Position numbers and translations under genes: made by a program. This document shows positions 1 through 64,000 of a stretch of DNA of 64,000 nt, in pieces (position 1 is the stretch's first letter; every line of letters begins with the position of its first letter). The stretch covers positions 1,383,585-1,447,584 of the forward strand of contig NZ_CP029256.1 of the NCBI RefSeq assembly GCF_003628755.1, written 5' to 3'. A model generated the notes under the pieces. The model had not been told where the DNA came from and ran no database searches. It saw nothing but the letters and a program-made list of their open reading frames with translations. The stretch comes from Christensenella minuta. Its GTDB lineage: Bacteria > Bacillota > Clostridia > Christensenellales > Christensenellaceae.

Positions 1-774
1 GTTCACATCACCGTATTTTTTCCGGTTGTCGGCAAAGCTGTGCAGCAGAAAAATAGCATAATCCAGCGAAACCGCAAGCTGCAGGATCGGGCTTACGGAG
101 TTGGTCATGAAGGAGACTTCTCCGAAAAAAATATTGGTTCCCATATTGATTAGAATGGAAATGCCAATGGTCAGGATAAAGAGCAGCGGCTCGATCCATG
201 AAGAAGAAGATAAAATCAGGATAGCAATGATGATGGGCAACAGGATCGCCATTGCGTTCCCAACCTCCGCGCCTGTCGCCTGCTGCATGGTTGCAAGGTC
301 GGGCGATTCGCCGGCAAGCGCGCCGTCCTCCCCGATCAGCTCCCGGATCGCATCCGAGGCCTCCTGCTCCATCCCGTCCGCGATCGTGACGGTATAAAGG
401 GCGTTTCCGTTCTTGTAATAGCCCTGAACCGTATCTGCGTCCGCTGTCTCGAGCGGTTGTTTGAGGTCTGCCACATCGTCGAGCCACAGTACGCTGTCGA
501 CCCCGGAAACCTCCGCAAGCTTCTGTTTATACGCAAGCGCTTCCTCGATGGAAACGTCTTTTACCATAACGCTGGCGTTCGGCATATCGGCGTCGAATTC
601 TTCCTGCATAATCTCCAGCGCTTTTGTCGACTGTGCTTCCGGCGGCAGATAGTCCACCATATTGTAATTTACAGCCACAAACGACTGCAATACCGCGCAT
701 ATCGCCGCTGCTGCAATAAACAGCGCAAGAATCGCCTTTTTGTGCTTCACTACCAAGTTTGCCAATCCGCTCAT
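1..774 (-). CDS. MMPL/RND-family membrane exporter, N-terminal part (cut by window edge)
   Basis: The first 258 codons are visible; the gene runs off the left edge. Translation starts MSGLANLVVKHKKAIL at an ATG preceded by GGAGG. There is one N-terminal membrane segment, then an extracellular loop of about 150 residues, then closely spaced hydrophobic segments (AILLPIIIAILIL, PLLFILTIGISILI) with an SPILQLAVSLDYAIFLLHSF stretch that is typical of the MMPL/SSD membrane core. Members of this family export lipids, drugs or siderophore-like molecules using proton motive force; the substrate here cannot be read. It is divergent from a TetR-type gene with overlapping promoters, the usual arrangement of an efflux pump and its repressor. 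Family confidence is good, substrate unknown. Confidence 0.8.
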   Translation of the reverse strand, partial: MSGLANLVVKHKKAILALFIAAAAICAVLQSFVAVNYNMVDYLPPEAQSTKALEIMQEEFDADMPNASVMVKDVSIEEALAYKQKLAEVSGVDSVLWLDDVADLKQPLETADADTVQGYYKNGNALYTVTIADGMEQEASDAIRELIGEDGALAGESPDLATMQQATGAEVGNAMAILLPIIIAILILSSSSWIEPLLFILTIGISILINMGTNIFFGEVSFMTNSVSPILQLAVSLDYAIFLLHSFADNRKKYGDVN

Positions 775-795
775 GATGTCCTCCACAACGCCCTG

Positions 796-824
796 TTGCA
801 ATATCGTATGTTCTGTATTATAAT
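796..824 (+). promoter_or_regulatory. Promoter of the TetR-type regulator
   Basis: TTGCAA (796-801) and TATAAT (819-824) with a 17-base spacer point toward the regulator gene. It shares the TATTATAATA core with the exporter promoter on the other strand. Confidence 0.65.
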
Positions 825-845
825 CAACACAATGTTGGATTACAA
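817..845 (-). promoter_or_regulatory. Promoter of the MMPL exporter gene
   Basis: On the minus strand TTGTAA (840-845) and TATAAT (817-822) are separated by 17 bases. The -10 overlaps that of the oppositely oriented regulator promoter, so one bound protein could block both. Confidence 0.65.
825..837. promoter_or_regulatory. Candidate operator inside the divergent promoters
   Basis: CAACA-CAA-TGTTG is a perfect 5-bp inverted repeat lying in the spacer of the exporter promoter and just past the regulator -10. A second dyad, CGACA (847-851) with TGTCG (865-869), follows. TetR-family dimers bind such dyads; which one is used is unknown. Confidence 0.4.
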
Positions 846-932
846 CCGACAATCCGCGGGGAAATGTCGATTGCGCAACACAAAATATAAAAACGTTGGA
901 TTTTTACAATAAATTCAAAATCAGGGTAGGCA

Positions 933-1511
933 ATGGAAACTAAAAAAGTAGACAGAAGGGTAAAATATACGATTGAAATGCTCAAGGGCGCTTTGGTGGA
1001 GGCAATGCAAAAAGAGCATATCTCCAAAATATCTGTAAAATCATTGTGCGAGCTTGCCGATATCAACCGCAGCACTTTTTACGCGCATTTCCGCGACCAG
1101 TACGACCTGCTTCACCATATTGAACAGGAAGTGCTCGACAATATTACAAGGCAGCTTGAACGGCAAGATTTTGATGGGAAGGGGCCCATTTCTTTCCAGG
1201 TCCTGAATCTTATCCTCAAATATGTGCGCCAGAACGCTTCCCTGTTCAAGGCCCTTCTGAGCGACAACTGTGAGCCGGACATCCAGCGGGAGATTATGAA
1301 GCTTCCCGATATCATTTCCGTCCAGATTTACGAAGGCCTTGACGAGCGCGCCAAGGACTACCTTTCCGTTTTCGGCATCACCGGCTGCGTAAGCGTCCTG
1401 CAAAAATGGCTGCAGGACGGCATGCCGGAGTCTACCGGGCAGATATCCGAACTTATTTTACAGGTCTTATACCACGGCATCGCAGATTTTTCATGGACGG
1501 CCCGGCGGTAA
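933..1511 (+). CDS. TetR/AcrR-family transcriptional regulator
   Basis: 192 residues, the normal size for TetR proteins. Residues about 10-60 form the DNA-binding helix-turn-helix: a run ending ISVKSLCELADINRSTFYAH, where the recognition helix carries the typical STFY(A/R)HF signature. The C-terminal two thirds is a predicted helical ligand/dimer domain related to the TetR_C_7-like dihydroxyacetone-regulator group, but no ligand can be named. It is divergent from the MMPL exporter and probably represses it and itself through the shared promoter region (inference from arrangement). Confidence 0.88.
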   Translation: METKKVDRRVKYTIEMLKGALVEAMQKEHISKISVKSLCELADINRSTFYAHFRDQYDLLHHIEQEVLDNITRQLERQDFDGKGPISFQVLNLILKYVRQNASLFKALLSDNCEPDIQREIMKLPDIISVQIYEGLDERAKDYLSVFGITGCVSVLQKWLQDGMPESTGQISELILQVLYHGIADFSWTARR

Positions 1512-1544
1512 ACGGGTCCCTTCCGGGTGGAAATCCCCGAAATA

Positions 1545-1573
1545 TTTACACTTCGCAATAAATCCGTTATAAT
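1545..1573 (+). promoter_or_regulatory. Promoter of the Cache-GGDEF-EAL gene
   Basis: TTTACA (1545-1550) and TATAAT (1568-1573) with a 17-base spacer, about 58 bases upstream of the start codon. No riboswitch-like structure is evident in the leader. Confidence 0.7.
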
Positions 1574-1631
1574 GATCGGTAGAATGAATATATTACCCCC
1601 TATGTATTATTAAGATCGGAAAAGGGCATCT

Positions 1632-3878
1632 ATGCGAAAGCCGAAAAAAATATTTGTCGTTTCACTTATCATTATCGTCGTTATCGCCATTGTAGCGGTC
1701 TCTTTGATGTTCTTTTACGCCAGTACCGTGCGCCGGATTCTGGATGAGGAAAACACCTCTTATTTACAGGAGGTTACCCAGCAGGAAGCGGCGATCATCG
1801 ATACGCAGGTACAGGGCGACATTTCTACCCTTGAGGCGGTCGCCACCATATTTGGAAACGATTATACGCCCAGCCTGTCTTCCGGCCGGTCGATGGATAT
1901 CCTGCAGGACCTTCAGGTTCAGAACGGTTTCAAGAGGATGGGGATCATCTATCCCGACGGAACGGCGTTGACCACGGACGGCGGAACGTATAACTTTTCC
2001 GACCGTGGATACTTCAAGAAAGCGCTGGCGGAAATTTCAAATATCTCCGATACGTTCGCCGATATTGTAGACGGAGAGAATATCAACGTATATGCGGTTC
2101 CCGTTTACAGCGGCAACGGGGCGCAGGTGGAATGCGTGCTGTTTGCCACTATTTCGACTGCTGTATTTGAAGATAAAATTTCCGTCTCGACGTTCGGCGG
2201 ACGCGGTTATTCTTATGTTGTCGACCAAGCAGGCAACAAGATTGCCGCTTCCCACCACGAGGACAGCATTACATTCGATAATATTTTTAATCTTCACGGC
2301 AGCACCGTGGAAGACCCGAACGGCGAGTTCCCCGCTATGCAGAAAAACATGGCCAAAGGCAAAAGCGGAGTTGTAAGCTACCTCAAACACGGCGAACCCT
2401 ATTATATCAGTTATGCTCCGATCGGCGTAAATTCCTGGTATGTCGTTTCCGCCGTGCCGGCGTCCGTCGCCACGGCAAAAAGCTCTTACCTAATTACCCT
2501 CACAGGCTGGATGACCGGCGCCATCGTATGCACGGTTATCATTTTTCTGGTATATATTGTTTTATCACAGAACAAATCCCGGCGAAATCTCGAGCGGATC
2601 GCCTATGAGGATGAGCTGACAGGCTCTTTGAGCTGGATGAAATTCCGTGAAGAAGTAAAAAATATCCTGCGCGAGTATCCCGGCCGTTCCTTCGCAATGA
2701 TTAATTTCGACATCAATAAATTCAAGATATTCAACCAGCTGTACGATTACCAGAACGGCAATATGCTGCTCCAGCATATCGCCGCGGTGCTGAAAAAGGA
2801 TATGCGGGAGAACGAGCTTTTTACGCACACAGGCGCGGACGACTTCGATGTTTTGATCGAATATTCTTCCGACGAGGACATCATCGGCCGCATCCTGAAG
2901 TGGAACCAGAGAATCCGGGATTACGGCTTCGCCCGAAAACGGAAATATAACCTGCTCCTTTCCTACGGAATTTACAAAATCCAGAAGGACGATACCTATG
3001 TAACGCGGATGAACGACCGCAGCAAGATTGCCAAAAACAGCGTGAAGAGCAACGCCCATACCTTTTACGCATTCTACGATAATGTGATGAACCACGAAAT
3101 GCTGCGCGAAAAAGAACTCGAAAACACGATGGACGCCGCGCTTGCAAATCATGAATTTGAAGTTTATTATCAGCCTAAATTTGATCTTAAAACGCAAAAA
3201 CCAATTGCAGCGGAGGCGCTTGTGCGCTGGAAATCTCCGCAAAAAGGCTTTATGAGTCCGGGCTCGTTCATACCCGTATTTGAACGCAACGGGTTTATCA
3301 CCAAGCTCGACCTGTATGTATTTGAGGAAGCCTGCGCGGCCCTCCACCGCTGGATCGAACGCGGATATCCGGCGATCCCGGTTTCGGTCAATTTCTCGCG
3401 CCTCAATATGTACGATGATAATTTTATCCAAAACCTGAAGGGCATCGTCCGGAAATACGGCATCTCCACCGATTTATTGGAGATCGAGCTCACCGAGAGC
3501 GCTCTCGTGTACAACGACGAACTGGTCGTCCGGCGAATGAACGAACTGCGGGAAGCCGGCTTCTGTATCTCGATCGACGATTTCGGCACCGGATATTCCT
3601 CGCTCAATCTCTTGCGCACCCTGCCGGTCAATGTAATCAAGCTCGATAAGCGTTTCTTCACGCTGAAATTTGATTCCGAACGCGAGCGCGTCATCATCAC
3701 GAGCATCGTCAGTATGGCGCAGCAGCTTGGAATCACCGTTGTTGCGGAGGGCGTCGAAACAAAGGCACAGGCCGATTTTCTCAAAGACGTTGGAAGGAGT
3801 ATTATTGTACAGGGTTTCCTGTACGCGCGGCCCATGCCGGAGGAGGACCTCCTGCGGCTGCTTACCGGCGGCAAATAA
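1632..3878 (+). CDS. Membrane-bound Cache-GGDEF-EAL protein, probable c-di-GMP phosphodiesterase
   Basis: 748 residues. Order: N-terminal membrane segment (about 10-32), extracytoplasmic dCache-type sensor (about 35-290), second membrane segment (about 293-313), GGDEF domain (about 325-485), EAL domain (about 500-745). The GGDEF signature is GADDF (401-405), so cyclase activity is unlikely; such domains often act as GTP-sensing regulators. The EAL domain keeps the expected residues: EALVRW (Glu528), ELTES, IDDFGTGYSSL, and VAEGVET, so hydrolysis of c-di-GMP to pGpG is expected. The periplasmic-side Cache domain suggests control by an external small molecule. A c-di-GMP-I riboswitch sits at 35.8 kb in the same window. 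The gene stands alone with its own promoter and terminator. Confidence 0.92.
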   Translation: MRKPKKIFVVSLIIIVVIAIVAVSLMFFYASTVRRILDEENTSYLQEVTQQEAAIIDTQVQGDISTLEAVATIFGNDYTPSLSSGRSMDILQDLQVQNGFKRMGIIYPDGTALTTDGGTYNFSDRGYFKKALAEISNISDTFADIVDGENINVYAVPVYSGNGAQVECVLFATISTAVFEDKISVSTFGGRGYSYVVDQAGNKIAASHHEDSITFDNIFNLHGSTVEDPNGEFPAMQKNMAKGKSGVVSYLKHGEPYYISYAPIGVNSWYVVSAVPASVATAKSSYLITLTGWMTGAIVCTVIIFLVYIVLSQNKSRRNLERIAYEDELTGSLSWMKFREEVKNILREYPGRSFAMINFDINKFKIFNQLYDYQNGNMLLQHIAAVLKKDMRENELFTHTGADDFDVLIEYSSDEDIIGRILKWNQRIRDYGFARKRKYNLLLSYGIYKIQKDDTYVTRMNDRSKIAKNSVKSNAHTFYAFYDNVMNHEMLREKELENTMDAALANHEFEVYYQPKFDLKTQKPIAAEALVRWKSPQKGFMSPGSFIPVFERNGFITKLDLYVFEEACAALHRWIERGYPAIPVSVNFSRLNMYDDNFIQNLKGIVRKYGISTDLLEIELTESALVYNDELVVRRMNELREAGFCISIDDFGTGYSSLNLLRTLPVNVIKLDKRFFTLKFDSERERVIITSIVSMAQQLGITVVAEGVETKAQADFLKDVGRSIIVQGFLYARPMPEEDLLRLLTGGK

Positions 3879-3891
3879 TTTTCCAGCGGAA

Positions 3892-3926
3892 CAAAGGGCA
3901 GCTCCGTTTTCCGGAGCTGCCCTTTG
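3892..3926. terminator. Bidirectional terminator between convergent genes
   Basis: A perfect 15-bp stem (3892-3906 with 3912-3926) and 5-base loop lies between the plus-strand EAL gene and the minus-strand nitroreductase; it is AT-rich at its base, so it can serve both strands. Confidence 0.85.
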
Positions 3927-3944
3927 TTGACTGTTCGTCTTTTT

Positions 3945-4466
3945 CTACTGCAAATCCTCATAAAAAACGGTCTCGCCGAGCGGCTTGCGTACTTTCCCAT
4001 GCCGTTCCGGGCTCTGCGGCTCGCCGTCCGCATAACCAACCGCAAGCAGGTTCACAATCTCAAGATGCCCGGGAATATCAAATTCCGCACGCAGTACGCC
4101 GGGATCAAACCAGCAGATCCAGAGCGTCCCCAGACCGAGCTCCGTTGCCTGCATCATCATATGGTCTGTCACAATACTCGCGTCGATATCGGTCAGTTTC
4201 TTTCCGTCATACGGGCGTTTCCAGGTTTCCCCCGTATCGCTGCATACGATGATGACACACGGCGCGCCATAAAAACGTGCGGCTTTGCCCACCTTTTCAA
4301 GCCCCTCTTTGCTCTGCACTACGATCAGGCGCTGGGGCTGTTTATTGGCCCCCGTGGGCGCAACCCGCCCCACCCCGAGTATTTGATCTAGCTTTTCACG
4401 TTCTACCGGCGCTTCCTTGTAGCTGCGCACCGAATATCTCTTTTTGGCAAGTTCCAGAAAACTCAT
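3945..4466 (-). CDS. Nitroreductase-family flavoprotein
   Basis: 173 residues. The N-terminal KKRYSVRSYKEAPVE and the RVAPTGANKQPQ stretch are the FMN-binding signatures of the NfsA/NfnB-like nitroreductase fold; TELGLGTLWICWFDP and LLAVGYAD complete it. These enzymes use FMN and NAD(P)H to reduce nitro or quinone compounds; the physiological substrate cannot be inferred. It has an AGGAGG site and lies 83 bases downstream of a flavodoxin-domain gene on the same strand, suggesting a two-gene redox unit. Confidence 0.88.
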   Translation of the reverse strand: MSFLELAKKRYSVRSYKEAPVEREKLDQILGVGRVAPTGANKQPQRLIVVQSKEGLEKVGKAARFYGAPCVIIVCSDTGETWKRPYDGKKLTDIDASIVTDHMMMQATELGLGTLWICWFDPGVLRAEFDIPGHLEIVNLLAVGYADGEPQSPERHGKVRKPLGETVFYEDLQ

Positions 4467-4549
4467 AATATGATATGCCTCCTCACCGCCTGCTGTTTTC
4501 CCGGCGGCCTTATCTTACCACGACGCTTTTCCTTCCTTTCAGGACCGTA

Positions 4550-4954
4550 TTATCCGCGCCTGGTTTCTTCCAACACCTCGTTCGCAAACACTGCGGCATG
4601 CCGTGCCGCTTCCCCGCTTTTCGCCTGCCCGCCCGTACAGTGGAATTCATGCTCCAGCACGCGCAACCCCTGCTTATCCAGCGCTTTTTTGATCTTCGCA
4701 TACGCGCCGTTCGGATTTGCCGTGGTGCTGAATACCGCCACGCATCCGACATGCTCCGGGGAAAGCGTTTTAATAAACTTTTTCAGCTTGCCTGCAATGC
4801 CTCCCGCATACAGCGCACCGCCGAGAAACAGAATGTCCGCGCGCACCGCATCCGCGCCTTCCACGCTTCCGGCCTTTACGCCGGCTTCGGCGGCAATTAC
4901 ATCTGCAACCGCCTTTGTGTTTCCCGATTTTGAAAAGTACCGTACCTCTACCAT
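4550..4954 (-). CDS. Small flavodoxin-domain protein
   Basis: 134 residues starting MVEVRYFSKSGNTKAVADVI; the FSKSGNTK loop is the flavodoxin phosphate-binding (FMN) motif, and FLGGALYAGGI and FSTTANPNGAY correspond to the isoalloxazine-contacting loops. The start chosen is the ATG eight bases after AGGAGG; a GTG nine bases upstream abuts the ribosome-binding site and is unlikely. Probably an electron carrier or menaquinone-type oxidoreductase accessory, transcribed with the nitroreductase. Confidence 0.82.
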   Translation of the reverse strand: MVEVRYFSKSGNTKAVADVIAAEAGVKAGSVEGADAVRADILFLGGALYAGGIAGKLKKFIKTLSPEHVGCVAVFSTTANPNGAYAKIKKALDKQGLRVLEHEFHCTGGQAKSGEAARHAAVFANEVLEETRRG

Positions 4955-4977
4955 ATCCGCCACCTCCTGTTTCTTCT

Positions 4978-4985
4978 ATTATACC
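4978..4985 (-). promoter_or_regulatory. Extended -10 promoter of flavodoxin-nitroreductase unit
   Basis: Minus-strand TGGTATAAT (TATAAT 4978-4983 with TG one base upstream) lies about 24 bases before the start codon; no good -35 at 17 bases, so an extended -10 type is proposed. Confidence 0.45.
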
Positions 4986-5045
4986 ATGCTTCGCGCTGTT
5001 CCAAGCTGAATTATATGTGAATTTTACTGCGTTTTCCGGCAGACG

Positions 5046-5082
5046 GCAAAAAGGCCGGCCGGAGAATCCTCCGGTCCGGCCC
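5046..5082 (-). terminator. Terminator downstream of proS
   Basis: GC-rich hairpin 5053-5064 with 5069-5081, followed on the minus strand by a TTTTT run (5048-5052). Confidence 0.85.
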
Positions 5083-5114
5083 TATCATAGCTTTCCCTGC
5101 CGCGTCAGCAGGTG

Positions 5115-6557
5115 TTAATAAGATTTCGCGAAATACATCATTTTCTTTGCGGGTTTTCCGCAATGCACGCATACATTGCCAAGGTCTTTCTGCTCAAACG
5201 GCGCGCAGCGCGTCGTTACGCCGGTTTTCTCCTTGATCGCTTCCTCGCACTCCGTCTCGCCGCACCACATTGCGCGCACGAAGCCGCGTCCTTCCTCGAT
5301 GCCCTGCATAAATTCTTCCCAATTATGCGCGTCGAAGGTACGCTCTTCCCGGTGCCTAAACGCGCTCTCGAACATGTTGTCGTGAATTTTACCGAGCAGC
5401 TGCCGCACGGTTTCTTCAATGTTTTCGAGCGGATAAGATTCCTTTTCACAGGTGTCCCTGCGCGCGAGCATGCACGCGCCCTTCTCGATATCGCGCGGAC
5501 CGATCTCCAGCCGCACCGGAACGCCTTTCAGTTCCCATTCGTTAAACTTCCAGCCCGGACTCTGGTCGCGGTCGTCAAGCTCTGTGCGGATTCCCGCGCC
5601 TTTGAGCGCGTCGAAAAGCTCCTGCGCTTTTTCAAGGACGCCCTCTTTGTGCGCCGCTACGGGAACGATCACGCACTGAATGGGCGCAACACGCGGCGGC
5701 AGCTTCAGGCCGCGCTCGTCTCCGTGCACCATAATAATCCCGCCGATCATGCGGGTGGAAACGCCCCACGACGTCTGCCACGCATATTTCAGCTGCCCGT
5801 CCCGGTCGAGGAACTGGATATCAAACCCCTTTGCAAAATTCTGCCCGAGGTTATGGGACGTACCCATCTGGAGCGCTTTGCCGTCAAGCATCATCGCTTC
5901 CACGGTATAGGTGTGATCCGCGCCCGCAAACTTCTCCTTTTCACTCTTCTGTCCGGCAATCACCGGGATCGCAAGCACATTTTCCATAAACTCCCTGTAT
6001 ACGCCGAGCATCCGCACAGTCTCTTCCTCCGCCTCTTCCCGGGTTGCATGTACGGTATGTCCTTCCTGCCACAGGAATTCCGACGTGCGCAGGAAAGGAC
6101 GCGTGCTCTTTTCCCACCGCAGAACATTGCACCACTGGTTCAGCAGCACAGGCAAATCCCGGTAGCTCTGCACCCATTTGGAATACATGGAACAAATGAT
6201 CGTCTCGGACGTGGGACGGATGCACAGCGGCTCCGCCAGCTTTTCCGTTCCGCCCTGCGTGACCCATGCCACCTCGGGGGCAAATCCTTCCACATGCTCC
6301 GCTTCTTTTTCCAGCAGGTGCTTGGGAATCAGCAGCGGAAAATAGGCATTTTTATGCCCCGTTTCCTTGAAACGCGCATCGAGCTGGTTCTGGATCAGCT
6401 CCCATATCCCATAGCCGTACTGCTTGATGACCATACAGCCCTTGACCTCGGAATAATCGATCATATCCGCCATTTTGATGACGTCCGTATACCACCGCGA
6501 AAAATCTTCGTTCTGCGGCGTAATGTGTTCCACAAATCCGCCTGTTTGCTTTGCCAT
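5115..6557 (-). CDS. proS: Prolyl-tRNA synthetase (type 3, short form)
   Basis: 480 residues; charges tRNA-Pro with proline in the cytoplasm. The size and sequence (GGFVEHITPQNEDFSRWYTD at the start, CIRPTSETIICSMYSKWVQS for class-II motif 2, LRTSEFLWQEGHTVHA) match the archaeal/eukaryote-like ProS found in many Clostridia, lacking the INS editing domain of the bacterial type. The C-terminal Cys cluster (CGETECEEAIKEK, CAPFEQ, CVHCGKPAK) is the zinc-binding domain of this type, ending with Tyr. The chosen ATG lies five bases after AAGGAGA; an in-frame TTG five codons earlier lies within that site. No T-box leader is present. Confidence 0.96.
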   Translation of the reverse strand: MAKQTGGFVEHITPQNEDFSRWYTDVIKMADMIDYSEVKGCMVIKQYGYGIWELIQNQLDARFKETGHKNAYFPLLIPKHLLEKEAEHVEGFAPEVAWVTQGGTEKLAEPLCIRPTSETIICSMYSKWVQSYRDLPVLLNQWCNVLRWEKSTRPFLRTSEFLWQEGHTVHATREEAEEETVRMLGVYREFMENVLAIPVIAGQKSEKEKFAGADHTYTVEAMMLDGKALQMGTSHNLGQNFAKGFDIQFLDRDGQLKYAWQTSWGVSTRMIGGIIMVHGDERGLKLPPRVAPIQCVIVPVAAHKEGVLEKAQELFDALKGAGIRTELDDRDQSPGWKFNEWELKGVPVRLEIGPRDIEKGACMLARRDTCEKESYPLENIEETVRQLLGKIHDNMFESAFRHREERTFDAHNWEEFMQGIEEGRGFVRAMWCGETECEEAIKEKTGVTTRCAPFEQKDLGNVCVHCGKPAKKMMYFAKSY

Positions 6558-6592
6558 AATAGTCTCCTTCAAATATGTACTGAAACTCTATT

Positions 6593-6621
6593 AGTTTATC
6601 ATCATGGCGCGTCTTTTTCAA
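6593..6621 (-). promoter_or_regulatory. proS promoter
   Basis: Minus-strand TTGAAA (6616-6621), 17-base spacer, TAAACT (6593-6598). The leader is only about 30 bases. Confidence 0.6.
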
Positions 6622-6655
6622 GCGTACGCGCGCCTGCAGGCGACCTGTGCCGCTT

Positions 6656-9600
6656 TTATTTTCCAGCCCTGCGCCGCAGCAGCAGGATCACCGCCGCGGC
6701 GGCGGCCGCGCCCGCGATGACGGCAATGACGATCCACGGCGTCATATCCTTCGTATCCCCGGTCTGCGGCCCGTCTTCCTGCTTCGCTCCGTCATCCGCA
6801 GGAACGCTGCTTTCGGCCTGCTTCCTGTTCGCAAGCACATATTCGGAGCAATGTCTGAGGGTAAACGCCGCGTATCCGGCGCTGTCCACGTTTTGCGTAC
6901 TGATATCGTCATAGCCCGTTCCGTTGAAATAATACAGGTACGTCTCTTCGCCCGCTCCAAACGGCGGCACGGCAAGCACGGATACCGTCGCTTTGCCGGG
7001 AAGCGCCCCGCTGTGCCCGAAGTTCAAAAACAACAGCTTCGTCCCCTGCGGAAATACCGCCGCGTTCTTCGCCGCCTCGCCGGGCGTATTGGAAAACGCA
7101 AGGCTCATATCCATTGCAGCCGCAATATCCGTACCGTGGAATACGAACCGTGCGACCACCTTCCCCGCATCATCCAGAACCGCAAAAATAATCGTCTTAT
7201 CCTGTCCCTTGATCTGTTCAAAGATTTCTTGGGGAACGGCCGTTCCTTCCCCCACCGGGATCAGCAGCGCCTGCTGCGGACTGAGGGCGGACAAGGCTTC
7301 CTTTATTTTCCCGAGGTCGAGACCCCCCTCCCTCTTCGGCAATGAAACGATTTCCTTGCCCTCCGCGCCCGGTATCTGCGCTTCCTGCACGATGGTGACC
7401 GTTTTGCTCACCGACCTGGTATCGTCCGCTGTACTTGTCGCCGTGACCACAACCGTTCCCGTAGCTTTTGCGGTGAACAGCACCGCCGTTTCCCCGCTGC
7501 GTCCGGCCTCCGTCCGGATATCGATGCTGTCGAGATCGCCCGCATAGCTCCACCGGATCCCGGAAAATTCTTCTTCGTTTGGGGTGACCGCCGCCGCCGC
7601 GGAGAAATCCGCCGTCTGCCCGACCTCCAGGCAGACCGTATCCACACTGTCGATGCTGACGCTTTCCACGCCCATTTGTTCGGCAATATTATTCTGCCGC
7701 AGCAGGATGCTTTCCGCACTGCTCATTGTCGCAAACGTCCAGCAGGAAGGAATCCATCCCTGGTTTTTCACCGGGGTAACCGCGCCAATATCCCGCAGGT
7801 CGAATTTTTCCGGCAACTTTGTAACCGGATCGGCCGTCCTGCCCTGCGGCAGGATGCTGGTCTTGTTCTGGCCGCTATTGGATGCGCTGTCCGCCGCTGC
7901 CGCCGGAGCGGAAAGCTCTCCCGCACTCTCGAGCTGCGCCGCGCTGAATGCCCGGCCCGCTCCCCCCTGCGAGGAATCGTCCGTTCCGCCGCCTGCGCCG
8001 TCTGTAAACGCCTTGATACAGTTGTTTGCGGAATATTTCGCGGAAATATCGGTCCAGTCCCGTCCGTCGGTGCTAGTAAAACTCTGTCCGGCCTGCGCCC
8101 GCGCCCTGTCGGAACGGCCGGTGATCGGCATCTCAACCGCCGCGACGACGTCGCTTCCGTCCCGGTTTTGCAGCCGCACGGTCACGCTGAACTCTTCTCC
8201 TGCGCCGACGGGGAGCCCTTCGCCAAGCTCCACCGTATAATATCCCTTATATTTATGGGTTCCGCTCGCCACATGGCGCGTCTCCCCGTTCACCTCGAGA
8301 TAAACGTCATAATCCTGATCCTCGTGCATGGAGTAAAACGACACAGCCTTCACGTCCTGCCTGTCCGCTGCCGTAAACACGTTTTTCGTATAAAGCACCT
8401 TGCCCCGCGAATATTGGCTGGGCTCGTAGAGGTTCGTATAGCCAAGCGGGTCGTACTGGTAAATATTATCGTAATCGTTCGCCGGATCGTCCACAAATAC
8501 GGCGGCAGCGGGATTGGCGGACAAGTCCGCGCTATAATAGGAAATATAGAAAAAACCGTTCTGCCCCTTTTCCGTTCCATAATTATTTTTGGCGATGAAC
8601 GCGCCGTCGCCCGCGGGCGTATACGGTTTTCCGTCCACGGTCACCGTGAATTGCTCCGCCGGGACTGTGTCGTCCCATCCGACCAGCGAGATCGCGTGTC
8701 CGCCCCCGGCCATATCCGCTTCCGGCTTGAAATAATACGAACCGGTCGCGTCGTAATACCCGCCTTCACCCTCTTGGTGGCGGATTCCGCAATAGATCGC
8801 CCCATAAGTATAGATCGCGTTTTTATAATGGAGCGTATCTTCCGCCGTCTTTTCCCGGTCTGGCAGCAGGATCGCCTGCCGCAGGTGGTAGCGCGCAGGA
8901 AGCTGATGGTAGGTAAACTCGCTCACATCGCCGCCAAATTCGTCCAGCATATACGGGTCGTCCTCTTCCAGCACCGGGCCGCTCCACCGCGCAAGATAGG
9001 CGAGCGCCATATAAATATCTCCGCCGGAAAGCACCCCGCCGCGTCCTTCGGCCGGCGTATAGCAATCCTCGGAGGAATCCGCGTTGAGCATTGCGTTTAG
9101 CATATTGTATTCGGAAAAGTCAAGGCCCTCTGCCGCCTGTTTGGAAACCGCCAGCGTATATTCTTTCGCGGAAAAATGCCCGCCCGGGCTTTTTACCACG
9201 GCATAATAATCCCCTTCGGCAAGCTCCGCCGTGATACGCTGGTCCCCCGCAAGCGCGCTTGCGGCGACCTCCGCGCCGCCGCTGCCGAGAAGCGTAAGCG
9301 AATAGGCCGCGCCTTCTTCGTCCGGCTGGAACAGCAAAAGTTCTATGGGCGTCGCATAGCTGTAATGGAATTTGTAATAATCCACATCCTCAGCGCTGTG
9401 GATCGTGGCCCGGATTTTGGAAGGGAAGGAAACGCTCGCCGCCGTCTCCTGCGTGTCGTTGGGCTCGTACGCGTCGCCCGCGCCTCCTGCCGTATAGGAA
9501 AAGCGCTGCACATCGCCCGGGGCAGTGCCGTCTTTATAGGTGCGGGCGTTGATGACCGTATCCCTGTCGATCATAACCGCTGCCGTAGCGCTCCCGGAAT

Positions 9601-10432
9601 CCACCGTGCCCGCCGCGCCCTGCGCTGGAACGGTTCCATCCGTGGTATACAAAATCTTCTCGTCCTCCGCCGAGGCACGCAGGGTCACCTGCGTTCCCGC
9701 CGCGACCGTGCCCGGCGCGGGATCCGCCGTTACCGTTCCGCTCTTCTGCACGGTATAGGCCGCCGAAGCAGGCTCACTGCTTTTGAGGCCCGCCTTCCGC
9801 GCGCTTGCCAAAATCCTGCTGTCCTCCGCCAGCGTCAGTTTGTCCGCCGGATTATACAGCGAAGCGCCGGGGAGCTTCGGCGACGTTCCGTCCAGCGTAT
9901 AGTAGATCTCCGCGTCCGCCGTTTCGCTCGAAAGCCCAAGCCGCGTGCCCGCCGGATATTCCCCGGCCGCGGGGCCGAAGGCAACCGGCTTGCATGCTGC
10001 CGGCATAAACCGCGCGTTACCGGACGCAACCGGATCATATTCTTCACCCGCCGTCACGTCGATAAACGCGACGCCCACGCCGTCGAACTCCTCCTGCGTA
10101 AGCACTCCGTCCGCCACCGCCTGCGCAATCGCTTCCCGAAGCGACACCGTTCCCGTATACGGGATGCGTTCCGTCATCCTTGCTTCCTTGTTTTTCAGGG
10201 TGAACATCAGCATATAATAAATCGTTTCCCCGCCCGCAGGCGCAGTATCGGCTATCCGGACCGTAGTATCCTCTTCTGCCGCGTAAAGGTCCCCCTCTTC
10301 CGGCGGATCACAATTTTCAAAAACCAGGGAAAGCTTCGCAGGACCCTCCTCCGCAAATGCGAACGACGCGCAGGAAAATACCGCGCTCACCGCTAAAACC
10401 ACTGTCAATAACAGACATACCGTTCTTTTCAT
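6656..10432 (-). CDS. Secreted, anchored papain-like (C1) protein with permuted catalytic halves
   Basis: 1258 residues. Signal peptide MKRTVCLLLTVVLAVSAVFS; start chosen at the ATG eight bases after GGAG. Domains: two chitobiase/CHB_HEX_C-like modules (about 150-228, 232-315), a PPC-like module (about 322-430), a C1-peptidase C-half (about 437-625) with GGGHAISLVGWDD (His579) and AKNNYG (Asn616), a lectin-like module (about 640-790), then at about 876-921 the C1 N-half FDLRDIGAVTPVKNQG...PSCWTFATMSSAES (Gln891, Cys897), a bacterial Ig-like (Big_2) module, a C-terminal module shared with the 1704-residue adhesin, PQTGD (about 1221), membrane helix and RRRAGK. In the family the Cys half normally precedes the His half, so this is rearranged. 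Likely a surface cysteine protease or adhesin. Confidence 0.85.
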   Translation of the reverse strand: MKRTVCLLLTVVLAVSAVFSCASFAFAEEGPAKLSLVFENCDPPEEGDLYAAEEDTTVRIADTAPAGGETIYYMLMFTLKNKEARMTERIPYTGTVSLREAIAQAVADGVLTQEEFDGVGVAFIDVTAGEEYDPVASGNARFMPAACKPVAFGPAAGEYPAGTRLGLSSETADAEIYYTLDGTSPKLPGASLYNPADKLTLAEDSRILASARKAGLKSSEPASAAYTVQKSGTVTADPAPGTVAAGTQVTLRASAEDEKILYTTDGTVPAQGAAGTVDSGSATAAVMIDRDTVINARTYKDGTAPGDVQRFSYTAGGAGDAYEPNDTQETAASVSFPSKIRATIHSAEDVDYYKFHYSYATPIELLLFQPDEEGAAYSLTLLGSGGAEVAASALAGDQRITAELAEGDYYAVVKSPGGHFSAKEYTLAVSKQAAEGLDFSEYNMLNAMLNADSSEDCYTPAEGRGGVLSGGDIYMALAYLARWSGPVLEEDDPYMLDEFGGDVSEFTYHQLPARYHLRQAILLPDREKTAEDTLHYKNAIYTYGAIYCGIRHQEGEGGYYDATGSYYFKPEADMAGGGHAISLVGWDDTVPAEQFTVTVDGKPYTPAGDGAFIAKNNYGTEKGQNGFFYISYYSADLSANPAAAVFVDDPANDYDNIYQYDPLGYTNLYEPSQYSRGKVLYTKNVFTAADRQDVKAVSFYSMHEDQDYDVYLEVNGETRHVASGTHKYKGYYTVELGEGLPVGAGEEFSVTVRLQNRDGSDVVAAVEMPITGRSDRARAQAGQSFTSTDGRDWTDISAKYSANNCIKAFTDGAGGGTDDSSQGGAGRAFSAAQLESAGELSAPAAAADSASNSGQNKTSILPQGRTADPVTKLPEKFDLRDIGAVTPVKNQGWIPSCWTFATMSSAESILLRQNNIAEQMGVESVSIDSVDTVCLEVGQTADFSAAAAVTPNEEEFSGIRWSYAGDLDSIDIRTEAGRSGETAVLFTAKATGTVVVTATSTADDTRSVSKTVTIVQEAQIPGAEGKEIVSLPKREGGLDLGKIKEALSALSPQQALLIPVGEGTAVPQEIFEQIKGQDKTIIFAVLDDAGKVVARFVFHGTDIAAAMDMSLAFSNTPGEAAKNAAVFPQGTKLLFLNFGHSGALPGKATVSVLAVPPFGAGEETYLYYFNGTGYDDISTQNVDSAGYAAFTLRHCSEYVLANRKQAESSVPADDGAKQEDGPQTGDTKDMTPWIVIAVIAGAAAAAAVILLLRRRAGK

Positions 10433-10494
10433 TTTATCTGCTCCGCCTCCATAGCCGTGCCTGTAGTGCACACCGTCAATTTTTATCCGGTATT

Positions 10495-10503
10495 ATTATA
10501 TCA
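10495..10503 (-). promoter_or_regulatory. Extended -10 promoter of the C1 surface protein
   Basis: Minus-strand TGATATAAT (TATAAT at 10495-10500) about 63 bases upstream of the start codon; -35 region is poor, which would fit an activator-dependent promoter. Confidence 0.45.
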
Positions 10504-10723
10504 TGCCTGCAGTAAGCCCGCATTACCGGATGGGTAAAATTTAAAATATTTCACGGAATCCCATCCACGCATTTTTGTGTCGCAGCGCGCCGCCGTTATG
10601 AACCGGCAAATCCTGCGGACGCCTTTCGCCGTATTTTTTCAAGCGGCCCTCAAACGCTCTTGCTTTCGGCCCGGCGGCATCAGTTCTTCACTTGGCCGGA
10701 CAGGGCGGCGGCGACTTCCCGCG

Positions 10724-10752
10724 TTGAAATTCCACTTCCGGTCCGGTATAAT
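10724..10752 (+). promoter_or_regulatory. Promoter of the LytTR response regulator
   Basis: TTGAAA (10724-10729), 17-base spacer, TATAAT (10747-10752); start codon 32 bases downstream. Confidence 0.7.
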
Positions 10753-10784
10753 ATTAACGATAAAAGATGAAGGGAGAAATGTGG

Positions 10785-11495
10785 ATGTACCGGGCCGCGA
10801 TCTGTGAAGACGATCCAACTGTATCAAAGGACCTGCATGGCCTTTGCCGCCAAATTTTATCAGAGAGTGGTATCTCTTTCGATATTACGGTTTTTTCCGG
10901 CCCTGAGGCCCTGCTCCGCATGCTGGAGAAAGACCCGGCGGCCTTCCATGTCCTGCTCCTTGATATCAAAATGGAGCCCATGAGCGGCCTCGAACTCGCA
11001 CGCCGCCTGCGGGAGGCAGGCAACCGCGTCAGTATTATTTTTGCAACAGGATATGAGGAATACCTGCGGGAAGGCTATGACGTCCAGCCCGTGCATTTCC
11101 TTTTAAAACCAGTCACAAAGGCGGCGCTGCAAAAGGCGTTCGACACCGATCTCAAGCTTAACCATATCTCCAAAACGGTTTCGCTGGAATATGGAAGCAG
11201 ACGTTTCTCTTTTGACGCAGACCATATTTTATATTTGGAGAGTCAGGACCACAATCTGCATGTCTGGCTGGAAAACGATATGCGTTCTTTTCGCATTCCG
11301 CTGCACCGAATGCAGGAGGCGCTCCCCGCAGGCCGGTTTTGCCGCTGCCATAACAGCTTTATTGTAAATCTATCATATATCCGGGAAATCACGCGCACGG
11401 AGGTTCGCCTTAATAACGGCAAAACGCTTCCGATCGGCCGCAATTATTCCCGCAGCCTGCAAAGCGCGTTCACCCGTTTTTTAAACCTCGGATAA
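10785..11495 (+). CDS. LytTR-family response regulator
   Basis: 236 residues. Receiver domain 1-125 with acidic pair EDD (8-10), phosphoacceptor Asp60 in LLLDIKMEPMSG, and Lys108 in HFLLKPV; LytTR DNA-binding domain about 135-236 (FSFDADHILYLESQDHNLHV, CRCHNSFIVNLSYIREI, LPIGRNYSRSL). This class (AgrA, LytR, VirR) binds paired 9-bp direct repeats and controls secreted or surface factors. The start is the third of three close in-frame ATGs, eight bases after AAGGGAG. The last 15 bases overlap the 3' end of the convergent histidine kinase gene. Confidence 0.93.
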   Translation: MYRAAICEDDPTVSKDLHGLCRQILSESGISFDITVFSGPEALLRMLEKDPAAFHVLLLDIKMEPMSGLELARRLREAGNRVSIIFATGYEEYLREGYDVQPVHFLLKPVTKAALQKAFDTDLKLNHISKTVSLEYGSRRFSFDADHILYLESQDHNLHVWLENDMRSFRIPLHRMQEALPAGRFCRCHNSFIVNLSYIREITRTEVRLNNGKTLPIGRNYSRSLQSAFTRFLNLG

Positions 11496-13157
11496 CTTTT
11501 CTTTTTCTGTCAGCCGCAGGGCGGTCTGCAGGCGAAACACGCCTCCGGAGCTGCTGATATCCAGAACTCCACCGTATTTTTTCGCGGTCTCTTCCATCAG
11601 GCGCATCCCATATCCGTGGGCGGCCGCATCCGCTTTGTCCGTCAGCGGCTTGCCCCTTCTGTCGCTTTTGACCTCTCCCGCGTATGGATTTTCGCAACGT
11701 ATTGCAAGATAGTTTCCCTTTTTACTGATATTCAGGCAGATATACCGCTTCGCTGGATCGATAACCGTTTCGCATCCCCGCACCGCATTATCGAGCATAT
11801 TCATCAGCAGACTGCTTAGATCGCTGTCGGCGATCCCGAGTTTTTGGGGCACGGCAGCGACCGCTTCAAACCGAATGCTTCCTTCCGCCGCCCGTGCCGC
11901 ATAGCTTTGCAAAATGGCGTTGAGTAAAAAATTCCCCGTAAACCGCGTACGCATCATACCCGCTTCCTGTCCGTTCAAATCTTTCAGGTAGTTTCCAAGC
12001 CCTTCCACGTCCCCTTCCCGGTACAGAAAGTTCATTGCCGCCAGATGATTTTTTATCTCGTGCCGCATCGCGGCGTTCTCCCGCGCACTGCGCTCGATAG
12101 CGCGGTAGCTTCTGGAAATCAATTCGTTTTTCATGGCAAGCGCCTGCCGTCCGGCTTGCTCCCGGGCCGCCGCGCGCACCGCGCAAAAGACGGAAACGGC
12201 AATGCTTACGACCAGCAGGTAGGCCGTGAGCCAATAGATCAGTCCGCTATAATACCCGGCCGCCAGGTCCTCAAATTTCATATTGATATAAAAGGCAAAA
12301 TAACTCCCGCAGGCAAGCGAAATGACGAAGGCGGCTGCGAGTACGGCTGCCGCACATAAGCTGAGTCTGCCAAAATACCGCCACATTCCGTATTTTCGGT
12401 TGAGCCATAGATAAACGACAATTAATATTGCCGGAAGAAATTCAAAAAAAGGATGATGGAAAACAGAGACCATTCCCTCTGGCAGGAAAATGATTCCCAT
12501 CCCTTCCGTCATGCGGCAAAACAGCATGGCCAGCGCGGCAGCCGCGAGCAGGAGGAGGCTGAAATCCTTTTTTCGCATAAACAGGCTAAACAGAAACAAG
12601 CCGCACGCGGCCACAAAAACGCATCCGTAAATGCCCGCGCGTATCCCATAGTAGTTGGCATATGCATACGCCTGGCCGTCCTCGATCCATACGGAGGTTA
12701 TAAAGGGGACCGGCGTCATATATTCTTCGTCCGTTCCCAAAAAGCGGTACCGCATAGCGAGCGGCTTACCTGCATAATCTTCGGGCAGATCGATCTCTAC
12801 GGAAGCCGCCGGGCTTCCCGGCGCAATCCGCTCGGAATAAAGTTCCCGCCCGTCCAGTTCAAATGCAACTTCGCCCGCTGAAGACAGAAAAACCAGCTTT
12901 CCGTCCGCGGGCCCCTGCGGAAGCCGTGCGGAAAGCACGTAGGTATCTCCGCTGTCCAGGCCTTCGACGCTTCCGTAGGCATCGACGGGGCACGGCGTTT
13001 TTACGCCGTCTTCGCCAATCCGGTACGCTTCGTTCCACACGATATAGGACTGTGTTTGCCGGAAGTAGGTAAATGTAAATAAAAAGCCTGCTATCCCGGC
13101 ACAAATCAAAACGAAGGCGAGTATCCCCATCCACAATGAGATATTTTTCCGTTTCAT
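11481..13157 (-). CDS. GHKL sensor histidine kinase (7TM-type), partner of the LytTR regulator
   Basis: 558 residues. One N-terminal membrane segment (about 8-30), an extracytoplasmic domain of roughly 160 residues, then a block of hydrophobic segments (about 190-340) as in 7TMR-DISM kinases, a coiled linker, and a catalytic part: H-box AAMRHEIKNHLAAMNF (His366), N-box LLMNMLDNAVRGCE, and G-box AHGYGMRLMEETAKKYGG, followed by DISSSGGVFRLQTAL. The HEIKNH form is typical of AgrC/LytS-like HPK10 kinases that pair with LytTR regulators. ATG chosen eight bases after AGGG. It is convergent with, not co-transcribed with, its likely partner. Confidence 0.88.
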   Translation of the reverse strand: MKRKNISLWMGILAFVLICAGIAGFLFTFTYFRQTQSYIVWNEAYRIGEDGVKTPCPVDAYGSVEGLDSGDTYVLSARLPQGPADGKLVFLSSAGEVAFELDGRELYSERIAPGSPAASVEIDLPEDYAGKPLAMRYRFLGTDEEYMTPVPFITSVWIEDGQAYAYANYYGIRAGIYGCVFVAACGLFLFSLFMRKKDFSLLLLAAAALAMLFCRMTEGMGIIFLPEGMVSVFHHPFFEFLPAILIVVYLWLNRKYGMWRYFGRLSLCAAAVLAAAFVISLACGSYFAFYINMKFEDLAAGYYSGLIYWLTAYLLVVSIAVSVFCAVRAAAREQAGRQALAMKNELISRSYRAIERSARENAAMRHEIKNHLAAMNFLYREGDVEGLGNYLKDLNGQEAGMMRTRFTGNFLLNAILQSYAARAAEGSIRFEAVAAVPQKLGIADSDLSSLLMNMLDNAVRGCETVIDPAKRYICLNISKKGNYLAIRCENPYAGEVKSDRRGKPLTDKADAAAHGYGMRLMEETAKKYGGVLDISSSGGVFRLQTALRLTEKEKLSEV

Positions 13158-13263
13158 CGCTTTTTCCCTTTGTCCGTTCCATACATTGGCAAACATTCTG
13201 CCGCCGCCCGTTTCAAGCATCTCACATTTTATTCTTTCCGTCAAATCTTTTGCCGCTCCGTGC

Positions 13264-13294
13264 CGTTTACGGCCTGGAACCGGTTGTTTACGGC
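13264..13294. promoter_or_regulatory. Candidate LytTR binding site (paired direct repeat)
   Basis: GTTTACGGC occurs at 13264-13272 and 13286-13294, a 9-bp direct repeat with a 13-bp gap, the geometry known for AgrA/AlgR-type LytTR sites. It ends eight bases before the putative -35 of the repeat-protein gene. Confidence 0.4.
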
Positions 13295-13301
13295 TTCGCT
13301 G

Positions 13302-13331
13302 TTGAATGCGCCGGAGCTTTCACAGTAAAAT
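13302..13331 (+). promoter_or_regulatory. Putative promoter of the repeat-protein gene
   Basis: TTGAAT (13302-13307), 18-base spacer, TAAAAT (13326-13331); the leader would be about 190 bases. Confidence 0.45.
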
Positions 13332-13394
13332 ACAGGTAAGAGAAATTTTTCATTTTAAACGGAATAACACATATATCCATTGGGAAAGGCAATA

Positions 13395-13492
13395 CCCGCG
13401 CAGTGCTGAGAAACAGCGGCACCGCGGATTTTGCAAGCCGCAAATGCAAAAGCCGCGGAAACTCCCGGCCGGATGAATGAAAGTCCGGCCGG
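13395..13492 (+). other. Structured leader with mutually exclusive hairpins
   Basis: Three potential hairpins precede the repeat-protein gene: (1) 13395-13427, closing CCGCG with CGCGG; (2) 13422-13435 with 13445-13458, a 14-bp stem with one mismatch; (3) 13465-13473 with 13484-13492, perfect CCGGCCGGA/TCCGGCCGG. Hairpins 1 and 2 share 13422-13427, so they exclude each other. It does not match riboswitch classes I can recall. Confidence 0.4.
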
Positions 13493-13528
13493 TCTCTGAA
13501 ACACAAAAAAACAGCAGGAGGAAAAAAC

Positions 13529-14914
13529 ATGAAAAAAAAGATCGTATGCGTTTTGTTATCGTTTGTGCTGGTATTGGCGCTTATACCGACAGCATTTGCG
13601 GTCGCGGATGTTTGTACGATTACCGTGACGGTAAAGGACGCAGATGAGACGGAGACCTTGATTGCGGGAGCCGAGGTAAACCTGGGCAATTTCAGCGAAA
13701 CGACCGCTCCTACCGGATCATGCACGCTCGTCGTCCCACAGGGAACAAGCGGGAACCTAACCGTATATAAAGACGGATGGGTGATTTTTTCCACGGAAAT
13801 CACGGCGCAGGACACAGCGGGCGAAATCCTCTCCCGCGAGGTTTTCCTTACCAAGAACATCTGGACGCTTACCGGCACCGTAACGAACGAAGACGGCGTC
13901 CCTGTTCCCGACGCAGAGGTGAGCTGGGGCAGATATGAAACAACGTCCGGCCCTGACGGTAAATATGCCCTGGACGACCTTCCGGCGGGGACGGCTAACT
14001 TCACGGTATATGCGGAAGGCTATGTCGTCTATTCCGAGGCAAATATGGAAGTGCGGCACGGCATGCCGGAGAAAAACGTCGCGCTGAACTTCCACACGCT
14101 TTCCGGGGAAATCACGGATGAAGACGGCAACCCCGTTTCCGGAGCGGAGGTAAATTGGGGCAACTATGCCGCGTTCACGGATGATAACGGCTATTACAGC
14201 ATGAAAGTCCTTGCGGGAACCGCAAACCTTATCGCATATAAGGAAGGCTACGTTATCTATTCTTATCCTGCCTTCACCGTAAGCGGCGCTGCGGCGGAAG
14301 AGGATATTGTCCTTTCGCTCCCGCCCCACACGCTGGAAGGAACCATAACAGACGCAGCCGGCAACCCTGTTCCCGGCGCTGAGGTGAATTGGGGCAACTA
14401 TGCCGCGTTTACGGACGATAACGGCCATTACAGCATGCAGGTTCCGGCGGGGACGAACAGTCTTACCGTATATGCGGACGGATTCCTGATTTTTGCGGAA
14501 CCCGGCTTCGCCGTAGCGAACGGCACAATTGAGAAAAACATCGTCCTGGAAGCCAACCTTTGTACGCTTGCGGGGACGGTAACGGACGCAAACGGCAAAC
14601 CTGTTTCCGGAGCGGAAGTGAACTGGGGCAACTATGCCGCGTTCACGGACGATAACGGCTATTACAGCATGGAGGTCACAGGCGGGATCGCAAACCTGAC
14701 GGTATGCATAGACGGCTCCGCCGTATACAGCGAGAAAGATTTTGCCGTAGGAAACGGCATTCTGAACGAAAAGAATATCGTCCTCAACACGGCGGCAAAC
14801 CCTGCCGCGCCCAAGACCGGAGACGGCACGACAGCGCTTCCCTATGTTTTCCTCGCGGGAGCAAGCCTTGCTGTCCTGTACCTTACGCTGAGAAAACGTC
14901 ATGCCTATAAATAA
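13529..14914 (+). CDS. Secreted protein built of five carboxypeptidase-regulatory-like repeats
   Basis: 461 residues. Signal peptide MKKKIVCVLLSFVLVLALIP ending at AFA; strong AGGAGG site. Five repeats of about 78 residues follow, each of form TLxGTVTDxxGxPVxGAEVN-WG-Y with (D)DNGYYSM and GTANLTVYxEGYVIYS, the pattern of carboxypeptidase regulatory-like (transthyretin-like) beta-sandwich domains. The C-terminus has PKTGD (428-432), a hydrophobic helix and KRHAYK, a likely cell-wall or membrane anchoring tail. Repeats 3-5 carry nearly identical NWGNYAAFTDDNG blocks. Role probably structural or adhesive at the cell surface; it stands next to the LytTR two-component genes. Confidence 0.85.
   Translation: MKKKIVCVLLSFVLVLALIPTAFAVADVCTITVTVKDADETETLIAGAEVNLGNFSETTAPTGSCTLVVPQGTSGNLTVYKDGWVIFSTEITAQDTAGEILSREVFLTKNIWTLTGTVTNEDGVPVPDAEVSWGRYETTSGPDGKYALDDLPAGTANFTVYAEGYVVYSEANMEVRHGMPEKNVALNFHTLSGEITDEDGNPVSGAEVNWGNYAAFTDDNGYYSMKVLAGTANLIAYKEGYVIYSYPAFTVSGAAAEEDIVLSLPPHTLEGTITDAAGNPVPGAEVNWGNYAAFTDDNGHYSMQVPAGTNSLTVYADGFLIFAEPGFAVANGTIEKNIVLEANLCTLAGTVTDANGKPVSGAEVNWGNYAAFTDDNGYYSMEVTGGIANLTVCIDGSAVYSEKDFAVGNGILNEKNIVLNTAANPAAPKTGDGTTALPYVFLAGASLAVLYLTLRKRHAYK
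14141..14671 (+). repeat. Near-identical 63-bp repeat blocks in the repeat-protein gene
   Basis: Blocks at 14141-14203, 14375-14437 and 14609-14671 are almost identical in DNA and spaced exactly 234 bases (78 codons). The conservation is stronger than in the rest of each repeat, pointing to recent duplication or gene conversion. Confidence 0.8.
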
Positions 14915-14962
14915 TTCGCTTGCCTCCGGCAAGGATTGCAACGCGAATGCAGCGTTAGGCTA

Positions 14963-14998
14963 AACAAAAAGGAGCGAAACAATTCGCTCCTTTTTGTT
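14963..14998. terminator. Bidirectional terminator after the repeat-protein gene
   Basis: Perfect 16-bp stem (14963-14978 with 14983-14998), ACAA loop, with A5/T5 flanks inside the stem. Confidence 0.88.
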
Positions 14999-15106
14999 CC
15001 GGCGAAAAAAGCGGGCAAAGGCTGCCCGGCTGCACTTCCCGCAGCCCGACCGGTTCCGGAAAAAAGACCGCGCCGCTCGGCACAGCCATTTTAATTTATT
15101 TCTTCG

Positions 15107-15877
15107 TTACGGCATCTCCGGCAAAATGTAGGCGGAGCCATCTTCCGCCCGCAACATACAAATCTTCGTACCGTATACCTCCTCAAGGATATCTTTTTTC
15201 AGGATATCCCCCGTAGGGCCATATTCGATCACGCGCCCCTTTTTCATCAGTACGACCTGGTCGCAGTAATGACTCGCAAGGTTTAAATCGTGCAGCACGC
15301 ATACGCACAGCATCCCCCTGCTGCGTACAAGCGAGCGCACCAGCGAAAGGATGCCCACCTGGTGCTTGATATCAAGGCTTGCGACCGGCTCGTCCAGAAG
15401 CAGGATGCTTGACTCCTGGCACAGCGCGCGCGCAATAATCATGCGCTGCCATTCCCCGCCTGAAAGCCCTGTGACAGACCTGTTCTCAAGGTGGCCGATG
15501 CCCGTTTTCCGGATACATTCGCGCGCCAATTCCACATCTTCCGGCGTGTCGCTTTCAAAGGTTTTCTTGTGCGGGTTGCGCCCCATCAGTACAGTCTCAA
15601 GCACGGTAAAATCATATTCCAGAGCGTAATTCTGCGGTACGAGCGCCATTTTTTTGGCAAGCGCTTTCGCGCCCAGCGCGCCTACGTCCCCGCCATCCAG
15701 CCTGACAGTGCCCTGCCGGGGCCTCAAATAGCCTGAGATCACGCGCAGCAGGGTCGTCTTGCCTGCGCCGTTCGGCCCCAGCACGCCCACCATACCGCCG
15801 CTAAGCGTCAGGGAAATATTATGCAGGATGGGCGTATCGTCTATTGTAAGGCATACGTCTTTGATTTCGATACTCAT
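15107..15877 (-). CDS. btuD: Cobalamin/iron-chelate ABC transporter ATPase
   Basis: 256 residues, FecE/BtuD-type ATPase. Walker A GPNGAGKTTLL, signature LSGGEWQRMIIARAL, Walker B SILLLDEPVASLD, and switch His in CVLHDLNLAS are all intact. It energises the permease encoded three bases upstream. Because the operon lies behind a cobalamin riboswitch, the cargo is inferred to be vitamin B12 or a corrinoid precursor rather than a siderophore; sequence alone would not separate the two. Confidence 0.88.
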   Translation of the reverse strand: MSIEIKDVCLTIDDTPILHNISLTLSGGMVGVLGPNGAGKTTLLRVISGYLRPRQGTVRLDGGDVGALGAKALAKKMALVPQNYALEYDFTVLETVLMGRNPHKKTFESDTPEDVELARECIRKTGIGHLENRSVTGLSGGEWQRMIIARALCQESSILLLDEPVASLDIKHQVGILSLVRSLVRSRGMLCVCVLHDLNLASHYCDQVVLMKKGRVIEYGPTGDILKKDILEEVYGTKICMLRAEDGSAYILPEMP

Positions 15878-15880
15878 AGC

Positions 15881-16888
15881 CTATACCCCCTTCCGTCCGC
15901 GCCGCAGTAAAAAAATAAAGAACGGCACGCCCAGTATTGACGTCACGATGCCCACCGGCATCTCCTGTCCGGAAAGTATGACGCGCGCAATGATATCGCA
16001 CACGAGTAAATAAGCGCCTCCGCCCACAAAGCATAAGGGCATCAGCTTTTTGTTATCCGGCCCTGCGGCCATGCGCAAAAGGTGCGGCACCATCAACCCC
16101 ACGAATCCGATAATTCCGCTGACCGAAACCGCCACAGCGGACAGCAGCGAGGTCAGTATAAGCATATTCCTGCGCGTCTTATGCGTATCGACGCCCAAGC
16201 TGCGCGACACCTCGTCCCCGTTGAGCATGATATTTAAGGGCTTTGCATAGAGCATCAGCAATGCCGAGCAAACGAGGACCGCCGGCAGCGCAATAGCTAC
16301 CTTTTCCCACGACATACTTGCGAGGCTGCCCATATTCCACATGACAACATTTTCCATCTTATCGCGGTTTAAAAGCATAATCAGGTAGATAATGGCCGAG
16401 AACATAGCGCTCATGGAAAAGCCGGACAGCAGCAGCGAAAAGGTCGATACCTTGCCGCGTATGCGCGAAATGTTGTACACCACAAGCACGGCAATCAGCG
16501 CGCCCAAAAAGCTGAATACAGCGACCGTTCCCGCGCCGAACACCGTGGCCGTCGTAAAAAACGTCATGGCAACCGTCGCTCCCAGCGCCGCGCCCGAGGA
16601 AACGCCCAGCACAAATGAATCCGCCATCGGGTTTTTGAACACCCCCTGCAGACAGCAGCCTGAAACAGCAAGTGCCGCTCCCACCAAAAAGGCGCCGATT
16701 GCACGGGGGAGGCGGATATTCAAAAAGATATTATACATTGCCTGCGAAGCCGTGCCGTCGAGCACACGCGCAAATTCCGCAAACGAAAAACCCGAACTCC
16801 CCACAAAAAAGGCGCACACAAAGGCGGCAATGCCCCCTAAAATGAGCGCCAGTAAGATCATCTGGAATTTTGCAGGTTTTTTGGCCAT
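15881..16888 (-). CDS. btuC: FecCD/BtuC-type ABC permease
   Basis: 335 residues with about ten hydrophobic segments. FecCD-family signatures are present: LPRAIGAFLVGAALAVSGCCLQGVFKNPMADSFVLGVSSGAALGA, GFVGLMVPHLLRMA and GEMPVGIVTSILGVPFFIFLL-like C-terminal stretch. It forms the membrane channel for the substrate delivered by the lipoprotein encoded upstream (11-base gap) and pairs with the ATPase downstream. Confidence 0.9.
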   Translation of the reverse strand: MAKKPAKFQMILLALILGGIAAFVCAFFVGSSGFSFAEFARVLDGTASQAMYNIFLNIRLPRAIGAFLVGAALAVSGCCLQGVFKNPMADSFVLGVSSGAALGATVAMTFFTTATVFGAGTVAVFSFLGALIAVLVVYNISRIRGKVSTFSLLLSGFSMSAMFSAIIYLIMLLNRDKMENVVMWNMGSLASMSWEKVAIALPAVLVCSALLMLYAKPLNIMLNGDEVSRSLGVDTHKTRRNMLILTSLLSAVAVSVSGIIGFVGLMVPHLLRMAAGPDNKKLMPLCFVGGGAYLLVCDIIARVILSGQEMPVGIVTSILGVPFFIFLLRRGRKGV

Positions 16889-16899
16889 CGGTATCCCCG

Positions 16900-17868
16900 T
16901 TACTTGTTCAGTATCTCGCTGATCTCGAGGACAGCCTCGCCGATACGCGGACCGGGACGCGTAAACACATCCGCGTCAATCGCGTATACATTGCCGTTCC
17001 TGACAGCGGTCAGGTCCTTATAGCCCGCTACCTCCGCAAGGGCCTCCGTGCTGCCCATGCTGCTGTCCAAAAGGATGATATCCGGGTCCGCCGCTGCAAG
17101 ATCCTCCAGTGAATATTCGATCCACGGCGCGGCTTGGTCGGCTGTGATACACTTGCCGCCGGCAAGCTCGATCATGGTATTGATAAAGCTGCCGGGGCCG
17201 CTCGTCCAGTTACCCATGTCGCCATAGCTCATCGCATAATAAACCGTCTTTTCTTCGGACGGCTGATTGTCCTGTGCGCTTTTCACAGCCGCGTCGATAT
17301 CCGCCGTAACCTGCTCAGCCACGTCCTCCATACCCACGATCTTGCCCACCAGTTCGATGGATTTAGGGATATCGTCAAAGGCCGTCGCCTCCACGACCAC
17401 CACTGTGATGCCCATTTCACCTAATTTGTCGACCGCATCCTGCTGCAAACCCGTGCCCGCCAGCACGACATCCGGTTCCAATGCCGTTACTTTCTCCACA
17501 TCCGGGCCGTTGAAGTCCCCGACGATCTCGATGCTCTGCGTAATCTCCGGGTAATTGGAATACGCATCGATGCCCACCAACTGCTTGGCCGCGCCCAGCG
17601 CGCACACGATCTCCGTGCCTGCTGGCGTCAGGGAAACGATCCTGTCTGCTTTTTCAACGGTTACCTCGTCTCCCGCCATATCCGTTACGCTGACGCCCGC
17701 CGCGGGCGCGGACCCGGAAGGCTGTGCCGCCAGCTCGGACGGGGAAACTGATGCTTCCTGTGCCGCCTCCGCGCTCACGGAAGCGGCCGGTTCACTCTGC
17801 GCACATCCCGCGAACACGGAAATACAGAGTATGACACAGGCAAATAATGCAATCCATTTTCTATTCAT
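16900..17868 (-). CDS. btuF: Cobalamin-type ABC transporter substrate-binding lipoprotein
   Basis: 322 residues. Lipoprotein signal MNRKWIALFACVILCISVFAGC with lipobox FAGC, a low-complexity linker rich in Ala/Ser/Pro, then a periplasmic-binding-protein type 3 (BtuF/FepB) domain: RIVSLTPAGTEIVCALGAAKQLVGID at its start and GPRIGEAVLEISEILN at its end. ATG chosen seven bases after AAAGGAAG; an upstream in-frame stretch of 34 codons belongs to the riboswitch region and would remove the signal peptide from the N-terminus. First gene of the riboswitch-controlled operon. Confidence 0.9.
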   Translation of the reverse strand: MNRKWIALFACVILCISVFAGCAQSEPAASVSAEAAQEASVSPSELAAQPSGSAPAAGVSVTDMAGDEVTVEKADRIVSLTPAGTEIVCALGAAKQLVGIDAYSNYPEITQSIEIVGDFNGPDVEKVTALEPDVVLAGTGLQQDAVDKLGEMGITVVVVEATAFDDIPKSIELVGKIVGMEDVAEQVTADIDAAVKSAQDNQPSEEKTVYYAMSYGDMGNWTSGPGSFINTMIELAGGKCITADQAAPWIEYSLEDLAAADPDIILLDSSMGSTEALAEVAGYKDLTAVRNGNVYAIDADVFTRPGPRIGEAVLEISEILNK

Positions 17869-17999
17869 TTGAAAACTTCCTTTCATAGGCCGCCCCTGTA
17901 AACGGGGCGCCAATATTTTATTGAAAATAAAAAACACCCCTTCGGCATTCGCAAAAAAGGCGTTACGCACTTTTTTCTTCCCGCCGAAGAAAAAACGTT

Positions 18000-18198
18000 T
18001 CCAAACCGGCAGGTTTTCCGACTTGACCTCATCACGTCCTGCGCGCCTTCCCGGTTTTCACCAGTGGCATTTACGTGGTTTTCCACAAATTCCGGACAAA
18101 TTTCCCGTCCGGCGCAGGCGCTCCGTCACACGGCAGCGGTGGGCTGTAGCGGCATACGCTTTCCCTATTATCCGGTTCCCCGGCACCAATTTGGTTCA
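18000..18198 (-). ncRNA. Cobalamin riboswitch
   Basis: Read on the minus strand, the leader of the btuF-type gene holds the conserved blocks of the AdoCbl aptamer in order: GGTGCC with a GGGAA block, GCTACAGCCC.CCGCTGCCGTG, then the B12-box-like GCCACTGGTGAAAACCGGGAAGGC, and a closing AGTCGGAAAACCTGCC arm. Between the aptamer and the start codon are an A/T-rich hairpin and a GCCCC/GGGGC hairpin next to the ribosome-binding site that could form the expression platform. It should shut down import when cobalamin is plentiful. Confidence 0.92.
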
Positions 18199-18210
18199 AT
18201 TACGGATATA

Positions 18211-18239
18211 AATATACCACAAGACGCCCCGTAACTCAA
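18211..18239 (-). promoter_or_regulatory. Promoter of the riboswitch-btuFCD operon
   Basis: Minus-strand TTGAGT (18234-18239), 17-base spacer, TATATT (18211-18216), just upstream of the aptamer. Confidence 0.65.
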
Positions 18240-18321
18240 TGAGCTTTTACCGCATCCGTCATTATTTCCAACTTTTTGCAGCCGCAGCCGCAGAATCTGT
18301 GCGTTTTCGCGCAAACAACTA

Positions 18322-18350
18322 TTGCATAATTATTCATTTCAATGTATAAT
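18322..18350 (+). promoter_or_regulatory. arg operon promoter
   Basis: TTGCAT (18322-18327), 17-base spacer, TATAAT (18345-18350). Confidence 0.75.
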
Positions 18351-18356
18351 TATTAA
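18323..18356 (+). promoter_or_regulatory. Tandem ARG boxes (ArgR/AhrC operator)
   Basis: Two 14-bp dyads, TGCATAATTATTCA (18323-18336) and TGTATAATTATTAA (18343-18356), centre to centre 20 bp, match the ArgR half-site pattern TGNATAATTATNCA. They cover the -35 and -10, so bound ArgR with arginine would block RNA polymerase. Confidence 0.75.
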
Positions 18357-18416
18357 TGTCAATTGAAAATCCGGGGCGTTTTGCCGCGCTCCGTACAAAA
18401 AGGAGCTGTTTGGAAC

Positions 18417-19451
18417 ATGATTAATGTCAGTGTAATTGGCGCAACGGGCTATGTCGGGGCCGAGCTGCTGCGGCTGCTCAGCGCCCACCCCGGCGTACAG
18501 ATCAATAAGGCCGTATCAAAGAGCTTTGCAGGAAAGAAGCTGCATGATATTTATGCAAACTTCCTGCCGGAAAGGGAGCTGGAGCTGCAGGAAAGCGGCG
18601 GTAAATTCGGCGCGGACGATTTTGTATTCCTATGCCTGCCCCACGGCCAATCCCTTGTGGCGGCGCCTCCTCTCTTGAAAAAGGGGCATAAGGTGATCGA
18701 CCTTTCGGGTGATTTCCGTTATGACAACACGGATATTTATGAGAAATGGTACGGAATTTCACATTCCGCAAAAAAAGAAAACCGCGAAGCTGTTTACGGT
18801 CTCCCCGAATTTTTCGGAGCGGAGGTAAAGAAAGCGAATTTCACTTCTAATCCGGGGTGCTATACCACAACGAGTATCCTTGCGCTGGCGCCGCTCCTCA
18901 AGGAAGGACTGATCTGCGAAAAAGGGATCGTGATCGACGCGAAATCAGGTGTTACGGGGGCTGGCCGGAAGGAGAAGCTTGCTTTTTCCTATTGCGAGAC
19001 TGCCGGCAATTTCAAAGCTTATTCCGTGCCCCTGCACAGGCATACTTCCGAAATCGAGGAACAGCTGTCGAAGCTTTCCAGGAAGGATGTCTGCCTGCTC
19101 TTCACGCCGCACCTGCTGCCCGTAAAACGGGGCATCCTGGCAACGGTTTATGCCGATCTTATGGAGGGCGTTACCCCGGAAACGGTCACCGCGGCATACG
19201 AAAAATATTATGCGGACGCCCCGTTCACGCATGTGCTGCCCCACGGCAAGCTCCCCGAGCTGAAATATGTAGTGGGTTCCAATAATTGTATGATCGGTTT
19301 TGAAGTTTCGCCGCGCACCGGCAAAATCATCGTTGTCTCCTGCACCGACAACCTTATCAAGGGTGCGGCCGGCCAGGCGGTGCAGAATTTCAACCTGATG
19401 AACGGCTTCGACGAAACGTTGGGCCTTCCCCGCACCGCATGGTACCTGTGA
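18417..19451 (+). CDS. argC: N-acetyl-gamma-glutamyl-phosphate reductase
   Basis: 344 residues; third step of arginine synthesis, NADPH-dependent reduction of N-acetylglutamyl phosphate. Starts MINVSVIGATGYVGAELLRL (Rossmann nucleotide loop); catalytic Cys in SNPGCYTTT; HRHTSEIEEQL and the C-terminal TDNLIKGAAGQAVQN are family signatures. The chosen ATG lies 11 bases after AAAAAGGAG; an upstream TTG 18 codons earlier would overlap the ARG boxes region and gives no family-like sequence. First gene of argCBD. Confidence 0.96.
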   Translation: MINVSVIGATGYVGAELLRLLSAHPGVQINKAVSKSFAGKKLHDIYANFLPERELELQESGGKFGADDFVFLCLPHGQSLVAAPPLLKKGHKVIDLSGDFRYDNTDIYEKWYGISHSAKKENREAVYGLPEFFGAEVKKANFTSNPGCYTTTSILALAPLLKEGLICEKGIVIDAKSGVTGAGRKEKLAFSYCETAGNFKAYSVPLHRHTSEIEEQLSKLSRKDVCLLFTPHLLPVKRGILATVYADLMEGVTPETVTAAYEKYYADAPFTHVLPHGKLPELKYVVGSNNCMIGFEVSPRTGKIIVVSCTDNLIKGAAGQAVQNFNLMNGFDETLGLPRTAWYL

Positions 19452-19491
19452 TGGAAGCAAATTAAATTTCAAATAAATAAAGGTGAAAATT

Positions 19492-20370
19492 ATGGAAGAT
19501 CAAAAAATGGAACAATATCTGGAACGCGCACACATGCTGGTAGAGGCTCTTCCTTACATCCAGCGGCTGTTCGGCAAAACCATCGTTATCAAATACGGCG
19601 GGGCCGCCATGATGCATGACGACCTCACGCAGAAGATCATGGAGGATATCACGCTGCTGAAATTCGTCGGGATGAACCCGATCCTCGTGCACGGCGGTGG
19701 ACCGGACATCAATCATATGCTCGATTCCCTCGATATCAAGCCGAATTTTGTGGACGGCCTGCGCGTGACCGACGACGCCACCATGGAAGTGGTGCAGATG
19801 GTGCTGACGGGTAAGATCAATAAAGAGATCGTCGCCAAGCTGAACGGCATGGGCGCGTCGGCAATCGGCCTGTGTGGGATCGACGGAAATATCATCAAGG
19901 CAGTAAAAGCGCCGCCCAAAAACGGCGTGGACCTTGGCAACGTCGGGCAGATCACATCCATTAACACCACGCTTCTGAATACCCTCGCGCACGACCAGTA
20001 TATCCCGGTCATTGCGCCTGTCGGCACGGGCGACCATGGAGAAAGCTATAATATCAACGCGGATACGGTCGCGGGGGCGATTGCGACGGCGCTCAAGGCG
20101 GAAAAACTGATCTTCCTCACCGATACGGACGGCATCCGTACGAAGGAAGATGATCCCGAATCCCTCTTGTATGTAGCTTCCAAAACGGATATACTAAATA
20201 TGATTGAAGAGGGTAAAATTACAGGAGGGATGCTCCCCAAGGTGCAAAGCTGCCTTTCCGCCATTGAAAAAGGCGTAGGGCGCACCCATATCCTGAACGG
20301 CACGATCCCGCACCCGATCATCCTCGAAATTTTTACGGATTCCGGTATCGGGACGATGGTAACGGGCTGA
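19492..20370 (+). CDS. argB: N-acetylglutamate kinase
   Basis: 292 residues; second step of arginine synthesis, in the amino-acid kinase fold. KTIVIKYGGAAM (phosphate-binding Lys and glycines), ILVHGGGPDINHMLD, and KLIFLTDTDGIR are the expected motifs, and GGMLPKVQSCLSAIEKGV is the substrate-binding C-terminal loop. The start is the ATG seven bases after AAGGTG; a GTG three codons earlier is part of that site. The lengthened N-terminal helix resembles arginine-inhibited hexameric ArgB enzymes, so feedback inhibition by arginine is likely. Confidence 0.96.
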   Translation: MEDQKMEQYLERAHMLVEALPYIQRLFGKTIVIKYGGAAMMHDDLTQKIMEDITLLKFVGMNPILVHGGGPDINHMLDSLDIKPNFVDGLRVTDDATMEVVQMVLTGKINKEIVAKLNGMGASAIGLCGIDGNIIKAVKAPPKNGVDLGNVGQITSINTTLLNTLAHDQYIPVIAPVGTGDHGESYNINADTVAGAIATALKAEKLIFLTDTDGIRTKEDDPESLLYVASKTDILNMIEEGKITGGMLPKVQSCLSAIEKGVGRTHILNGTIPHPIILEIFTDSGIGTMVTG

Positions 20371-20403
20371 GGTTCCCGGCAGCCGGTTATTTTGGAGAAA
20401 AAT

Positions 20404-21597
20404 ATGACATACGATGAACTGAAGAAACTGGATTCTGAATACTATATGAAAACCTTCGGCACCCGCCTGCCCGCCGTGTTTACAGGCGGCAGCGGCGCAG
20501 TCCTCACGGACGCGGAGGGCAAGGAATACATTGATTTCCTTGCGGGAATTGCGGTCAATTGCCTCGGCTATTCAGACGAAGGCTTCCAGGCGGTACTCAA
20601 AGGCCAGGTCGATTCCGGCGTGATCCACACCTGCAACTATTTTTATAATGAGCCGCAAGCACGCCTCGCGCAGCTTTTATGCGAAAAGACAGGCATGGAC
20701 CGTGTGTTTTTCGGCAACAGCGGCGCGGAGGCAAACGAATGCGCCCTCAAACTGGCAAAGAAATATGCTTATAGCAAAGGGAAGGATTCGGACCGGTTCG
20801 TCGCGCTTAAGAAAAGCTTCCACGGCCGTACGCTTTTCACGCTCTCCGCAACCGGGCAGGAAAAGTTCCACGAACCTTTCCGCCCGACGGCCTATGATTT
20901 TACTTATATCGACGCAAACGATATGGAAGCCGCAAAATCCGCAGTCACAGCGGATAAATGTGGTGTAATAGTTGAAGTAATACAGGGTGAAAGCGGCGTG
21001 CTTCCCCTGCGCGAAGAATTCGTTTCACTCATCCGCGCGTTGTGTACGGAAGCCGATGTTCCCCTTATCATCGACGAAGTACAGACAGGTATGGGCCGCA
21101 CGGGCCGCCTGCTTGCGCAGGAGCATTACGGCGTAAAAGCAGATATTACGACGCTTGCCAAAGCGCTTGGAAACGGCGTTCCGATCGGCGCTTGCCTGGC
21201 ATCCGGACCTGTCGTCGATGCTTTTGGCCCGGGCGACCACGGCTCTACCTTCGGCGGGAACCCGCTCGCGTGTGCGGCAGGACTCTACGTAACGGAAAGG
21301 ATCGACGACAGGATGCTCTCCCATATTGAGAATATGGGAGCTTATTTCAGGGAACAATTGGAGTTCCTGATGGCAAAATATCCTGAGTTCATTGTCGGCG
21401 TGCGCGGAAAGGGATTGCTCCTCGGCGCCGAATTATCCGGCAAAGCCGATGCGCATGCAGTGCAGGACGAGCTTCTCAAGAAGGGTTTTGTGATTGGAAC
21501 GGCCGGAGGGAATACGCTCCGGTTCGCGCCGCCGTATATCATTATGCAAAAACAGATCGGCCTTTTGATCGAGACGCTCGACCGGCTATTCCAATGA
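20404..21597 (+). CDS. argD: Acetylornithine aminotransferase
   Basis: 397 residues; PLP-dependent class III transaminase converting N-acetylglutamate semialdehyde to N-acetylornithine. Signatures: FFGNSGAEANECALKLAKK, KKSFHGRTLFTLSATGQ, PLIIDEVQTGMGRTG, and the PLP lysine in TTLAKALGNGVPIGA. Start at the ATG six bases after TTTGGAG. It closes the argCBD cluster; argJ, argF, argG and argH are not here. Confidence 0.95.
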   Translation: MTYDELKKLDSEYYMKTFGTRLPAVFTGGSGAVLTDAEGKEYIDFLAGIAVNCLGYSDEGFQAVLKGQVDSGVIHTCNYFYNEPQARLAQLLCEKTGMDRVFFGNSGAEANECALKLAKKYAYSKGKDSDRFVALKKSFHGRTLFTLSATGQEKFHEPFRPTAYDFTYIDANDMEAAKSAVTADKCGVIVEVIQGESGVLPLREEFVSLIRALCTEADVPLIIDEVQTGMGRTGRLLAQEHYGVKADITTLAKALGNGVPIGACLASGPVVDAFGPGDHGSTFGGNPLACAAGLYVTERIDDRMLSHIENMGAYFREQLEFLMAKYPEFIVGVRGKGLLLGAELSGKADAHAVQDELLKKGFVIGTAGGNTLRFAPPYIIMQKQIGLLIETLDRLFQ

Positions 21598-21604
21598 TGT
21601 TCAA

Positions 21605-21629
21605 AGCAGGCGCAAGCGTCTGCTTTTTT
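21605..21629 (+). terminator. Terminator after argD
   Basis: AGCAGGCG (21605-21612), CAAG loop, CGTCTGCT (21617-21624) followed by T6; one G-U pair. It separates argCBD from carB. Confidence 0.75.
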
Positions 21630-21666
21630 AAAAAGATTAGAGTTTGCAAGAGAAAGGGAATGCAAG

Positions 21667-24600
21667 ATGCCAAAACTTACAGATATTGAAAAAATACTCG
21701 TGATCGGCTCCGGCCCTATTATTATTGGCCAGGCTGCGGAATTCGATTACAGCGGCACGCAGGCGTGTAAGGCCCTGAAGGAAGAGGGCTATGAGGTCGT
21801 GCTCATCAATTCCAATCCCGCCACGATCATGACAGACCTCAATATGGCGGATAAGGTATATATCGAGCCGATCACCCTCGATACGGTCATTCGTATCCTC
21901 AAAAAGGAAAAGCCCCAGGGGATTATTGCCACGCTGGGCGGGCAGACCGGCCTCAACATGGCCATTGAGCTTGATGACTGCGGCATCCTGCCCAAACTTG
22001 GCATCCGGCTTCTCGGTACGCAGCTCGATTCCATCCGGCTGGCGGAAGACCGCGAGCTGTTTAAAGACCTGATGGTAAAGACCGGTCAGAAGACCACCCA
22101 TTCTACCATTGTCACCTCGCTTGAGGAAGCGGAAGCATTTTCACACGAATGCCCCTTCCCGCTGATCGTACGTCCCGCCTATACGCTGGGCGGTACGGGC
22201 GGCGGCGTTGCCCACGATATGGACGAGCTTAGGGATATCACCGCCCGCGGCCTTAAGATGAGCCTGATCCACCAGGTTTTGCTCGAACAAAGCGTTGCCG
22301 GCTGGAAGGAAATCGAATATGAAGTGATCCGCGACAATGCCGACAACTGTATCATCGTGTGTAATATGGAAAACATTGACCCCGTCGGCGTCCACACGGG
22401 CGACAGCATTGTTGTCGCGCCCTCGCAGACGCTTACGGACCGGGAATACCAGATGCTGCGCACCTCCGCGCTCAAGATCATCCGTGCGCTCGACATTAAG
22501 GGCGGCTGCAATATCCAGTATGCGCTCGACCCGAATTCCTACGACTATGTGGTCATCGAGGTGAATCCGCGCGTATCGCGTTCCTCCGCGCTCGCATCTA
22601 AGGCGACAGGTTATCCGATCGCCCGCGTTGCGGCGAAGATCGCGGTCGGCTATAACCTCGACGAGATTAAGAATTCCGTTACCGGGAAAACCTACGCCTG
22701 CTTTGAGCCTACGCTCGATTATGTGGTGACTAAGGTCCCCCGCTGGCCGTTCGACAAATTTACGGGAGCGGACCGGATCCTCGGCACGCAGATGAAAGCG
22801 ACGGGCGAGGTCATGGCCATTGGCCGCAGCATTGAGGAATCGCTTTTAAAAGCGATCGACTGCCTCGACGTAAAGCTGAATTACAACCTCGGCATGAAAA
22901 ATATCGACGACTGGACCCTGAACGAGCTTGACGAGTCGCTCCGCAATCCTGACGACGAACGTATCTTCGTGCTTTCAAAGGCGCTCGAACGCGGCTATAC
23001 GGTCGAAAAGCTGCATGAGATCACCCAGATCGATGAATTCTTCATCAATAAGCTGAAAAACATCGTCGACCTTTCGAGCCGCCTTCGCAGCTATACCATC
23101 GAGGACCTGCCCGAGTGGGTGCTCCGCAAGTGCAAAAAAGCGGGGTTTGGCGACGGCTATATCGCGGACTGTATCGGTGCGCATGAATCGCAGATCACTT
23201 ATATGCGCGGCGCTATGGGCATTCATCCGTCCTTTAAGAAAGTCGATACCTGTGCGGGCGAGTTCAAGGCCGTTACGCCCTACTATTACTCCACCTACGA
23301 TAACGAAGACGAGGTGGAGCGGACCGACCGGAAAAAGGTCATTGTTCTCGGCTCCGGCCCGATCCGCATAGGCCAGGGCATTGAATTTGATTATTGCTCC
23401 GTTCATTCCGTAAACACCCTGAAAGAAATGGGCTATGAGTCCATTATCATCAATTCCAATCCTGAAACGGTATCCACGGACTTCGATACGTCGGATAAAC
23501 TGTACTTCGAGCCGCTCACCAAGGAATGCGTGCTCGATATCATCGACAAGGAAAAACCGGAGGGCGTTATCGTCCAGTTCGGCGGGCAGACGGCGATTAA
23601 CCTTGCCAAACCCATCGTGGATACCGGCAAAACCGTGCTCGGCACCACAGTCGAAGATATCGACCGTGCCGAGGACCGGGATAAATTCCTCCATGTGTTG
23701 CAGGAGCTCAGCATTCCCCTGCCGAAAGGCGACACCACCTTCTCCCTCGAGCATGCGCTCGAGGCGGCGGCGGAGATCGGCTATCCGGTTCTGGTACGCC
23801 CTTCCTACGTCCTCGGAGGACGCGCGATGGAGATCGTTTACAACGACGCCGAGCTGACGGAATACATGACCATGGCAGCCGAGGTCTCGCCGGATAAGCC
23901 GGTGCTGATCGACAAATATGTGGTTGGTAAGGAGATCGAACTTGATGCCGTATGCGACGGCGAGGATGTGCTCGTCGTAGGCATCATGGAACATTTGGAA
24001 CGCGCGGGCGTGCACTCGGGCGACAGCTTTGCGGTCTATCCCACGCAGACGATCTCCAAGGAAGCGAAGAAAAAGGTGGCGGAATACGGCATCGCCCTCG
24101 GGCGGGCGCTTAACGTAAAGGGGCTTTTCAATATCCAGTTCGTTATGGACGAAAAGGAAAATGTGTATGTCATCGAGGTGAATCCGCGCGCAAGCCGTAC
24201 GGTACCTATCCTTTCCAAGGTTACAGGGGTGCCGATGGTCGGTCTTGCGACGCGCATCATGCTTGGCGAAACGCTCAGGGGCATGGGCTACGCGACTGGC
24301 GTACATAAGGAGTCGCGGCTCGTAACCGTCAAAGCGCCTGTATTCTCCTTCTCCAAGCTTGCCACGGTAGACACCTTCCTCGGGCCTGAGATGAAGTCTA
24401 CGGGCGAGGTCATGGGAACGGACCGCACTTTCATTAAAGCACTGAAGAAGGCGTTCCTCGCTTCTGGAAGCAGCATCCCCGACAAGGAAGGAACGATCCT
24501 TGTCAGTGTTGCCAACCGCGATAAGGAGGAGGCCCTCGGCATCGCGAAGCAAATGAAGGAATGTGGTTTCGCTCTCGCGGCTACGCCGGGCACGCATCAG

Positions 24601-24861
24601 TATTTCAGCGAGCATGGGTTTGAGACGGAGCTGGTGCCCAACGAGAAGGTGCTCGATCGCATCAAGGCCGGTGATTTTTCCCTCATCGTCAATACCCCTA
24701 CGCGCGGCAAACAGAAGACGCGCAGCGGGTTCCGCCTGCGCCGCACGGCCGTTGGATTCAATGTTCCGTGCATCACGTCGATGGATACGGTAAATTCCAT
24801 GCTCAAGGTCCTCCAGTCGGATGATAAGCTGAGCATCATTCCCCTCGGCGACTACAAATAA
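21667..24861 (+). CDS. carB: Carbamoyl-phosphate synthase large subunit
   Basis: 1064 residues; makes carbamoyl phosphate from ammonia (from CarA), bicarbonate and two ATP, for arginine and pyrimidines. The two ATP-grasp halves are visible: [20 protein letters not shown] at the N-terminus and [20 protein letters not shown] at about 558, each followed by [11 protein letters not shown]-like and [12 protein letters not shown] loops. The C-terminal MGS-like allosteric domain (about 935-1064) is present. carA is not adjacent, which is unusual; it must lie elsewhere. Preceded by the argD terminator, so it may have its own promoter, but none is clear. Confidence 0.95.
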
Positions 24862-24874
24862 GGGGGACGGCGCC

Positions 24875-25402
24875 ATGATGGATCAGATTTTACTGGTAAA
24901 AGCCACAGATGCCGACGCGCAGGAGGTCCTCGAGATCACCAAACGCGCTTTCGACCTCTATGCTAAAGAAATCCGCAAGCGTGAGAGCGTGGCGGCCCTG
25001 TATGAGACGCTGGACGATGTGCTCTCGGATATTCATCATAAGAACGTTTACCTTGCCAGGATCGACGGTGAGATCGTAGGCAGCGTCCGCTTTGAGCTTC
25101 TAACGGACGGCATCGCCTACCTGAGCCGCTTCTCCATCGATCCCGAGGCGCAGAACCTTGGCATCGGCGGCCTGCTCCTGGAAAAGGTGCGTATCGAATG
25201 TCTTTCCATGGGGGTGCGCGCGATCGCGCTGCATACCGCATCCAAGATGCGTTCCACAGTGGCTTTTTATTTGAAAAACGGTTATTATATCCATTCCATT
25301 TCCAAGGACAGCGATTATATCCGTGCCCTTATGGTGAATGAGATCTGCGAAATGGATGAAATGTTTGATTACGAAACGGTATGCGCCAAGGCGAAGCATT
25401 AG
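24875..25402 (+). CDS. GNAT-family N-acetyltransferase
   Basis: 175 residues; single GNAT domain. LSRFSIDPEAQNLGIGGLLLEKV is the acetyl-CoA-binding motif A and HTASKMRSTVAFYLKNGYYI motif B. It starts 13 bases after carB with an AGGGGGA site, so it is probably co-transcribed with carB. The substrate is unknown; linkage to arginine genes is suggestive at most. Confidence 0.85.
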   Translation: MMDQILLVKATDADAQEVLEITKRAFDLYAKEIRKRESVAALYETLDDVLSDIHHKNVYLARIDGEIVGSVRFELLTDGIAYLSRFSIDPEAQNLGIGGLLLEKVRIECLSMGVRAIALHTASKMRSTVAFYLKNGYYIHSISKDSDYIRALMVNEICEMDEMFDYETVCAKAKH

Positions 25403-25543
25403 GTAATTTCCGCCGCAATATCGCGCCTTTGGGCAAACTTGATCCTTTGGGCGGTTCTGTTTTCCAGAAATCGCCATAAATGACGTTTGCTTTGCAGGAT
25501 ATTCGTTTATTTCAAATAAATAATATATTGGAGGAAGCTTATC

Positions 25544-25813
25544 ATGGTATCATTGATTTTAGGCCTTTTGGCTCTTCTGTGCGATATCCTCGCATGGATC
25601 CCTACGCTGAACCTCGGTTATCTTTCGTTTATCGGCTTTGTACTCGCTATTGTCGCCGTTGCAACGGGCAGCAAGATCATTAAAGTGGATCCAAAGGACA
25701 AAAACGCGCGCGCAGGCAAGGCGATCGGCACGGTTTGTATCGTACTCGCGCTTCTGGCGGTTATTTTCTGGGTTATCCTGCTTCCGCTCGGCTGCATTGC
25801 GGCAATCTTCTAA
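25544..25813 (+). CDS. Small two-segment membrane protein
   Basis: 89 residues. Two or three hydrophobic stretches (about 1-45, 62-89) around a basic/acidic cytoplasmic loop KIIKVDPKDKNARAGKAIG, resembling DUF4190-like proteins. GGAGG site is seven to eight bases before the ATG. Function unknown; followed by its own terminator. Confidence 0.6.
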   Translation: MVSLILGLLALLCDILAWIPTLNLGYLSFIGFVLAIVAVATGSKIIKVDPKDKNARAGKAIGTVCIVLALLAVIFWVILLPLGCIAAIF

Positions 25814-25828
25814 ACAGGGCTTTCAAAC

Positions 25829-25856
25829 AAGGGATATACACAATATATCCCTTTTC
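25829..25856 (+). terminator. Terminator after the small membrane protein gene
   Basis: AAGGGATATA (25829-25838), CACAA loop, TATATCCCTT (25844-25853) followed by TTCTT. Confidence 0.75.
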
Positions 25857-25892
25857 TTCGATTTAAATTTATTGTTTTTCGATAAATTTTTA

Positions 25893-25921
25893 TTGACATG
25901 TAATAAATCGCGCGCTATACT
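25893..25921 (+). promoter_or_regulatory. Promoter of the DUF2975-HTH pair
   Basis: TTGACA (25893-25898), 17-base spacer, TATACT (25916-25921), 31 bases before the ATG. Confidence 0.75.
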
Positions 25922-25952
25922 GATGCATGAAAGTGAATGGCTGGAGGTTTTT

Positions 25953-26390
25953 ATGAAAAATTCCGGAAAAAAAACTGCGGGGGCGCTGAGCATCATACTG
26001 CTGATATGCATGGGCATCATCATTGCCCTGTTTGCTGCCACGCCGTTTTTGGCAAAATACATGTTCAGTTTGTATGTGGTGCAAAATCTTTTGTTCTGCT
26101 ATACGGCGGGCGCGCTCTCTCTTTGGTTTTTGTATGAACTGCGCAAGTTAATTCTAAGCGTGCGTGACGGCAATCCATTCGTCCGCCGGAACGTAACGAG
26201 CCTGAAGCGGCTTTCACTGGCCCTGGCGCTGCTGATGGCGGATTTTATCTTCATCTTTTGTTTCGTGCCTTCTATTTCCAAGCTGCTGTGCATCGCGCTG
26301 CTGCTGCTCGGTACGTTGTGCGCCCGGGTGCTCGCCTTTCTGATTGAGCGGGCCGCGGAATACCGTGAAGAGATCGACCTGACTGTGTGA
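25953..26390 (+). CDS. DUF2975-like four-helix membrane protein
   Basis: 145 residues with four hydrophobic segments (about 10-32, 42-66, 92-112, 114-134) and a conserved-looking LRKLILSVRDGNPFVRRNV loop between segments 2 and 3, the signature of DUF2975 (YoaS-like) proteins. GGAGG lies five bases before the ATG. It is followed nine bases later by a short XRE regulator, the family's usual partner. Role unknown; pairs like this are thought to be membrane-linked regulatory modules. Confidence 0.72.
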   Translation: MKNSGKKTAGALSIILLICMGIIIALFAATPFLAKYMFSLYVVQNLLFCYTAGALSLWFLYELRKLILSVRDGNPFVRRNVTSLKRLSLALALLMADFIFIFCFVPSISKLLCIALLLLGTLCARVLAFLIERAAEYREEIDLTV

Positions 26391-26399
26391 GGTGATACC

Positions 26400-26615
26400 G
26401 TGGCAATCCTTGTAAATCTTGACGTTATGATGGCAAAACGAAAAATCAGCTTAAACGAATTGTCTGCCATGGTAGATATATCGCTTGCAAATCTTTCTAT
26501 CCTCAAAAACAACAAATGCCGGGCAATACGCTTTTCCACACTAAACGCGCTGTGCAGGGCGCTCGGCTGCCAGCCCTCCGATCTTCTGGAATACGTCCCG
26601 GACGAAGATATCTGA
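26400..26615 (+). CDS. YozG-like small XRE/Cro helix-turn-helix regulator
   Basis: 71 residues, all HTH: MMAKRKISLNELSAMVDISL then LSILKNNKCRAIRFSTLNAL and LGCQPSDLLEYVPDED. The GTG start follows GAGGTGA. This very short single-domain XRE type commonly sits after DUF2975 genes. Confidence 0.8.
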   Translation: MAILVNLDVMMAKRKISLNELSAMVDISLANLSILKNNKCRAIRFSTLNALCRALGCQPSDLLEYVPDEDI

Positions 26616-26764
26616 TATAAGCCGCTCCATAATCCAGAAAAGATATTTCTGCCGCGCCACATCTCCCTGCGTACGCTGCGGTTGGTTCGTTTTACCCTGA
26701 AACAGATTTATCTCTCGGCCGATACGCTCGGGCACGTTTACTTTCCCAGCCAAAAGGAGGTTCT

Positions 26765-26899
26765 ATGAATACCGAAACTATCCAAACGGCGCATTCTCCC
26801 GTTCCGAATAGCTGCACTGCCTGCGGCCCTGCGGTGCATGCACTAAAAAGGCAAACAAAAAACGGCGGAACATCTGTTCTGCCGTTTTATTTTGCTTGA
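26765..26899 (+). CDS. Possible 44-residue peptide with a strong ribosome-binding site
   Basis: An AAAAGGAGG site five bases before ATG opens a 45-codon frame beginning MNTETIQTAHSPVPNSCTAC and ending in LPFYFA, with one CxxC pair. The last third runs through the bidirectional terminator, so its coding value is doubtful. No homology recognised. It may be a remnant or a chance site. Confidence 0.25.
   Translation: MNTETIQTAHSPVPNSCTACGPAVHALKRQTKNGGTSVLPFYFA
26859..26888. terminator. Bidirectional terminator between the plus block and the rplA operon
   Basis: AAAACGGCGGAAC (from 26859) pairs with GTTCTGCCGTTTT (to 26888), loop ATCT; A- and T-rich flanks on both sides. Confidence 0.8.
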
Positions 26900-26904
26900 G
26901 CCGT

Positions 26905-27597
26905 TTAGATAAACCGTACCGGGTTGCATTTCACACCCGGGCCCATCGTTGCGGAAAGGACCACGCTCTTCAAATACGTACCCTTTGCTGCCGACGGCTT
27001 TGCCTTCACGATCGCATCCATAATGGCTTTGAGGTTCTCGCGAAGCTGGTCCTCGCTGAAACTCTTCTTCCCGATCGGTACGTGGATGATCGCCGTTTTA
27101 TCTACCCTGTATTCCACTTTACCGGCTTTGATATCATTGATCGCTTTCTCGATCTCCATCGTGACCGTACCGGATTTCGGGTTTGGCATGAGGCCCTTCG
27201 GCCCAAGGATTTTACCGATACGGCCGATCTGGCCCATCATATCGGGCGTCGCCACGATCACATCGAAATCGAACCAGTTTTCCTTTTGGATCTTCTCGAT
27301 CATCTCTTCCGCGCCGACAAAATCCGCTCCTGCATCCTGCGCTTCCTTCGCTTTGTCGCCCTTCGTGATAACGAGCACACGTACTTTTTTACCGGTACCG
27401 TGCGGGAGGACAACAGCGCCTCTTACCTGCTGGTCTGCATGGCGGGGATCAACGCCCAGCTTCACGGAAAGCTCGATGGTTTCATCGAAATTCGCTTTCG
27501 CCGTTTCCTTGCAAACCTTCACCGCTTCTTCCGGGTCAAACAGGTTCATTTTGTCAAAGGACTTAACACTGTCCTGATACTTTTTTCCTCTTTTCAT
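26905..27597 (-). CDS. rplA: 50S ribosomal protein L1
   Basis: 230 residues, full length. [16 protein letters not shown] at the start, and [29 protein letters not shown] and [15 protein letters not shown] are L1 signatures. L1 builds the mobile L1 stalk on 23S rRNA and may repress its own operon by binding the mRNA. Last gene of rpmG-secE-nusG-rplK-rplA; rplJ does not follow. Confidence 0.98.
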
Positions 27598-27600
27598 CGT

Positions 27601-28026
27601 TTAGCCCTCCACTTCTACGCCCATGCTTCTCGCCGTGCCGGCAATCATACTGACCGCCGCCTCGAGGCTTGCCGCATTCAGGTCGGGCATTTTTAAAGTT
27701 GCAATTTCTTCCAGCTGTGCGCGCGTAATCTTCGCAACCTTTTGCTTGTTCGGGACACCGGAAGCCTTCTCGATCTTGCATGCCTTTTTAATCAGCACTG
27801 CCGCCGGAGGCGTCTTGGTGATAAAGCTGAACGAACGGTCAGCATACACTGTAATCACAACAGGGATGATGAGGCCCGCCTGCTGCGCCGTCTTTTCATT
27901 AAACGCCTTAGTGAAGTCCATGATGTTGACGCCGTGCTGTCCAAGTGCCGGGCCTACCGGCGGTGCGGGCGTCGCTTTTCCTGCGGGTATCTGCAATTTG
28001 ATATACCCTGCAATTTTCTTTGCCAT
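27601..28026 (-). CDS. rplK: 50S ribosomal protein L11
   Basis: 141 residues, normal size. [37 protein letters not shown] is the N-terminal domain signature, with the C-terminal rRNA-binding [10 protein letters not shown] ending. L11 forms the GTPase-associated centre and is needed for RelA-type stringent response. The 207-base gap to nusG (28027-28233) holds hairpin-forming sequence but no recognised regulator. Confidence 0.98.
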
Positions 28027-28233
28027 TTTCTTTTCTCCTTCTTTTATATGATGTGGTGTGCGGCGTGAGGATTACGCCTCCCACTTTTAAACGTTTGCTT
28101 CGCTCACTTTCCTGAAAGGAACACATTGTTTCCTTTGGCGGTCTCCCATTCAAGTTATTTTGCCGCGCGCATTTTGGCGCTTGCAAGACAGAGCTATTTC
28201 TGACGACCACCAGCGGATAGGGCTTTTTTATTG

Positions 28234-28863
28234 CTAAATCCGTTTAACCTGCACGAAGTCGAGCTCCACAGAGGTGTCTCGGCCAAACATAGATACGAGC
28301 ACGCGTACCTTCTGGCGCTCCGTATTCACTTCCTCAACCACCCCGACAAAGCTTTCAAGCGGCCCGGAGGTCACGATCACATTGTTGCCGACCTCCACGT
28401 CAAGGCTGATCCGTACATTCTCGATCCCCATCGAACGCACTTCCGCATCCGAAAGCGGAATCGGTTTGGAGGACGGCCCGACAAACCCGGTCACTCCACG
28501 CGTATTGCGCACAACATACCACGATTCATCCGTCAGAAACATTTTGACCATCACATAGCCGGGAAACATCTTCCTCGACACGTGACGCTTCTTTCCGTTT
28601 TTAACCTCAACGGACTCCTCCATCGGCACCTTAACGTCCATAATCGTGTCATGCAGGTTGTGATTTTCTACCGTCTTTAAAAGGTTGTCCATCACCTTGT
28701 TTTCATAACCCGAATAAGTATATACGACATACCAATAAGGTTTATCCGTTTTTTCCTGCTTTAAGAATTTTGGCTTTTCCTCTTTTTCTTCCGCAGGCTT
28801 TTCGATGTTCGTGTTTTCCTCAGGAATCTGAACATCTTCCGGTCCATTTTTATCCATACTCAT
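28234..28863 (-). CDS. nusG: Transcription factor NusG with an acidic N-terminal extension
   Basis: 209 residues. The NGN domain begins near residue 40 (YWYVVYTYSGYENKVMDNLL; SRKMFPGYVMVKM; VRNTRGVTGFVG) and the KOW domain is at 150-209 (VIVTSGPLESFVGVVEEV). The first about 38 residues are a charged linker rich in Glu, Pro and Lys. The ATG is 10 bases after TAGGAG; a second ATG two codons on is possible. NusG joins RNA polymerase to control pausing. Confidence 0.96.
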   Translation of the reverse strand: MSMDKNGPEDVQIPEENTNIEKPAEEKEEKPKFLKQEKTDKPYWYVVYTYSGYENKVMDNLLKTVENHNLHDTIMDVKVPMEESVEVKNGKKRHVSRKMFPGYVMVKMFLTDESWYVVRNTRGVTGFVGPSSKPIPLSDAEVRSMGIENVRISLDVEVGNNVIVTSGPLESFVGVVEEVNTERQKVRVLVSMFGRDTSVELDFVQVKRI

Positions 28864-28876
28864 ATGAGAATAACTC

Positions 28877-29149
28877 CTAAGACAGCAGGAACGTCTGGAA
28901 CAGTGAGCCAAAGCCCCAATCCATCAGTCCAACGATTACCGCGAAAATAATAATGAACACGATGACTGCAAAGGTCGTCTTGAACAGATCCTTACGCGTC
29001 GGCCATGTCACCTTTTTCACTTCGCCCCAAACGTCTTTAAAGAAACGGGCAGGGCTCCTTCTTTGCTTCTTGTTCTTCTTCTTGGCGAGCTTCTTTTGCT
29101 CCTTCAGGTGCTTTTCCCGTTCCTCGCCGAGTAGTTTGGTCTTAGCCAT
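28877..29149 (-). CDS. secE: Preprotein translocase subunit SecE
   Basis: 90 residues, longer than the minimal about 60, with a Lys-rich N-terminal half. The core FFKDVWGEVKKVTWPTRKD precedes the single membrane helix TTFAVIVFIIIFAVIVGLMD. SecE clamps the SecYG channel. Lies between rpmG and nusG, the conserved order. Confidence 0.96.
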   Translation of the reverse strand: MAKTKLLGEEREKHLKEQKKLAKKKNKKQRRSPARFFKDVWGEVKKVTWPTRKDLFKTTFAVIVFIIIFAVIVGLMDWGFGSLFQTFLLS

Positions 29150-29168
29150 CGTAACGCCACCTCAAAAA

Positions 29169-29318
29169 TTATTTGGTTTCCTTATGTACGGTATGCTTTT
29201 TGCAAAATTTGCAGTACTTAGACATTTCGATCCTGTCCGGGTCGTTCTTCTTATTTTTCATCGTATCATAGTTCCTCTGTTTGCATTCCGTGCAAGCAAG
29301 CGTAATCTTCGTGCGCAT
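29169..29318 (-). CDS. rpmG: 50S ribosomal protein L33 (zinc-binding form)
   Basis: 49 residues: [20 protein letters not shown], then [15 protein letters not shown] and [11 protein letters not shown] at the end. Two CxxC pairs (CTEC, CKFC) show the zinc-containing C+ form. A GGAGGG site precedes the ATG. It is the first gene before secE, as in other Firmicutes. Confidence 0.95.
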
Positions 29319-29351
29319 TTTCTTCCCTCCGGTCCATTGTTTTTGAGCAAT

Positions 29352-29376
29352 CTAAAAAAAGGCACTCTCTGCCTTT
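29352..29376 (-). terminator. Hairpin with U-run at the very start of the rpmG-secE transcript
   Basis: On the minus strand AAAGGCA, GAGAG loop, TGCCTTT runs into further Ts, beginning only about 10-15 bases after the predicted transcription start. It could act as an attenuator or pause site. Confidence 0.5.
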
Positions 29377-29394
29377 TATCAAAGATGCTTTTAT

Positions 29395-29423
29395 ATGTTA
29401 CCATTAAACCCCGTTGTTGTCAA
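29395..29423 (-). promoter_or_regulatory. Promoter of the rpmG-secE-nusG-rplKA operon
   Basis: Minus-strand TTGACA (29418-29423), 17-base spacer, TAACAT (29395-29400). Confidence 0.75.
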
Positions 29424-29456
29424 TGTTTTTGCGCGTTTTTTTCGCATTTTCCCAGT

Positions 29457-29480
29457 AAAAAAAGCGGCCTTTACGGCCGC
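29457..29480 (-). terminator. Terminator after the glycosyltransferase gene
   Basis: GCGGCC (29475-29480 on minus) pairs with GGCCGC (29464-29469), followed by T7. Confidence 0.85.
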
Positions 29481-29485
29481 ACTGT

Positions 29486-30433
29486 TTATTTATCCCGAAG
29501 CACGGTCTCAATGATGTATTTCGGCCGCTTTTTCGTCTCCATATATGCCTTGCCCACATATTCGCCGATGACGCCAATCGCCATCAGCTGAAGGCCGCCC
29601 AAAAGCCAGATGGACATCATCATGCTGGTCCATCCCGCCTGCGTATGCCCCATTGCGTTGACCGCCAGCGAATAGATCAGCATGATAAGGCTGACCAGGA
29701 AAATCACCAGGCCTACCGTCGTAATCATGCGGATCGGCTTCACGGAAAACGAAGTGATCCCGTCAAAAGCAAAGCTGACCATCTTCTTCAGCGGATACTT
29801 GGATTCCCCCGCAAAGCGTTCGCCGCGCGAATATTCAACGGTAGCTGTCTTATAGCCAATTTGCGGCACGATCCCGCGCAGGAACAGATTCACTTCCCCG
29901 AATTTCGCAAGCCCCTCGAGCGCACGTTTTGACATCAGCCGGTAATCCGCATGGTTGTATACCGCATCCACTCCGAAAAACTTCAGCAGCTTATAAAAAG
30001 CCTGCGCGGTATTACGCTTAAAACCCGTGTCCGTATCACGGTTGTTCCGCACGCCGTATACGATATCGTAGCCTTCCCGGTACTTGCCGATAAACGCATC
30101 CAGCACTTCGATATCATCCTGCAGATCCGCATCCATCGAGACCGTTACGTCGCACATGTCCTTTGCCGTCATCAACCCCGCAAGGAGCGCGTTCTGGTGG
30201 CCCCGGTTTCGTGACAGCTTTACCCCCAGAACGCGCGGTTCCTGCCCGTGCAGTTCCTCGATGATCCGCCACGTTTTATCTTTCGAACCGTCGTCCACAT
30301 ATAGAATACGGCTGTCCGGCGAAATAAGCCCATCCGCTGTCATCCGGTTTAATTTATCAATCAACCGCTTGGTCGTTTCGTGCAGCACCTCTTCTTCGTT
30401 ATAACACGGCACTACGATATATAAGGAATCCAT
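29486..30433 (-). CDS. GtrB/DPM1-type membrane glycosyltransferase (GT2)
   Basis: 315 residues. N-terminal GT-A domain: YIVVPCYNEEEVLHETTK, ILYVDDGSKDKTW (nucleotide-sugar Asp), SMDADLQDD (metal site), ADYRLMSKRAL. Two C-terminal membrane helices (about 232-258, 268-292). Family members load a sugar onto undecaprenyl or dolichyl phosphate for glycosylating wall polymers or proteins. It has its own promoter and stands alone; being next to the adhesin gene, it could supply sugar for surface glycans (inference). Confidence 0.9.
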   Translation of the reverse strand: MDSLYIVVPCYNEEEVLHETTKRLIDKLNRMTADGLISPDSRILYVDDGSKDKTWRIIEELHGQEPRVLGVKLSRNRGHQNALLAGLMTAKDMCDVTVSMDADLQDDIEVLDAFIGKYREGYDIVYGVRNNRDTDTGFKRNTAQAFYKLLKFFGVDAVYNHADYRLMSKRALEGLAKFGEVNLFLRGIVPQIGYKTATVEYSRGERFAGESKYPLKKMVSFAFDGITSFSVKPIRMITTVGLVIFLVSLIMLIYSLAVNAMGHTQAGWTSMMMSIWLLGGLQLMAIGVIGEYVGKAYMETKKRPKYIIETVLRDK

Positions 30434-30475
30434 TCTTTATTACCCGCTCCACCTTTAGTCCTTTCGGCTCTTTTC

Positions 30476-30504
30476 ATGGTACTATATTTGCATAACCCAG
30501 TCAA
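30476..30504 (-). promoter_or_regulatory. Glycosyltransferase promoter
   Basis: Minus-strand TTGACT (30499-30504), 17-base spacer, TACCAT (30476-30481). Confidence 0.6.
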
Positions 30505-30556
30505 TCGGGGAAAGGATTCTCCTGCCAGAGTTCATACTTTTTTCAGGATTCGCTAA

Positions 30557-30582
30557 AAAAGAGGGCGCTTCCGCCCTCTTTT
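30557..30582 (-). terminator. Terminator after the large adhesin gene
   Basis: AAAAGAGGGCG and CGCCCTCTTTT arms (30572-30582 with 30557-30567 on the minus strand), four-base loop. Confidence 0.88.
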
Positions 30583-30596
30583 CAGCATCTGCTTTT

Positions 30597-33500
30597 TTAT
30601 TTGCCTGCCCGGCGGCGTTTCCCCAGGGAGGCCGCGCCTCCCGTAACCGCCGCGCCCATGGCCGTGGCAAGCCACAGGTAAAGAAGGTCGTCGCTTTCAT
30701 CGCCTGTTTTTGCTGCGGCTGTTTTTACATTGCCGGGTTCCGGGTTCCGCTTATGGTCCGCATCGTTCGTTCCGGCTCCGGTGTCCTCCGGAGTGCCTTG
30801 CTCCATTGCCCTCATTTTCCGGTCGGATACCGCATACGGCGAAGCATGTGATATCGTATAGATGATATAGCCGTTCTCGTCCACCACCAATTCCTGCTCT
30901 TCACTAAGGCCGCCCGAGGGACCGATCCAATAGAGGTATACCGTACTTCCCGGCCGGAAATTCCCGCCCACATAATCTACTCTGGTCACCGGGCATGGGA
31001 ACGCGCCGGTATGCGCCAGGTGGATAAACATTATATTTGCGTCCTCCGGCACCGCCGCCTTTGCCAGCCGCGCTATTTCATCGCTCACCTCGTTGGTAAA
31101 GCCAAAGTTCACATCCAGTAATTTCTTCGGATCGACTTTGGCCAGGTCAAGCGCTGCGGATGCAAGTACAGTCCCATTCCCGTCTGTCACCGCCAGTACC
31201 AGCATCTTCGCTCCGCCGTCCGCTGCCGACCGTGCTGCCTCTTCGAGGACGCCCGCGCTGATCCTTGCGTCCGCAGAGTTCCTCACATCTACCTTTACCA
31301 CTACCGCTTCTTCCGGTTTTGCATTTGAAACGGCTTCCTTGATCGTGTCGGGATCGAGCACGTTGTTTTTCACTTCCGGTTCCACAACAACCGCTTCCTT
31401 GTCATTTGTGCCGGGGACGGCAGGTTTCACCTTGGACGGCGCTACTACCGTAACCGTGCAGGACGCTGTTTTCCCGTTTGCCGATCTGGCGGTAACTGTT
31501 GCCGTTCCGGGCGCAACTGGCAGCAATCCGCCCGTTTGGTCGACCGTCAGGATATTTGTGTCGGAAGAACTCCACACAAGACTCTTGTCCGTCGCGTCTT
31601 CCGGCTGCGGGAACGCGACCAAAAGTCCTCTTGTCCCCATATCAAGCGAAATTGCCGAATTACTCATCCGGATGCTCGACAGGGGAACGCTCACCGTAAC
31701 CCTGCAAGCCGCCGTCTTTCCGTTTGCAGCCGTTGCCGTAACGGTCGCGCTGCCGCCGCCCGCTGCCGTTATCTTGCCGCCGTTTACAGCTGCAACCGCT
31801 CCGTTCGATGTGCTCCATGTAACCGTCTTGTCCGTCGCGTCTTCCGGCGTTACCGTTGCAGCGAGCTGCACCTGTGCCCCTTTCTCGAGCATGAATTCCG
31901 TCTTGTCGAGGCTGATTCCGGAGACAGGTACTGTAACCGTCACGCTGCATGCCGCCGTTTTACCATCGGCTGCCGACGCGCTGACCGTCGCCGTGCCTCC
32001 GCCAACCGCAGTCAGCTTCCCGTTCTCGACCTTCACCACGGCTGCATCCGACGTGCTCCATGTAACTGTCTTGTCCGTCGCGTTTTCCGGCGTTACCGTT
32101 GCAGTGAGCTGCGCCTGTGCCCCTTTCTCGAGCATGAGTTCCGTCTTGTCGAGGCTGATTCCGGAAACAGCTACCTCCGCAATGATTTGATAGCGGTACG
32201 CATCACTGACGCTTGCGCCATAATAGCCGTTCGTATTTCCCTCGTAAATTGCCCGCACCCAATAAGTGCCTGCGCCCGCCGGCGCGTTTTCAAGACGCGC
32301 GCCCGGTACGCCGCTGTTGTCCGCATAATAAGCAAGGCTTGTCCCTGCGGCTGTTATAGGAACGCCGGCCGCCGTTCTGACGGCAAGCTCTTTCATCACG
32401 ATCGCCGGGGGAGCGTCCGTGCCGATAAAGCTGTCGTGTTCAAGACCGGCCGCACTTACTTCCGTAGCAATCCCCGTCATCAGTTTATTCCCGATCCGCA
32501 CGATCGACACGCCGGAAGCAAGCGCTTTGTCCGGAACGAATACGTCCGGATTAAGCCATGCCGGGTCCGCCGCCGTAACGATCGCCGATCCCTTCGAGGT
32601 GCTTGCCGGCGTAACGCCGATCCGTGCCCCAATGAGATCGTCTGTAATATTGACTGCCACAGAGCTGGAAACGATCAGGTTGCTTGCCGTGCCGCTCCTG
32701 TTTGTGTTTCCGGTAATCTGGGTATTCCCCGAAATGTTTACCACTGTGCCGGTGCCCGACATACGCACTCCGCCGTAGTTTGTTCCGACATTGTCTTTGA
32801 TAACTGCATTATCCAGGTTTAAGGTACAGTTCGTACCGCTTACATAGATGCCTGCGCATCCGGCCTTCTCATTGCCGGAAATTTCCCCGCCGTTCATCGT
32901 AAAAGTGCTGCCCGTACCGCTCACATAAACGCCGCTGCAGTTTCCATTCCCGGTAAACTGGTTTCCTGTGATTAATCCGTCTTCCATGGTAAAGGTGCCG
33001 CCGCTTACGTAAACGCCGCCGCCATTTCCGCAGTAATTGCCGGAAATGGTACCGTGGTTCATTTGAAAGGTACCGCCCTTTACATAGACGCCATTTCCGC
33101 CCGCCGTCTTGTTCGAGAATCCGTTGCCTGAAATAATACCGCCGTTCATGACAAAGGTTCCTTCTTTTCCTACCGTCACTCCGCCGAACGGAAAATCCAC
33201 AACGGAGGAACCCGCATTCATTACAAGCGTGCCGGGGCCGTCGCCCGGATAGCTGTCGTCCCCCGCGCGCACGCCGCCTATGGTCGAGCTATAATTGACG
33301 CGGGTCAATGTCGCCCCGCTGTTCAGCGTCAGGGTCGCCCCGTTGCGTATGCTGATGCCCCGTCCGGCGCCGCTTTCGCCGTCCACCGTGACATTTTCAA
33401 GGGTTAAGCTGGCCAGAATATGCATATAGCCTGTCATACGGATTGTGTAAGGGCCGCCCTCGCTGCGGATCGTAAGCGCCCTTTGCACTTTACCATAAAG

Positions 33501-35711
33501 TCCGTACCCAATCCCGTCCGGATCATAGCCTGTCTGTTCGGTCGTACCAAATGTACAGTCAGTTCCGAGGAGAAGCGTATCGCCATCCTCCGCCTTGCTC
33601 ACGGCAGTTTGAAGGGCCGCATATTCCTCTCCGGTGCGCTCATTTTTTACTGCAAACTCTACCAGTTTCGTGCGCGCTTCATCCGAATAGTATGGCTTTG
33701 CATCAAAATATCCGGCTGTATTGAGGCATGCTCCAAAATCGGGAGCCGCTGAATTCCAGTAATTTTTAACCGCGTCGATCTTATTTGCGGCAGAGGTTAC
33801 TTTGATAATTTCCGCGCCGTCTTCGCCCGCCGCAAGCGTCCGTACCATACTGTTTTCGTTGATGCTGACCTGTGCGTTCATATTTCCGAGGCGCATCGCT
33901 CTGCCGCCGCCGGCAACATCCGCATCCCAGTTTTTCAAATAATTATTCCGGATGCTTACGCTCCCCGCCGCATTGCTTGGCAGTTGGATGCAGTTGAGGC
34001 TCACGCCGTCAATGGTATTCCCTTCAATTACCGTCGTACCGGCAATATCCGAAAGGGTAATTCCCGATGCATTTGCGCCTGTTACATTTGTGATCGTATT
34101 ATTTTGAATCACCAAATCACTGACGGGTTTTGCCGGATCCAGATTGAAATGGATCGCGGAATAGGCGCCGCAATTTGGGATCGTATAGGCGATCCCGTCA
34201 AACGTATTGTTTTCAATGGTTATATTGCTAAGGTTCGGCTGGCTTCCCCACGAATTCGCATAGATGCCGTTGGTATTAAATACGAGCCTTCTGATGGTCG
34301 TCCGCGAACCATCCGTAAACGGTCCGTCCAGAGAAACGCCCCCCGTCAGCACCGCTTCCCCCTCTTCCGGACCCGTAAGGGTAACGGCCCGGGTAAGCGC
34401 AACATTTTCCGTGTAAGTTCCCGCCTGCAGCGCAATGGTATCTCCGTCTGCCGCTGCGTCGACCGCTTCCTGTATCGTAAAATACGGGGTCTGCGTCCCG
34501 CCGCTGATAAGCATGACCTTGGCTGTCTCTTTGGCATACACGGTTCCCGCGGGGATCAGCCCGGTGTACATCCCCGCCGTTTCTCCCGCGGCCTTCCGGT
34601 ATGCATAATCGTCTTTGCTGGTAAGCGTTCCGTCCGTGCCTGCCGTAAAATAGGCATTCACGCCATATCCCAGCTGCAAGGTAACAATCAGGCTTCCGTC
34701 GCTGCCCAGCGAAGAAAACGCCGCCACGCTGCTTTCCGCCTGCGCCCCATCCGCGCTTAATTCCCCGACGATCCTGCCGCCTACCGCATTCCCGCTTTGG
34801 TAAATTTCTATTGCCGGAGCATTCGGATTGCCGCTCTTGTAAAGCCCGATATAGTCTGTCAGTTCAACCGTCCTTCCCGGCTCCTCGGATGGCTGGAACA
34901 CATCCTTCAAATATCCTTTATAGGTATAGGCTCCCTCCATCCGCTCCCAAATAAAAGCGTTGTCGACAAACCGTTCTACCCAGACTTCCGCATAAGGGAC
35001 GGTAAACTGAAGCAAATCATAATCGCCATACGCCATGCTCCTGAAAAAGGCTGCGTCAAGCGCAAAAACTTCACCCAGTTTTATAACTGCGTCATAGCTG
35101 TCATTCCCTATTTGAAAGCTCACCTCTGCGCTGCCTTTGATATTCTCCGCGTACCCGTCTTTCGCCATGATCTTCAGGTAGACCTTATCCTGCCCGAGCG
35201 CCATAGGCTCATCCATTTTGAATCCATAAAAAATGTTCGCGCCTGTATTGCTGCTGAAAGAAGAAGCAGCCTGTACCAGGCGATCCGGATCCGTCCCGAT
35301 CCAAACGGTCAGGATATCCGGATTCGTATGATCTTCCGCTATCGCGTTGATTTGTCCCGCTTCCCTGGACTCATCTTCCGCTTGCGCCTGCACCGGCTGC
35401 GGTTCCCGCTCCAGCGGCAATACATCGGAAGGGCCGGCAGCCTCTGAAACTTCCGGCTGCGGTTCAGTATTTGCGGCCGCGTCCGGTTGAAGCGTTGCAC
35501 CGGCAACATTCTCCGCCGGCGAATTGCTTTCTTCCGGCATGCCGGATCCCGTCGGGCTGGCCGTTTGTACGGCTTCTTCTCCGGCGCTTGCCGCCGGTTG
35601 GTCCGGCTGGGCGCTCGATATTCCAAACAGACCGAATATCATTCCCACGGCCAACAGGGCCGCGATCCACCGTTTTTTTCCATTCCCCTGTTTTCTCGCT
35701 TGTTTTCTCAT
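30597..35711 (-). CDS. Large secreted beta-helix/Ig-like adhesin with anchoring tail
   Basis: 1704 residues. Signal peptide with a basic start (MRKQARKQGNGKKRWIAALL) and a long Ala/Pro/Glu-rich linker. About 400-685: right-handed parallel beta-helix (FTIQEAVDAAADGDTIALQ; many IENNT/IQNNTI rungs). About 760-1020: second beta-helix with GGxFxMNGGxISGN rungs. About 1180-1430: three Big_2 Ig-like repeats (SGISLDKTELMLEKGAQAQL). About 1430-1635: module shared with the C1 surface protein. End: AKTGD (about 1667), membrane helix, KRRRAGK. The size and repeats fit a surface adhesin or polysaccharide-binding protein. AGGAAG precedes the ATG. Controlled by the upstream c-di-GMP-I riboswitch. Confidence 0.87.
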   Translation of the reverse strand: MRKQARKQGNGKKRWIAALLAVGMIFGLFGISSAQPDQPAASAGEEAVQTASPTGSGMPEESNSPAENVAGATLQPDAAANTEPQPEVSEAAGPSDVLPLEREPQPVQAQAEDESREAGQINAIAEDHTNPDILTVWIGTDPDRLVQAASSFSSNTGANIFYGFKMDEPMALGQDKVYLKIMAKDGYAENIKGSAEVSFQIGNDSYDAVIKLGEVFALDAAFFRSMAYGDYDLLQFTVPYAEVWVERFVDNAFIWERMEGAYTYKGYLKDVFQPSEEPGRTVELTDYIGLYKSGNPNAPAIEIYQSGNAVGGRIVGELSADGAQAESSVAAFSSLGSDGSLIVTLQLGYGVNAYFTAGTDGTLTSKDDYAYRKAAGETAGMYTGLIPAGTVYAKETAKVMLISGGTQTPYFTIQEAVDAAADGDTIALQAGTYTENVALTRAVTLTGPEEGEAVLTGGVSLDGPFTDGSRTTIRRLVFNTNGIYANSWGSQPNLSNITIENNTFDGIAYTIPNCGAYSAIHFNLDPAKPVSDLVIQNNTITNVTGANASGITLSDIAGTTVIEGNTIDGVSLNCIQLPSNAAGSVSIRNNYLKNWDADVAGGGRAMRLGNMNAQVSINENSMVRTLAAGEDGAEIIKVTSAANKIDAVKNYWNSAAPDFGACLNTAGYFDAKPYYSDEARTKLVEFAVKNERTGEEYAALQTAVSKAEDGDTLLLGTDCTFGTTEQTGYDPDGIGYGLYGKVQRALTIRSEGGPYTIRMTGYMHILASLTLENVTVDGESGAGRGISIRNGATLTLNSGATLTRVNYSSTIGGVRAGDDSYPGDGPGTLVMNAGSSVVDFPFGGVTVGKEGTFVMNGGIISGNGFSNKTAGGNGVYVKGGTFQMNHGTISGNYCGNGGGVYVSGGTFTMEDGLITGNQFTGNGNCSGVYVSGTGSTFTMNGGEISGNEKAGCAGIYVSGTNCTLNLDNAVIKDNVGTNYGGVRMSGTGTVVNISGNTQITGNTNRSGTASNLIVSSSVAVNITDDLIGARIGVTPASTSKGSAIVTAADPAWLNPDVFVPDKALASGVSIVRIGNKLMTGIATEVSAAGLEHDSFIGTDAPPAIVMKELAVRTAAGVPITAAGTSLAYYADNSGVPGARLENAPAGAGTYWVRAIYEGNTNGYYGASVSDAYRYQIIAEVAVSGISLDKTELMLEKGAQAQLTATVTPENATDKTVTWSTSDAAVVKVENGKLTAVGGGTATVSASAADGKTAACSVTVTVPVSGISLDKTEFMLEKGAQVQLAATVTPEDATDKTVTWSTSNGAVAAVNGGKITAAGGGSATVTATAANGKTAACRVTVSVPLSSIRMSNSAISLDMGTRGLLVAFPQPEDATDKSLVWSSSDTNILTVDQTGGLLPVAPGTATVTARSANGKTASCTVTVVAPSKVKPAVPGTNDKEAVVVEPEVKNNVLDPDTIKEAVSNAKPEEAVVVKVDVRNSADARISAGVLEEAARSAADGGAKMLVLAVTDGNGTVLASAALDLAKVDPKKLLDVNFGFTNEVSDEIARLAKAAVPEDANIMFIHLAHTGAFPCPVTRVDYVGGNFRPGSTVYLYWIGPSGGLSEEQELVVDENGYIIYTISHASPYAVSDRKMRAMEQGTPEDTGAGTNDADHKRNPEPGNVKTAAAKTGDESDDLLYLWLATAMGAAVTGGAASLGKRRRAGK
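31825..32171 (-). repeat. 243-bp tandem Ig-domain repeat at DNA level
   Basis: The stretch at about 31825-31928 recurs at about 32068-32171 with few changes, spaced 243 bases (81 codons), i.e. two adjacent Big_2 domains duplicated recently. Confidence 0.75.
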
Positions 35712-35768
35712 GATTGCTTCCTACCTGCTATCGGTTAATTTTACGTGCAGACACGGCTCTTCAACGGC

Positions 35769-35799
35769 AAATAAAAAATACCCTACTTTTCGGGTATTT
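35769..35799 (-). terminator. Riboswitch-linked intrinsic terminator
   Basis: On the minus strand AAATACCC and GGGTATTT (35792-35799 with 35776-35783) flank an 8-base loop and run into TTTTTTATTT, between the c-di-GMP aptamer and the adhesin start. Its likely role is the expression platform. Confidence 0.82.
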
Positions 35800-35819
35800 G
35801 ATTAGAGGGAAGATATCCA

Positions 35820-35898
35820 ATCTGCAACCCGGCCATCCTGCTTACGTTTAGATCCGTTGGCTTTGCGTCCCTACCTTTCGGCAGGTTTGCCTTTATAG
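35820..35898 (-). ncRNA. c-di-GMP-I (GEMM-I) riboswitch
   Basis: The minus-strand leader holds all landmark pieces in order: AAAGGCAAACC, CUGCC with GAAA tetraloop and GGUAGG, GACGCAAAGCC, a short variable stem with UCUAAACGUAAGCAGGA, and GGCCGGGUUGC. These match the class I aptamer (tetraloop and receptor, and the CAAAGCC guanine site). The ligand is thus inferred to be c-di-GMP, acting on the terminator that follows and so on adhesin transcription. Whether ligand turns it on or off needs testing. Confidence 0.95.
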
Positions 35899-35912
35899 AT
35901 GATTCTATTCCC

Positions 35913-35940
35913 ATTGTACTCCTTTTTTCCCAAAGGTCAA
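35913..35940 (-). promoter_or_regulatory. Adhesin/riboswitch promoter
   Basis: Minus-strand TTGACC (35935-35940), 16-base spacer, TACAAT (35913-35918), a few bases upstream of the aptamer. Confidence 0.6.
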
Positions 35941-36053
35941 TAAAGAAAATCGTTAAAAAGCCTTTATAAAAAGGATCCCGGGCATTTCTGCAGCTATCTC
36001 CTTTTGCGCTTCGTGCCTTCCGTCAAAAACATCCATAGCAGTAAGCCGCAACA

Positions 36054-36083
36054 AAAAAAGGAATGGCAGGCGCCATTCCTTTT
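36054..36083 (-). terminator. Terminator after tuf
   Basis: AAAAGGAATGGC (36072-36083 on minus) with GCCATTCCTTTT (36056-36067), four-base loop and T-run. Confidence 0.9.
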
Positions 36084-36097
36084 ATCTGCGGTGCCGC

Positions 36098-37309
36098 TTA
36101 TTCGATCACACCGGATACAACCCCAGAGCCTACCGTTCGGCCTCCCTCGCGGATTGCGAACCGAAGTCCTTCTTCAATCGCAATCGGCGTAATCAGCTTG
36201 ATCTCCATCTCGATATTGTCCCCAGGCATTACCATTTCCGTTCCACCCGGAAGCTCGATCACTCCCGTTACGTCCGTCGTCCTGAAATAGAACTGCGGAC
36301 GGTATCCGTTGAAGAACGGCGTGTGGCGGCCTCCTTCTTCCTTCTTCAGCACGTACACGCTGCTGTTGAAGTGCGTATGCGGATGGATCGATCCCGGCTT
36401 CGACAATACCTGCCCTCTTTCGATCTCGTCCCTCTGCACTCCCCTCAGAAGTACTCCGATGTTGTCTCCCGTGATCGCTTCGTCAAGCAGCTTCCGGAAC
36501 ATTTCTACGCCCGTTACCACTACGCTCCGCTTCTCGTCCGTCAGTCCGACGATCTCTACCGTGTCCTGTACCTTTACCGTCCCTCTCTCCACGCGCCCCG
36601 TTGCTACCGTCCCGCGCCCCGTGATCGAGAATACGTCCTCTACCGGCATCAGGAACGGCTTGTCGATGTCTCTTTCCGGTTCCGGGATATACGTGTCTAC
36701 CGCTTCCATCAGCTCGAAGATGCTCTGGCAGTCCGGATTGTCCGCTATGTCGTCCGACGCCTGCGCTGCTTCCAGCGCCTTCAGCGCGCTTCCCTTTATG
36801 ATCGGGGTGTCGTCTCCCGGAAAGTCGTACTCCGAAAGCAGCTCCCTGATCTCCATCTCTACCAGCTCCAAAAGCTCCGGATCGTCTACCTGGTCCGTCT
36901 TGTTCATGTAGACGATGATGTACGGTACCCCTACCTGCCTCGCAAGCAGGATGTGCTCCCGCGTCTGCGGCATCGGGCCGTCCGCCGCCGATACCACCAG
37001 GATCGCTCCGTCCATCTGCGCCGCTCCCGTTATCATGTTCTTTACATAGTCCGCGTGTCCCGGGCAGTCTACGTGCGCATAGTGCCTCGTTGCCGTTTCA
37101 TATTCCACATGGGCCGTATTGATCGTGATCCCACGCTCTTTTTCTTCCGGCGCCTTATCGATTTCATCATATTTCGTCGCTTCCGCCTGGCCGTTCTTTG
37201 CCAGCACCATCGTGATCGCCGCTGTCAGCGTCGTTTTCCCGTGGTCCACGTGCCCGATCGTTCCGATGTTTACATGCGGCTTCGTTCTTTCAAACTTACC
37301 CTTTGCCAT
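36098..37309 (-). CDS. tuf: Translation elongation factor Tu
   Basis: 403 residues. GTPase domain with [10 protein letters not shown] (P-loop), [29 protein letters not shown] and the domain 2/3 signatures [12 protein letters not shown] and PGDNIEMEI. It carries aminoacyl-tRNA to the ribosome. AAGGAG site near the ATG; last gene of the ybxF-rpsL-rpsG-fusA-tuf group. Confidence 0.98.
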
Positions 37310-37349
37310 TGCTTTTTTCTCCTTATTTCTTTTCTTTCGTTATTATAAA

Positions 37350-39428
37350 TTACTTCTTTTCCCCGGTAATCTTCTCTACCATGCTCTTCGGAACCGGTTC
37401 GTAGTGGTCAAACTGCATTGTGAACTGTCCGCGTCCCTGCGTTCTCGAGCGCAGGTCCGTCGCATAGCCGAACATCTCGGAAAGCGGTACCATTGCACGG
37501 ATAATCTGTCCGCTGCCGCGCGCTTCCGTTCCTTCGATCCTTCCGCGGCGGGAATTTACATTTCCCATTACGTCGCCAAGGTATTCTTCCGGAACGACCA
37601 CCTCGACCTTCATCATCGGCTCCAAAAGAATGCTGCCGCCCTTCGCGAACGCTTCCTTGATTGCCATGGAACCCGCGATCTTGAACGCCATTTCCGAGGA
37701 GTCAACTTCGTGGTAAGAACCGTCGACCAGCGTAACCTTGAAGTCTACCACTTCGTAGCCGCCGACAATACCGCTCTTGGCCGCTTCCTGAATCCCTGCG
37801 TCGATCGACGGGATATATTCCTTCGGAATCGCGCCGCCAACAATTTTATTCTCGAACTCATAGCCGCTGCCGGGCTCCAGAGGTTCAACGTGAATTTTAC
37901 AATGACCATACTGGCCTTTACCACCAGACTGGCGGACATATTTGCCTTCCACATCGACCGGCTTGGTCATCGCTTCCCTGTAAGCGACCTGCGGCTTACC
38001 TACCGCCGCTTCCACCTTGAATTCGCGGAGCATGCGGTCTACGATGATTTCCAAATGCAGCTCGCCCATACCGGCGATGATCGTCTGCCCCGTCTCTTCA
38101 TCCGTATAGGCACGGAATGTCGGGTCTTCTTCTGCCAGCTTCTGCAGCGCGACCGACATCTTTTCCTGACCTGCCTTTGTCTTCGGCTCAATCGCCACCT
38201 GGATAACCGGATCTGGAAATATCATGTTTTCAAGGATGATCTGCTGTTTGTCGTCGCACAGCGTATCGCCCGTTCCAACATCTTTGAAACCAACGGCCGC
38301 CGCGATATCGCCAGCCTCGACCTCGTCCACTTCTTCCCGGTGGTTTGCGTGCATCCTCAGGATACGCCCGATCCTCTCGCGCTTACCCTTCGTGGAGTTG
38401 AGCACATAAGAACCGCTCCTGAGTTTGCCGGAATAAACACGGAAGAATGCCAGCTTCCCAACGAACGGATCGGCCATAATCTTAAAGGCCAGAGCCGCAA
38501 AGGGGCCGTTCGGGTCTGCCGGGCGCTCGATTTCCTCGTCTGTGCCCGGCTTGATGCCTTTGACCGGAGGAATATCCAGCGGAGACGGCATCAGCTCCAC
38601 GATTTTGTCGAGCAGGGGCTGCACGCCCTTATTGCGGTATGCGCTGCCGCAGCACACCGGAATAATCGTACCGGCAATCGTTCCTTTGCGCAGGACCTTG
38701 ATGATCTCGTCTTTCGTGATCTCTTCGCCGGCGAAATATTTTTCCATAATGGACTCGTCGTGATCCGCCACAGATTCGATCAGCTTCTCACGGTAGTCGT
38801 CCGCAATTTCCTTCATGTCATCCGGAATTTCGACGACCTCGAACTTTGTACCCGTAGGATCATCGTCCGGATAAACGATCGCCTTCATTTCCACAAGGTC
38901 AACGACGCCGGAGAACGTGTCTTCAACGCCGATCGGCAGCTGAAGCGGCACCGGATTCGCGCCGAGGCGCTCCTTAATCATATCAACTACATTATAGAAA
39001 TCGGCTCCCATGATGTCCATTTTATTAACGAACGCCATACGCGGAACGCCGTAGCCTTCTGCCTGCCGCCATACCGTTTCAGACTGGGGCTCTACGCCGC
39101 CTTTTGCACAGAACACAGCCACAGCTCCGTCCAGTACGCGCAGGGAACGTTCTACTTCCACTGTGAAGTCAACGTGTCCGGGCGTATCGATAATGTTGAT
39201 CTGATGCCCTTCCCACTGCGTCGTCGTTGCAGCGGATGTAATCGTGATGCCTCTTTCCTGCTCCTGCTCCATCCAGTCCATGACCGCGTTGCCGTCGTGG
39301 GTGTCACCGATTTTATAGGTCCTGCCCGTATAGAACAGGATACGCTCCGTAGCGGTGGTCTTGCCCGCATCGATATGCGCCATGATACCGATATTCCTTA
39401 CTTTTTCAAGAGGAAATTTTCCAGACAT
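37350..39428 (-). CDS. fusA: Translation elongation factor G
   Basis: 692 residues, normal. [20 protein letters not shown] (P-loop), [21 protein letters not shown], and [12 protein letters not shown] identify domain I; the C-terminal [26 protein letters not shown] and [22 protein letters not shown] are domains IV-V. It drives translocation and ribosome recycling. Separated from rpsG by an unusually long 437-base gap. Confidence 0.98.
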
Positions 39429-39865
39429 TGTATCTCCTTTCCAATTCGATCAAAATTTATATTAAAAAATTTTTAACTCAACAGACAACAGTATACCCGT
39501 CCCACGCAGCGGCTTCCAGTGTTTTCACATAAAATTTACGGCATATTTACGATAAGTTTACTTATCTGAATCCGCCGCAAACCCGCGCAGCATTCGACAC
39601 ATGCAGCCGTGTGTTCGCTTAACGCCATAAAATCCGCCCGCCTAGCTTCTTTCCCGTATAGCCTCGTTCTGCCAACCGCCGCGGCTTGCATATTCCGCCT
39701 GCCGGCACAACGCGCTGAGCCTGAAGCGTCGGGTAGCCTGGAAAACCCCGGCCATTTGCTTTGAATTTCGCGGGTATCTCTGTAAAGCATCGGCGGTTTT
39801 ACAGGGAAACCCCCGCAAAACCGCTTCCGCAATTCCTGTTGTCATTCAGTTGATATGCCCGGTAC
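39429..39865. other. 437-base noncoding gap between rpsG and fusA
   Basis: No convincing gene in either direction: the 98-residue minus frame (39536-39832) has no recognisable family or ribosome-binding site. It contains a 16-base palindrome GATAAGT-TT-ACTTATC (39551-39566) and a possible TATACT -10 near 39490 upstream of fusA. The rest is not interpreted. Confidence 0.5.
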
Positions 39866-40336
39866 TTACCACCTGTAATGCGCGAATGCCTTGTTCGCTT
39901 CCGCCATCTTATGCATATCTTCTTTCTTCTTTACGCTTGCGCCTGTGTTATTGGCCGCGTCCATAATCTCCGACGCAAGGCGTTCACGCATCGTACGCTC
40001 GCCGCGCTTGCCTGAGAACAGGGCCAGCCAGCGGATCGCCAGCGTCTGCCGCCGCTCGGGGCGCACTTCCATCGGAACCTGATAGGTCGCACCGCCGACG
40101 CGCCGCGCCTTCACTTCCAGTACAGGCATTACGTTTTCCATACAGGAATTGAATACGTCAATCGCATCCTGTCCTGTTTTTTCTTTGATTATTTCAAAAG
40201 CGTCGTAGCAAATCCGCTGAGCCGTTCCACGCTTTCCGTCAACCATGATCTGGTTGATGAGCTTAGTTACGACCGTGCTGTTATACATAGGATCCGCTAT
40301 TACCTCACGCTTCGGAACTCCACCACGTCTAGGCAT
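39866..40336 (-). CDS. rpsG: 30S ribosomal protein S7
   Basis: 156 residues. [56 protein letters not shown] and a C-terminal [16 protein letters not shown] match S7, which nucleates the 3' major domain of 16S rRNA. It often represses its own operon by binding the rpsL-rpsG spacer. Confidence 0.98.
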
Positions 40337-40390
40337 TTGAAAGCCCTCCTTATTATCAATCTAAAATTCATATTGCAAAATGGGGAGCAG

Positions 40391-40425
40391 GGAACGTTGT
40401 TCCACGCAGTCCCGCATCCTGCGTG
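40391..40425 (-). other. Paired hairpins in the rpsL-rpsG spacer
   Basis: GGAAC-(AAC)-GTTCC at 40391-40403 and CACGCAG-(9)-CTGCGTG at 40403-40425 lie in a 191-base gap. Possible S7 autoregulatory site by position; not verified by sequence. Confidence 0.3.
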
Positions 40426-40527
40426 ACAAAAGCGCCCATAAATCCGGTGGCTCCGGTCCTGAACATACGGAAAACAATCCATGCCGTCCGCAGGAACGGG
40501 AAACCAGTCCGCCAGAAAATACGCAGC

Positions 40528-40902
40528 TTATTTTTTAGGCATTTTCGCGCCGTAACGGCTGCGCGCCTGTTTCCGATCCGCAACACCGGCCGTATCGAGG
40601 GCGCCGCGAATGATATGATATCTTACACCAGGGAGGTCTTTTACCCTGCCGCCTCTGATGAGGACAACGCTATGTTCCTGCAGGTTATGGCCGATTCCCG
40701 GAATGTAAGCCGTACCTTCCATGCCGTTTACAAGGCGAACCCTTGCAATTTTACGAAGAGCAGAATTCGGCTTTTTAGGAGTCATCGTCCTTACTGCAAG
40801 ACATACACCCCTCTTCTGGGGAGATTGCTTCAGTATAGGCGAATTCGATTTTGAAACCTGAGATTTTCTGCCGTGTTTTACCAATTGGTTTATGGTAGGC
40901 AT
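40528..40902 (-). CDS. rpsL: 30S ribosomal protein S12
   Basis: 124 residues. [40 protein letters not shown] with the standard lysines of streptomycin-sensitive S12 and [15 protein letters not shown]; typical C-terminus [12 protein letters not shown]. It is part of the decoding centre. Confidence 0.98.
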
Positions 40903-40974
40903 ACACGCACCTTCCTTTCTTAATCATCAATTCTTACAGAATATAGTTTAAATTCTCCGCAACCCTGAAGAGAA

Positions 40975-41223
40975 TTAGTTTTTTAGGATCGCAGCGCATG
41001 CGGCAGCGACATCGATACCGCACCGTATCCCCAGTTCGCGCATGGATTCCACGTTTACCACATGGATTTCCTTTTCGCCAATGGCCGATAGAATCTGCTC
41101 CTTCACGTGCCCGTCCGCATCGTCGGCGATGTACACCATAACGACTTCGTCCGCGGCAAGCCCGCGCAGCAGTTGCTTCAGTCCGACCACTTTGTTTTCG
41201 GCGTTTTCCAGTTCCTCAAACAT
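40975..41223 (-). CDS. L7Ae/YbxF-family K-turn-binding ribosomal protein
   Basis: 82 residues, single L7Ae/L30e/S12e-Gadd45 domain: NKVVGLKQLLRGLAADEVVMVYIADDADGHVK and GIRCGIDVAAACA; it resembles B. subtilis YbxF (RplGB), which binds kink-turn RNA and lies immediately upstream of rpsL, as here. First gene after a strong promoter; specific RNA targets unknown. Confidence 0.88.
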   Translation of the reverse strand: MFEELENAENKVVGLKQLLRGLAADEVVMVYIADDADGHVKEQILSAIGEKEIHVVNVESMRELGIRCGIDVAAACAAILKN

Positions 41224-41261
41224 CTTGTTCCCTCAAAAAACGCAAAAAAGCGCGCCTAAAT

Positions 41262-41291
41262 ATAATACCACTCAAATGTTGATATTGTCAA
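41262..41291 (-). promoter_or_regulatory. Promoter of the ybxF-rpsL-rpsG-fusA-tuf group
   Basis: Minus-strand TTGACA (41286-41291), 18-base spacer, TATTAT (41262-41267). The -35 lies inside the end of the upstream gene. Confidence 0.7.
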
Positions 41292-42072
41292 GCATATCGT
41301 CCTCTTCCCCGTCGCCGCATTCACGCTGCGGCTTCAGGCAGTTATAGGTCTTCGTTTTGTGGAAGAAAACCTTTGGCATGCCGTCGCTGCCCGTCTGGAA
41401 AAAGAACCATCCCCTGTTCAGCATTTGCTTTATCTGCGGTATCTCGGCAAGGTCTACCTTCACATGCTGCTTGATCTTTTTGAGATGCGCCGCCGCAAGG
41501 TTTTTCCCGAGAAAATATCCCGCCAGCAGCATCAGCGCAATAAAGATATAGGGCATAAGCGCCATCCAGTTCGCCATCGCCTGCCCAATCTGCGGGATCA
41601 TCAGCAGCACAAAGGCCGCCACGAGAAAACCGAGAAAGGTCCCAAGCTGCAAAACGTCCGACATCTTGAACGCTTTTTTGCATTCCTTTCCGATGGACGC
41701 CTGAATTGAAAGCAGCGACCCGATCGGGGTGCGCACCTTTTTTCCCAGCCCGAGGATCATGCCTTTTTCCGCGTATGGCTCTGGATGAGCCATCTCAAAG
41801 GTGGCGTAATATTCGGCTTTTTCCGGTTTTTCGTCCTTACAGAACTGGCACTCATCCGAAAGATGGAGGTCGTCAATATTATCCGGCAAATAGGAAAGCG
41901 TTACCTTCCAATGCTCGAGTGCCTCTTCCTTTTTGTTGTCCGATTTCAAAGAACTGATATAGCACTGGTAGCACCCGTTTTTTCCCAGCCATTCACATAA
42001 TTCGCTGTCAGCAATCGGGCACCTTTTTTTCATTTCTTCGTTCTGACGCGGATCATAATTCGTATTGCTCAT
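41272..42072 (-). CDS. Cys-rich two-helix membrane protein of unknown function
   Basis: 266 residues; family not recognised. The N-terminus carries six clustered cysteines (Cys18, 26, 34, 37, 75, 78; including CYQC and CQFC), suggesting zinc or iron-sulfur binding. Two hydrophobic helices follow at about 142-165 and 170-190, then a cytoplasmic-looking basic tail with FFQTGSDGMPKVFFHKTKTY and an acidic GDGEEDDMLDNI end. AGGAGG precedes the ATG. It lies between rpoC and ybxF, after the rpoC terminator and before a separate promoter, so it may be transcribed by read-through. Confidence 0.7.
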   Translation of the reverse strand: MSNTNYDPRQNEEMKKRCPIADSELCEWLGKNGCYQCYISSLKSDNKKEEALEHWKVTLSYLPDNIDDLHLSDECQFCKDEKPEKAEYYATFEMAHPEPYAEKGMILGLGKKVRTPIGSLLSIQASIGKECKKAFKMSDVLQLGTFLGFLVAAFVLLMIPQIGQAMANWMALMPYIFIALMLLAGYFLGKNLAAAHLKKIKQHVKVDLAEIPQIKQMLNRGWFFFQTGSDGMPKVFFHKTKTYNCLKPQRECGDGEEDDMLDNINI

Positions 42073-42111
42073 TCAATCCTCCTACAGAGCCCCCGCCCTT
42101 GCGGGCCTTGT

Positions 42112-42138
42112 AAAAAGCGGAGGCGTTGCCGCCTCCGC
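42112..42138 (-). terminator. Terminator after rpoC
   Basis: GCGGAGGCG and CGCCTCCGC arms (42130-42138 with 42117-42125), GCAA loop on the minus strand, then T5. Confidence 0.85.
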
Positions 42139-42159
42139 CCACTGCCATTCCTATTTATT

Positions 42160-45741
<3,582 letters not shown>

Positions 45742-45805
45742 TCCTCTCTGCTATCTCAAAAAATTATAAACTATTCTCATCCGCCCGCGCAGACTGCGCA
45801 AAGCG

Positions 45806-48800
45806 TTACATATCGTCAGGATCGTCCATGCCTTCCGTATCGATATTGAGATCCTCGCTGATATCGATGTCTTCTTCCAAATCGCCGATCACATCGTCGT
45901 CAAAATCATCGAAATCGATGTCTTCATCCTCAAGCAGGCCGATATCCGGGAGGTCGAGCTCATCCATCGAGATATCGTCGAGGTCTTCGATCACCATATC
46001 GCCCGCGTCAAATTCCTCATCGTCCGCCGGGAGGTCTTCCGCCCCCGCGATATTGATGTCGATCGCCATGCCGTCATCGTCGTCCGTTTCCTTGATGGCA
46101 ATTTCGCCCCTGTCTTCGGATAGCACCTTGATATCGAGGCCAAGGCTCTGCATCTCCTTGATTAATACTTTAAAGGATTCCGGAACGCCCGGCTCCGGGA
46201 TATTCTCGCCTTTGACGATCGCTTCGTACGTTTTGACACGTCCGACCACGTCGTCCGATTTCACGGTCAATATCTCCTGCAGGGTGTTCGCCGCGCCGTA
46301 AGCCTCGAGCGCCCACACTTCCATCTCGCCGAAACGCTGGCCGCCGAACTGCGCTTTCCCGCCGAGGGGCTGCTGGGTCACGAGCGAGTAGGGGCCGGTG
46401 GAACGCGCATGAATCTTATCGTCTACCAGGTGGTGCAGCTTTAAGATATACATATAGCCGACCGTCACGCGGTTTTCAAACGGCTCGCCGCTGCGGCCGT
46501 CGTAAAGCACCGTTTTACCGTCCGGCGAAAGTCCGCTCTGCGCAAGCAGCTGTTCGATATCTTCCTCGGAAGCTCCGTCGAATACCGGCGTCGCCACGTT
46601 AAAACCGAGAGCGCGTGCCGCCATACCGAGATGAACCTCCAGCACCTGCCCGATGTTCATACGGGAAGGAACGCCCAAGGGGTTTAGGACAATATCCAGC
46701 GGACGCCCATCCGGCAGGAACGGCATGTCCTCCATTGGAAGGATGCGCGAGATAACGCCCTTGTTGCCATGTCGTCCGGCCATTTTGTCGCCCACGGAAA
46801 TTTTCCGTTTCTGCGCAATGTAAACACGTACGAGCTTATTAACGCCCGCCGTAAGTTCATCCTTGTTTTCGCGTGTAAATATCTTCACGTCGACGACCAC
46901 GCCGCCTTCGCCGTGCGGAACCCGCAGGGAAGTATCGCGCACCTCGCGCGCCTTTTCACCAAAGATCGCGCGCAGGAGCCGCTCTTCCGCTGTAAGCTCT
47001 GTCTCGCCCTTCGGCGTGACCTTGCCAACCAGGATATCGCCGCTTCTGACCTCCGCCCCAATGCGGATAATGCCGCGCGAATCGAGGTCTTTCAAAGCAT
47101 CCTCGCCGACGTTCGGGATATCCCGTGTGATCTCTTCCGGCCCGAGTTTCGTATCCCGCGCTTCCGCTTCATACTCTGCAACGTGCATAGAGGTGAAAAC
47201 GTCGTCTTTTACGAGACGTTCGGAAAGCAGCATAGCATCCTCGTAGTTATAACCTTCCCACGTCATGAAGCCGATCAGGACGTTTTTGCCGAGGCCAAGC
47301 TCACCGTTGGCTGTGGAAGGTCCGTCGGCGACGACCTGTCCCGCTTCGACCCGCTGGCCTTCGTATACGATAGGCAGCTGGTTGATGCATGTCCCCTGAT
47401 TGGAGCGCGCAAACTTAATCAGATGGAACTCGGATTCCGTACCGTCGTCATTTGCAATTACCACATTCTTTGCATCGACGCTCTTCACAATGCCGCTCTT
47501 CTTGGAAATAGAGAGCACGCCCGAGTCATACGCCGCTTTGTACTCCATGCCCGTTCCGACCACCGGAGCCTCCGGAATCAGGAGCGGCACCGCCTGCCTC
47601 TGCATGTTGGAACCCATGAGGGCGCGGTTTGCGTCGTCGTTTTCAAGGAAGGGAATCAACGAGGTCGCCACCGAAACAAGCTGCTTCGGCGAAACGTCCA
47701 TCAAATCCACTTCGTTCCTCGTCACCTCGACAATCTGGTCGCGTACGCGGCACATAACGCGCTCGCGTACGAACTGCCCGTTTTCGTCGATCGGTTCGTT
47801 TGCCTGCGCGACGATGAGGTCTTCCTCTTCGTCCGCCGTCATATATTTCACCTTGTCCGTCACAAGCCCGTTCTTCTTGTCGATGATGCGGAACGGCGTT
47901 TCGATAAAGCCATATTCATTGATCCGCGCATACGTGGAAAGAGAACCGATCAGGCCGATGTTCGGCCCTTCAGGCGTCTCGATCGGACACATGCGTCCAT
48001 AATGCGAATGGTGAACGTCCCGCACGTCGAAGCTTGCACGGTCACGGTTCAGGCCGCCCGGCCCCAGTGCCGACAGCCTTCTCTTATGTGTCAGCTCCGC
48101 AAGCGGGTTTGTCTGGTCCATGAACTGCGAAAGCTGGGACGAGCCGAAAAATTCTTTAATCGACGCCGTTACCGGACGGATATTAATCAGGTTGGAGGGT
48201 GTCGCCACATCCATGTCCTGGATCGACATCCTCTCACGAACCACACGTTCGAGCCTGGTGAGGCCGACGCGGATCTGGTTCTGCAAAAGCTCACCCACCG
48301 AGCGCAGGCGCCTATTGCCGAGGTGGTCGATATCGTCCGTTACGCCAAGCCCATGCTTAAGACCGAGGAAATAGCTCACGGAGGCGAACATATCGTCGAT
48401 GATGATATGCCTCGGAATCAGCACGTGCAGGTTTTCCCGAATCGTTTCCTTAAGCTTTTTCTTGTCCGTTCCGCACTCGCCGATGATTTCTTTCAGAGCC
48501 GGATAATATACTTTTTCATTGATTCCCGCATCCGCCGGTTTGAAATCGAGGTAACCCTTTGCGTCCACAAAACGGTTGCCGTGTACGCGCACCACCTCTT
48601 CCCCGATGGAGATGTCTACCGAAGGAATGCCGGAATTTTCAATCGCCAGCGCAATCTTGGGCGTGATTACGTCTCCCGCGGCAACAAGAAGTTCGCCGGT
48701 ATCCTCGTCTACCACGTTTTCCGCGGCGACCTGATTTTCGATACGGCTTGAAATCGCCAGCTTCTTATTGAATTTATACCGTCCGACGCGCGCGAGGTCA

Positions 48801-49588
48801 TACCGCTTATTATCAAAAAACAGGGAGCCAATCAAAATGTTGGCGCTTTCCACCGTCGGCGGCTCACCCGGGCGCAGACGCTTGTATATCTCAAGCAGGC
48901 CCTCTTCCTTGACAGAGGTGTTGTCCTTTTTGATGGTCGCCTCAATATTGACGTCGTCGCCAAAAAACGCGCGCAAATCCGTATCCGTGGAAAGACCCAT
49001 CGCACGCAGGAACACCGTTACCGGAAGCTTCCTCGTTCGGTCTACACGAATATACATGCAATCGTTGGAATCCGTCTCATATTCCAGCCACGCACCCCTG
49101 TTTGGAATCACCGTAGAACTGAAGAGGTCTTTACCGGTCTTATCCTTCGCGACTCCAAAATAAACGCCAGGGCTTCTTACAAGCTGCGATACGATAACAC
49201 GCTCGGCACCATTGATAATGAAGGTCCCCTTTTCGGTCATCAGCGGGAAATCGCCCATGAACACTTCCTGTTCCTTGACTTCGCCCGTTTCCTTGTTGAA
49301 AAGGCGAACCTGAACCTTTAGGGGCGCGGCATAATTCACGTCGCGTTCCTTACATTCCTCTACATCATATTTCGGCGCATCGGAGATGTGGTAGTCGACA
49401 AATTCAAGTACCAGATTTTCAGAATAGTCCGTAATGGGGGAGATGTCTTTTAGTACTTCCCCAAGGCCCTCCTCTAAAAAGCGTTTGTAAGAGTTCTTCT
49501 GGATTTCGATTAAGTCCGGCATATCAAGAACTTCTTTGATCTTGGAAAAGGTCATTCTCTTATTCGTTCCAAACTTAACTTCATGCAT
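45806..49588 (-). CDS. rpoB: RNA polymerase beta subunit with long acidic tail
   Basis: 1260 residues. Fork-loop/rifampicin region [20 protein letters not shown] and [20 protein letters not shown] is wild-type in appearance; [20 protein letters not shown] and the C-terminal [20 protein letters not shown] identify the catalytic core. The last about 94 residues have no Lys or Arg and about half Asp/Glu, longer than the usual Firmicutes tail. The ATG is 12 bases after TAGGAG; TTG codons upstream are too close. Own promoter; rplL is not upstream. Confidence 0.97.
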
Positions 49589-49750
49589 ACTAAACAACAA
49601 CTCCTATATTTAAATTGATTATTCACGGTCAAAAAGCATATGCACGTCCATCACACCGCTTTTCCAAATACTCCGGAATTGGCTTTCCAAAAGCATTTAG
49701 GGTCGGACCGGTAGAGCCAATCCTCCACAGTACAACTATGCTAATGCAGT
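49589..49750 (-). other. rpoB leader
   Basis: About 160 bases from the predicted start site to rpoB. ATTGGCT and AGCCAAT can pair across about 25 bases; no known leader family recognised and no terminator-like U-run. Confidence 0.35.
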
Positions 49751-49755
49751 TTACT

Positions 49756-49784
49756 ATATTATCACAGGAAAAACAAGATGTCAA
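49756..49784 (-). promoter_or_regulatory. rpoBC promoter
   Basis: Minus-strand TTGACA (49779-49784), 17-base spacer, TAATAT (49756-49761) with a TG two bases upstream. Confidence 0.8.
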
Positions 49785-49840
49785 TAAGATTTTTTCGCTC
49801 CGGCGCAATTTTTTTGCGGGGTTCACGGCTGCCGCGCCGG

Positions 49841-49876
49841 AAAAACCGGAAGCGCGGACAAAACATCCGCGCTTCC
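49841..49876 (-). terminator. Terminator after the PIN-TRAM gene
   Basis: 11-bp stem (49848-49858 with 49866-49876), seven-base loop, then GGTTTTT on the minus strand. Confidence 0.85.
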
Positions 49877-49881
49877 GCATA

Positions 49882-50982
49882 TTATTTCATTTTGGCAAAT
49901 ATCATCCGCCCGGCCGCCGTCTGCAGCACGCTTGTCACGACCACAACCATCGTTTCGCCTTCCCGGCCCTTCGCGCCTTCCACCACGATCATCGTTCCGT
50001 CGTCCAGGTACGCAACGCCCTGGCTGGCCTCCTTACCGTCCTTCACAATGGTGACCGTCATCTCTTCCCCGGCCATCAGGATCGGCTTGACCGCATTGGC
50101 GAGTTCGTTGATGTTGAACACCGGAACATCCTGCACCGCAGCCACCTTATTGAGGTTGTAATCATTGGTGACGACCTTGCCATTAAGGTCTTTCGCCAGC
50201 TTCAGAAGCTTGATGTCCACCTCGGGCACGTCTTCATAATCCGCATCCGTGATCTTGACGGAATTTTTCAGCTCCTTCTGCATACTGCTAAGGATATCCA
50301 GCCCGCGCCTGCCGCGCGTACGTTTCATGGAATCGCTCGAATCCGCGATCCGCTGCAATTCCTTCAGCACAAACTCCGGCACCACGATATCTCCCTCGAA
50401 CATCCCCGTCTTGCAGATATCGAGGATCCGTCCGTCGATAATAACGCTGGTATCGAGTATTTTTGGCGAAATGAAAGTCCCCGTTTCTTTTTTAGCGGGC
50501 TCCATTCCCTTGCCGGATTTACGCGCATGCAGGAACGCCGTAAAGTCGAACCGGCGCCGGACGCCCATGGAAAGGCCGATTGACCCAAACACAAGGTAGA
50601 CAAGGATCGTCAGCGGAATCGATAGCCATGCGATCGGGATCAGCCCGATGATGATGGATATCAGGGCCGCCACCACCAGCCCCAGTATGAGACCAATCGT
50701 CCCGGAGAGAAGCGTCGCCGACGGCGTTGCCGCAAGCTTTGCCTCCACCTTCTTCGTGTTCTTTTCAAATACGCCTGCCAGTCGTTTGGATAAAATAAAA
50801 AATATGATTCCAGAGATAATTCCACTTGCAATATAGGCAACGAATGGCACCCATGTCTGAAGCGTGCTGAAAAGGTCCGCCGATGCGAAGTAGTTGTACA
50901 GCGTCACCCCGACCAGTACCAGTCCCGGGCCGATGAAGCATCCGACGACTACGATAAAAAGCCGCATCAGTTTATAAAACAT
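49882..50982 (-). CDS. PIN-TRAM domain membrane protein (YacL-like)
   Basis: 366 residues. Four hydrophobic segments (about 8-30, 42-64, 92-115, 118-140), a PIN nuclease domain with acidic residues (KILDTSVIIDGRILDI; VPEFVLKELQ; GKVVTNDYNLNKVA) and a C-terminal TRAM RNA-binding domain (GKEASQGVAYLDDGTMIVVEGA). Same architecture as B. subtilis YacL, encoded next to radA, as here. Probably a membrane-anchored RNase-like protein; substrate unknown. Confidence 0.9.
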   Translation of the reverse strand: MFYKLMRLFIVVVGCFIGPGLVLVGVTLYNYFASADLFSTLQTWVPFVAYIASGIISGIIFFILSKRLAGVFEKNTKKVEAKLAATPSATLLSGTIGLILGLVVAALISIIIGLIPIAWLSIPLTILVYLVFGSIGLSMGVRRRFDFTAFLHARKSGKGMEPAKKETGTFISPKILDTSVIIDGRILDICKTGMFEGDIVVPEFVLKELQRIADSSDSMKRTRGRRGLDILSSMQKELKNSVKITDADYEDVPEVDIKLLKLAKDLNGKVVTNDYNLNKVAAVQDVPVFNINELANAVKPILMAGEEMTVTIVKDGKEASQGVAYLDDGTMIVVEGAKGREGETMVVVVTSVLQTAAGRMIFAKMK

Positions 50983-51096
50983 CCTATCACTCCTTCCTAT
51001 TCAGTTTTATATTTTAACTATAACCTTCGTTATAGGGAACTGTTATCCAGTATAAAACAAATTTATGTCTTTTCTATGAACAACACCTTACGAATC

Positions 51097-52446
51097 TCAA
51101 AAAACTTTGGCAAGCACATCCGACAGCGTGCTCACGCCTTCCACCCTTATCTTGTAGTCCGCGCCGCGCTCGATGCTGTTTTTGGGCACAAATACCCGGC
51201 CGATCCCCATCTTGGCACATTCCAGAACCCGCCTTTCAAGCTGGGCCACATGGCGAATCTCTCCCGAAAGCCCGACCTCGCCGATAAAGGCCGTATCCCT
51301 CGGCACGCCGAGGTTGCGCAAAGACGACACAATCGAAACCGCCATCGCAAGGTCTGCCGCGTGCTCGCGCACCTTGATGCCGCCCGCAACGTTCACAAAA
51401 ATATCCTGCTGATACAGTTTTAAACCGATTTTCTTTTCCAAAACTGCGCATACCATATAAAGACGGTTCTGGTCGATACCCGAACAGAGCCGCCGCGGGA
51501 TATTAAGCTGGGTATGCGCGCACAAAGCCTGTATTTCAAGCAGCATGGGCCGCGTCCCCTGGGTGGCGGCAAAAATAGATACGCCGCTCATATCCTGCCC
51601 GAAATCCCCTTCAAAAAGCATAGTTGGATTTTTCACTTCCATCATTCCGGCGTCGCGCATCTCGAATACGCCGATCTCGTCCGTGGAGCCGAAGCGGTTC
51701 TTTACCGCCCGCAGGATGCGAAGGTTTGATGTGCGTTCTCCTTCAAAATAAAGGACCGTATCCACAATATGCTCTAAAACGCGCGGCCCCGCGATTGCGC
51801 CTTCCTTTGTCACATGCCCCACGATAAAGGCAGCCATCCCCATATGCTTGGCGGCCTGCGTGATGCGCGAGGCACAGCCGCGCACCTGCCCCACGCTGCC
51901 CGGCGCCGACGAGAGGTCCGCGTCGTAAAGCGTCTGGATGGAATCCACGATGAGAAATTTCGGCGAAAGCTGTTCCACGCCCGCGAGGATACTGCCTACT
52001 TCCGTCTCCGCCATGAGATAAATGTTTTCCTCCACACCAAGGCGTTTCGCGCGCATTTTGATCTGCGACGGCGATTCTTCCCCCGACACATAAAGCACAT
52101 TTCCGTAGGCCGTCAGTTTCTTTGCCACCTGCAGGAACAGGGTGGATTTTCCGATCCCCGGTTCGCCGCCCGCCAAGGTAACCCCTCCCGGGACGACGCC
52201 GCCGCCAAGGACGCGGTCGAATTCCTCGATTTCCGTCCGGAACCGTTTCCCGAGCTCCAGCGGAATCTTGTCAAAAGTCACGATACGCCCGGGAGCGGAC
52301 GCGCTTTTCCCCATCCCCACGGGGGCGGCGGCCACAAGCTCTTCCGCCATGGTATTCCAGCTCCCGCAGGACGGGCACTGGCCCGACCATTTTCCGCTCG
52401 CATATCCGCATTCGCTGCATATAAATTGCGTTTTGCTTTTCGCCAC
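51097..52446 (-). CDS. radA: DNA repair protein RadA
   Basis: 449 residues. N-terminal C4 zinc finger CSECGYASGKWSGQCPSCGS, RecA-like ATPase with GGEPGIGKSTL and the RadA-specific KNRFGSTDEIGVFEM motif, C-terminal Lon-protease-like domain (DIFVNVAGGIKVREHAADLA). It aids branch migration in recombinational repair. GTG start after GGAGGAAGC. Confidence 0.96.
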   Translation of the reverse strand: MAKSKTQFICSECGYASGKWSGQCPSCGSWNTMAEELVAAAPVGMGKSASAPGRIVTFDKIPLELGKRFRTEIEEFDRVLGGGVVPGGVTLAGGEPGIGKSTLFLQVAKKLTAYGNVLYVSGEESPSQIKMRAKRLGVEENIYLMAETEVGSILAGVEQLSPKFLIVDSIQTLYDADLSSAPGSVGQVRGCASRITQAAKHMGMAAFIVGHVTKEGAIAGPRVLEHIVDTVLYFEGERTSNLRILRAVKNRFGSTDEIGVFEMRDAGMMEVKNPTMLFEGDFGQDMSGVSIFAATQGTRPMLLEIQALCAHTQLNIPRRLCSGIDQNRLYMVCAVLEKKIGLKLYQQDIFVNVAGGIKVREHAADLAMAVSIVSSLRNLGVPRDTAFIGEVGLSGEIRHVAQLERRVLECAKMGIGRVFVPKNSIERGADYKIRVEGVSTLSDVLAKVF

Positions 52447-52459
52447 TTAGCTTCCTCCG

Positions 52460-53650
52460 TCAGGTTGCGGGCACATACGCGTACTGAACCACCTCGTCGA
52501 GCACCGCGTTTTCCGTCGATTTATCCGTTTCGTCATAATAGCAGATGCCGTCTCCGTTCGCCGAGGCGAGGCGGTTGCGCGTCACCTCGTTGGTCAGCTG
52601 CACCGTATCCGTCGCGTTGGTATAGGCCACATAAATCTGCCCGCCTTTGGAATAGGCAACGAAGTTGTCTCCAATATCGTAATCGAACACACCTTCCGCC
52701 AGCTTCGTCGGCTCGCCGCCCTCCGTGGACATCATAAGCGTGCAGGAGGCGGTATCCTTTTCCGTCCGGAAGACGATTTCTTTTCCGTTCGTCTTGGGTC
52801 CGTATACGGCGTTCCCAAAATTATAATCATCAAACGCTGCGTCATCTTCATTGAACGCAATCCGTTTCAGAACGCTATTGCCCTTGCCGTCCTCTACAGC
52901 CCATACCATATCGGACCGGGAAATATCCACGGCACTGTTGCCCGTCGTTTGTTCATACAGCTTAACGGTCGCCGGTTCGCGCGTCGCTACATTATACACA
53001 TAGAGGCGCTGCGTCTCTTCTCCCGCCCACTGCATAAACGCGAGGCGTTCGCCGCTGATCGAAAGGCGGGGCGGCGCATAAGCATATTCCTTGATTACAA
53101 ACTGTTCGTCTTTTTCAAGGTCGTAGCCGAGAATCCTCCCTCCGCCGTTCGTCATGCTGTCGAGGAAAACGGCAACGTTTCCCGAAAGCACCGGAGAGAT
53201 AAAGTTATCATATTTCTTTTCCGTGTTGGCAAGCAGCCGTTCTTCTCCGCTCTGCGTATCATATACCACCACGCCGTCAAGCTGCTGCACGCTTCCCTTC
53301 TGCACCTGGGTGGTGAAAATAATATTGTCTCCGTCGATGTACGGCTCGTTCTTGAGCTGGTACTTTTTATCGAAATACATTTCCTCCGATTTGATCGCCT
53401 TCGGCGCATCCTCGTCCTCGAGGGAAAAGCTCGCTTCTACCTTCGGCTGGTAGCGCAGCGAAGGGTCTACCCCTTTAATCAGGTCTTCCACCAGCGGAAA
53501 CCCGAAAAAAATAATCGCAAGCACGCCCGCGGCAATCCCGGCGATGAGCAGGATGATCCGGAAGCGTATCCAGAAATTGCTGCGTTTGATGCGGCTGAGC
53601 ATCATCGGCTGCCGTACGGCTGTTATACTTCTGTGTCTGTGTCTGCGCAT
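52460..53650 (-). CDS. Membrane-anchored beta-propeller-like protein (TolB-like)
   Basis: 396 residues. Basic N-terminus, one membrane helix (about 31-52: ILLIAGIAAGVLAIIFFGFPLV) and an extracytoplasmic region of repeated blades: GSVQQLDGVVVYDTQSGEER, GNVAVFLDSMTNGGGRILGYD, SGERLAFMQWAGEETQRLYV, CTLMMSTEGGEPTKLAEGVF, NFVAYSKGGQIYVAYTN. The pattern (gain/phrase/WD-like turns) suggests a TolB/DUF5050-type propeller. Function unknown; it sits between radA and ispDF, likely in one operon. Confidence 0.65.
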   Translation of the reverse strand: MRRHRHRSITAVRQPMMLSRIKRSNFWIRFRIILLIAGIAAGVLAIIFFGFPLVEDLIKGVDPSLRYQPKVEASFSLEDEDAPKAIKSEEMYFDKKYQLKNEPYIDGDNIIFTTQVQKGSVQQLDGVVVYDTQSGEERLLANTEKKYDNFISPVLSGNVAVFLDSMTNGGGRILGYDLEKDEQFVIKEYAYAPPRLSISGERLAFMQWAGEETQRLYVYNVATREPATVKLYEQTTGNSAVDISRSDMVWAVEDGKGNSVLKRIAFNEDDAAFDDYNFGNAVYGPKTNGKEIVFRTEKDTASCTLMMSTEGGEPTKLAEGVFDYDIGDNFVAYSKGGQIYVAYTNATDTVQLTNEVTRNRLASANGDGICYYDETDKSTENAVLDEVVQYAYVPAT

Positions 53651-53668
53651 ACCTTCGCTTCCTTCGTG

Positions 53669-54838
53669 CTATTGCCTCTTTTTCTGCAGGATGCACACCG
53701 CCTGCGCGGCGGCGCCTTCTCCCCGGCCTACCGCGCCGAGGTATTCCGTGGTGGTCGCCTTTACATTCACATAGGAACGCGGCATGCCGAGCGCGCCCGC
53801 AATGTTTTCGACCATCGTATCGCGGTAGGGCATTACCTTGGGTTTCTGCATAATCAGGGTACTGTCGATATTAATGACACAATACCCGTATTTGGTCAGC
53901 AGCGTTCCCACTTCCTTCAAAAGGTCAATGGAATAGATATCTTTGTATTGAGGATCCGTATCCGGAAACAGCCCTCCGATGTCGCCCATGCGCGCGGCCC
54001 CGAGAAGCGCATCCATAATAGCATGCACCAGCACATCCGCGTCGGAATGCCCGTCGAGCCCAAAATCACACGGGATTTCGACCCCGCCGAGGATGAGCTT
54101 GCGGTCCTTGGCGAAAGCATGCATGTCAAAGCCATTGCCGATCCGGATATCCGACATCTGCTGCTTGCGCGCGATATCGTTCCCGTGTTCCACGTCCGCA
54201 CGGGTCGTAAGCTTGATATTGTCCGGCGAGCCTGGCACTATGTGTACTTCGTCGCAAATACGTTCCACGAGGGACGCGTCATCCGTCCCGAGGAACCCGT
54301 CTTCCTCTGCCTGCGCATAAGCGCGCATGAGGAGCTCGCGCGAAAACGCCTGCGGGGTCTGCACACACACCAGCTCCTCGCGCGGGAGCGTTTCCTCTAC
54401 CACATTGCGCCTGGTGCGCTTGATCGTATCCGTTGCCGGAATAGCGGTAACGCCGCTTCCGCAGCGGATGGCGCTCGCCGCGCAGTCGCGGATGATGCGC
54501 TCCGTCACAAAGCACCTCGCCGCATCGTGGACCATTACGATATCCGTATCGTCGGGCACGAGCGGAAGGGCGTTCGCCACAGAATGCTGGCGTTCCTTGC
54601 CGCCTTCGCAGAAAATGCACCGGAGACCCTTCACATACTTGTTCATTTTGCGTTCCATGGTCTCGCGTTCTTCCGGTTTGCATACAACGATGATATCCGA
54701 AAAGAGCCCCGTCGCTTCAAAGGTCTTCAGGCAGCGCACCACGGCGCTTTGCTCGTCAAACTTGATGAAAACCTTATTGGTATCCATCTTCATGCGGCGG
54801 CCGCTGCCGGCCGCAAGGATAATCGCACAAATTTTCAT
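53669..54838 (-). CDS. ispDF: Bifunctional MEP-pathway enzyme IspD-IspF
   Basis: 389 residues. Residues 1-about 225 are IspD (MEP cytidylyltransferase: AIILAAGSGRRMK, VMVHDAARCFV, TPQAFSREL), and about 230-389 are IspF (MECDP synthase: RIGNGFDMHAF, DGHSDADVLVHAIMDALLGAARMGDIG, metal-binding Asp/His present). The fused form occurs in some Firmicutes and Campylobacter. They act in the isoprenoid (MEP) pathway. Confidence 0.95.
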   Translation of the reverse strand: MKICAIILAAGSGRRMKMDTNKVFIKFDEQSAVVRCLKTFEATGLFSDIIVVCKPEERETMERKMNKYVKGLRCIFCEGGKERQHSVANALPLVPDDTDIVMVHDAARCFVTERIIRDCAASAIRCGSGVTAIPATDTIKRTRRNVVEETLPREELVCVQTPQAFSRELLMRAYAQAEEDGFLGTDDASLVERICDEVHIVPGSPDNIKLTTRADVEHGNDIARKQQMSDIRIGNGFDMHAFAKDRKLILGGVEIPCDFGLDGHSDADVLVHAIMDALLGAARMGDIGGLFPDTDPQYKDIYSIDLLKEVGTLLTKYGYCVINIDSTLIMQKPKVMPYRDTMVENIAGALGMPRSYVNVKATTTEYLGAVGRGEGAAAQAVCILQKKRQ

Positions 54839-54841
54839 CGC

Positions 54842-55084
54842 TTATTCCAACACCTCATACATTCCTTCGGCTTCCTGCTTTTTCGTGGTTTCCACAAGTG
54901 CAAGCACGCGTATGCGCAGCGGCTTCGAGCCGAATTCAATGGTAATTTCGTCTCCGACCTTTACGGCATAGCCCGGCTTGCGTTCCTTCCCGTTTACAAG
55001 AACGCGGCTGCCCTCGCATGCGGACTGCGCCACTGTGCGGCGCTTAATCAGCCGGGATACTTTCAGGTATTTGTCCAGTCTCAA
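54842..55084 (-). CDS. S4-domain RNA-binding protein (RqcP/YabO-like)
   Basis: 80 residues, S4 domain: MRLDKYLKVSRLIKRRTVAQ, CEGSRVLVNGKERKPGYAVKVGDEITIEF. RqcP-type proteins assist rescue of stalled 50S nascent chains with RqcH and Ala-tRNA. The start is a TTG: the second one, eight bases after GAGGAA, fits the usual MRLDK N-terminus better than the first, six bases upstream. Operon start for ispDF-propeller-radA-yacL. Confidence 0.87.
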   Translation of the reverse strand: MRLDKYLKVSRLIKRRTVAQSACEGSRVLVNGKERKPGYAVKVGDEITIEFGSKPLRIRVLALVETTKKQEAEGMYEVLE

Positions 55085-55207
55085 TCTCAATTCCTCGCTT
55101 ACAGCAAAATTAATAAAATGCGGCGCATGGCGCGCATATACGGAGCATACCGCGTCACGGTCTTAAAAAACGGCCGCCCGGTCATACAACAATGCACAGA
55201 CAGATAT

Positions 55208-55236
55208 ATTATATCTCTTTTTGCGGCAAGATTCAA
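55208..55236 (-). promoter_or_regulatory. Promoter of the S4-ispDF-radA-yacL operon
   Basis: Minus-strand TTGAAT (55231-55236), 17-base spacer, TATAAT (55208-55213). The 306-base intergenic span 55091-55396 also holds the HU terminator; nothing else seen. Confidence 0.75.
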
Positions 55237-55353
55237 TCAACGCGGTCCGCGCCGGTCCAAATTTACAAATTGTTAAAACCATATTCCGCCGCAGATAAAA
55301 CGGCCCGGGAATAGCAAAAAGGAAAACGCCGGCTTCCCATTGTTTTCGTGCAA

Positions 55354-55379
55354 CAAAAAAGGCATCCAGACCGGATGCC
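55354..55379 (-). terminator. Terminator after the HU gene
   Basis: GGCATCC-(5)-GGATGCC stem (55361-55379) followed by T7 on the minus strand. Confidence 0.88.
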
Positions 55380-55396
55380 CCGTTTGCATTCTCAGC

Positions 55397-55669
55397 TTAT
55401 TTTACAGCATCTTTGAAAGCTTTGCCGGCTTTGAAAGCAGGAACTGTGGAAGCAGCGATCTTGATCTGCTCCTTCGTCTGCGGGTTGATGCCCGTTCTTG
55501 CAGCGCGCTTTCTCGCCTCGAACGTACCGAAGCCAACAATCTGTACTTTTCCGCCCTTTTTGATCTCTGCGATGATGCTGTCCGCAAATGCGCTCAGAGC
55601 AGCGTCTGCATCCTTCTTGGAAATTCCGGCCTTTGCCGCGATAGCAGCTACGAGTTCAGTCTTATTCAA
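55397..55669 (-). CDS. DNA-binding protein HU
   Basis: 90 residues, exact HU length: (TTG)NKTELVAAIAAKAGISKKDADAALSAF, VGFGTFEARKRAARTGINPQTKEQIKI, then AFKAGKAFKDAV. The GFGTFE...RxGRNPxT arm, here RTGINPQT, carries the DNA-intercalating Pro. The start is a TTG seven bases after AAGGAGGG. Nucleoid-associated, compacts and bends DNA. Confidence 0.95.
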   Translation of the reverse strand: MNKTELVAAIAAKAGISKKDADAALSAFADSIIAEIKKGGKVQIVGFGTFEARKRAARTGINPQTKEQIKIAASTVPAFKAGKAFKDAVK

Positions 55670-55742
55670 AACTTTACCCTCCTTGAGATTTTTTAGTAAA
55701 TTTCCGGGCGGAGGCCACTCCGCGCGGTTTGACACTGTGATG

Positions 55743-55771
55743 ATTATAATACAATCAGAGGCATAAATCAA
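55743..55771 (-). promoter_or_regulatory. HU promoter
   Basis: Minus-strand TTGATT (55766-55771), 17-base spacer, TATAAT (55743-55748). It lies at the end of the upstream mazG-like gene. Confidence 0.75.
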
Positions 55772-57216
55772 CCCATTTTTTCAGCATTTTTGCCTATTTT
55801 ATCCGCTTTTTCATGCTTTGCCCGTTCCCATAAACAGTCAAGCTCGGGCAGGGTGAGTTCGCTGAGTTCCTTTTCCGCGTGTTCTTCCATAAACGCCAGC
55901 CGTTCAATAAACTTTTCGCACGTTTTGTTAAGGCAAAGCTCCGGATTGGTCTTCATCAGGCGCAGAACGTTGATGATGGCAAACAGCAGGTCCCCCGCCT
56001 CGTCCTCCATTGCGTCTTTCGTTCCGCCGTGCAGCTCCACCTTCCACTCGGCGAGCTCTTCCTCCACCTTGGGAAGCGCCTCTTTGGCACCGCTCCAGTC
56101 GAATCCAACCGCCGCCGCCTTTTTCTGCAGCTTATAGGCCCGCATCATCGCCCCCATGGAGCGCGGTACGTCCCGCAGTACGGAAACGAACGTCTCGTTG
56201 TTCTTTTCCCTGCGTTTGATCGCTTCCCAGTTGGTTACCACTTCTTTTGCCGTATCCGCTTTTCCGTCTCCGAAAATATGCGGATGACGGTGGATCATCT
56301 TTTTGCACACCGCCGTCGCTACGTCGTCGATATCAAATTCGCCGCATTGCCGCGCTACTTCCGCGTGAAAAACGACCTGTAGGAACACGTCGCCGAGTTC
56401 GTCGTACAGCGCGCAGATATCGTCCGCGTCAATTGCGTCCACCGCTTCATACGCCTCTTCCAGAATATACTGGCGCAGGCTTTCATGCGTCTGCTCGCGG
56501 TCCCACGGGCAGCCGTTTTCCCCGCGCAGCACTTTCATCACACGCACAAGGTCGTAAAGGCCGTACCGCTCTTTTTCATAGAAAGGTACGGGGGGCAGCA
56601 CAAATATTCCGCCCGTGCCCAGCTCCACATTCCGGTCAAGGTCGTAAAGTTTTACCGGTGCGGAGCTGCCGCCCGCATAAAGCAGTCCCTCAGTATCTTC
56701 CGCATAGTATTCCGCCAGAGCGCATTTTACTCCCTCCGCGGAATAAGCGTTATCCACGCCTGTAATAACAAGCGCTCCCGTGGTATCAAAAATTGCTCCC
56801 TCCAGGTCCCGCGCGCTGAAAACGCTATATTCATCAAACGAAAAAATCCCGTGCGCCGCGGTAAGCGCTGCTGCGGCCGCACTCCCGCAGGAGATATAGT
56901 CCGGTTCTATCCCCAGCCGCAAAAGCTCTTGAATAAAGCCGTTCGTTCCCGCGTCTCCCAGCAGGCAGAAGACGGCCTTCCCGCCTGCCGCCTGCGCGAT
57001 GCGCTGGGCGCCCGCAGTATACAGCGCGTCAAAATCTTCCGCCGTCTCAAACAGGTCGTCCAGCGTGACGATACTTTGGTTCCATTCCCGAATTTGCCCC
57101 GCGCATTCCGCGCGTTCGCTCTGCAGGATAACAGTATCCGCTTCCCGGATCGCCCTGGCCGCGCGCAGGGGCAGCATGTCCGCCTCGGGCACAAGCTCCA
57201 CAATCTGTAAATCCAT
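55768..57216 (-). CDS. mazG: MazG pyrophosphohydrolase with degenerate methylase-like domain (YabN-like)
   Basis: 482 residues. C-terminal half (about 235-482): MazG domain LRGENGCPWDREQTHESLRQ, EEAYEAVDAID, ELGDVFLQVVFHAEVA, RHPHIFGD and WEAIKRREK; it hydrolyses NTPs to NMP plus PPi. N-terminal half (1-about 225): tetrapyrrole-methylase-like fold with its SAM loop and proline-rich motif lost (LQIVELVPEADM and FCLLGDAGTNG in place of GLGPGD and VPGHP-like). The ATG at 57216 is preferred because the -10 lies at 57253-57258, so longer frames would start at or before the transcript. Confidence 0.85.
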   Translation of the reverse strand: MDLQIVELVPEADMLPLRAARAIREADTVILQSERAECAGQIREWNQSIVTLDDLFETAEDFDALYTAGAQRIAQAAGGKAVFCLLGDAGTNGFIQELLRLGIEPDYISCGSAAAAALTAAHGIFSFDEYSVFSARDLEGAIFDTTGALVITGVDNAYSAEGVKCALAEYYAEDTEGLLYAGGSSAPVKLYDLDRNVELGTGGIFVLPPVPFYEKERYGLYDLVRVMKVLRGENGCPWDREQTHESLRQYILEEAYEAVDAIDADDICALYDELGDVFLQVVFHAEVARQCGEFDIDDVATAVCKKMIHRHPHIFGDGKADTAKEVVTNWEAIKRREKNNETFVSVLRDVPRSMGAMMRAYKLQKKAAAVGFDWSGAKEALPKVEEELAEWKVELHGGTKDAMEDEAGDLLFAIINVLRLMKTNPELCLNKTCEKFIERLAFMEEHAEKELSELTLPELDCLWERAKHEKADKIGKNAEKMG

Positions 57217-57252
57217 CACCGTTCCACTCTTTCCATTCATTGACATCTCAAA

Positions 57253-57281
57253 ATTATATCCGCTTTCCGCCTGCTTTGCAA
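57253..57281 (-). promoter_or_regulatory. mazG promoter
   Basis: Minus-strand TTGCAA (57276-57281), 17-base spacer, TATAAT (57253-57258). Confidence 0.7.
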
Positions 57282-57400
57282 CCGGGACGGCGGGACTGGT
57301 TCCGCTTGCACCTTTAAATCTGATAGACGGGCCGAGCTGCAAAAGCCGGTCCGCACCGCAGGCCGCGGTCCTAACAAAGCGCCGGACGATATTTCCTACA

Positions 57401-57431
57401 AAAAAGGACCGTACAAACCGTACGGTCCTTT
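57401..57431 (-). terminator. Terminator after prsA
   Basis: AAAGGACCGTAC (57420-57431 on minus) with GTACGGTCCTTT (57403-57414), five-base loop and T-rich end. Confidence 0.88.
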
Positions 57432-57447
57432 GATTTTATCCGCTTAA

Positions 57448-58671
57448 TTACGCAAAGGTGGAAAGCCGGTCAGGATAGGTCTTGATGTTCTCCTCGTCCT
57501 GCCATTTCTTGATCGTTTCTTCCTGATAGGCCGTCTGCGCCTCGTTCAGCTTGGTGCTGATGATGCTGTCTTTCACGTCGTCAAACGGCACCTCGCCGCC
57601 GCCTTCGCTCGTATACTGGAGGATATGGTATCCATAATCCGTAGCGACGAGGTCTGAAAGCGAGCCTACGGACGGGAGCGCCATTGCCGCCGTCTCGAAC
57701 TCTTCCACCATACCCGAGCCTGGGAATACGAGGTATCCCTTGGTCTTGGCCGGTTCCACGGTCATACCGGAATCCGAACCCAATTCCTCAATCAGCGCGT
57801 CAAAGTCTTCACCGGCCTGCGCGCGCGTAAGCGCCGCATCCGCGTCGGCTTTGATCTTGGCCAGCTCTTCTTCAAGCTTTGCATCCGCCCCTTCGTCGTC
57901 CCCATCCTGACGCAGCGTTTTGATCTCGCTTTGTACGTCGTCGGGAAGGCCGATCAACAGGTTTTTAATATACCGCGCACCCTGCGGCTCATAGACTACC
58001 GTACCGGAATTTTTATACGTCGTATAAGCCGTTGCGTCCTCGTCGATCGCGGGTTTCTGCGTTTCCATCAGTTCGTCGTAATATGTTTTCGCTTCCTCTT
58101 CGGAATAGCTCACTTCATTATTCAGTTTCTCCACTTCCGCGTTGATCGCGTCCGTCTTGATCGAATCTTCTACCGCTTTATCGATATCGCCATATCCGTA
58201 CAGCTCGGAATATTTTGCATACTGTTCTTCGATATAAGCTTCCTTATCCGTAATCGTATCGTCGGCATTTGCCGTCTCTTCAATGCCCGAACGGAGGCTT
58301 GCCAGCGTATCTTCGATGCCCTGCCGTTTTTCCGCCCGTACGTCTTCCGAATCCTCAACGAGGCCGTCCGCCTGCGCGTGCTGGTACAAAAGCTCGCTCT
58401 TCACGAACTGGTTCAGCATATCTTCCTTCATGGCCGTGAACTGGTCCGAGCCGTATTGTTCCGCAAACTGCTCACGCGTCATACCGTAGACGGCGAGATT
58501 CATATCGACCTGATCGAGCACCTCTCCCTTGGTGATCTGCGTTCCGTTCACCTCCGCCACGACCTGTGCGCGGTCCTTATCTTCGTTGACCGATACCATG
58601 GAGCACGATGCGAGCGCAACACATAAAACCGCGCACACTGCCGTAACCATGATTTTTTTCATTCGATTCAT
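57448..58671 (-). CDS. PrsA-like foldase lipoprotein (peptidyl-prolyl isomerase)
   Basis: 407 residues. Lipoprotein signal KKIMVTAVCAVLCVALASC with lipobox ALASC; SurA/PrsA-like N-terminal helical region (QVVAEVNGTQITKGEVLDQV); a parvulin-like rotamase region about 200-385 ending LSDLVATDYGYHILQYTSEG, with a long acidic helical insertion. Such foldases help secreted proteins fold outside the membrane; with two very large secreted proteins in the window that is a plausible need. ATG is about 12 bases after GGAAC. Confidence 0.85.
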   Translation of the reverse strand: MNRMKKIMVTAVCAVLCVALASCSMVSVNEDKDRAQVVAEVNGTQITKGEVLDQVDMNLAVYGMTREQFAEQYGSDQFTAMKEDMLNQFVKSELLYQHAQADGLVEDSEDVRAEKRQGIEDTLASLRSGIEETANADDTITDKEAYIEEQYAKYSELYGYGDIDKAVEDSIKTDAINAEVEKLNNEVSYSEEEAKTYYDELMETQKPAIDEDATAYTTYKNSGTVVYEPQGARYIKNLLIGLPDDVQSEIKTLRQDGDDEGADAKLEEELAKIKADADAALTRAQAGEDFDALIEELGSDSGMTVEPAKTKGYLVFPGSGMVEEFETAAMALPSVGSLSDLVATDYGYHILQYTSEGGGEVPFDDVKDSIISTKLNEAQTAYQEETIKKWQDEENIKTYPDRLSTFA

Positions 58672-58890
58672 ATTTGCTATTGTTCCTTTCCCAATAAATA
58701 CACAATTTTAGAACGCACCCCCGCAGCGCTTTGAAGCGCGAACCGTATCCTCTTCCCGGCGTTCTGCTGTCAAAGGCTGTTTCCGCGGGATGCTTTGCAC
58801 TGCCGCGCACACGACGCGCGCCTGCAAAGCGGACAGATTCCCGGCAATCCCCGCCGGACAAAAGCCGCTGTCCTTTATGCTAACTTTTAC

Positions 58891-58919
58891 ATTATACAAG
58901 AACGCCTGTGGATTTGCAA
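58891..58919 (-). promoter_or_regulatory. prsA promoter overlapped by a palindrome
   Basis: Minus-strand TTGCAA (58914-58919), 17-base spacer, TATAAT (58891-58896). GGATTTGC-AAT-GCAAATCC (58910-58928) overlaps the -35, so a repressor or activator site is plausible. The leader is about 210 bases. Confidence 0.6.
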
Positions 58920-58940
58920 TGCAAATCCGCTGTGCGGGCA

Positions 58941-61900
58941 TCAGCTTTTCCGGCGGCGCAGCTTAATCCCACCCAGAAATTCCAGAAAAGCGTTCGTGTC
59001 GAATCCCCGCTCCGTCCTGTAGACAAGCACCGGCGGAGTCGACGGTCTCAGTATAACATCATTTGCGCGTCCGCTCACCATTTTTAACAGTTTCTTTACA
59101 TTCGGGTTTACCGTTTCCGAATACTTGAGCTCGATCCCGTCCGCTTTCTTAATCACGCTGGCGATTCCCGCGGCGGCCGCATAGCTTTTCACCGCCGCCG
59201 TAACGATCAGGTTATTGACCTCTTTCGGAATTTTTCCATAGCGGTCGGCGATCTCCTTTGCCGCAGATTTCGCATCCGCCACCGTTTTGATCTTGGAGAT
59301 CAGCTTGTAAATATCCATTTTGTCCGTCTGGTTGCTGATATAGCTGTCCGGGATATAGGCCGGCACGCCGAGTTCCACCGCGGTTTCAAAATCCGCTTCC
59401 ACATGCCTGCCTTTTGCCGTCATAACCGCTTCGCGCATCAGTTTGCAATACATCGCATATCCTACGGTAGCCATATGCCCGCTCTGCTCCGGCCCGAGCA
59501 GGTTTCCTGCGCCGCGGATCTGCAGGTCTCTCATGGCGATCTTAAAACCGCTGCCAAGCTGCGTAAACTCGCGGATCGCCGCCATACGCTTTGCCGCGTT
59601 TTCCTTCATACTGCCGTCGCCGAGGTAGGTAAAATACGCATAGGCGTTTTTATCCGAACGGCCCACCCTCCCTTTCAACTGGTAAAGCTGGGAAAGGCCG
59701 AATTTATCAGCTTCATATACGATGATCGTATTCACGCTCGGGATGTCGATGCCGCTCTCAATGATCGTCGTGCATACGAGCACGTCATATTCCCCGTCAA
59801 TAAACCCGCCGACCACGCGTTCCAGCTCGGCTTCGCTCATCTGGCCATGCGCCGCCGCGACCCGGGCTTCGGGTACGTTTCGTTTCACGTCGGCCACAAG
59901 TTGATCCATTTCGTTGATCCTGCGGCACACGAAGTAGGCCTGCCCGCCCCGGTCGATCTCGCGCATGACTGCGTCGCGCAGCAGACCGTCCGAATAGCGC
60001 ATCACGTAGGAATACGGCTGCTTGCGCATGGAAGGAGGCGTATCGAGCGTGCTCATATCGCGGATACCGACCAAAGACATTTCGAGCGTACGCGGGATCG
60101 GCGTTGCCGAAAGGGTCAACACGTCTACGCTTTGCTTTAAAAGCTTAATCTTCTCTTTGTGCGTTACGCCAAAGCGCTGCTCTTCATCCACGATCAGAAG
60201 TCCCAGATCATTGAATTTCACATCATTGGAAAGCAGCCGGTGGGTGCCGATAATAATATCGATCTTCCCCCGCCTCAGGTCTTCGAGCACCTGCTTGTGC
60301 CGTCCTTTGGAAAAACGGGTCAGGCCCGCGATGGTCACGGGGAAATCGCGGAACCGTTCGCGAAAGGTCTTCAGGTGCTGCCGGGCAAGCAGCGTCGTCG
60401 GCACAAGTACCGCCACCTGTTTGCCGTCCGTTACAGCCTTCATAGCCGCGCGCATGGCGACCTCCGTTTTGCCGTATCCCACGTCGCCGAGGAGCAGCCG
60501 GTCCATAACGCGCGGGGATTCCATATCTTTTTTGATCTCCTCGATACTCTGGAGCTGTCCTTCCGTCTCCTCATATTCAAAGGAATCCTCGAACTGATTT
60601 TGCCAAACCGTGTCCTCCGGGAAGGCGTGTCCCTTGCTTTCAAACCGCTGTGCATACAGGTCCACAAGATCGAAGGCAAGCTTCAGGGCCGATTCGCGCG
60701 CCTTTGTTTTGGCGGCCTCCCACTCGCGTCCGCCGAGCTTGGAAAGCTGGGGCGGCGCGTCCTCGCTGCCGATATATTTCTGTACGCGGTCGATCTGCGC
60801 GGTCGGGATATAAAGCTTGTCTCCCCCGCGGTATTCAATCTCCATATATTCCGCGACCGTCCCGCCCGCCTCTAGCGTTTTAAGTCCAAGGTATTTACCC
60901 TTGCCGTGCACGTCATGCACCACAAAGTCTCCCGGGGAAAGGTCGCTGAAAATATCCTCCTCCGCGTGCTGGCGCTGCTTTTTGACGGGCGCTTTTTTCA
61001 CGCGGCCATAGATATCATTCGCACCCAGCACAAGAAGTTTTCCCGAAGGAATCTCGAACCCATAGGAAACATAATCCCCGCTGACAGAAAGCGGCGCAGA
61101 CATCGCTTTTTCCACAGGCGCGATCACATCCAGCTCCGCGAGGGCGGAAGAAAGCGCCTGCGCCTTGCCTCCCGCGAACATGCGCACGGAATATCCGTGT
61201 TCCCTCCGGTCCAGGAGGTCTCTCACAAGTTGGTCTATACGGCCGCGGTATTCCACCGCCCCGTGCATATCCATATCGACCTCGCTCACCGTCTTAAGCC
61301 GCGCATTTTTGGTCCCCGCCATATCAATGACATCCGCTGTTTTATTCTGAATGAGCGCCCGCAGTTCGCCCATGCTTTCGCCCTGTATGGGAAAGGCCTC
61401 GCCCTCCGCCACAAGGTGGGCCGCTATGTCTGCAAACTCCGTCAGGATGCGTTTGGCCTCGCCGTATATCCGTTCAAAGTCGTCGAACATCAGGATCGCA
61501 TCCGGAAAATAATCCGCGATATACGCGGGGGTAAACATCACCGGCAGGAAGGTATCGGCATTCTCAAAGCTGCCGTATTCCTCCACATCCGCCATGATGC
61601 TGTCCGCAAGCCTTTTGTTTTCCTGTTTTCCGAGATAGGCAGACAGTTTTTCCTTTTCCTCTTCGCCGAGGACAACCTCGCGCGCCGGGGGCAGTCGGTA
61701 TTCCTCCATCGGTTTTCCCGCCGACCGCTGTGTTTCACTGTCAAAGGTACGGATGCTCTCCACCTCATCATCAAAAAACGTAACGCGCAGGGGCATTTTT
61801 GAATCCGGCGGATAAATGTCGAGTATTTCCCCGCGCCGCGCAAATTCGCCGCGCGAATATACGGTGCCCACGCGTTCATATCCGTTTCTCGCGAGCTCCT

Positions 61901-62339
61901 GCATCAGGAACTCGCCGTCATAGCTCTTGCCCGCCTCAATCAGCAGGCAGGTCCCGTCAAATTTTTCTTTGGGAACAAGTTTCCCGAGGAAGGCGCGAAT
62001 CGAAAGGAACACTGGCTTTTTTATTATTCCGGCATTTTTCATGACCTTTACGCGCACAAGCTCTTCTTCGCGCCCCTTGGCCTGTGCCGCGCGGATAGAA
62101 TAATCGTTTTCCGGGAAGAGCACGCCCGCCGCCGCCGCGTATTCACGCGCCGCCTGCTCCGTATTTGTGACGCACAATACCTGCCGCCCCGAGCCCCTTG
62201 CGGCGGCTTCCGCAAAATAAGGCTTCGCATGCGGGGTGACGCCAAAAACCGAGCAGGGCAATTGCCCTCCCCGGATACATTTCAGTACATCCTGGAACGC
62301 GCCGCTTTTTGCGATCAGCGGACTTACCGCGTCATTCAA
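58941..62339 (-). CDS. mfd: Transcription-repair coupling factor Mfd
   Basis: 1132 residues. UvrB-like N-terminal modules, RNA-polymerase-interacting CarD-like domain about 460-540 (GDFVVHDVHGKGKYLGLKTL), SF2 helicase motor (LLLGDVGYGKTEVAMRAAM; IIGTHRLL; VDEEQRFG; IPRTLEMSL; GRVGRSDKNAYAYF) and C-terminal D7. It dislodges polymerase stalled at lesions and recruits UvrA. Gene order pth-mfd is conserved. Confidence 0.97.
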   Translation of the reverse strand: MNDAVSPLIAKSGAFQDVLKCIRGGQLPCSVFGVTPHAKPYFAEAAARGSGRQVLCVTNTEQAAREYAAAAGVLFPENDYSIRAAQAKGREEELVRVKVMKNAGIIKKPVFLSIRAFLGKLVPKEKFDGTCLLIEAGKSYDGEFLMQELARNGYERVGTVYSRGEFARRGEILDIYPPDSKMPLRVTFFDDEVESIRTFDSETQRSAGKPMEEYRLPPAREVVLGEEEKEKLSAYLGKQENKRLADSIMADVEEYGSFENADTFLPVMFTPAYIADYFPDAILMFDDFERIYGEAKRILTEFADIAAHLVAEGEAFPIQGESMGELRALIQNKTADVIDMAGTKNARLKTVSEVDMDMHGAVEYRGRIDQLVRDLLDRREHGYSVRMFAGGKAQALSSALAELDVIAPVEKAMSAPLSVSGDYVSYGFEIPSGKLLVLGANDIYGRVKKAPVKKQRQHAEEDIFSDLSPGDFVVHDVHGKGKYLGLKTLEAGGTVAEYMEIEYRGGDKLYIPTAQIDRVQKYIGSEDAPPQLSKLGGREWEAAKTKARESALKLAFDLVDLYAQRFESKGHAFPEDTVWQNQFEDSFEYEETEGQLQSIEEIKKDMESPRVMDRLLLGDVGYGKTEVAMRAAMKAVTDGKQVAVLVPTTLLARQHLKTFRERFRDFPVTIAGLTRFSKGRHKQVLEDLRRGKIDIIIGTHRLLSNDVKFNDLGLLIVDEEQRFGVTHKEKIKLLKQSVDVLTLSATPIPRTLEMSLVGIRDMSTLDTPPSMRKQPYSYVMRYSDGLLRDAVMREIDRGGQAYFVCRRINEMDQLVADVKRNVPEARVAAAHGQMSEAELERVVGGFIDGEYDVLVCTTIIESGIDIPSVNTIIVYEADKFGLSQLYQLKGRVGRSDKNAYAYFTYLGDGSMKENAAKRMAAIREFTQLGSGFKIAMRDLQIRGAGNLLGPEQSGHMATVGYAMYCKLMREAVMTAKGRHVEADFETAVELGVPAYIPDSYISNQTDKMDIYKLISKIKTVADAKSAAKEIADRYGKIPKEVNNLIVTAAVKSYAAAAGIASVIKKADGIELKYSETVNPNVKKLLKMVSGRANDVILRPSTPPVLVYRTERGFDTNAFLEFLGGIKLRRRKS

Positions 62340-62362
62340 TTCATACTCCCTTCGCCTTTAAA

Positions 62363-62920
62363 TTATGGTCCGTTAAACCTTGCCTGCGCTTTTGAAACGC
62401 CTTCCAACACGATGCATTCGCAGGCGTCGGCTGCACGGCCGAACATTTCCTGCGCCTGCCCGTGCTTTTCCTTTTCAAATTTCCCAAGCACGTGCTGGAT
62501 CAGATTCCCTTCCGGTTTCCCAATCCCGATCCGGATGCGCGGGAAATCGCCCGATCCGGTGTAGCCTAGAATCGAACGCATGCCATTGTGCGTGCCCGCA
62601 CTGCCTTTTTCGCGAATCCGCAGCGTACCAAAGGGAAGGTCGATATCGTCATACAGCACGATCAGTTGGGAAAGATCGGCGTTATAATAATTGAGGATGC
62701 CGTCCACCGCATAGCCGCTGTTGTTCATAAACGTTGTCGGCCGGATCAGCATCACTTTCTCATTGCCGATCATCCCCTGGCCGGCGTGAGCGTCAAATTT
62801 GGTCGCTTTCAATTTAACGCCGTGGCGCTTGGCAAGAATATCCAATACCTGAAAGCCGGCATTATGCCGCGTATTTTTATATTTCAGCCCTGGATTTCCG
62901 AGCCCTGCGATAAAATACAT
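62363..62920 (-). CDS. pth: Peptidyl-tRNA hydrolase
   Basis: 185 residues. MYFIAGLGNPGLKYKNTRHN with catalytic His in TRHNAGF, MLIRPTTFMNNSGYAV, YDDIDLPFGTLRIREKGSAGTHNGMRSI: the full Pth signature. Start is the ATG after CGGAGGG; longer frames would add unrelated low-complexity sequence. It releases peptides from stray peptidyl-tRNA. Confidence 0.97.
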   Translation of the reverse strand: MYFIAGLGNPGLKYKNTRHNAGFQVLDILAKRHGVKLKATKFDAHAGQGMIGNEKVMLIRPTTFMNNSGYAVDGILNYYNADLSQLIVLYDDIDLPFGTLRIREKGSAGTHNGMRSILGYTGSGDFPRIRIGIGKPEGNLIQHVLGKFEKEKHGQAQEMFGRAADACECIVLEGVSKAQARFNGP

Positions 62921-63073
62921 AAATCCCTCCGAACCTGCGGGACGCGTCGCAGCCCGCCCTCTTTGCTTGCTTTCGGCGGCGGCTCCTTTTCCCCGCACGA
63001 CCCGTTCCCACTGGGCTCGTACGGGGCTTCCTGCCGCCTTTGCTCCGCGCGCCGTTCCTCTCAATAATTTCGC

Positions 63074-64000
63074 TTATTTCCGCTTATCTTTCCAGTCTGT
63101 CTTTATAGTCTGGCGGCTTCGCGCGATCGCAAAGGCGTTATTCGGAATATCTTCCGTGATTGTGGAACCCGCCGCGATATACACGCCTTCTCCCACGCTG
63201 ACCGGAGAGATCAGGTTGGTGTTGCAGCCGATAAACGCATCATCGCCCACCGACGTACGGAATTTGTTTTTCCCGTCATAATTTACGACCACAACGCCGC
63301 AGCCCACATTGATCCCTTTGCCAAAATCGGAATCCCCGATATAGGTAAGATGCGATACCTTGGTTCCGTCTCCGATCGTCGAATTTTTGATCTCTACAAA
63401 ATCCCCGATCCGGCAATGGCTGCCAATATGCGAACCCGGACGCACATACGCATTGGGTCCAACGGTAGAATGCTCACCGATCTCCGCTTCCAGAACAACC
63501 GAATTTTGCACCTGCGTGCCGTTTCCAACAACGCTGTCCCTGATGCGCGAACCGGGATAAAGAATCACGTCTTCGCCGATCCGCGTATTCCCCTCGAGGG
63601 TTACGTTCGGATAGATAACCGTATCCTGCCCGATCTCGCAGTCTGCGTCAATATAGGTGTTTTTCGGATCGATCAGCGTTATGCCGTTACGCATATGCCG
63701 CGCGAGGATCCGTTCGCGAAGAATTTCAGATATCTGCGCAAGCTGCGCCCGGTCGTTCACGCCCATACATTCACGCGCATCCTCCGCAATATACGCGCCC
63801 ACTTTTTCGCCTTTCGCATTCAGCAGGCCAACGATATCCGTAAGATAGTATTCCCCCTGCGCGTTTGCCGGTTTGATTTCCTTTAAGCATTCCAGTAAAA
63901 ACGGCGTACCTACACAGTAGCACGAGGCATTGACCTCGGTAATTTCGCGTTGTTCCTGCGTCGCGTCCTTTTCCTCTACGATGGCCGTTACGTCTCCCAG
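63074..64000 (-). CDS. glmU: GlmU (UDP-GlcNAc pyrophosphorylase/acetyltransferase), C-terminal part
   Basis: Visible 308 residues run off the right edge. The first residues (AQGEYYLTDIVGLL) are the end of the uridylyltransferase domain; the rest is a left-handed beta-helix of hexapeptide repeats (YIDADCEIGQDTVIYPN) with HLTYIGDSDFGKGINVGCGV and NYDGKNKF, the acetyltransferase active-site region. GlmU makes UDP-GlcNAc for the wall. A 153-base gap to pth follows; no prs gene is present. Confidence 0.95.
   Translation of the reverse strand: MGDVTAIVEEKDATQEQREITEVNASCYCVGTPFLLECLKEIKPANAQGEYYLTDIVGLLNAKGEKVGAYIAEDARECMGVNDRAQLAQISEILRERILARHMRNGITLIDPKNTYIDADCEIGQDTVIYPNVTLEGNTRIGEDVILYPGSRIRDSVVGNGTQVQNSVVLEAEIGEHSTVGPNAYVRPGSHIGSHCRIGDFVEIKNSTIGDGTKVSHLTYIGDSDFGKGINVGCGVVVVNYDGKNKFRTSVGDDAFIGCNTNLISPVSVGEGVYIAAGSTITEDIPNNAFAIARSRQTIKTDWKDKRK

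Follow-up and report, generated by a model that had tools for sequence, protein, structure and literature searches.

The open reading frame at positions 6656..10432 on the reverse strand of the window, the 64,000-nucleotide stretch of Christensenella minuta DNA analysed here, very probably encodes a cell-surface lectin-like C1A (Cwp84-type) cysteine peptidase, P0001, with a naturally circularly permuted catalytic domain. The half of the domain that carries His579 and Asn616 comes first in the chain, followed by a Lectin_like domain, a linker and, last, the Cys897 segment. As the permuted order is kept intact in several bacterial groups, a working enzyme rather than an assembly error is probable, and the permuted peptidase is probably active. 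The frame is unbroken and starts with ATG; an additional in-frame GTG lies at 10471. The features of the gene are as follows.

6656..10432, reverse strand: whole coding sequence of the surface protein P0001, 1258 aa (open frame)
10352..10432, reverse strand: probable signal peptide, aa 1-27, read by eye from MKRTVCLLLTVVLAVSAVFSCASFAFA
9494..9973, reverse strand: CHB_HEX_C_1 / Fn3_assoc repeats, aa 154-313 (Pfam)
9122..9442, reverse strand: PPC-like beta domain, aa 331-437 (likeness through relatives, no Pfam match in P0001)
8468..9121, reverse strand: first catalytic piece, from DFSEYN through His and Asn, aa 438-655 (Pfam)
8696..8698, reverse strand: codon of catalytic His579 (motif scan, active-site comparison)
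8585..8587, reverse strand: codon of Asn616, the papain-type third residue (motif scan, active-site comparison)
8003..8464, reverse strand: Lectin_like domain (PF18560), aa 657-810 (Pfam, E 2.7e-36)
7817..8002, reverse strand: weakly constrained linker (pN/pS 0.27-0.43) between the presumed old C-terminus and old N-terminus, aa 811-872
7682..7816, reverse strand: second catalytic piece with the Cys helix, aa 873-917 (Pfam, Peptidase_C1 positions 1-45)
7760..7762, reverse strand: codon of Gln891, oxyanion-hole position (motif scan, active-site comparison)
7742..7744, reverse strand: codon of catalytic Cys897 (motif scan, active-site comparison)
7373..7681, reverse strand: Ig-like region 3' of the Cys segment, aa 918-1020 (assigned by visual inspection, no Pfam match)
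6668..6757, reverse strand: C-terminal hydrophobic/basic tail, a possible sorting signal, aa 1226-1255 (sub-threshold NCBIfam match)

His579 lies within GGHAISLVGWDD, Asn616 within AKNNYG and Cys897 within VKNQGWIPSCWTFA. In the region of the relative L006 aligned to the PPC-like domain, the PPC profile scores 25.2 bits, under its cut-off of 25.9 bits, which the matches of L036 and L181 exceed. Downstream of the Cys segment, Pfam identifies Big_2 domains in L036, L037 and L181. The enzyme would be secreted and probably wall-anchored; the tail scores 18.2 bits against GVDTG_CTERM, under the cut-off of 29, and the genome contains four sortase matches.

The first-pass annotation had read the chain as one continuous frame in which His579 and Asn616 come first and Cys897 follows about 280 residues later, beyond a lectin-like module. 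All of this is borne out: the motif scan gives a distance to Cys897 of 281 residues from Asn616 and of 318 from His579, Pfam locates the Lectin_like domain before the Cys piece, and a single frame spans the whole. The full-length protein scores 53 bits against Peptidase_C1 (PF00112). The half-by-half profile search suggested with that annotation recovers both pieces: residues 1-812 scanned alone score 24.4 bits, matching profile positions 57-204 at aa 456-632. For the C-terminal 446 residues the match is to positions 1-45 at aa 873-917, with 30.6 bits, so that each piece individually exceeds the family cut-off of 20.7 bits. The His and Cys pieces tile the profile with an overlap of at most four positions in P0001 (57-204 plus 1-45), L036 (46-205 plus 1-49), L181 (45-205 plus 1-43) and L037 (65-213 plus 1-44). 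In the complete-core members that were aligned or read, the breakpoint lies in the loop that links the Cys helix to the DFSE segment. Instead of the canonical C1 order of Cys, His and Asn, the Cys comes last in 16 of 16 permuted proteins, and P0001 is therefore filed as a permuted variant rather than an ordinary C1 member. Alternatively, a second full C1 domain could have supplied the Cys motif. P0001 contains one Q..CW and one H..VGW site, the profile order scan found no Cys segment upstream of the core in P0001 or its permuted relatives, and none of the scanned relatives has a frame in which Cys segments flank a single core on both sides; hence no second full domain accounts for the motif.

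The reversed order was found in 16 proteins from 15 genomes, their hosts being Christensenellaceae, Claveliimonas and other Lachnospiraceae, unplaced Bacillota, and genus g259 of family f85. Cys-first relatives form the majority, and three genomes (G061, G443 and G469) hold both permuted and canonical forms. The permuted form is rare, occurring in 3 of 391 sampled Clostridia genomes; within the genus of the window, one of six genomes lacks a match. Of 105 genome-contig relatives 80 were kept, and one relative search used a strict limit of E <= 1e-90, set to leave out canonical matches, which could miss diverged or truncated permuted relatives. The identical order across 15 genomes excludes chance. 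An assembly or frameshift artefact is practically inconceivable, since the same order recurs in independently assembled genomes, six of which (G000, G001, G004, G061, G443 and G469) carry the gene within contigs of >2 Mb, and since both catalytic pieces are under purifying selection. A viral or mobile origin was likewise rejected: the scan of viral contigs yielded no relative, the three plasmid and five phage records align to the query only over its core and lectin parts, and the three of these eight records that were checked (L190, L191 and L192) have the canonical order. Long repeats that could have recombined at the junctions are absent, the DNA matches there all being <=35 nt.

All four active-site residues (Gln, Cys, His and Asn) are conserved without exception in the 15 permuted proteins compared, a set that excludes L189. 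In each of five relatives the Cys segment is the stretch best conserved with P0001, with identities of 44/44, 43/44, 41/44, 28/43 and 28/43, compared with 50/62, 49/62, 35/61, 7/50 and 6/48 in the adjoining linker. Among four Christensenella species, pN/pS is 0.00-0.13 in the Cys segment, which has only 44 codons, 0.06-0.11 in the N-piece and 0.27-0.43 in the linker, the ranges covering four of the six species pairs; the two catalytic pieces are thus the most constrained parts of the protein. The linker is not uniquely relaxed, as the CHB/Fn3 repeats exceed its pN/pS in two of four pairs. The Cys segments of permuted proteins have not drifted from canonical ones (mean identity 45.7% between permuted and canonical versus 47.2% among canonical segments). 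These data bear on the proposal that P0001 has lost catalysis and serves as a surface adhesin or binding protein, made of shuffled C1 and lectin-like pieces. The relatives are indeed large multi-domain proteins with Big_2, CHB_HEX, LRR and lectin-like modules, a setting that would suit an adhesin, but the retention of all four active-site residues and the strong constraint on the Cys segment make this improbable. Moreover, the frame of L041 stops directly after the Cys helix, such that nothing downstream explains why the helix is retained.

In a phmmer search of the PDB, Cwp84 (4ci7) matches the whole sequence with E 1.5e-24. Residues 468-810 align to positions 133-467 of the Cwp84 chain and residues 858-910, a segment weak by itself (E 0.073), to positions 49-102; the alignment thus runs in reversed order, the later query segment mapping to the earlier chain segment. 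Plant papains are matched at their start by the Cys segment alone; for ervatamin C, for instance, the match covers 1-64 with E 5.6e-8. P0001 has the catalytic pieces with Gln, Cys and His in common with Cwp84-type lectin-like C1A peptidases (PDB 4ci7, 4d59), and in both the Lectin_like domain directly follows the catalytic core. In contrast to P0001 with its Cys segment last, Cwp84 proceeds from propeptide to Cys segment, His core and lectin-like domain. The position of Asn616 is occupied by Ser in Cwp84. Furthermore, P0001 has no Pfam match to the CWBD wall-binding repeat but contains the Ig-like region and the sorting-like tail instead.

Because the pieces tile the family, share a breakpoint, are constrained and keep the active-site residues, circular permutation is supported as a better fit than loose domain shuffling. 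Of the explanations offered by the first-pass annotation, permutation is therefore upheld, shuffling fits less well and the artefact falls away. Tandem duplication, followed by trimming of both ends, presumably gave rise to the permuted gene. New termini would have arisen by opening the chain in the loop that follows the Cys helix, and the former C-terminus, that of the lectin-like domain, would have been joined to the former N-terminus, that of the propeptide or mature enzyme. The N-piece (DFSE..His..Asn plus the lectin-like domain) and the C-piece (LPxxFDLR..KNQG..CW helix) most likely fold back together, and their docking within one molecule would rebuild the normal Gln-Cys-His-Asn site. 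Alternatively, the His/Asn piece of one molecule might receive the Cys segment of its neighbour on the cell surface, with activity dependent on oligomers or dense display. The linkers of the permuted proteins, 50-85 residues in length, could span distances within or between molecules, and wall display is possible given the sub-threshold sorting-like tail and the sortases. Such a domain swap is nevertheless unlikely: intramolecular closure is simpler, and BcPPNE of B. cereus, a solved permuted papain-like enzyme, closes in this way (PMC3142127).

A propeptide-like motif was looked for in the linkers. The L037 linker alone matches the propeptide profile with E 2.5e-7, and the aligned linkers of group B, one of two groups of permuted proteins, reach an hhalign probability of 87%, against at most 1.3% for 40 column-shuffled alignments. 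The propeptide profile is biased, its 31 training sequences having been selected from 78 canonical ones by an NP-x-[FY]-type pattern; the controls comprised shuffled linkers, alignments with shuffled columns and the stretches that follow the lectin domains of canonical proteins. Among 14 linkers scored, none of the 13 other than L037 beats the best shuffled linker. Group A linkers do not match the profile, and the P0001 linker scores 0.0 bits, lower than its own shuffled copies; a propeptide relic in the Christensenella linkers was thus not found by single-linker and profile scoring. A propeptide-like motif appears to survive in subgroup B when its linkers are taken together as a profile; among single linkers it is significant only in L037.

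This difference favours two independent permutations at the same breakpoint in groups A and B, instead of a single inherited event, as does the 152-row tree, which splits the permuted rows in two, with weakly supported branches, and requires two changes. Yet the starred branches of the same tree force at most one change, and a 98-row tree, built after the removal of 54 rows classed as canonical or undetermined that had long branches or were near-duplicates, unites the 16 permuted rows in one clade with an unstarred support of 92. Two origins are therefore possible but rather doubtful, and a single origin of the permuted form is not firmly shown.

Papain-like folds with the Cys helix on the C-terminal side, as in P0001, are described for permuted NlpC/P60 (LRAT, YaeF/YiiX, B. 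cereus 3KW0) and PPPDE proteins in PMC3142127 and PMC10318531. These are other families, placed in clusters II and VI of PMC10318531, whereas P0001-type proteins match Peptidase_C1 itself and keep the KNQG..CW, GH..VGW and KN.[WY]G motifs. A Pfam scan of P0001 up to E 1 listed Peptidase_C1 and no NlpC/P60, LRAT or PPPDE. With LupA, a permuted relative of LotA among the deubiquitinases of the papain-like cluster V (PMC10318531), a permuted member likewise stands beside canonical relatives. Swaposin, presented in PMC3320104 as the classic natural circular permutation through duplication and trimming, has another fold and is not a catalytic domain. In the open-licence literature, including searches directed at Cwp84 and Christensenella, no permuted C1 peptidase was found reported.

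The 2023 classification of papain-like proteins (PMC10318531) states that cluster I (papain, cathepsins, C1) retains all core elements in canonical structures and assigns permuted Cys helices to other clusters. In the surface-protease lineage of Clostridia the permutation might serve as a control device, a speculative reading that we consider improbable: with the nucleophile helix tethered towards the wall anchor, assembly of the active site would wait until the protein is secreted and anchored, and might take place between neighbours, and a propeptide-like stretch would precede the helix in some members. Motif-order filters would overlook such proteases. A conserved permutant within C1, with canonical kin in some of the same genomes, is a clean natural experiment that offers a contrast between proteins of the same family and the same active site but different chain order, by which the tolerance of the zymogen propeptide, the folding order and the lectin-like partner domain to re-threading can be tested.

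As judged from its sequence, P0001, the 1258-residue Christensenella minuta protein, carries the pieces found in a normal lectin-like C1 peptidase, with their order swapped. The first-pass annotation had proposed such swapped catalytic halves, and its claim was confirmed by scanning the two halves of P0001 separately against Peptidase_C1 (cut-off 20.7 bits). The first half alone matched profile positions 57-204 with 24.4 bits and the second half alone positions 1-45 with 30.6 bits, both above the cut-off, such that the core precedes the segment with which the profile begins. P0001 has pieces matching those of Cwp84 (4ci7), but the Cys stretch comes last: chain residues 133-467 of Cwp84 align with P0001 468-810 and chain residues 49-102, a match that is weak alone (E 0.073), with P0001 858-910. 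The Cys segment also matches the N-terminus of plant papains (ervatamin C, E 5.6e-8).

Features of P0001, in order from the N-terminus
Window 6656-10432, minus strand: coding sequence, 1258 aa
N-terminus: signal-like
After the N-terminus: CHB_HEX_C_1/Fn3_assoc repeats (Pfam)
Between these repeats and DFSEYNMLN: PPC-like stretch
From DFSEYNMLN, ahead of the Lectin_like domain: first catalytic piece, with His579 and Asn616
aa 657-810: Lectin_like domain
Between the Lectin_like domain and the Cys segment: linker, 62 residues
After the linker: Cys segment, LPEKFDLRD..VKNQGWIPSCWTFA, with Cys897
Downstream of the Cys segment: Ig-like region (named by eye)
C-terminal, after the Ig-like region: hydrophobic tail

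In canonical relatives (order Cys-core-lectin), ..ESYLL is followed by a short loop and then by DFSENNM... Since the N-piece of the permuted proteins starts at DFSE and their C-piece ends after ..ESILL, the new ends of the permuted chain lie in that loop. The linker joining the old ends measures 50-85 residues in 14 permuted proteins. Many canonical relatives carry a propeptide with the motif LNPEF..Y..G.IPSPV, and the linker of one permuted protein (L037, uncultured Eubacteriales) matches the propeptide profile with E 2.5e-7 (set search size 1000). None of the other 13 linkers exceeds the best shuffled linker, and that of P0001 scores 0.0 bits. Aligned together, the five linkers of group B (L037-L039, L041 and L183) match the propeptide profile with a probability of 87%, compared with 1.3% for the best of 40 column-shuffled controls; the linkers of group A (Christensenellaceae, Claveliimonas and the family f85), used as a profile, gave no match to it.

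Gln891, Cys897, His579 and Asn616 are invariant across the 12 rows of an alignment (A3), and the four residues are kept in 15/15 permuted proteins, L189 not included. In canonical proteins, Gln is present in 127/127, Cys in 126/127, and His and Asn each in 124/127 (3 gaps each). In four of six species pairs, simple counting gave a pN/pS of 0.00-0.13 in the Cys segment and 0.06-0.11 in the N-piece. In these pairs the lectin-like domain had 0.09-0.18 and the Ig region 0.17-0.30, and the values for the linker and the CHB/Fn3 repeats were 0.27-0.43 and 0.27-0.42, respectively. Mean identity between permuted and canonical proteins is 35.4% in the core (38.0% among canonical proteins) and 45.7% in the Cys segment (47.2% among canonical proteins); the permuted Cys segment is not a decaying relic. 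The permuted frame of L041, a Lachnospiraceae MAG, stops directly after the Cys helix (L041:6300-6356).

The permuted protein occurs in 5/6 genomes of the genus, with no catalytic match found in G002, and in 1/12 genomes of the rest of the family (G012), several of the 12 being incomplete. Whole-protein identities to P0001 are 87, 83, 70, 38 and 39%, the last from a partial protein; named carriers are Christensenella hongkongensis, C. intestinihominis, Christensenella sp. Marseille-P2438 and Christensenellaceae bacterium OttesenSCG-928-K19. A wider contig search, in which the best 80 of 105 relatives were examined, added Claveliimonas bilis (L036), uncultured Eubacteriales (L037), uncultured Lachnospiraceae (L038), uncultured Firmicutes (L039) and the Lachnospiraceae MAG. 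L039 holds two adjacent permuted C1-lectin genes (3327-7304 and 7252-11364), whose listed frames overlap slightly, although their true starts may not.

Of 391 sampled Clostridia genomes, 60 matched at E <= 1e-20, and in three (G000, G001, G443) a match extended to the Cys segment. In f85, the family of G443, 23/40 genomes matched at E <= 1e-40 and 3/40 had a match spanning to the Cys segment, all in one genus (5 genomes searched); in the family f58, 1/397 genomes (G676) matched at E <= 1e-90, with a match that spans to the Cys segment. In total, 16 proteins from 15 genomes combine the pieces with His, Asn and Cys in a single frame, including L007/L035, which is without the first part of the core in its frame; an apparent seventeenth (G063), split across two contig ends, was left out.

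The second profile-order scan, with 177 core-bearing frames from partly redundant loci, identified 129 with the order Cys-core-lectin, 30 with core-lectin-Cys, 17 that were incomplete or had a split core and one tandem of two canonical modules (L090); Cys segments flanking a single core on both sides were found in none. At L181 a canonical gene (2190-4859) and a permuted C1-lectin gene (12311-16750) lie ~7.5 kb apart, and one of the genes between them looks subtilisin-like by eye. Also by eye, the permuted module is joined to an N-terminal 5'-nucleotidase-like region in L189 and to a metallopeptidase-like HELQHLINW stretch in L036. L103 contains two frames (870 and 807 aa) with core and lectin-like parts in which the profile detects no Cys segment.

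In the proposed mechanism, the two catalytic pieces of a single molecule would come together to restore the papain active site, and the lectin-like domain would lie next to the cleft, as in Cwp84. For P0001, intramolecular closure into a papain-type active site is the most likely arrangement. A solved permuted papain-like enzyme, BcPPNE of B. cereus, shows that the fold tolerates permutation (PMC3142127). P0001 is predicted to be secreted and anchored to the wall, given the sequence of its N-terminus, a sorting-domain match below threshold and the four matches to sortases in the genome. The C-terminal tail (window 6668-6880, aa about 1185-1255) has counterparts, 33-44% identical, in several further large open frames of the genus, the pattern expected of a shared sorting signal. 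The gene's neighbours at window 10767-13244 are a response regulator, whose matches are of the AgrA/LytR type, and a sensor kinase that matches AgrC weakly; a regulatory link between this pair and the gene is possible.

Permuted papain-like folds are already known. The 2023 classification of papain-like enzymes states that cluster I proteins keep every core element and the canonical structures, places permuted helices in clusters II and VI, and lists other permutations in cluster V (PMC10318531). A term search of the main text of a 2023 study of papain-family origins did not find 'permut' (PMC10380794). The open-licence literature searched yielded no account of a permuted peptidase within family C1.

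In a 152-row tree, permuted groups A and B are separate, on weak branches. In a 98-row tree, from which long branches and near-duplicates were removed, all 16 permuted rows group together in a single clade (support 92, unstarred); these rows include the partial L183, and L189 is in neither tree. A single origin of the permuted form is favoured over two. Tandem duplication followed by trimming is a textbook route to circular permutation (PMC3320104). The 2059-aa frame of L090 (Methanobrevibacter) contains a tandem pair of canonical C1-lectin modules, both complete, so that the intermediate architecture required by the duplication route can exist, though outside the permuted lineage.
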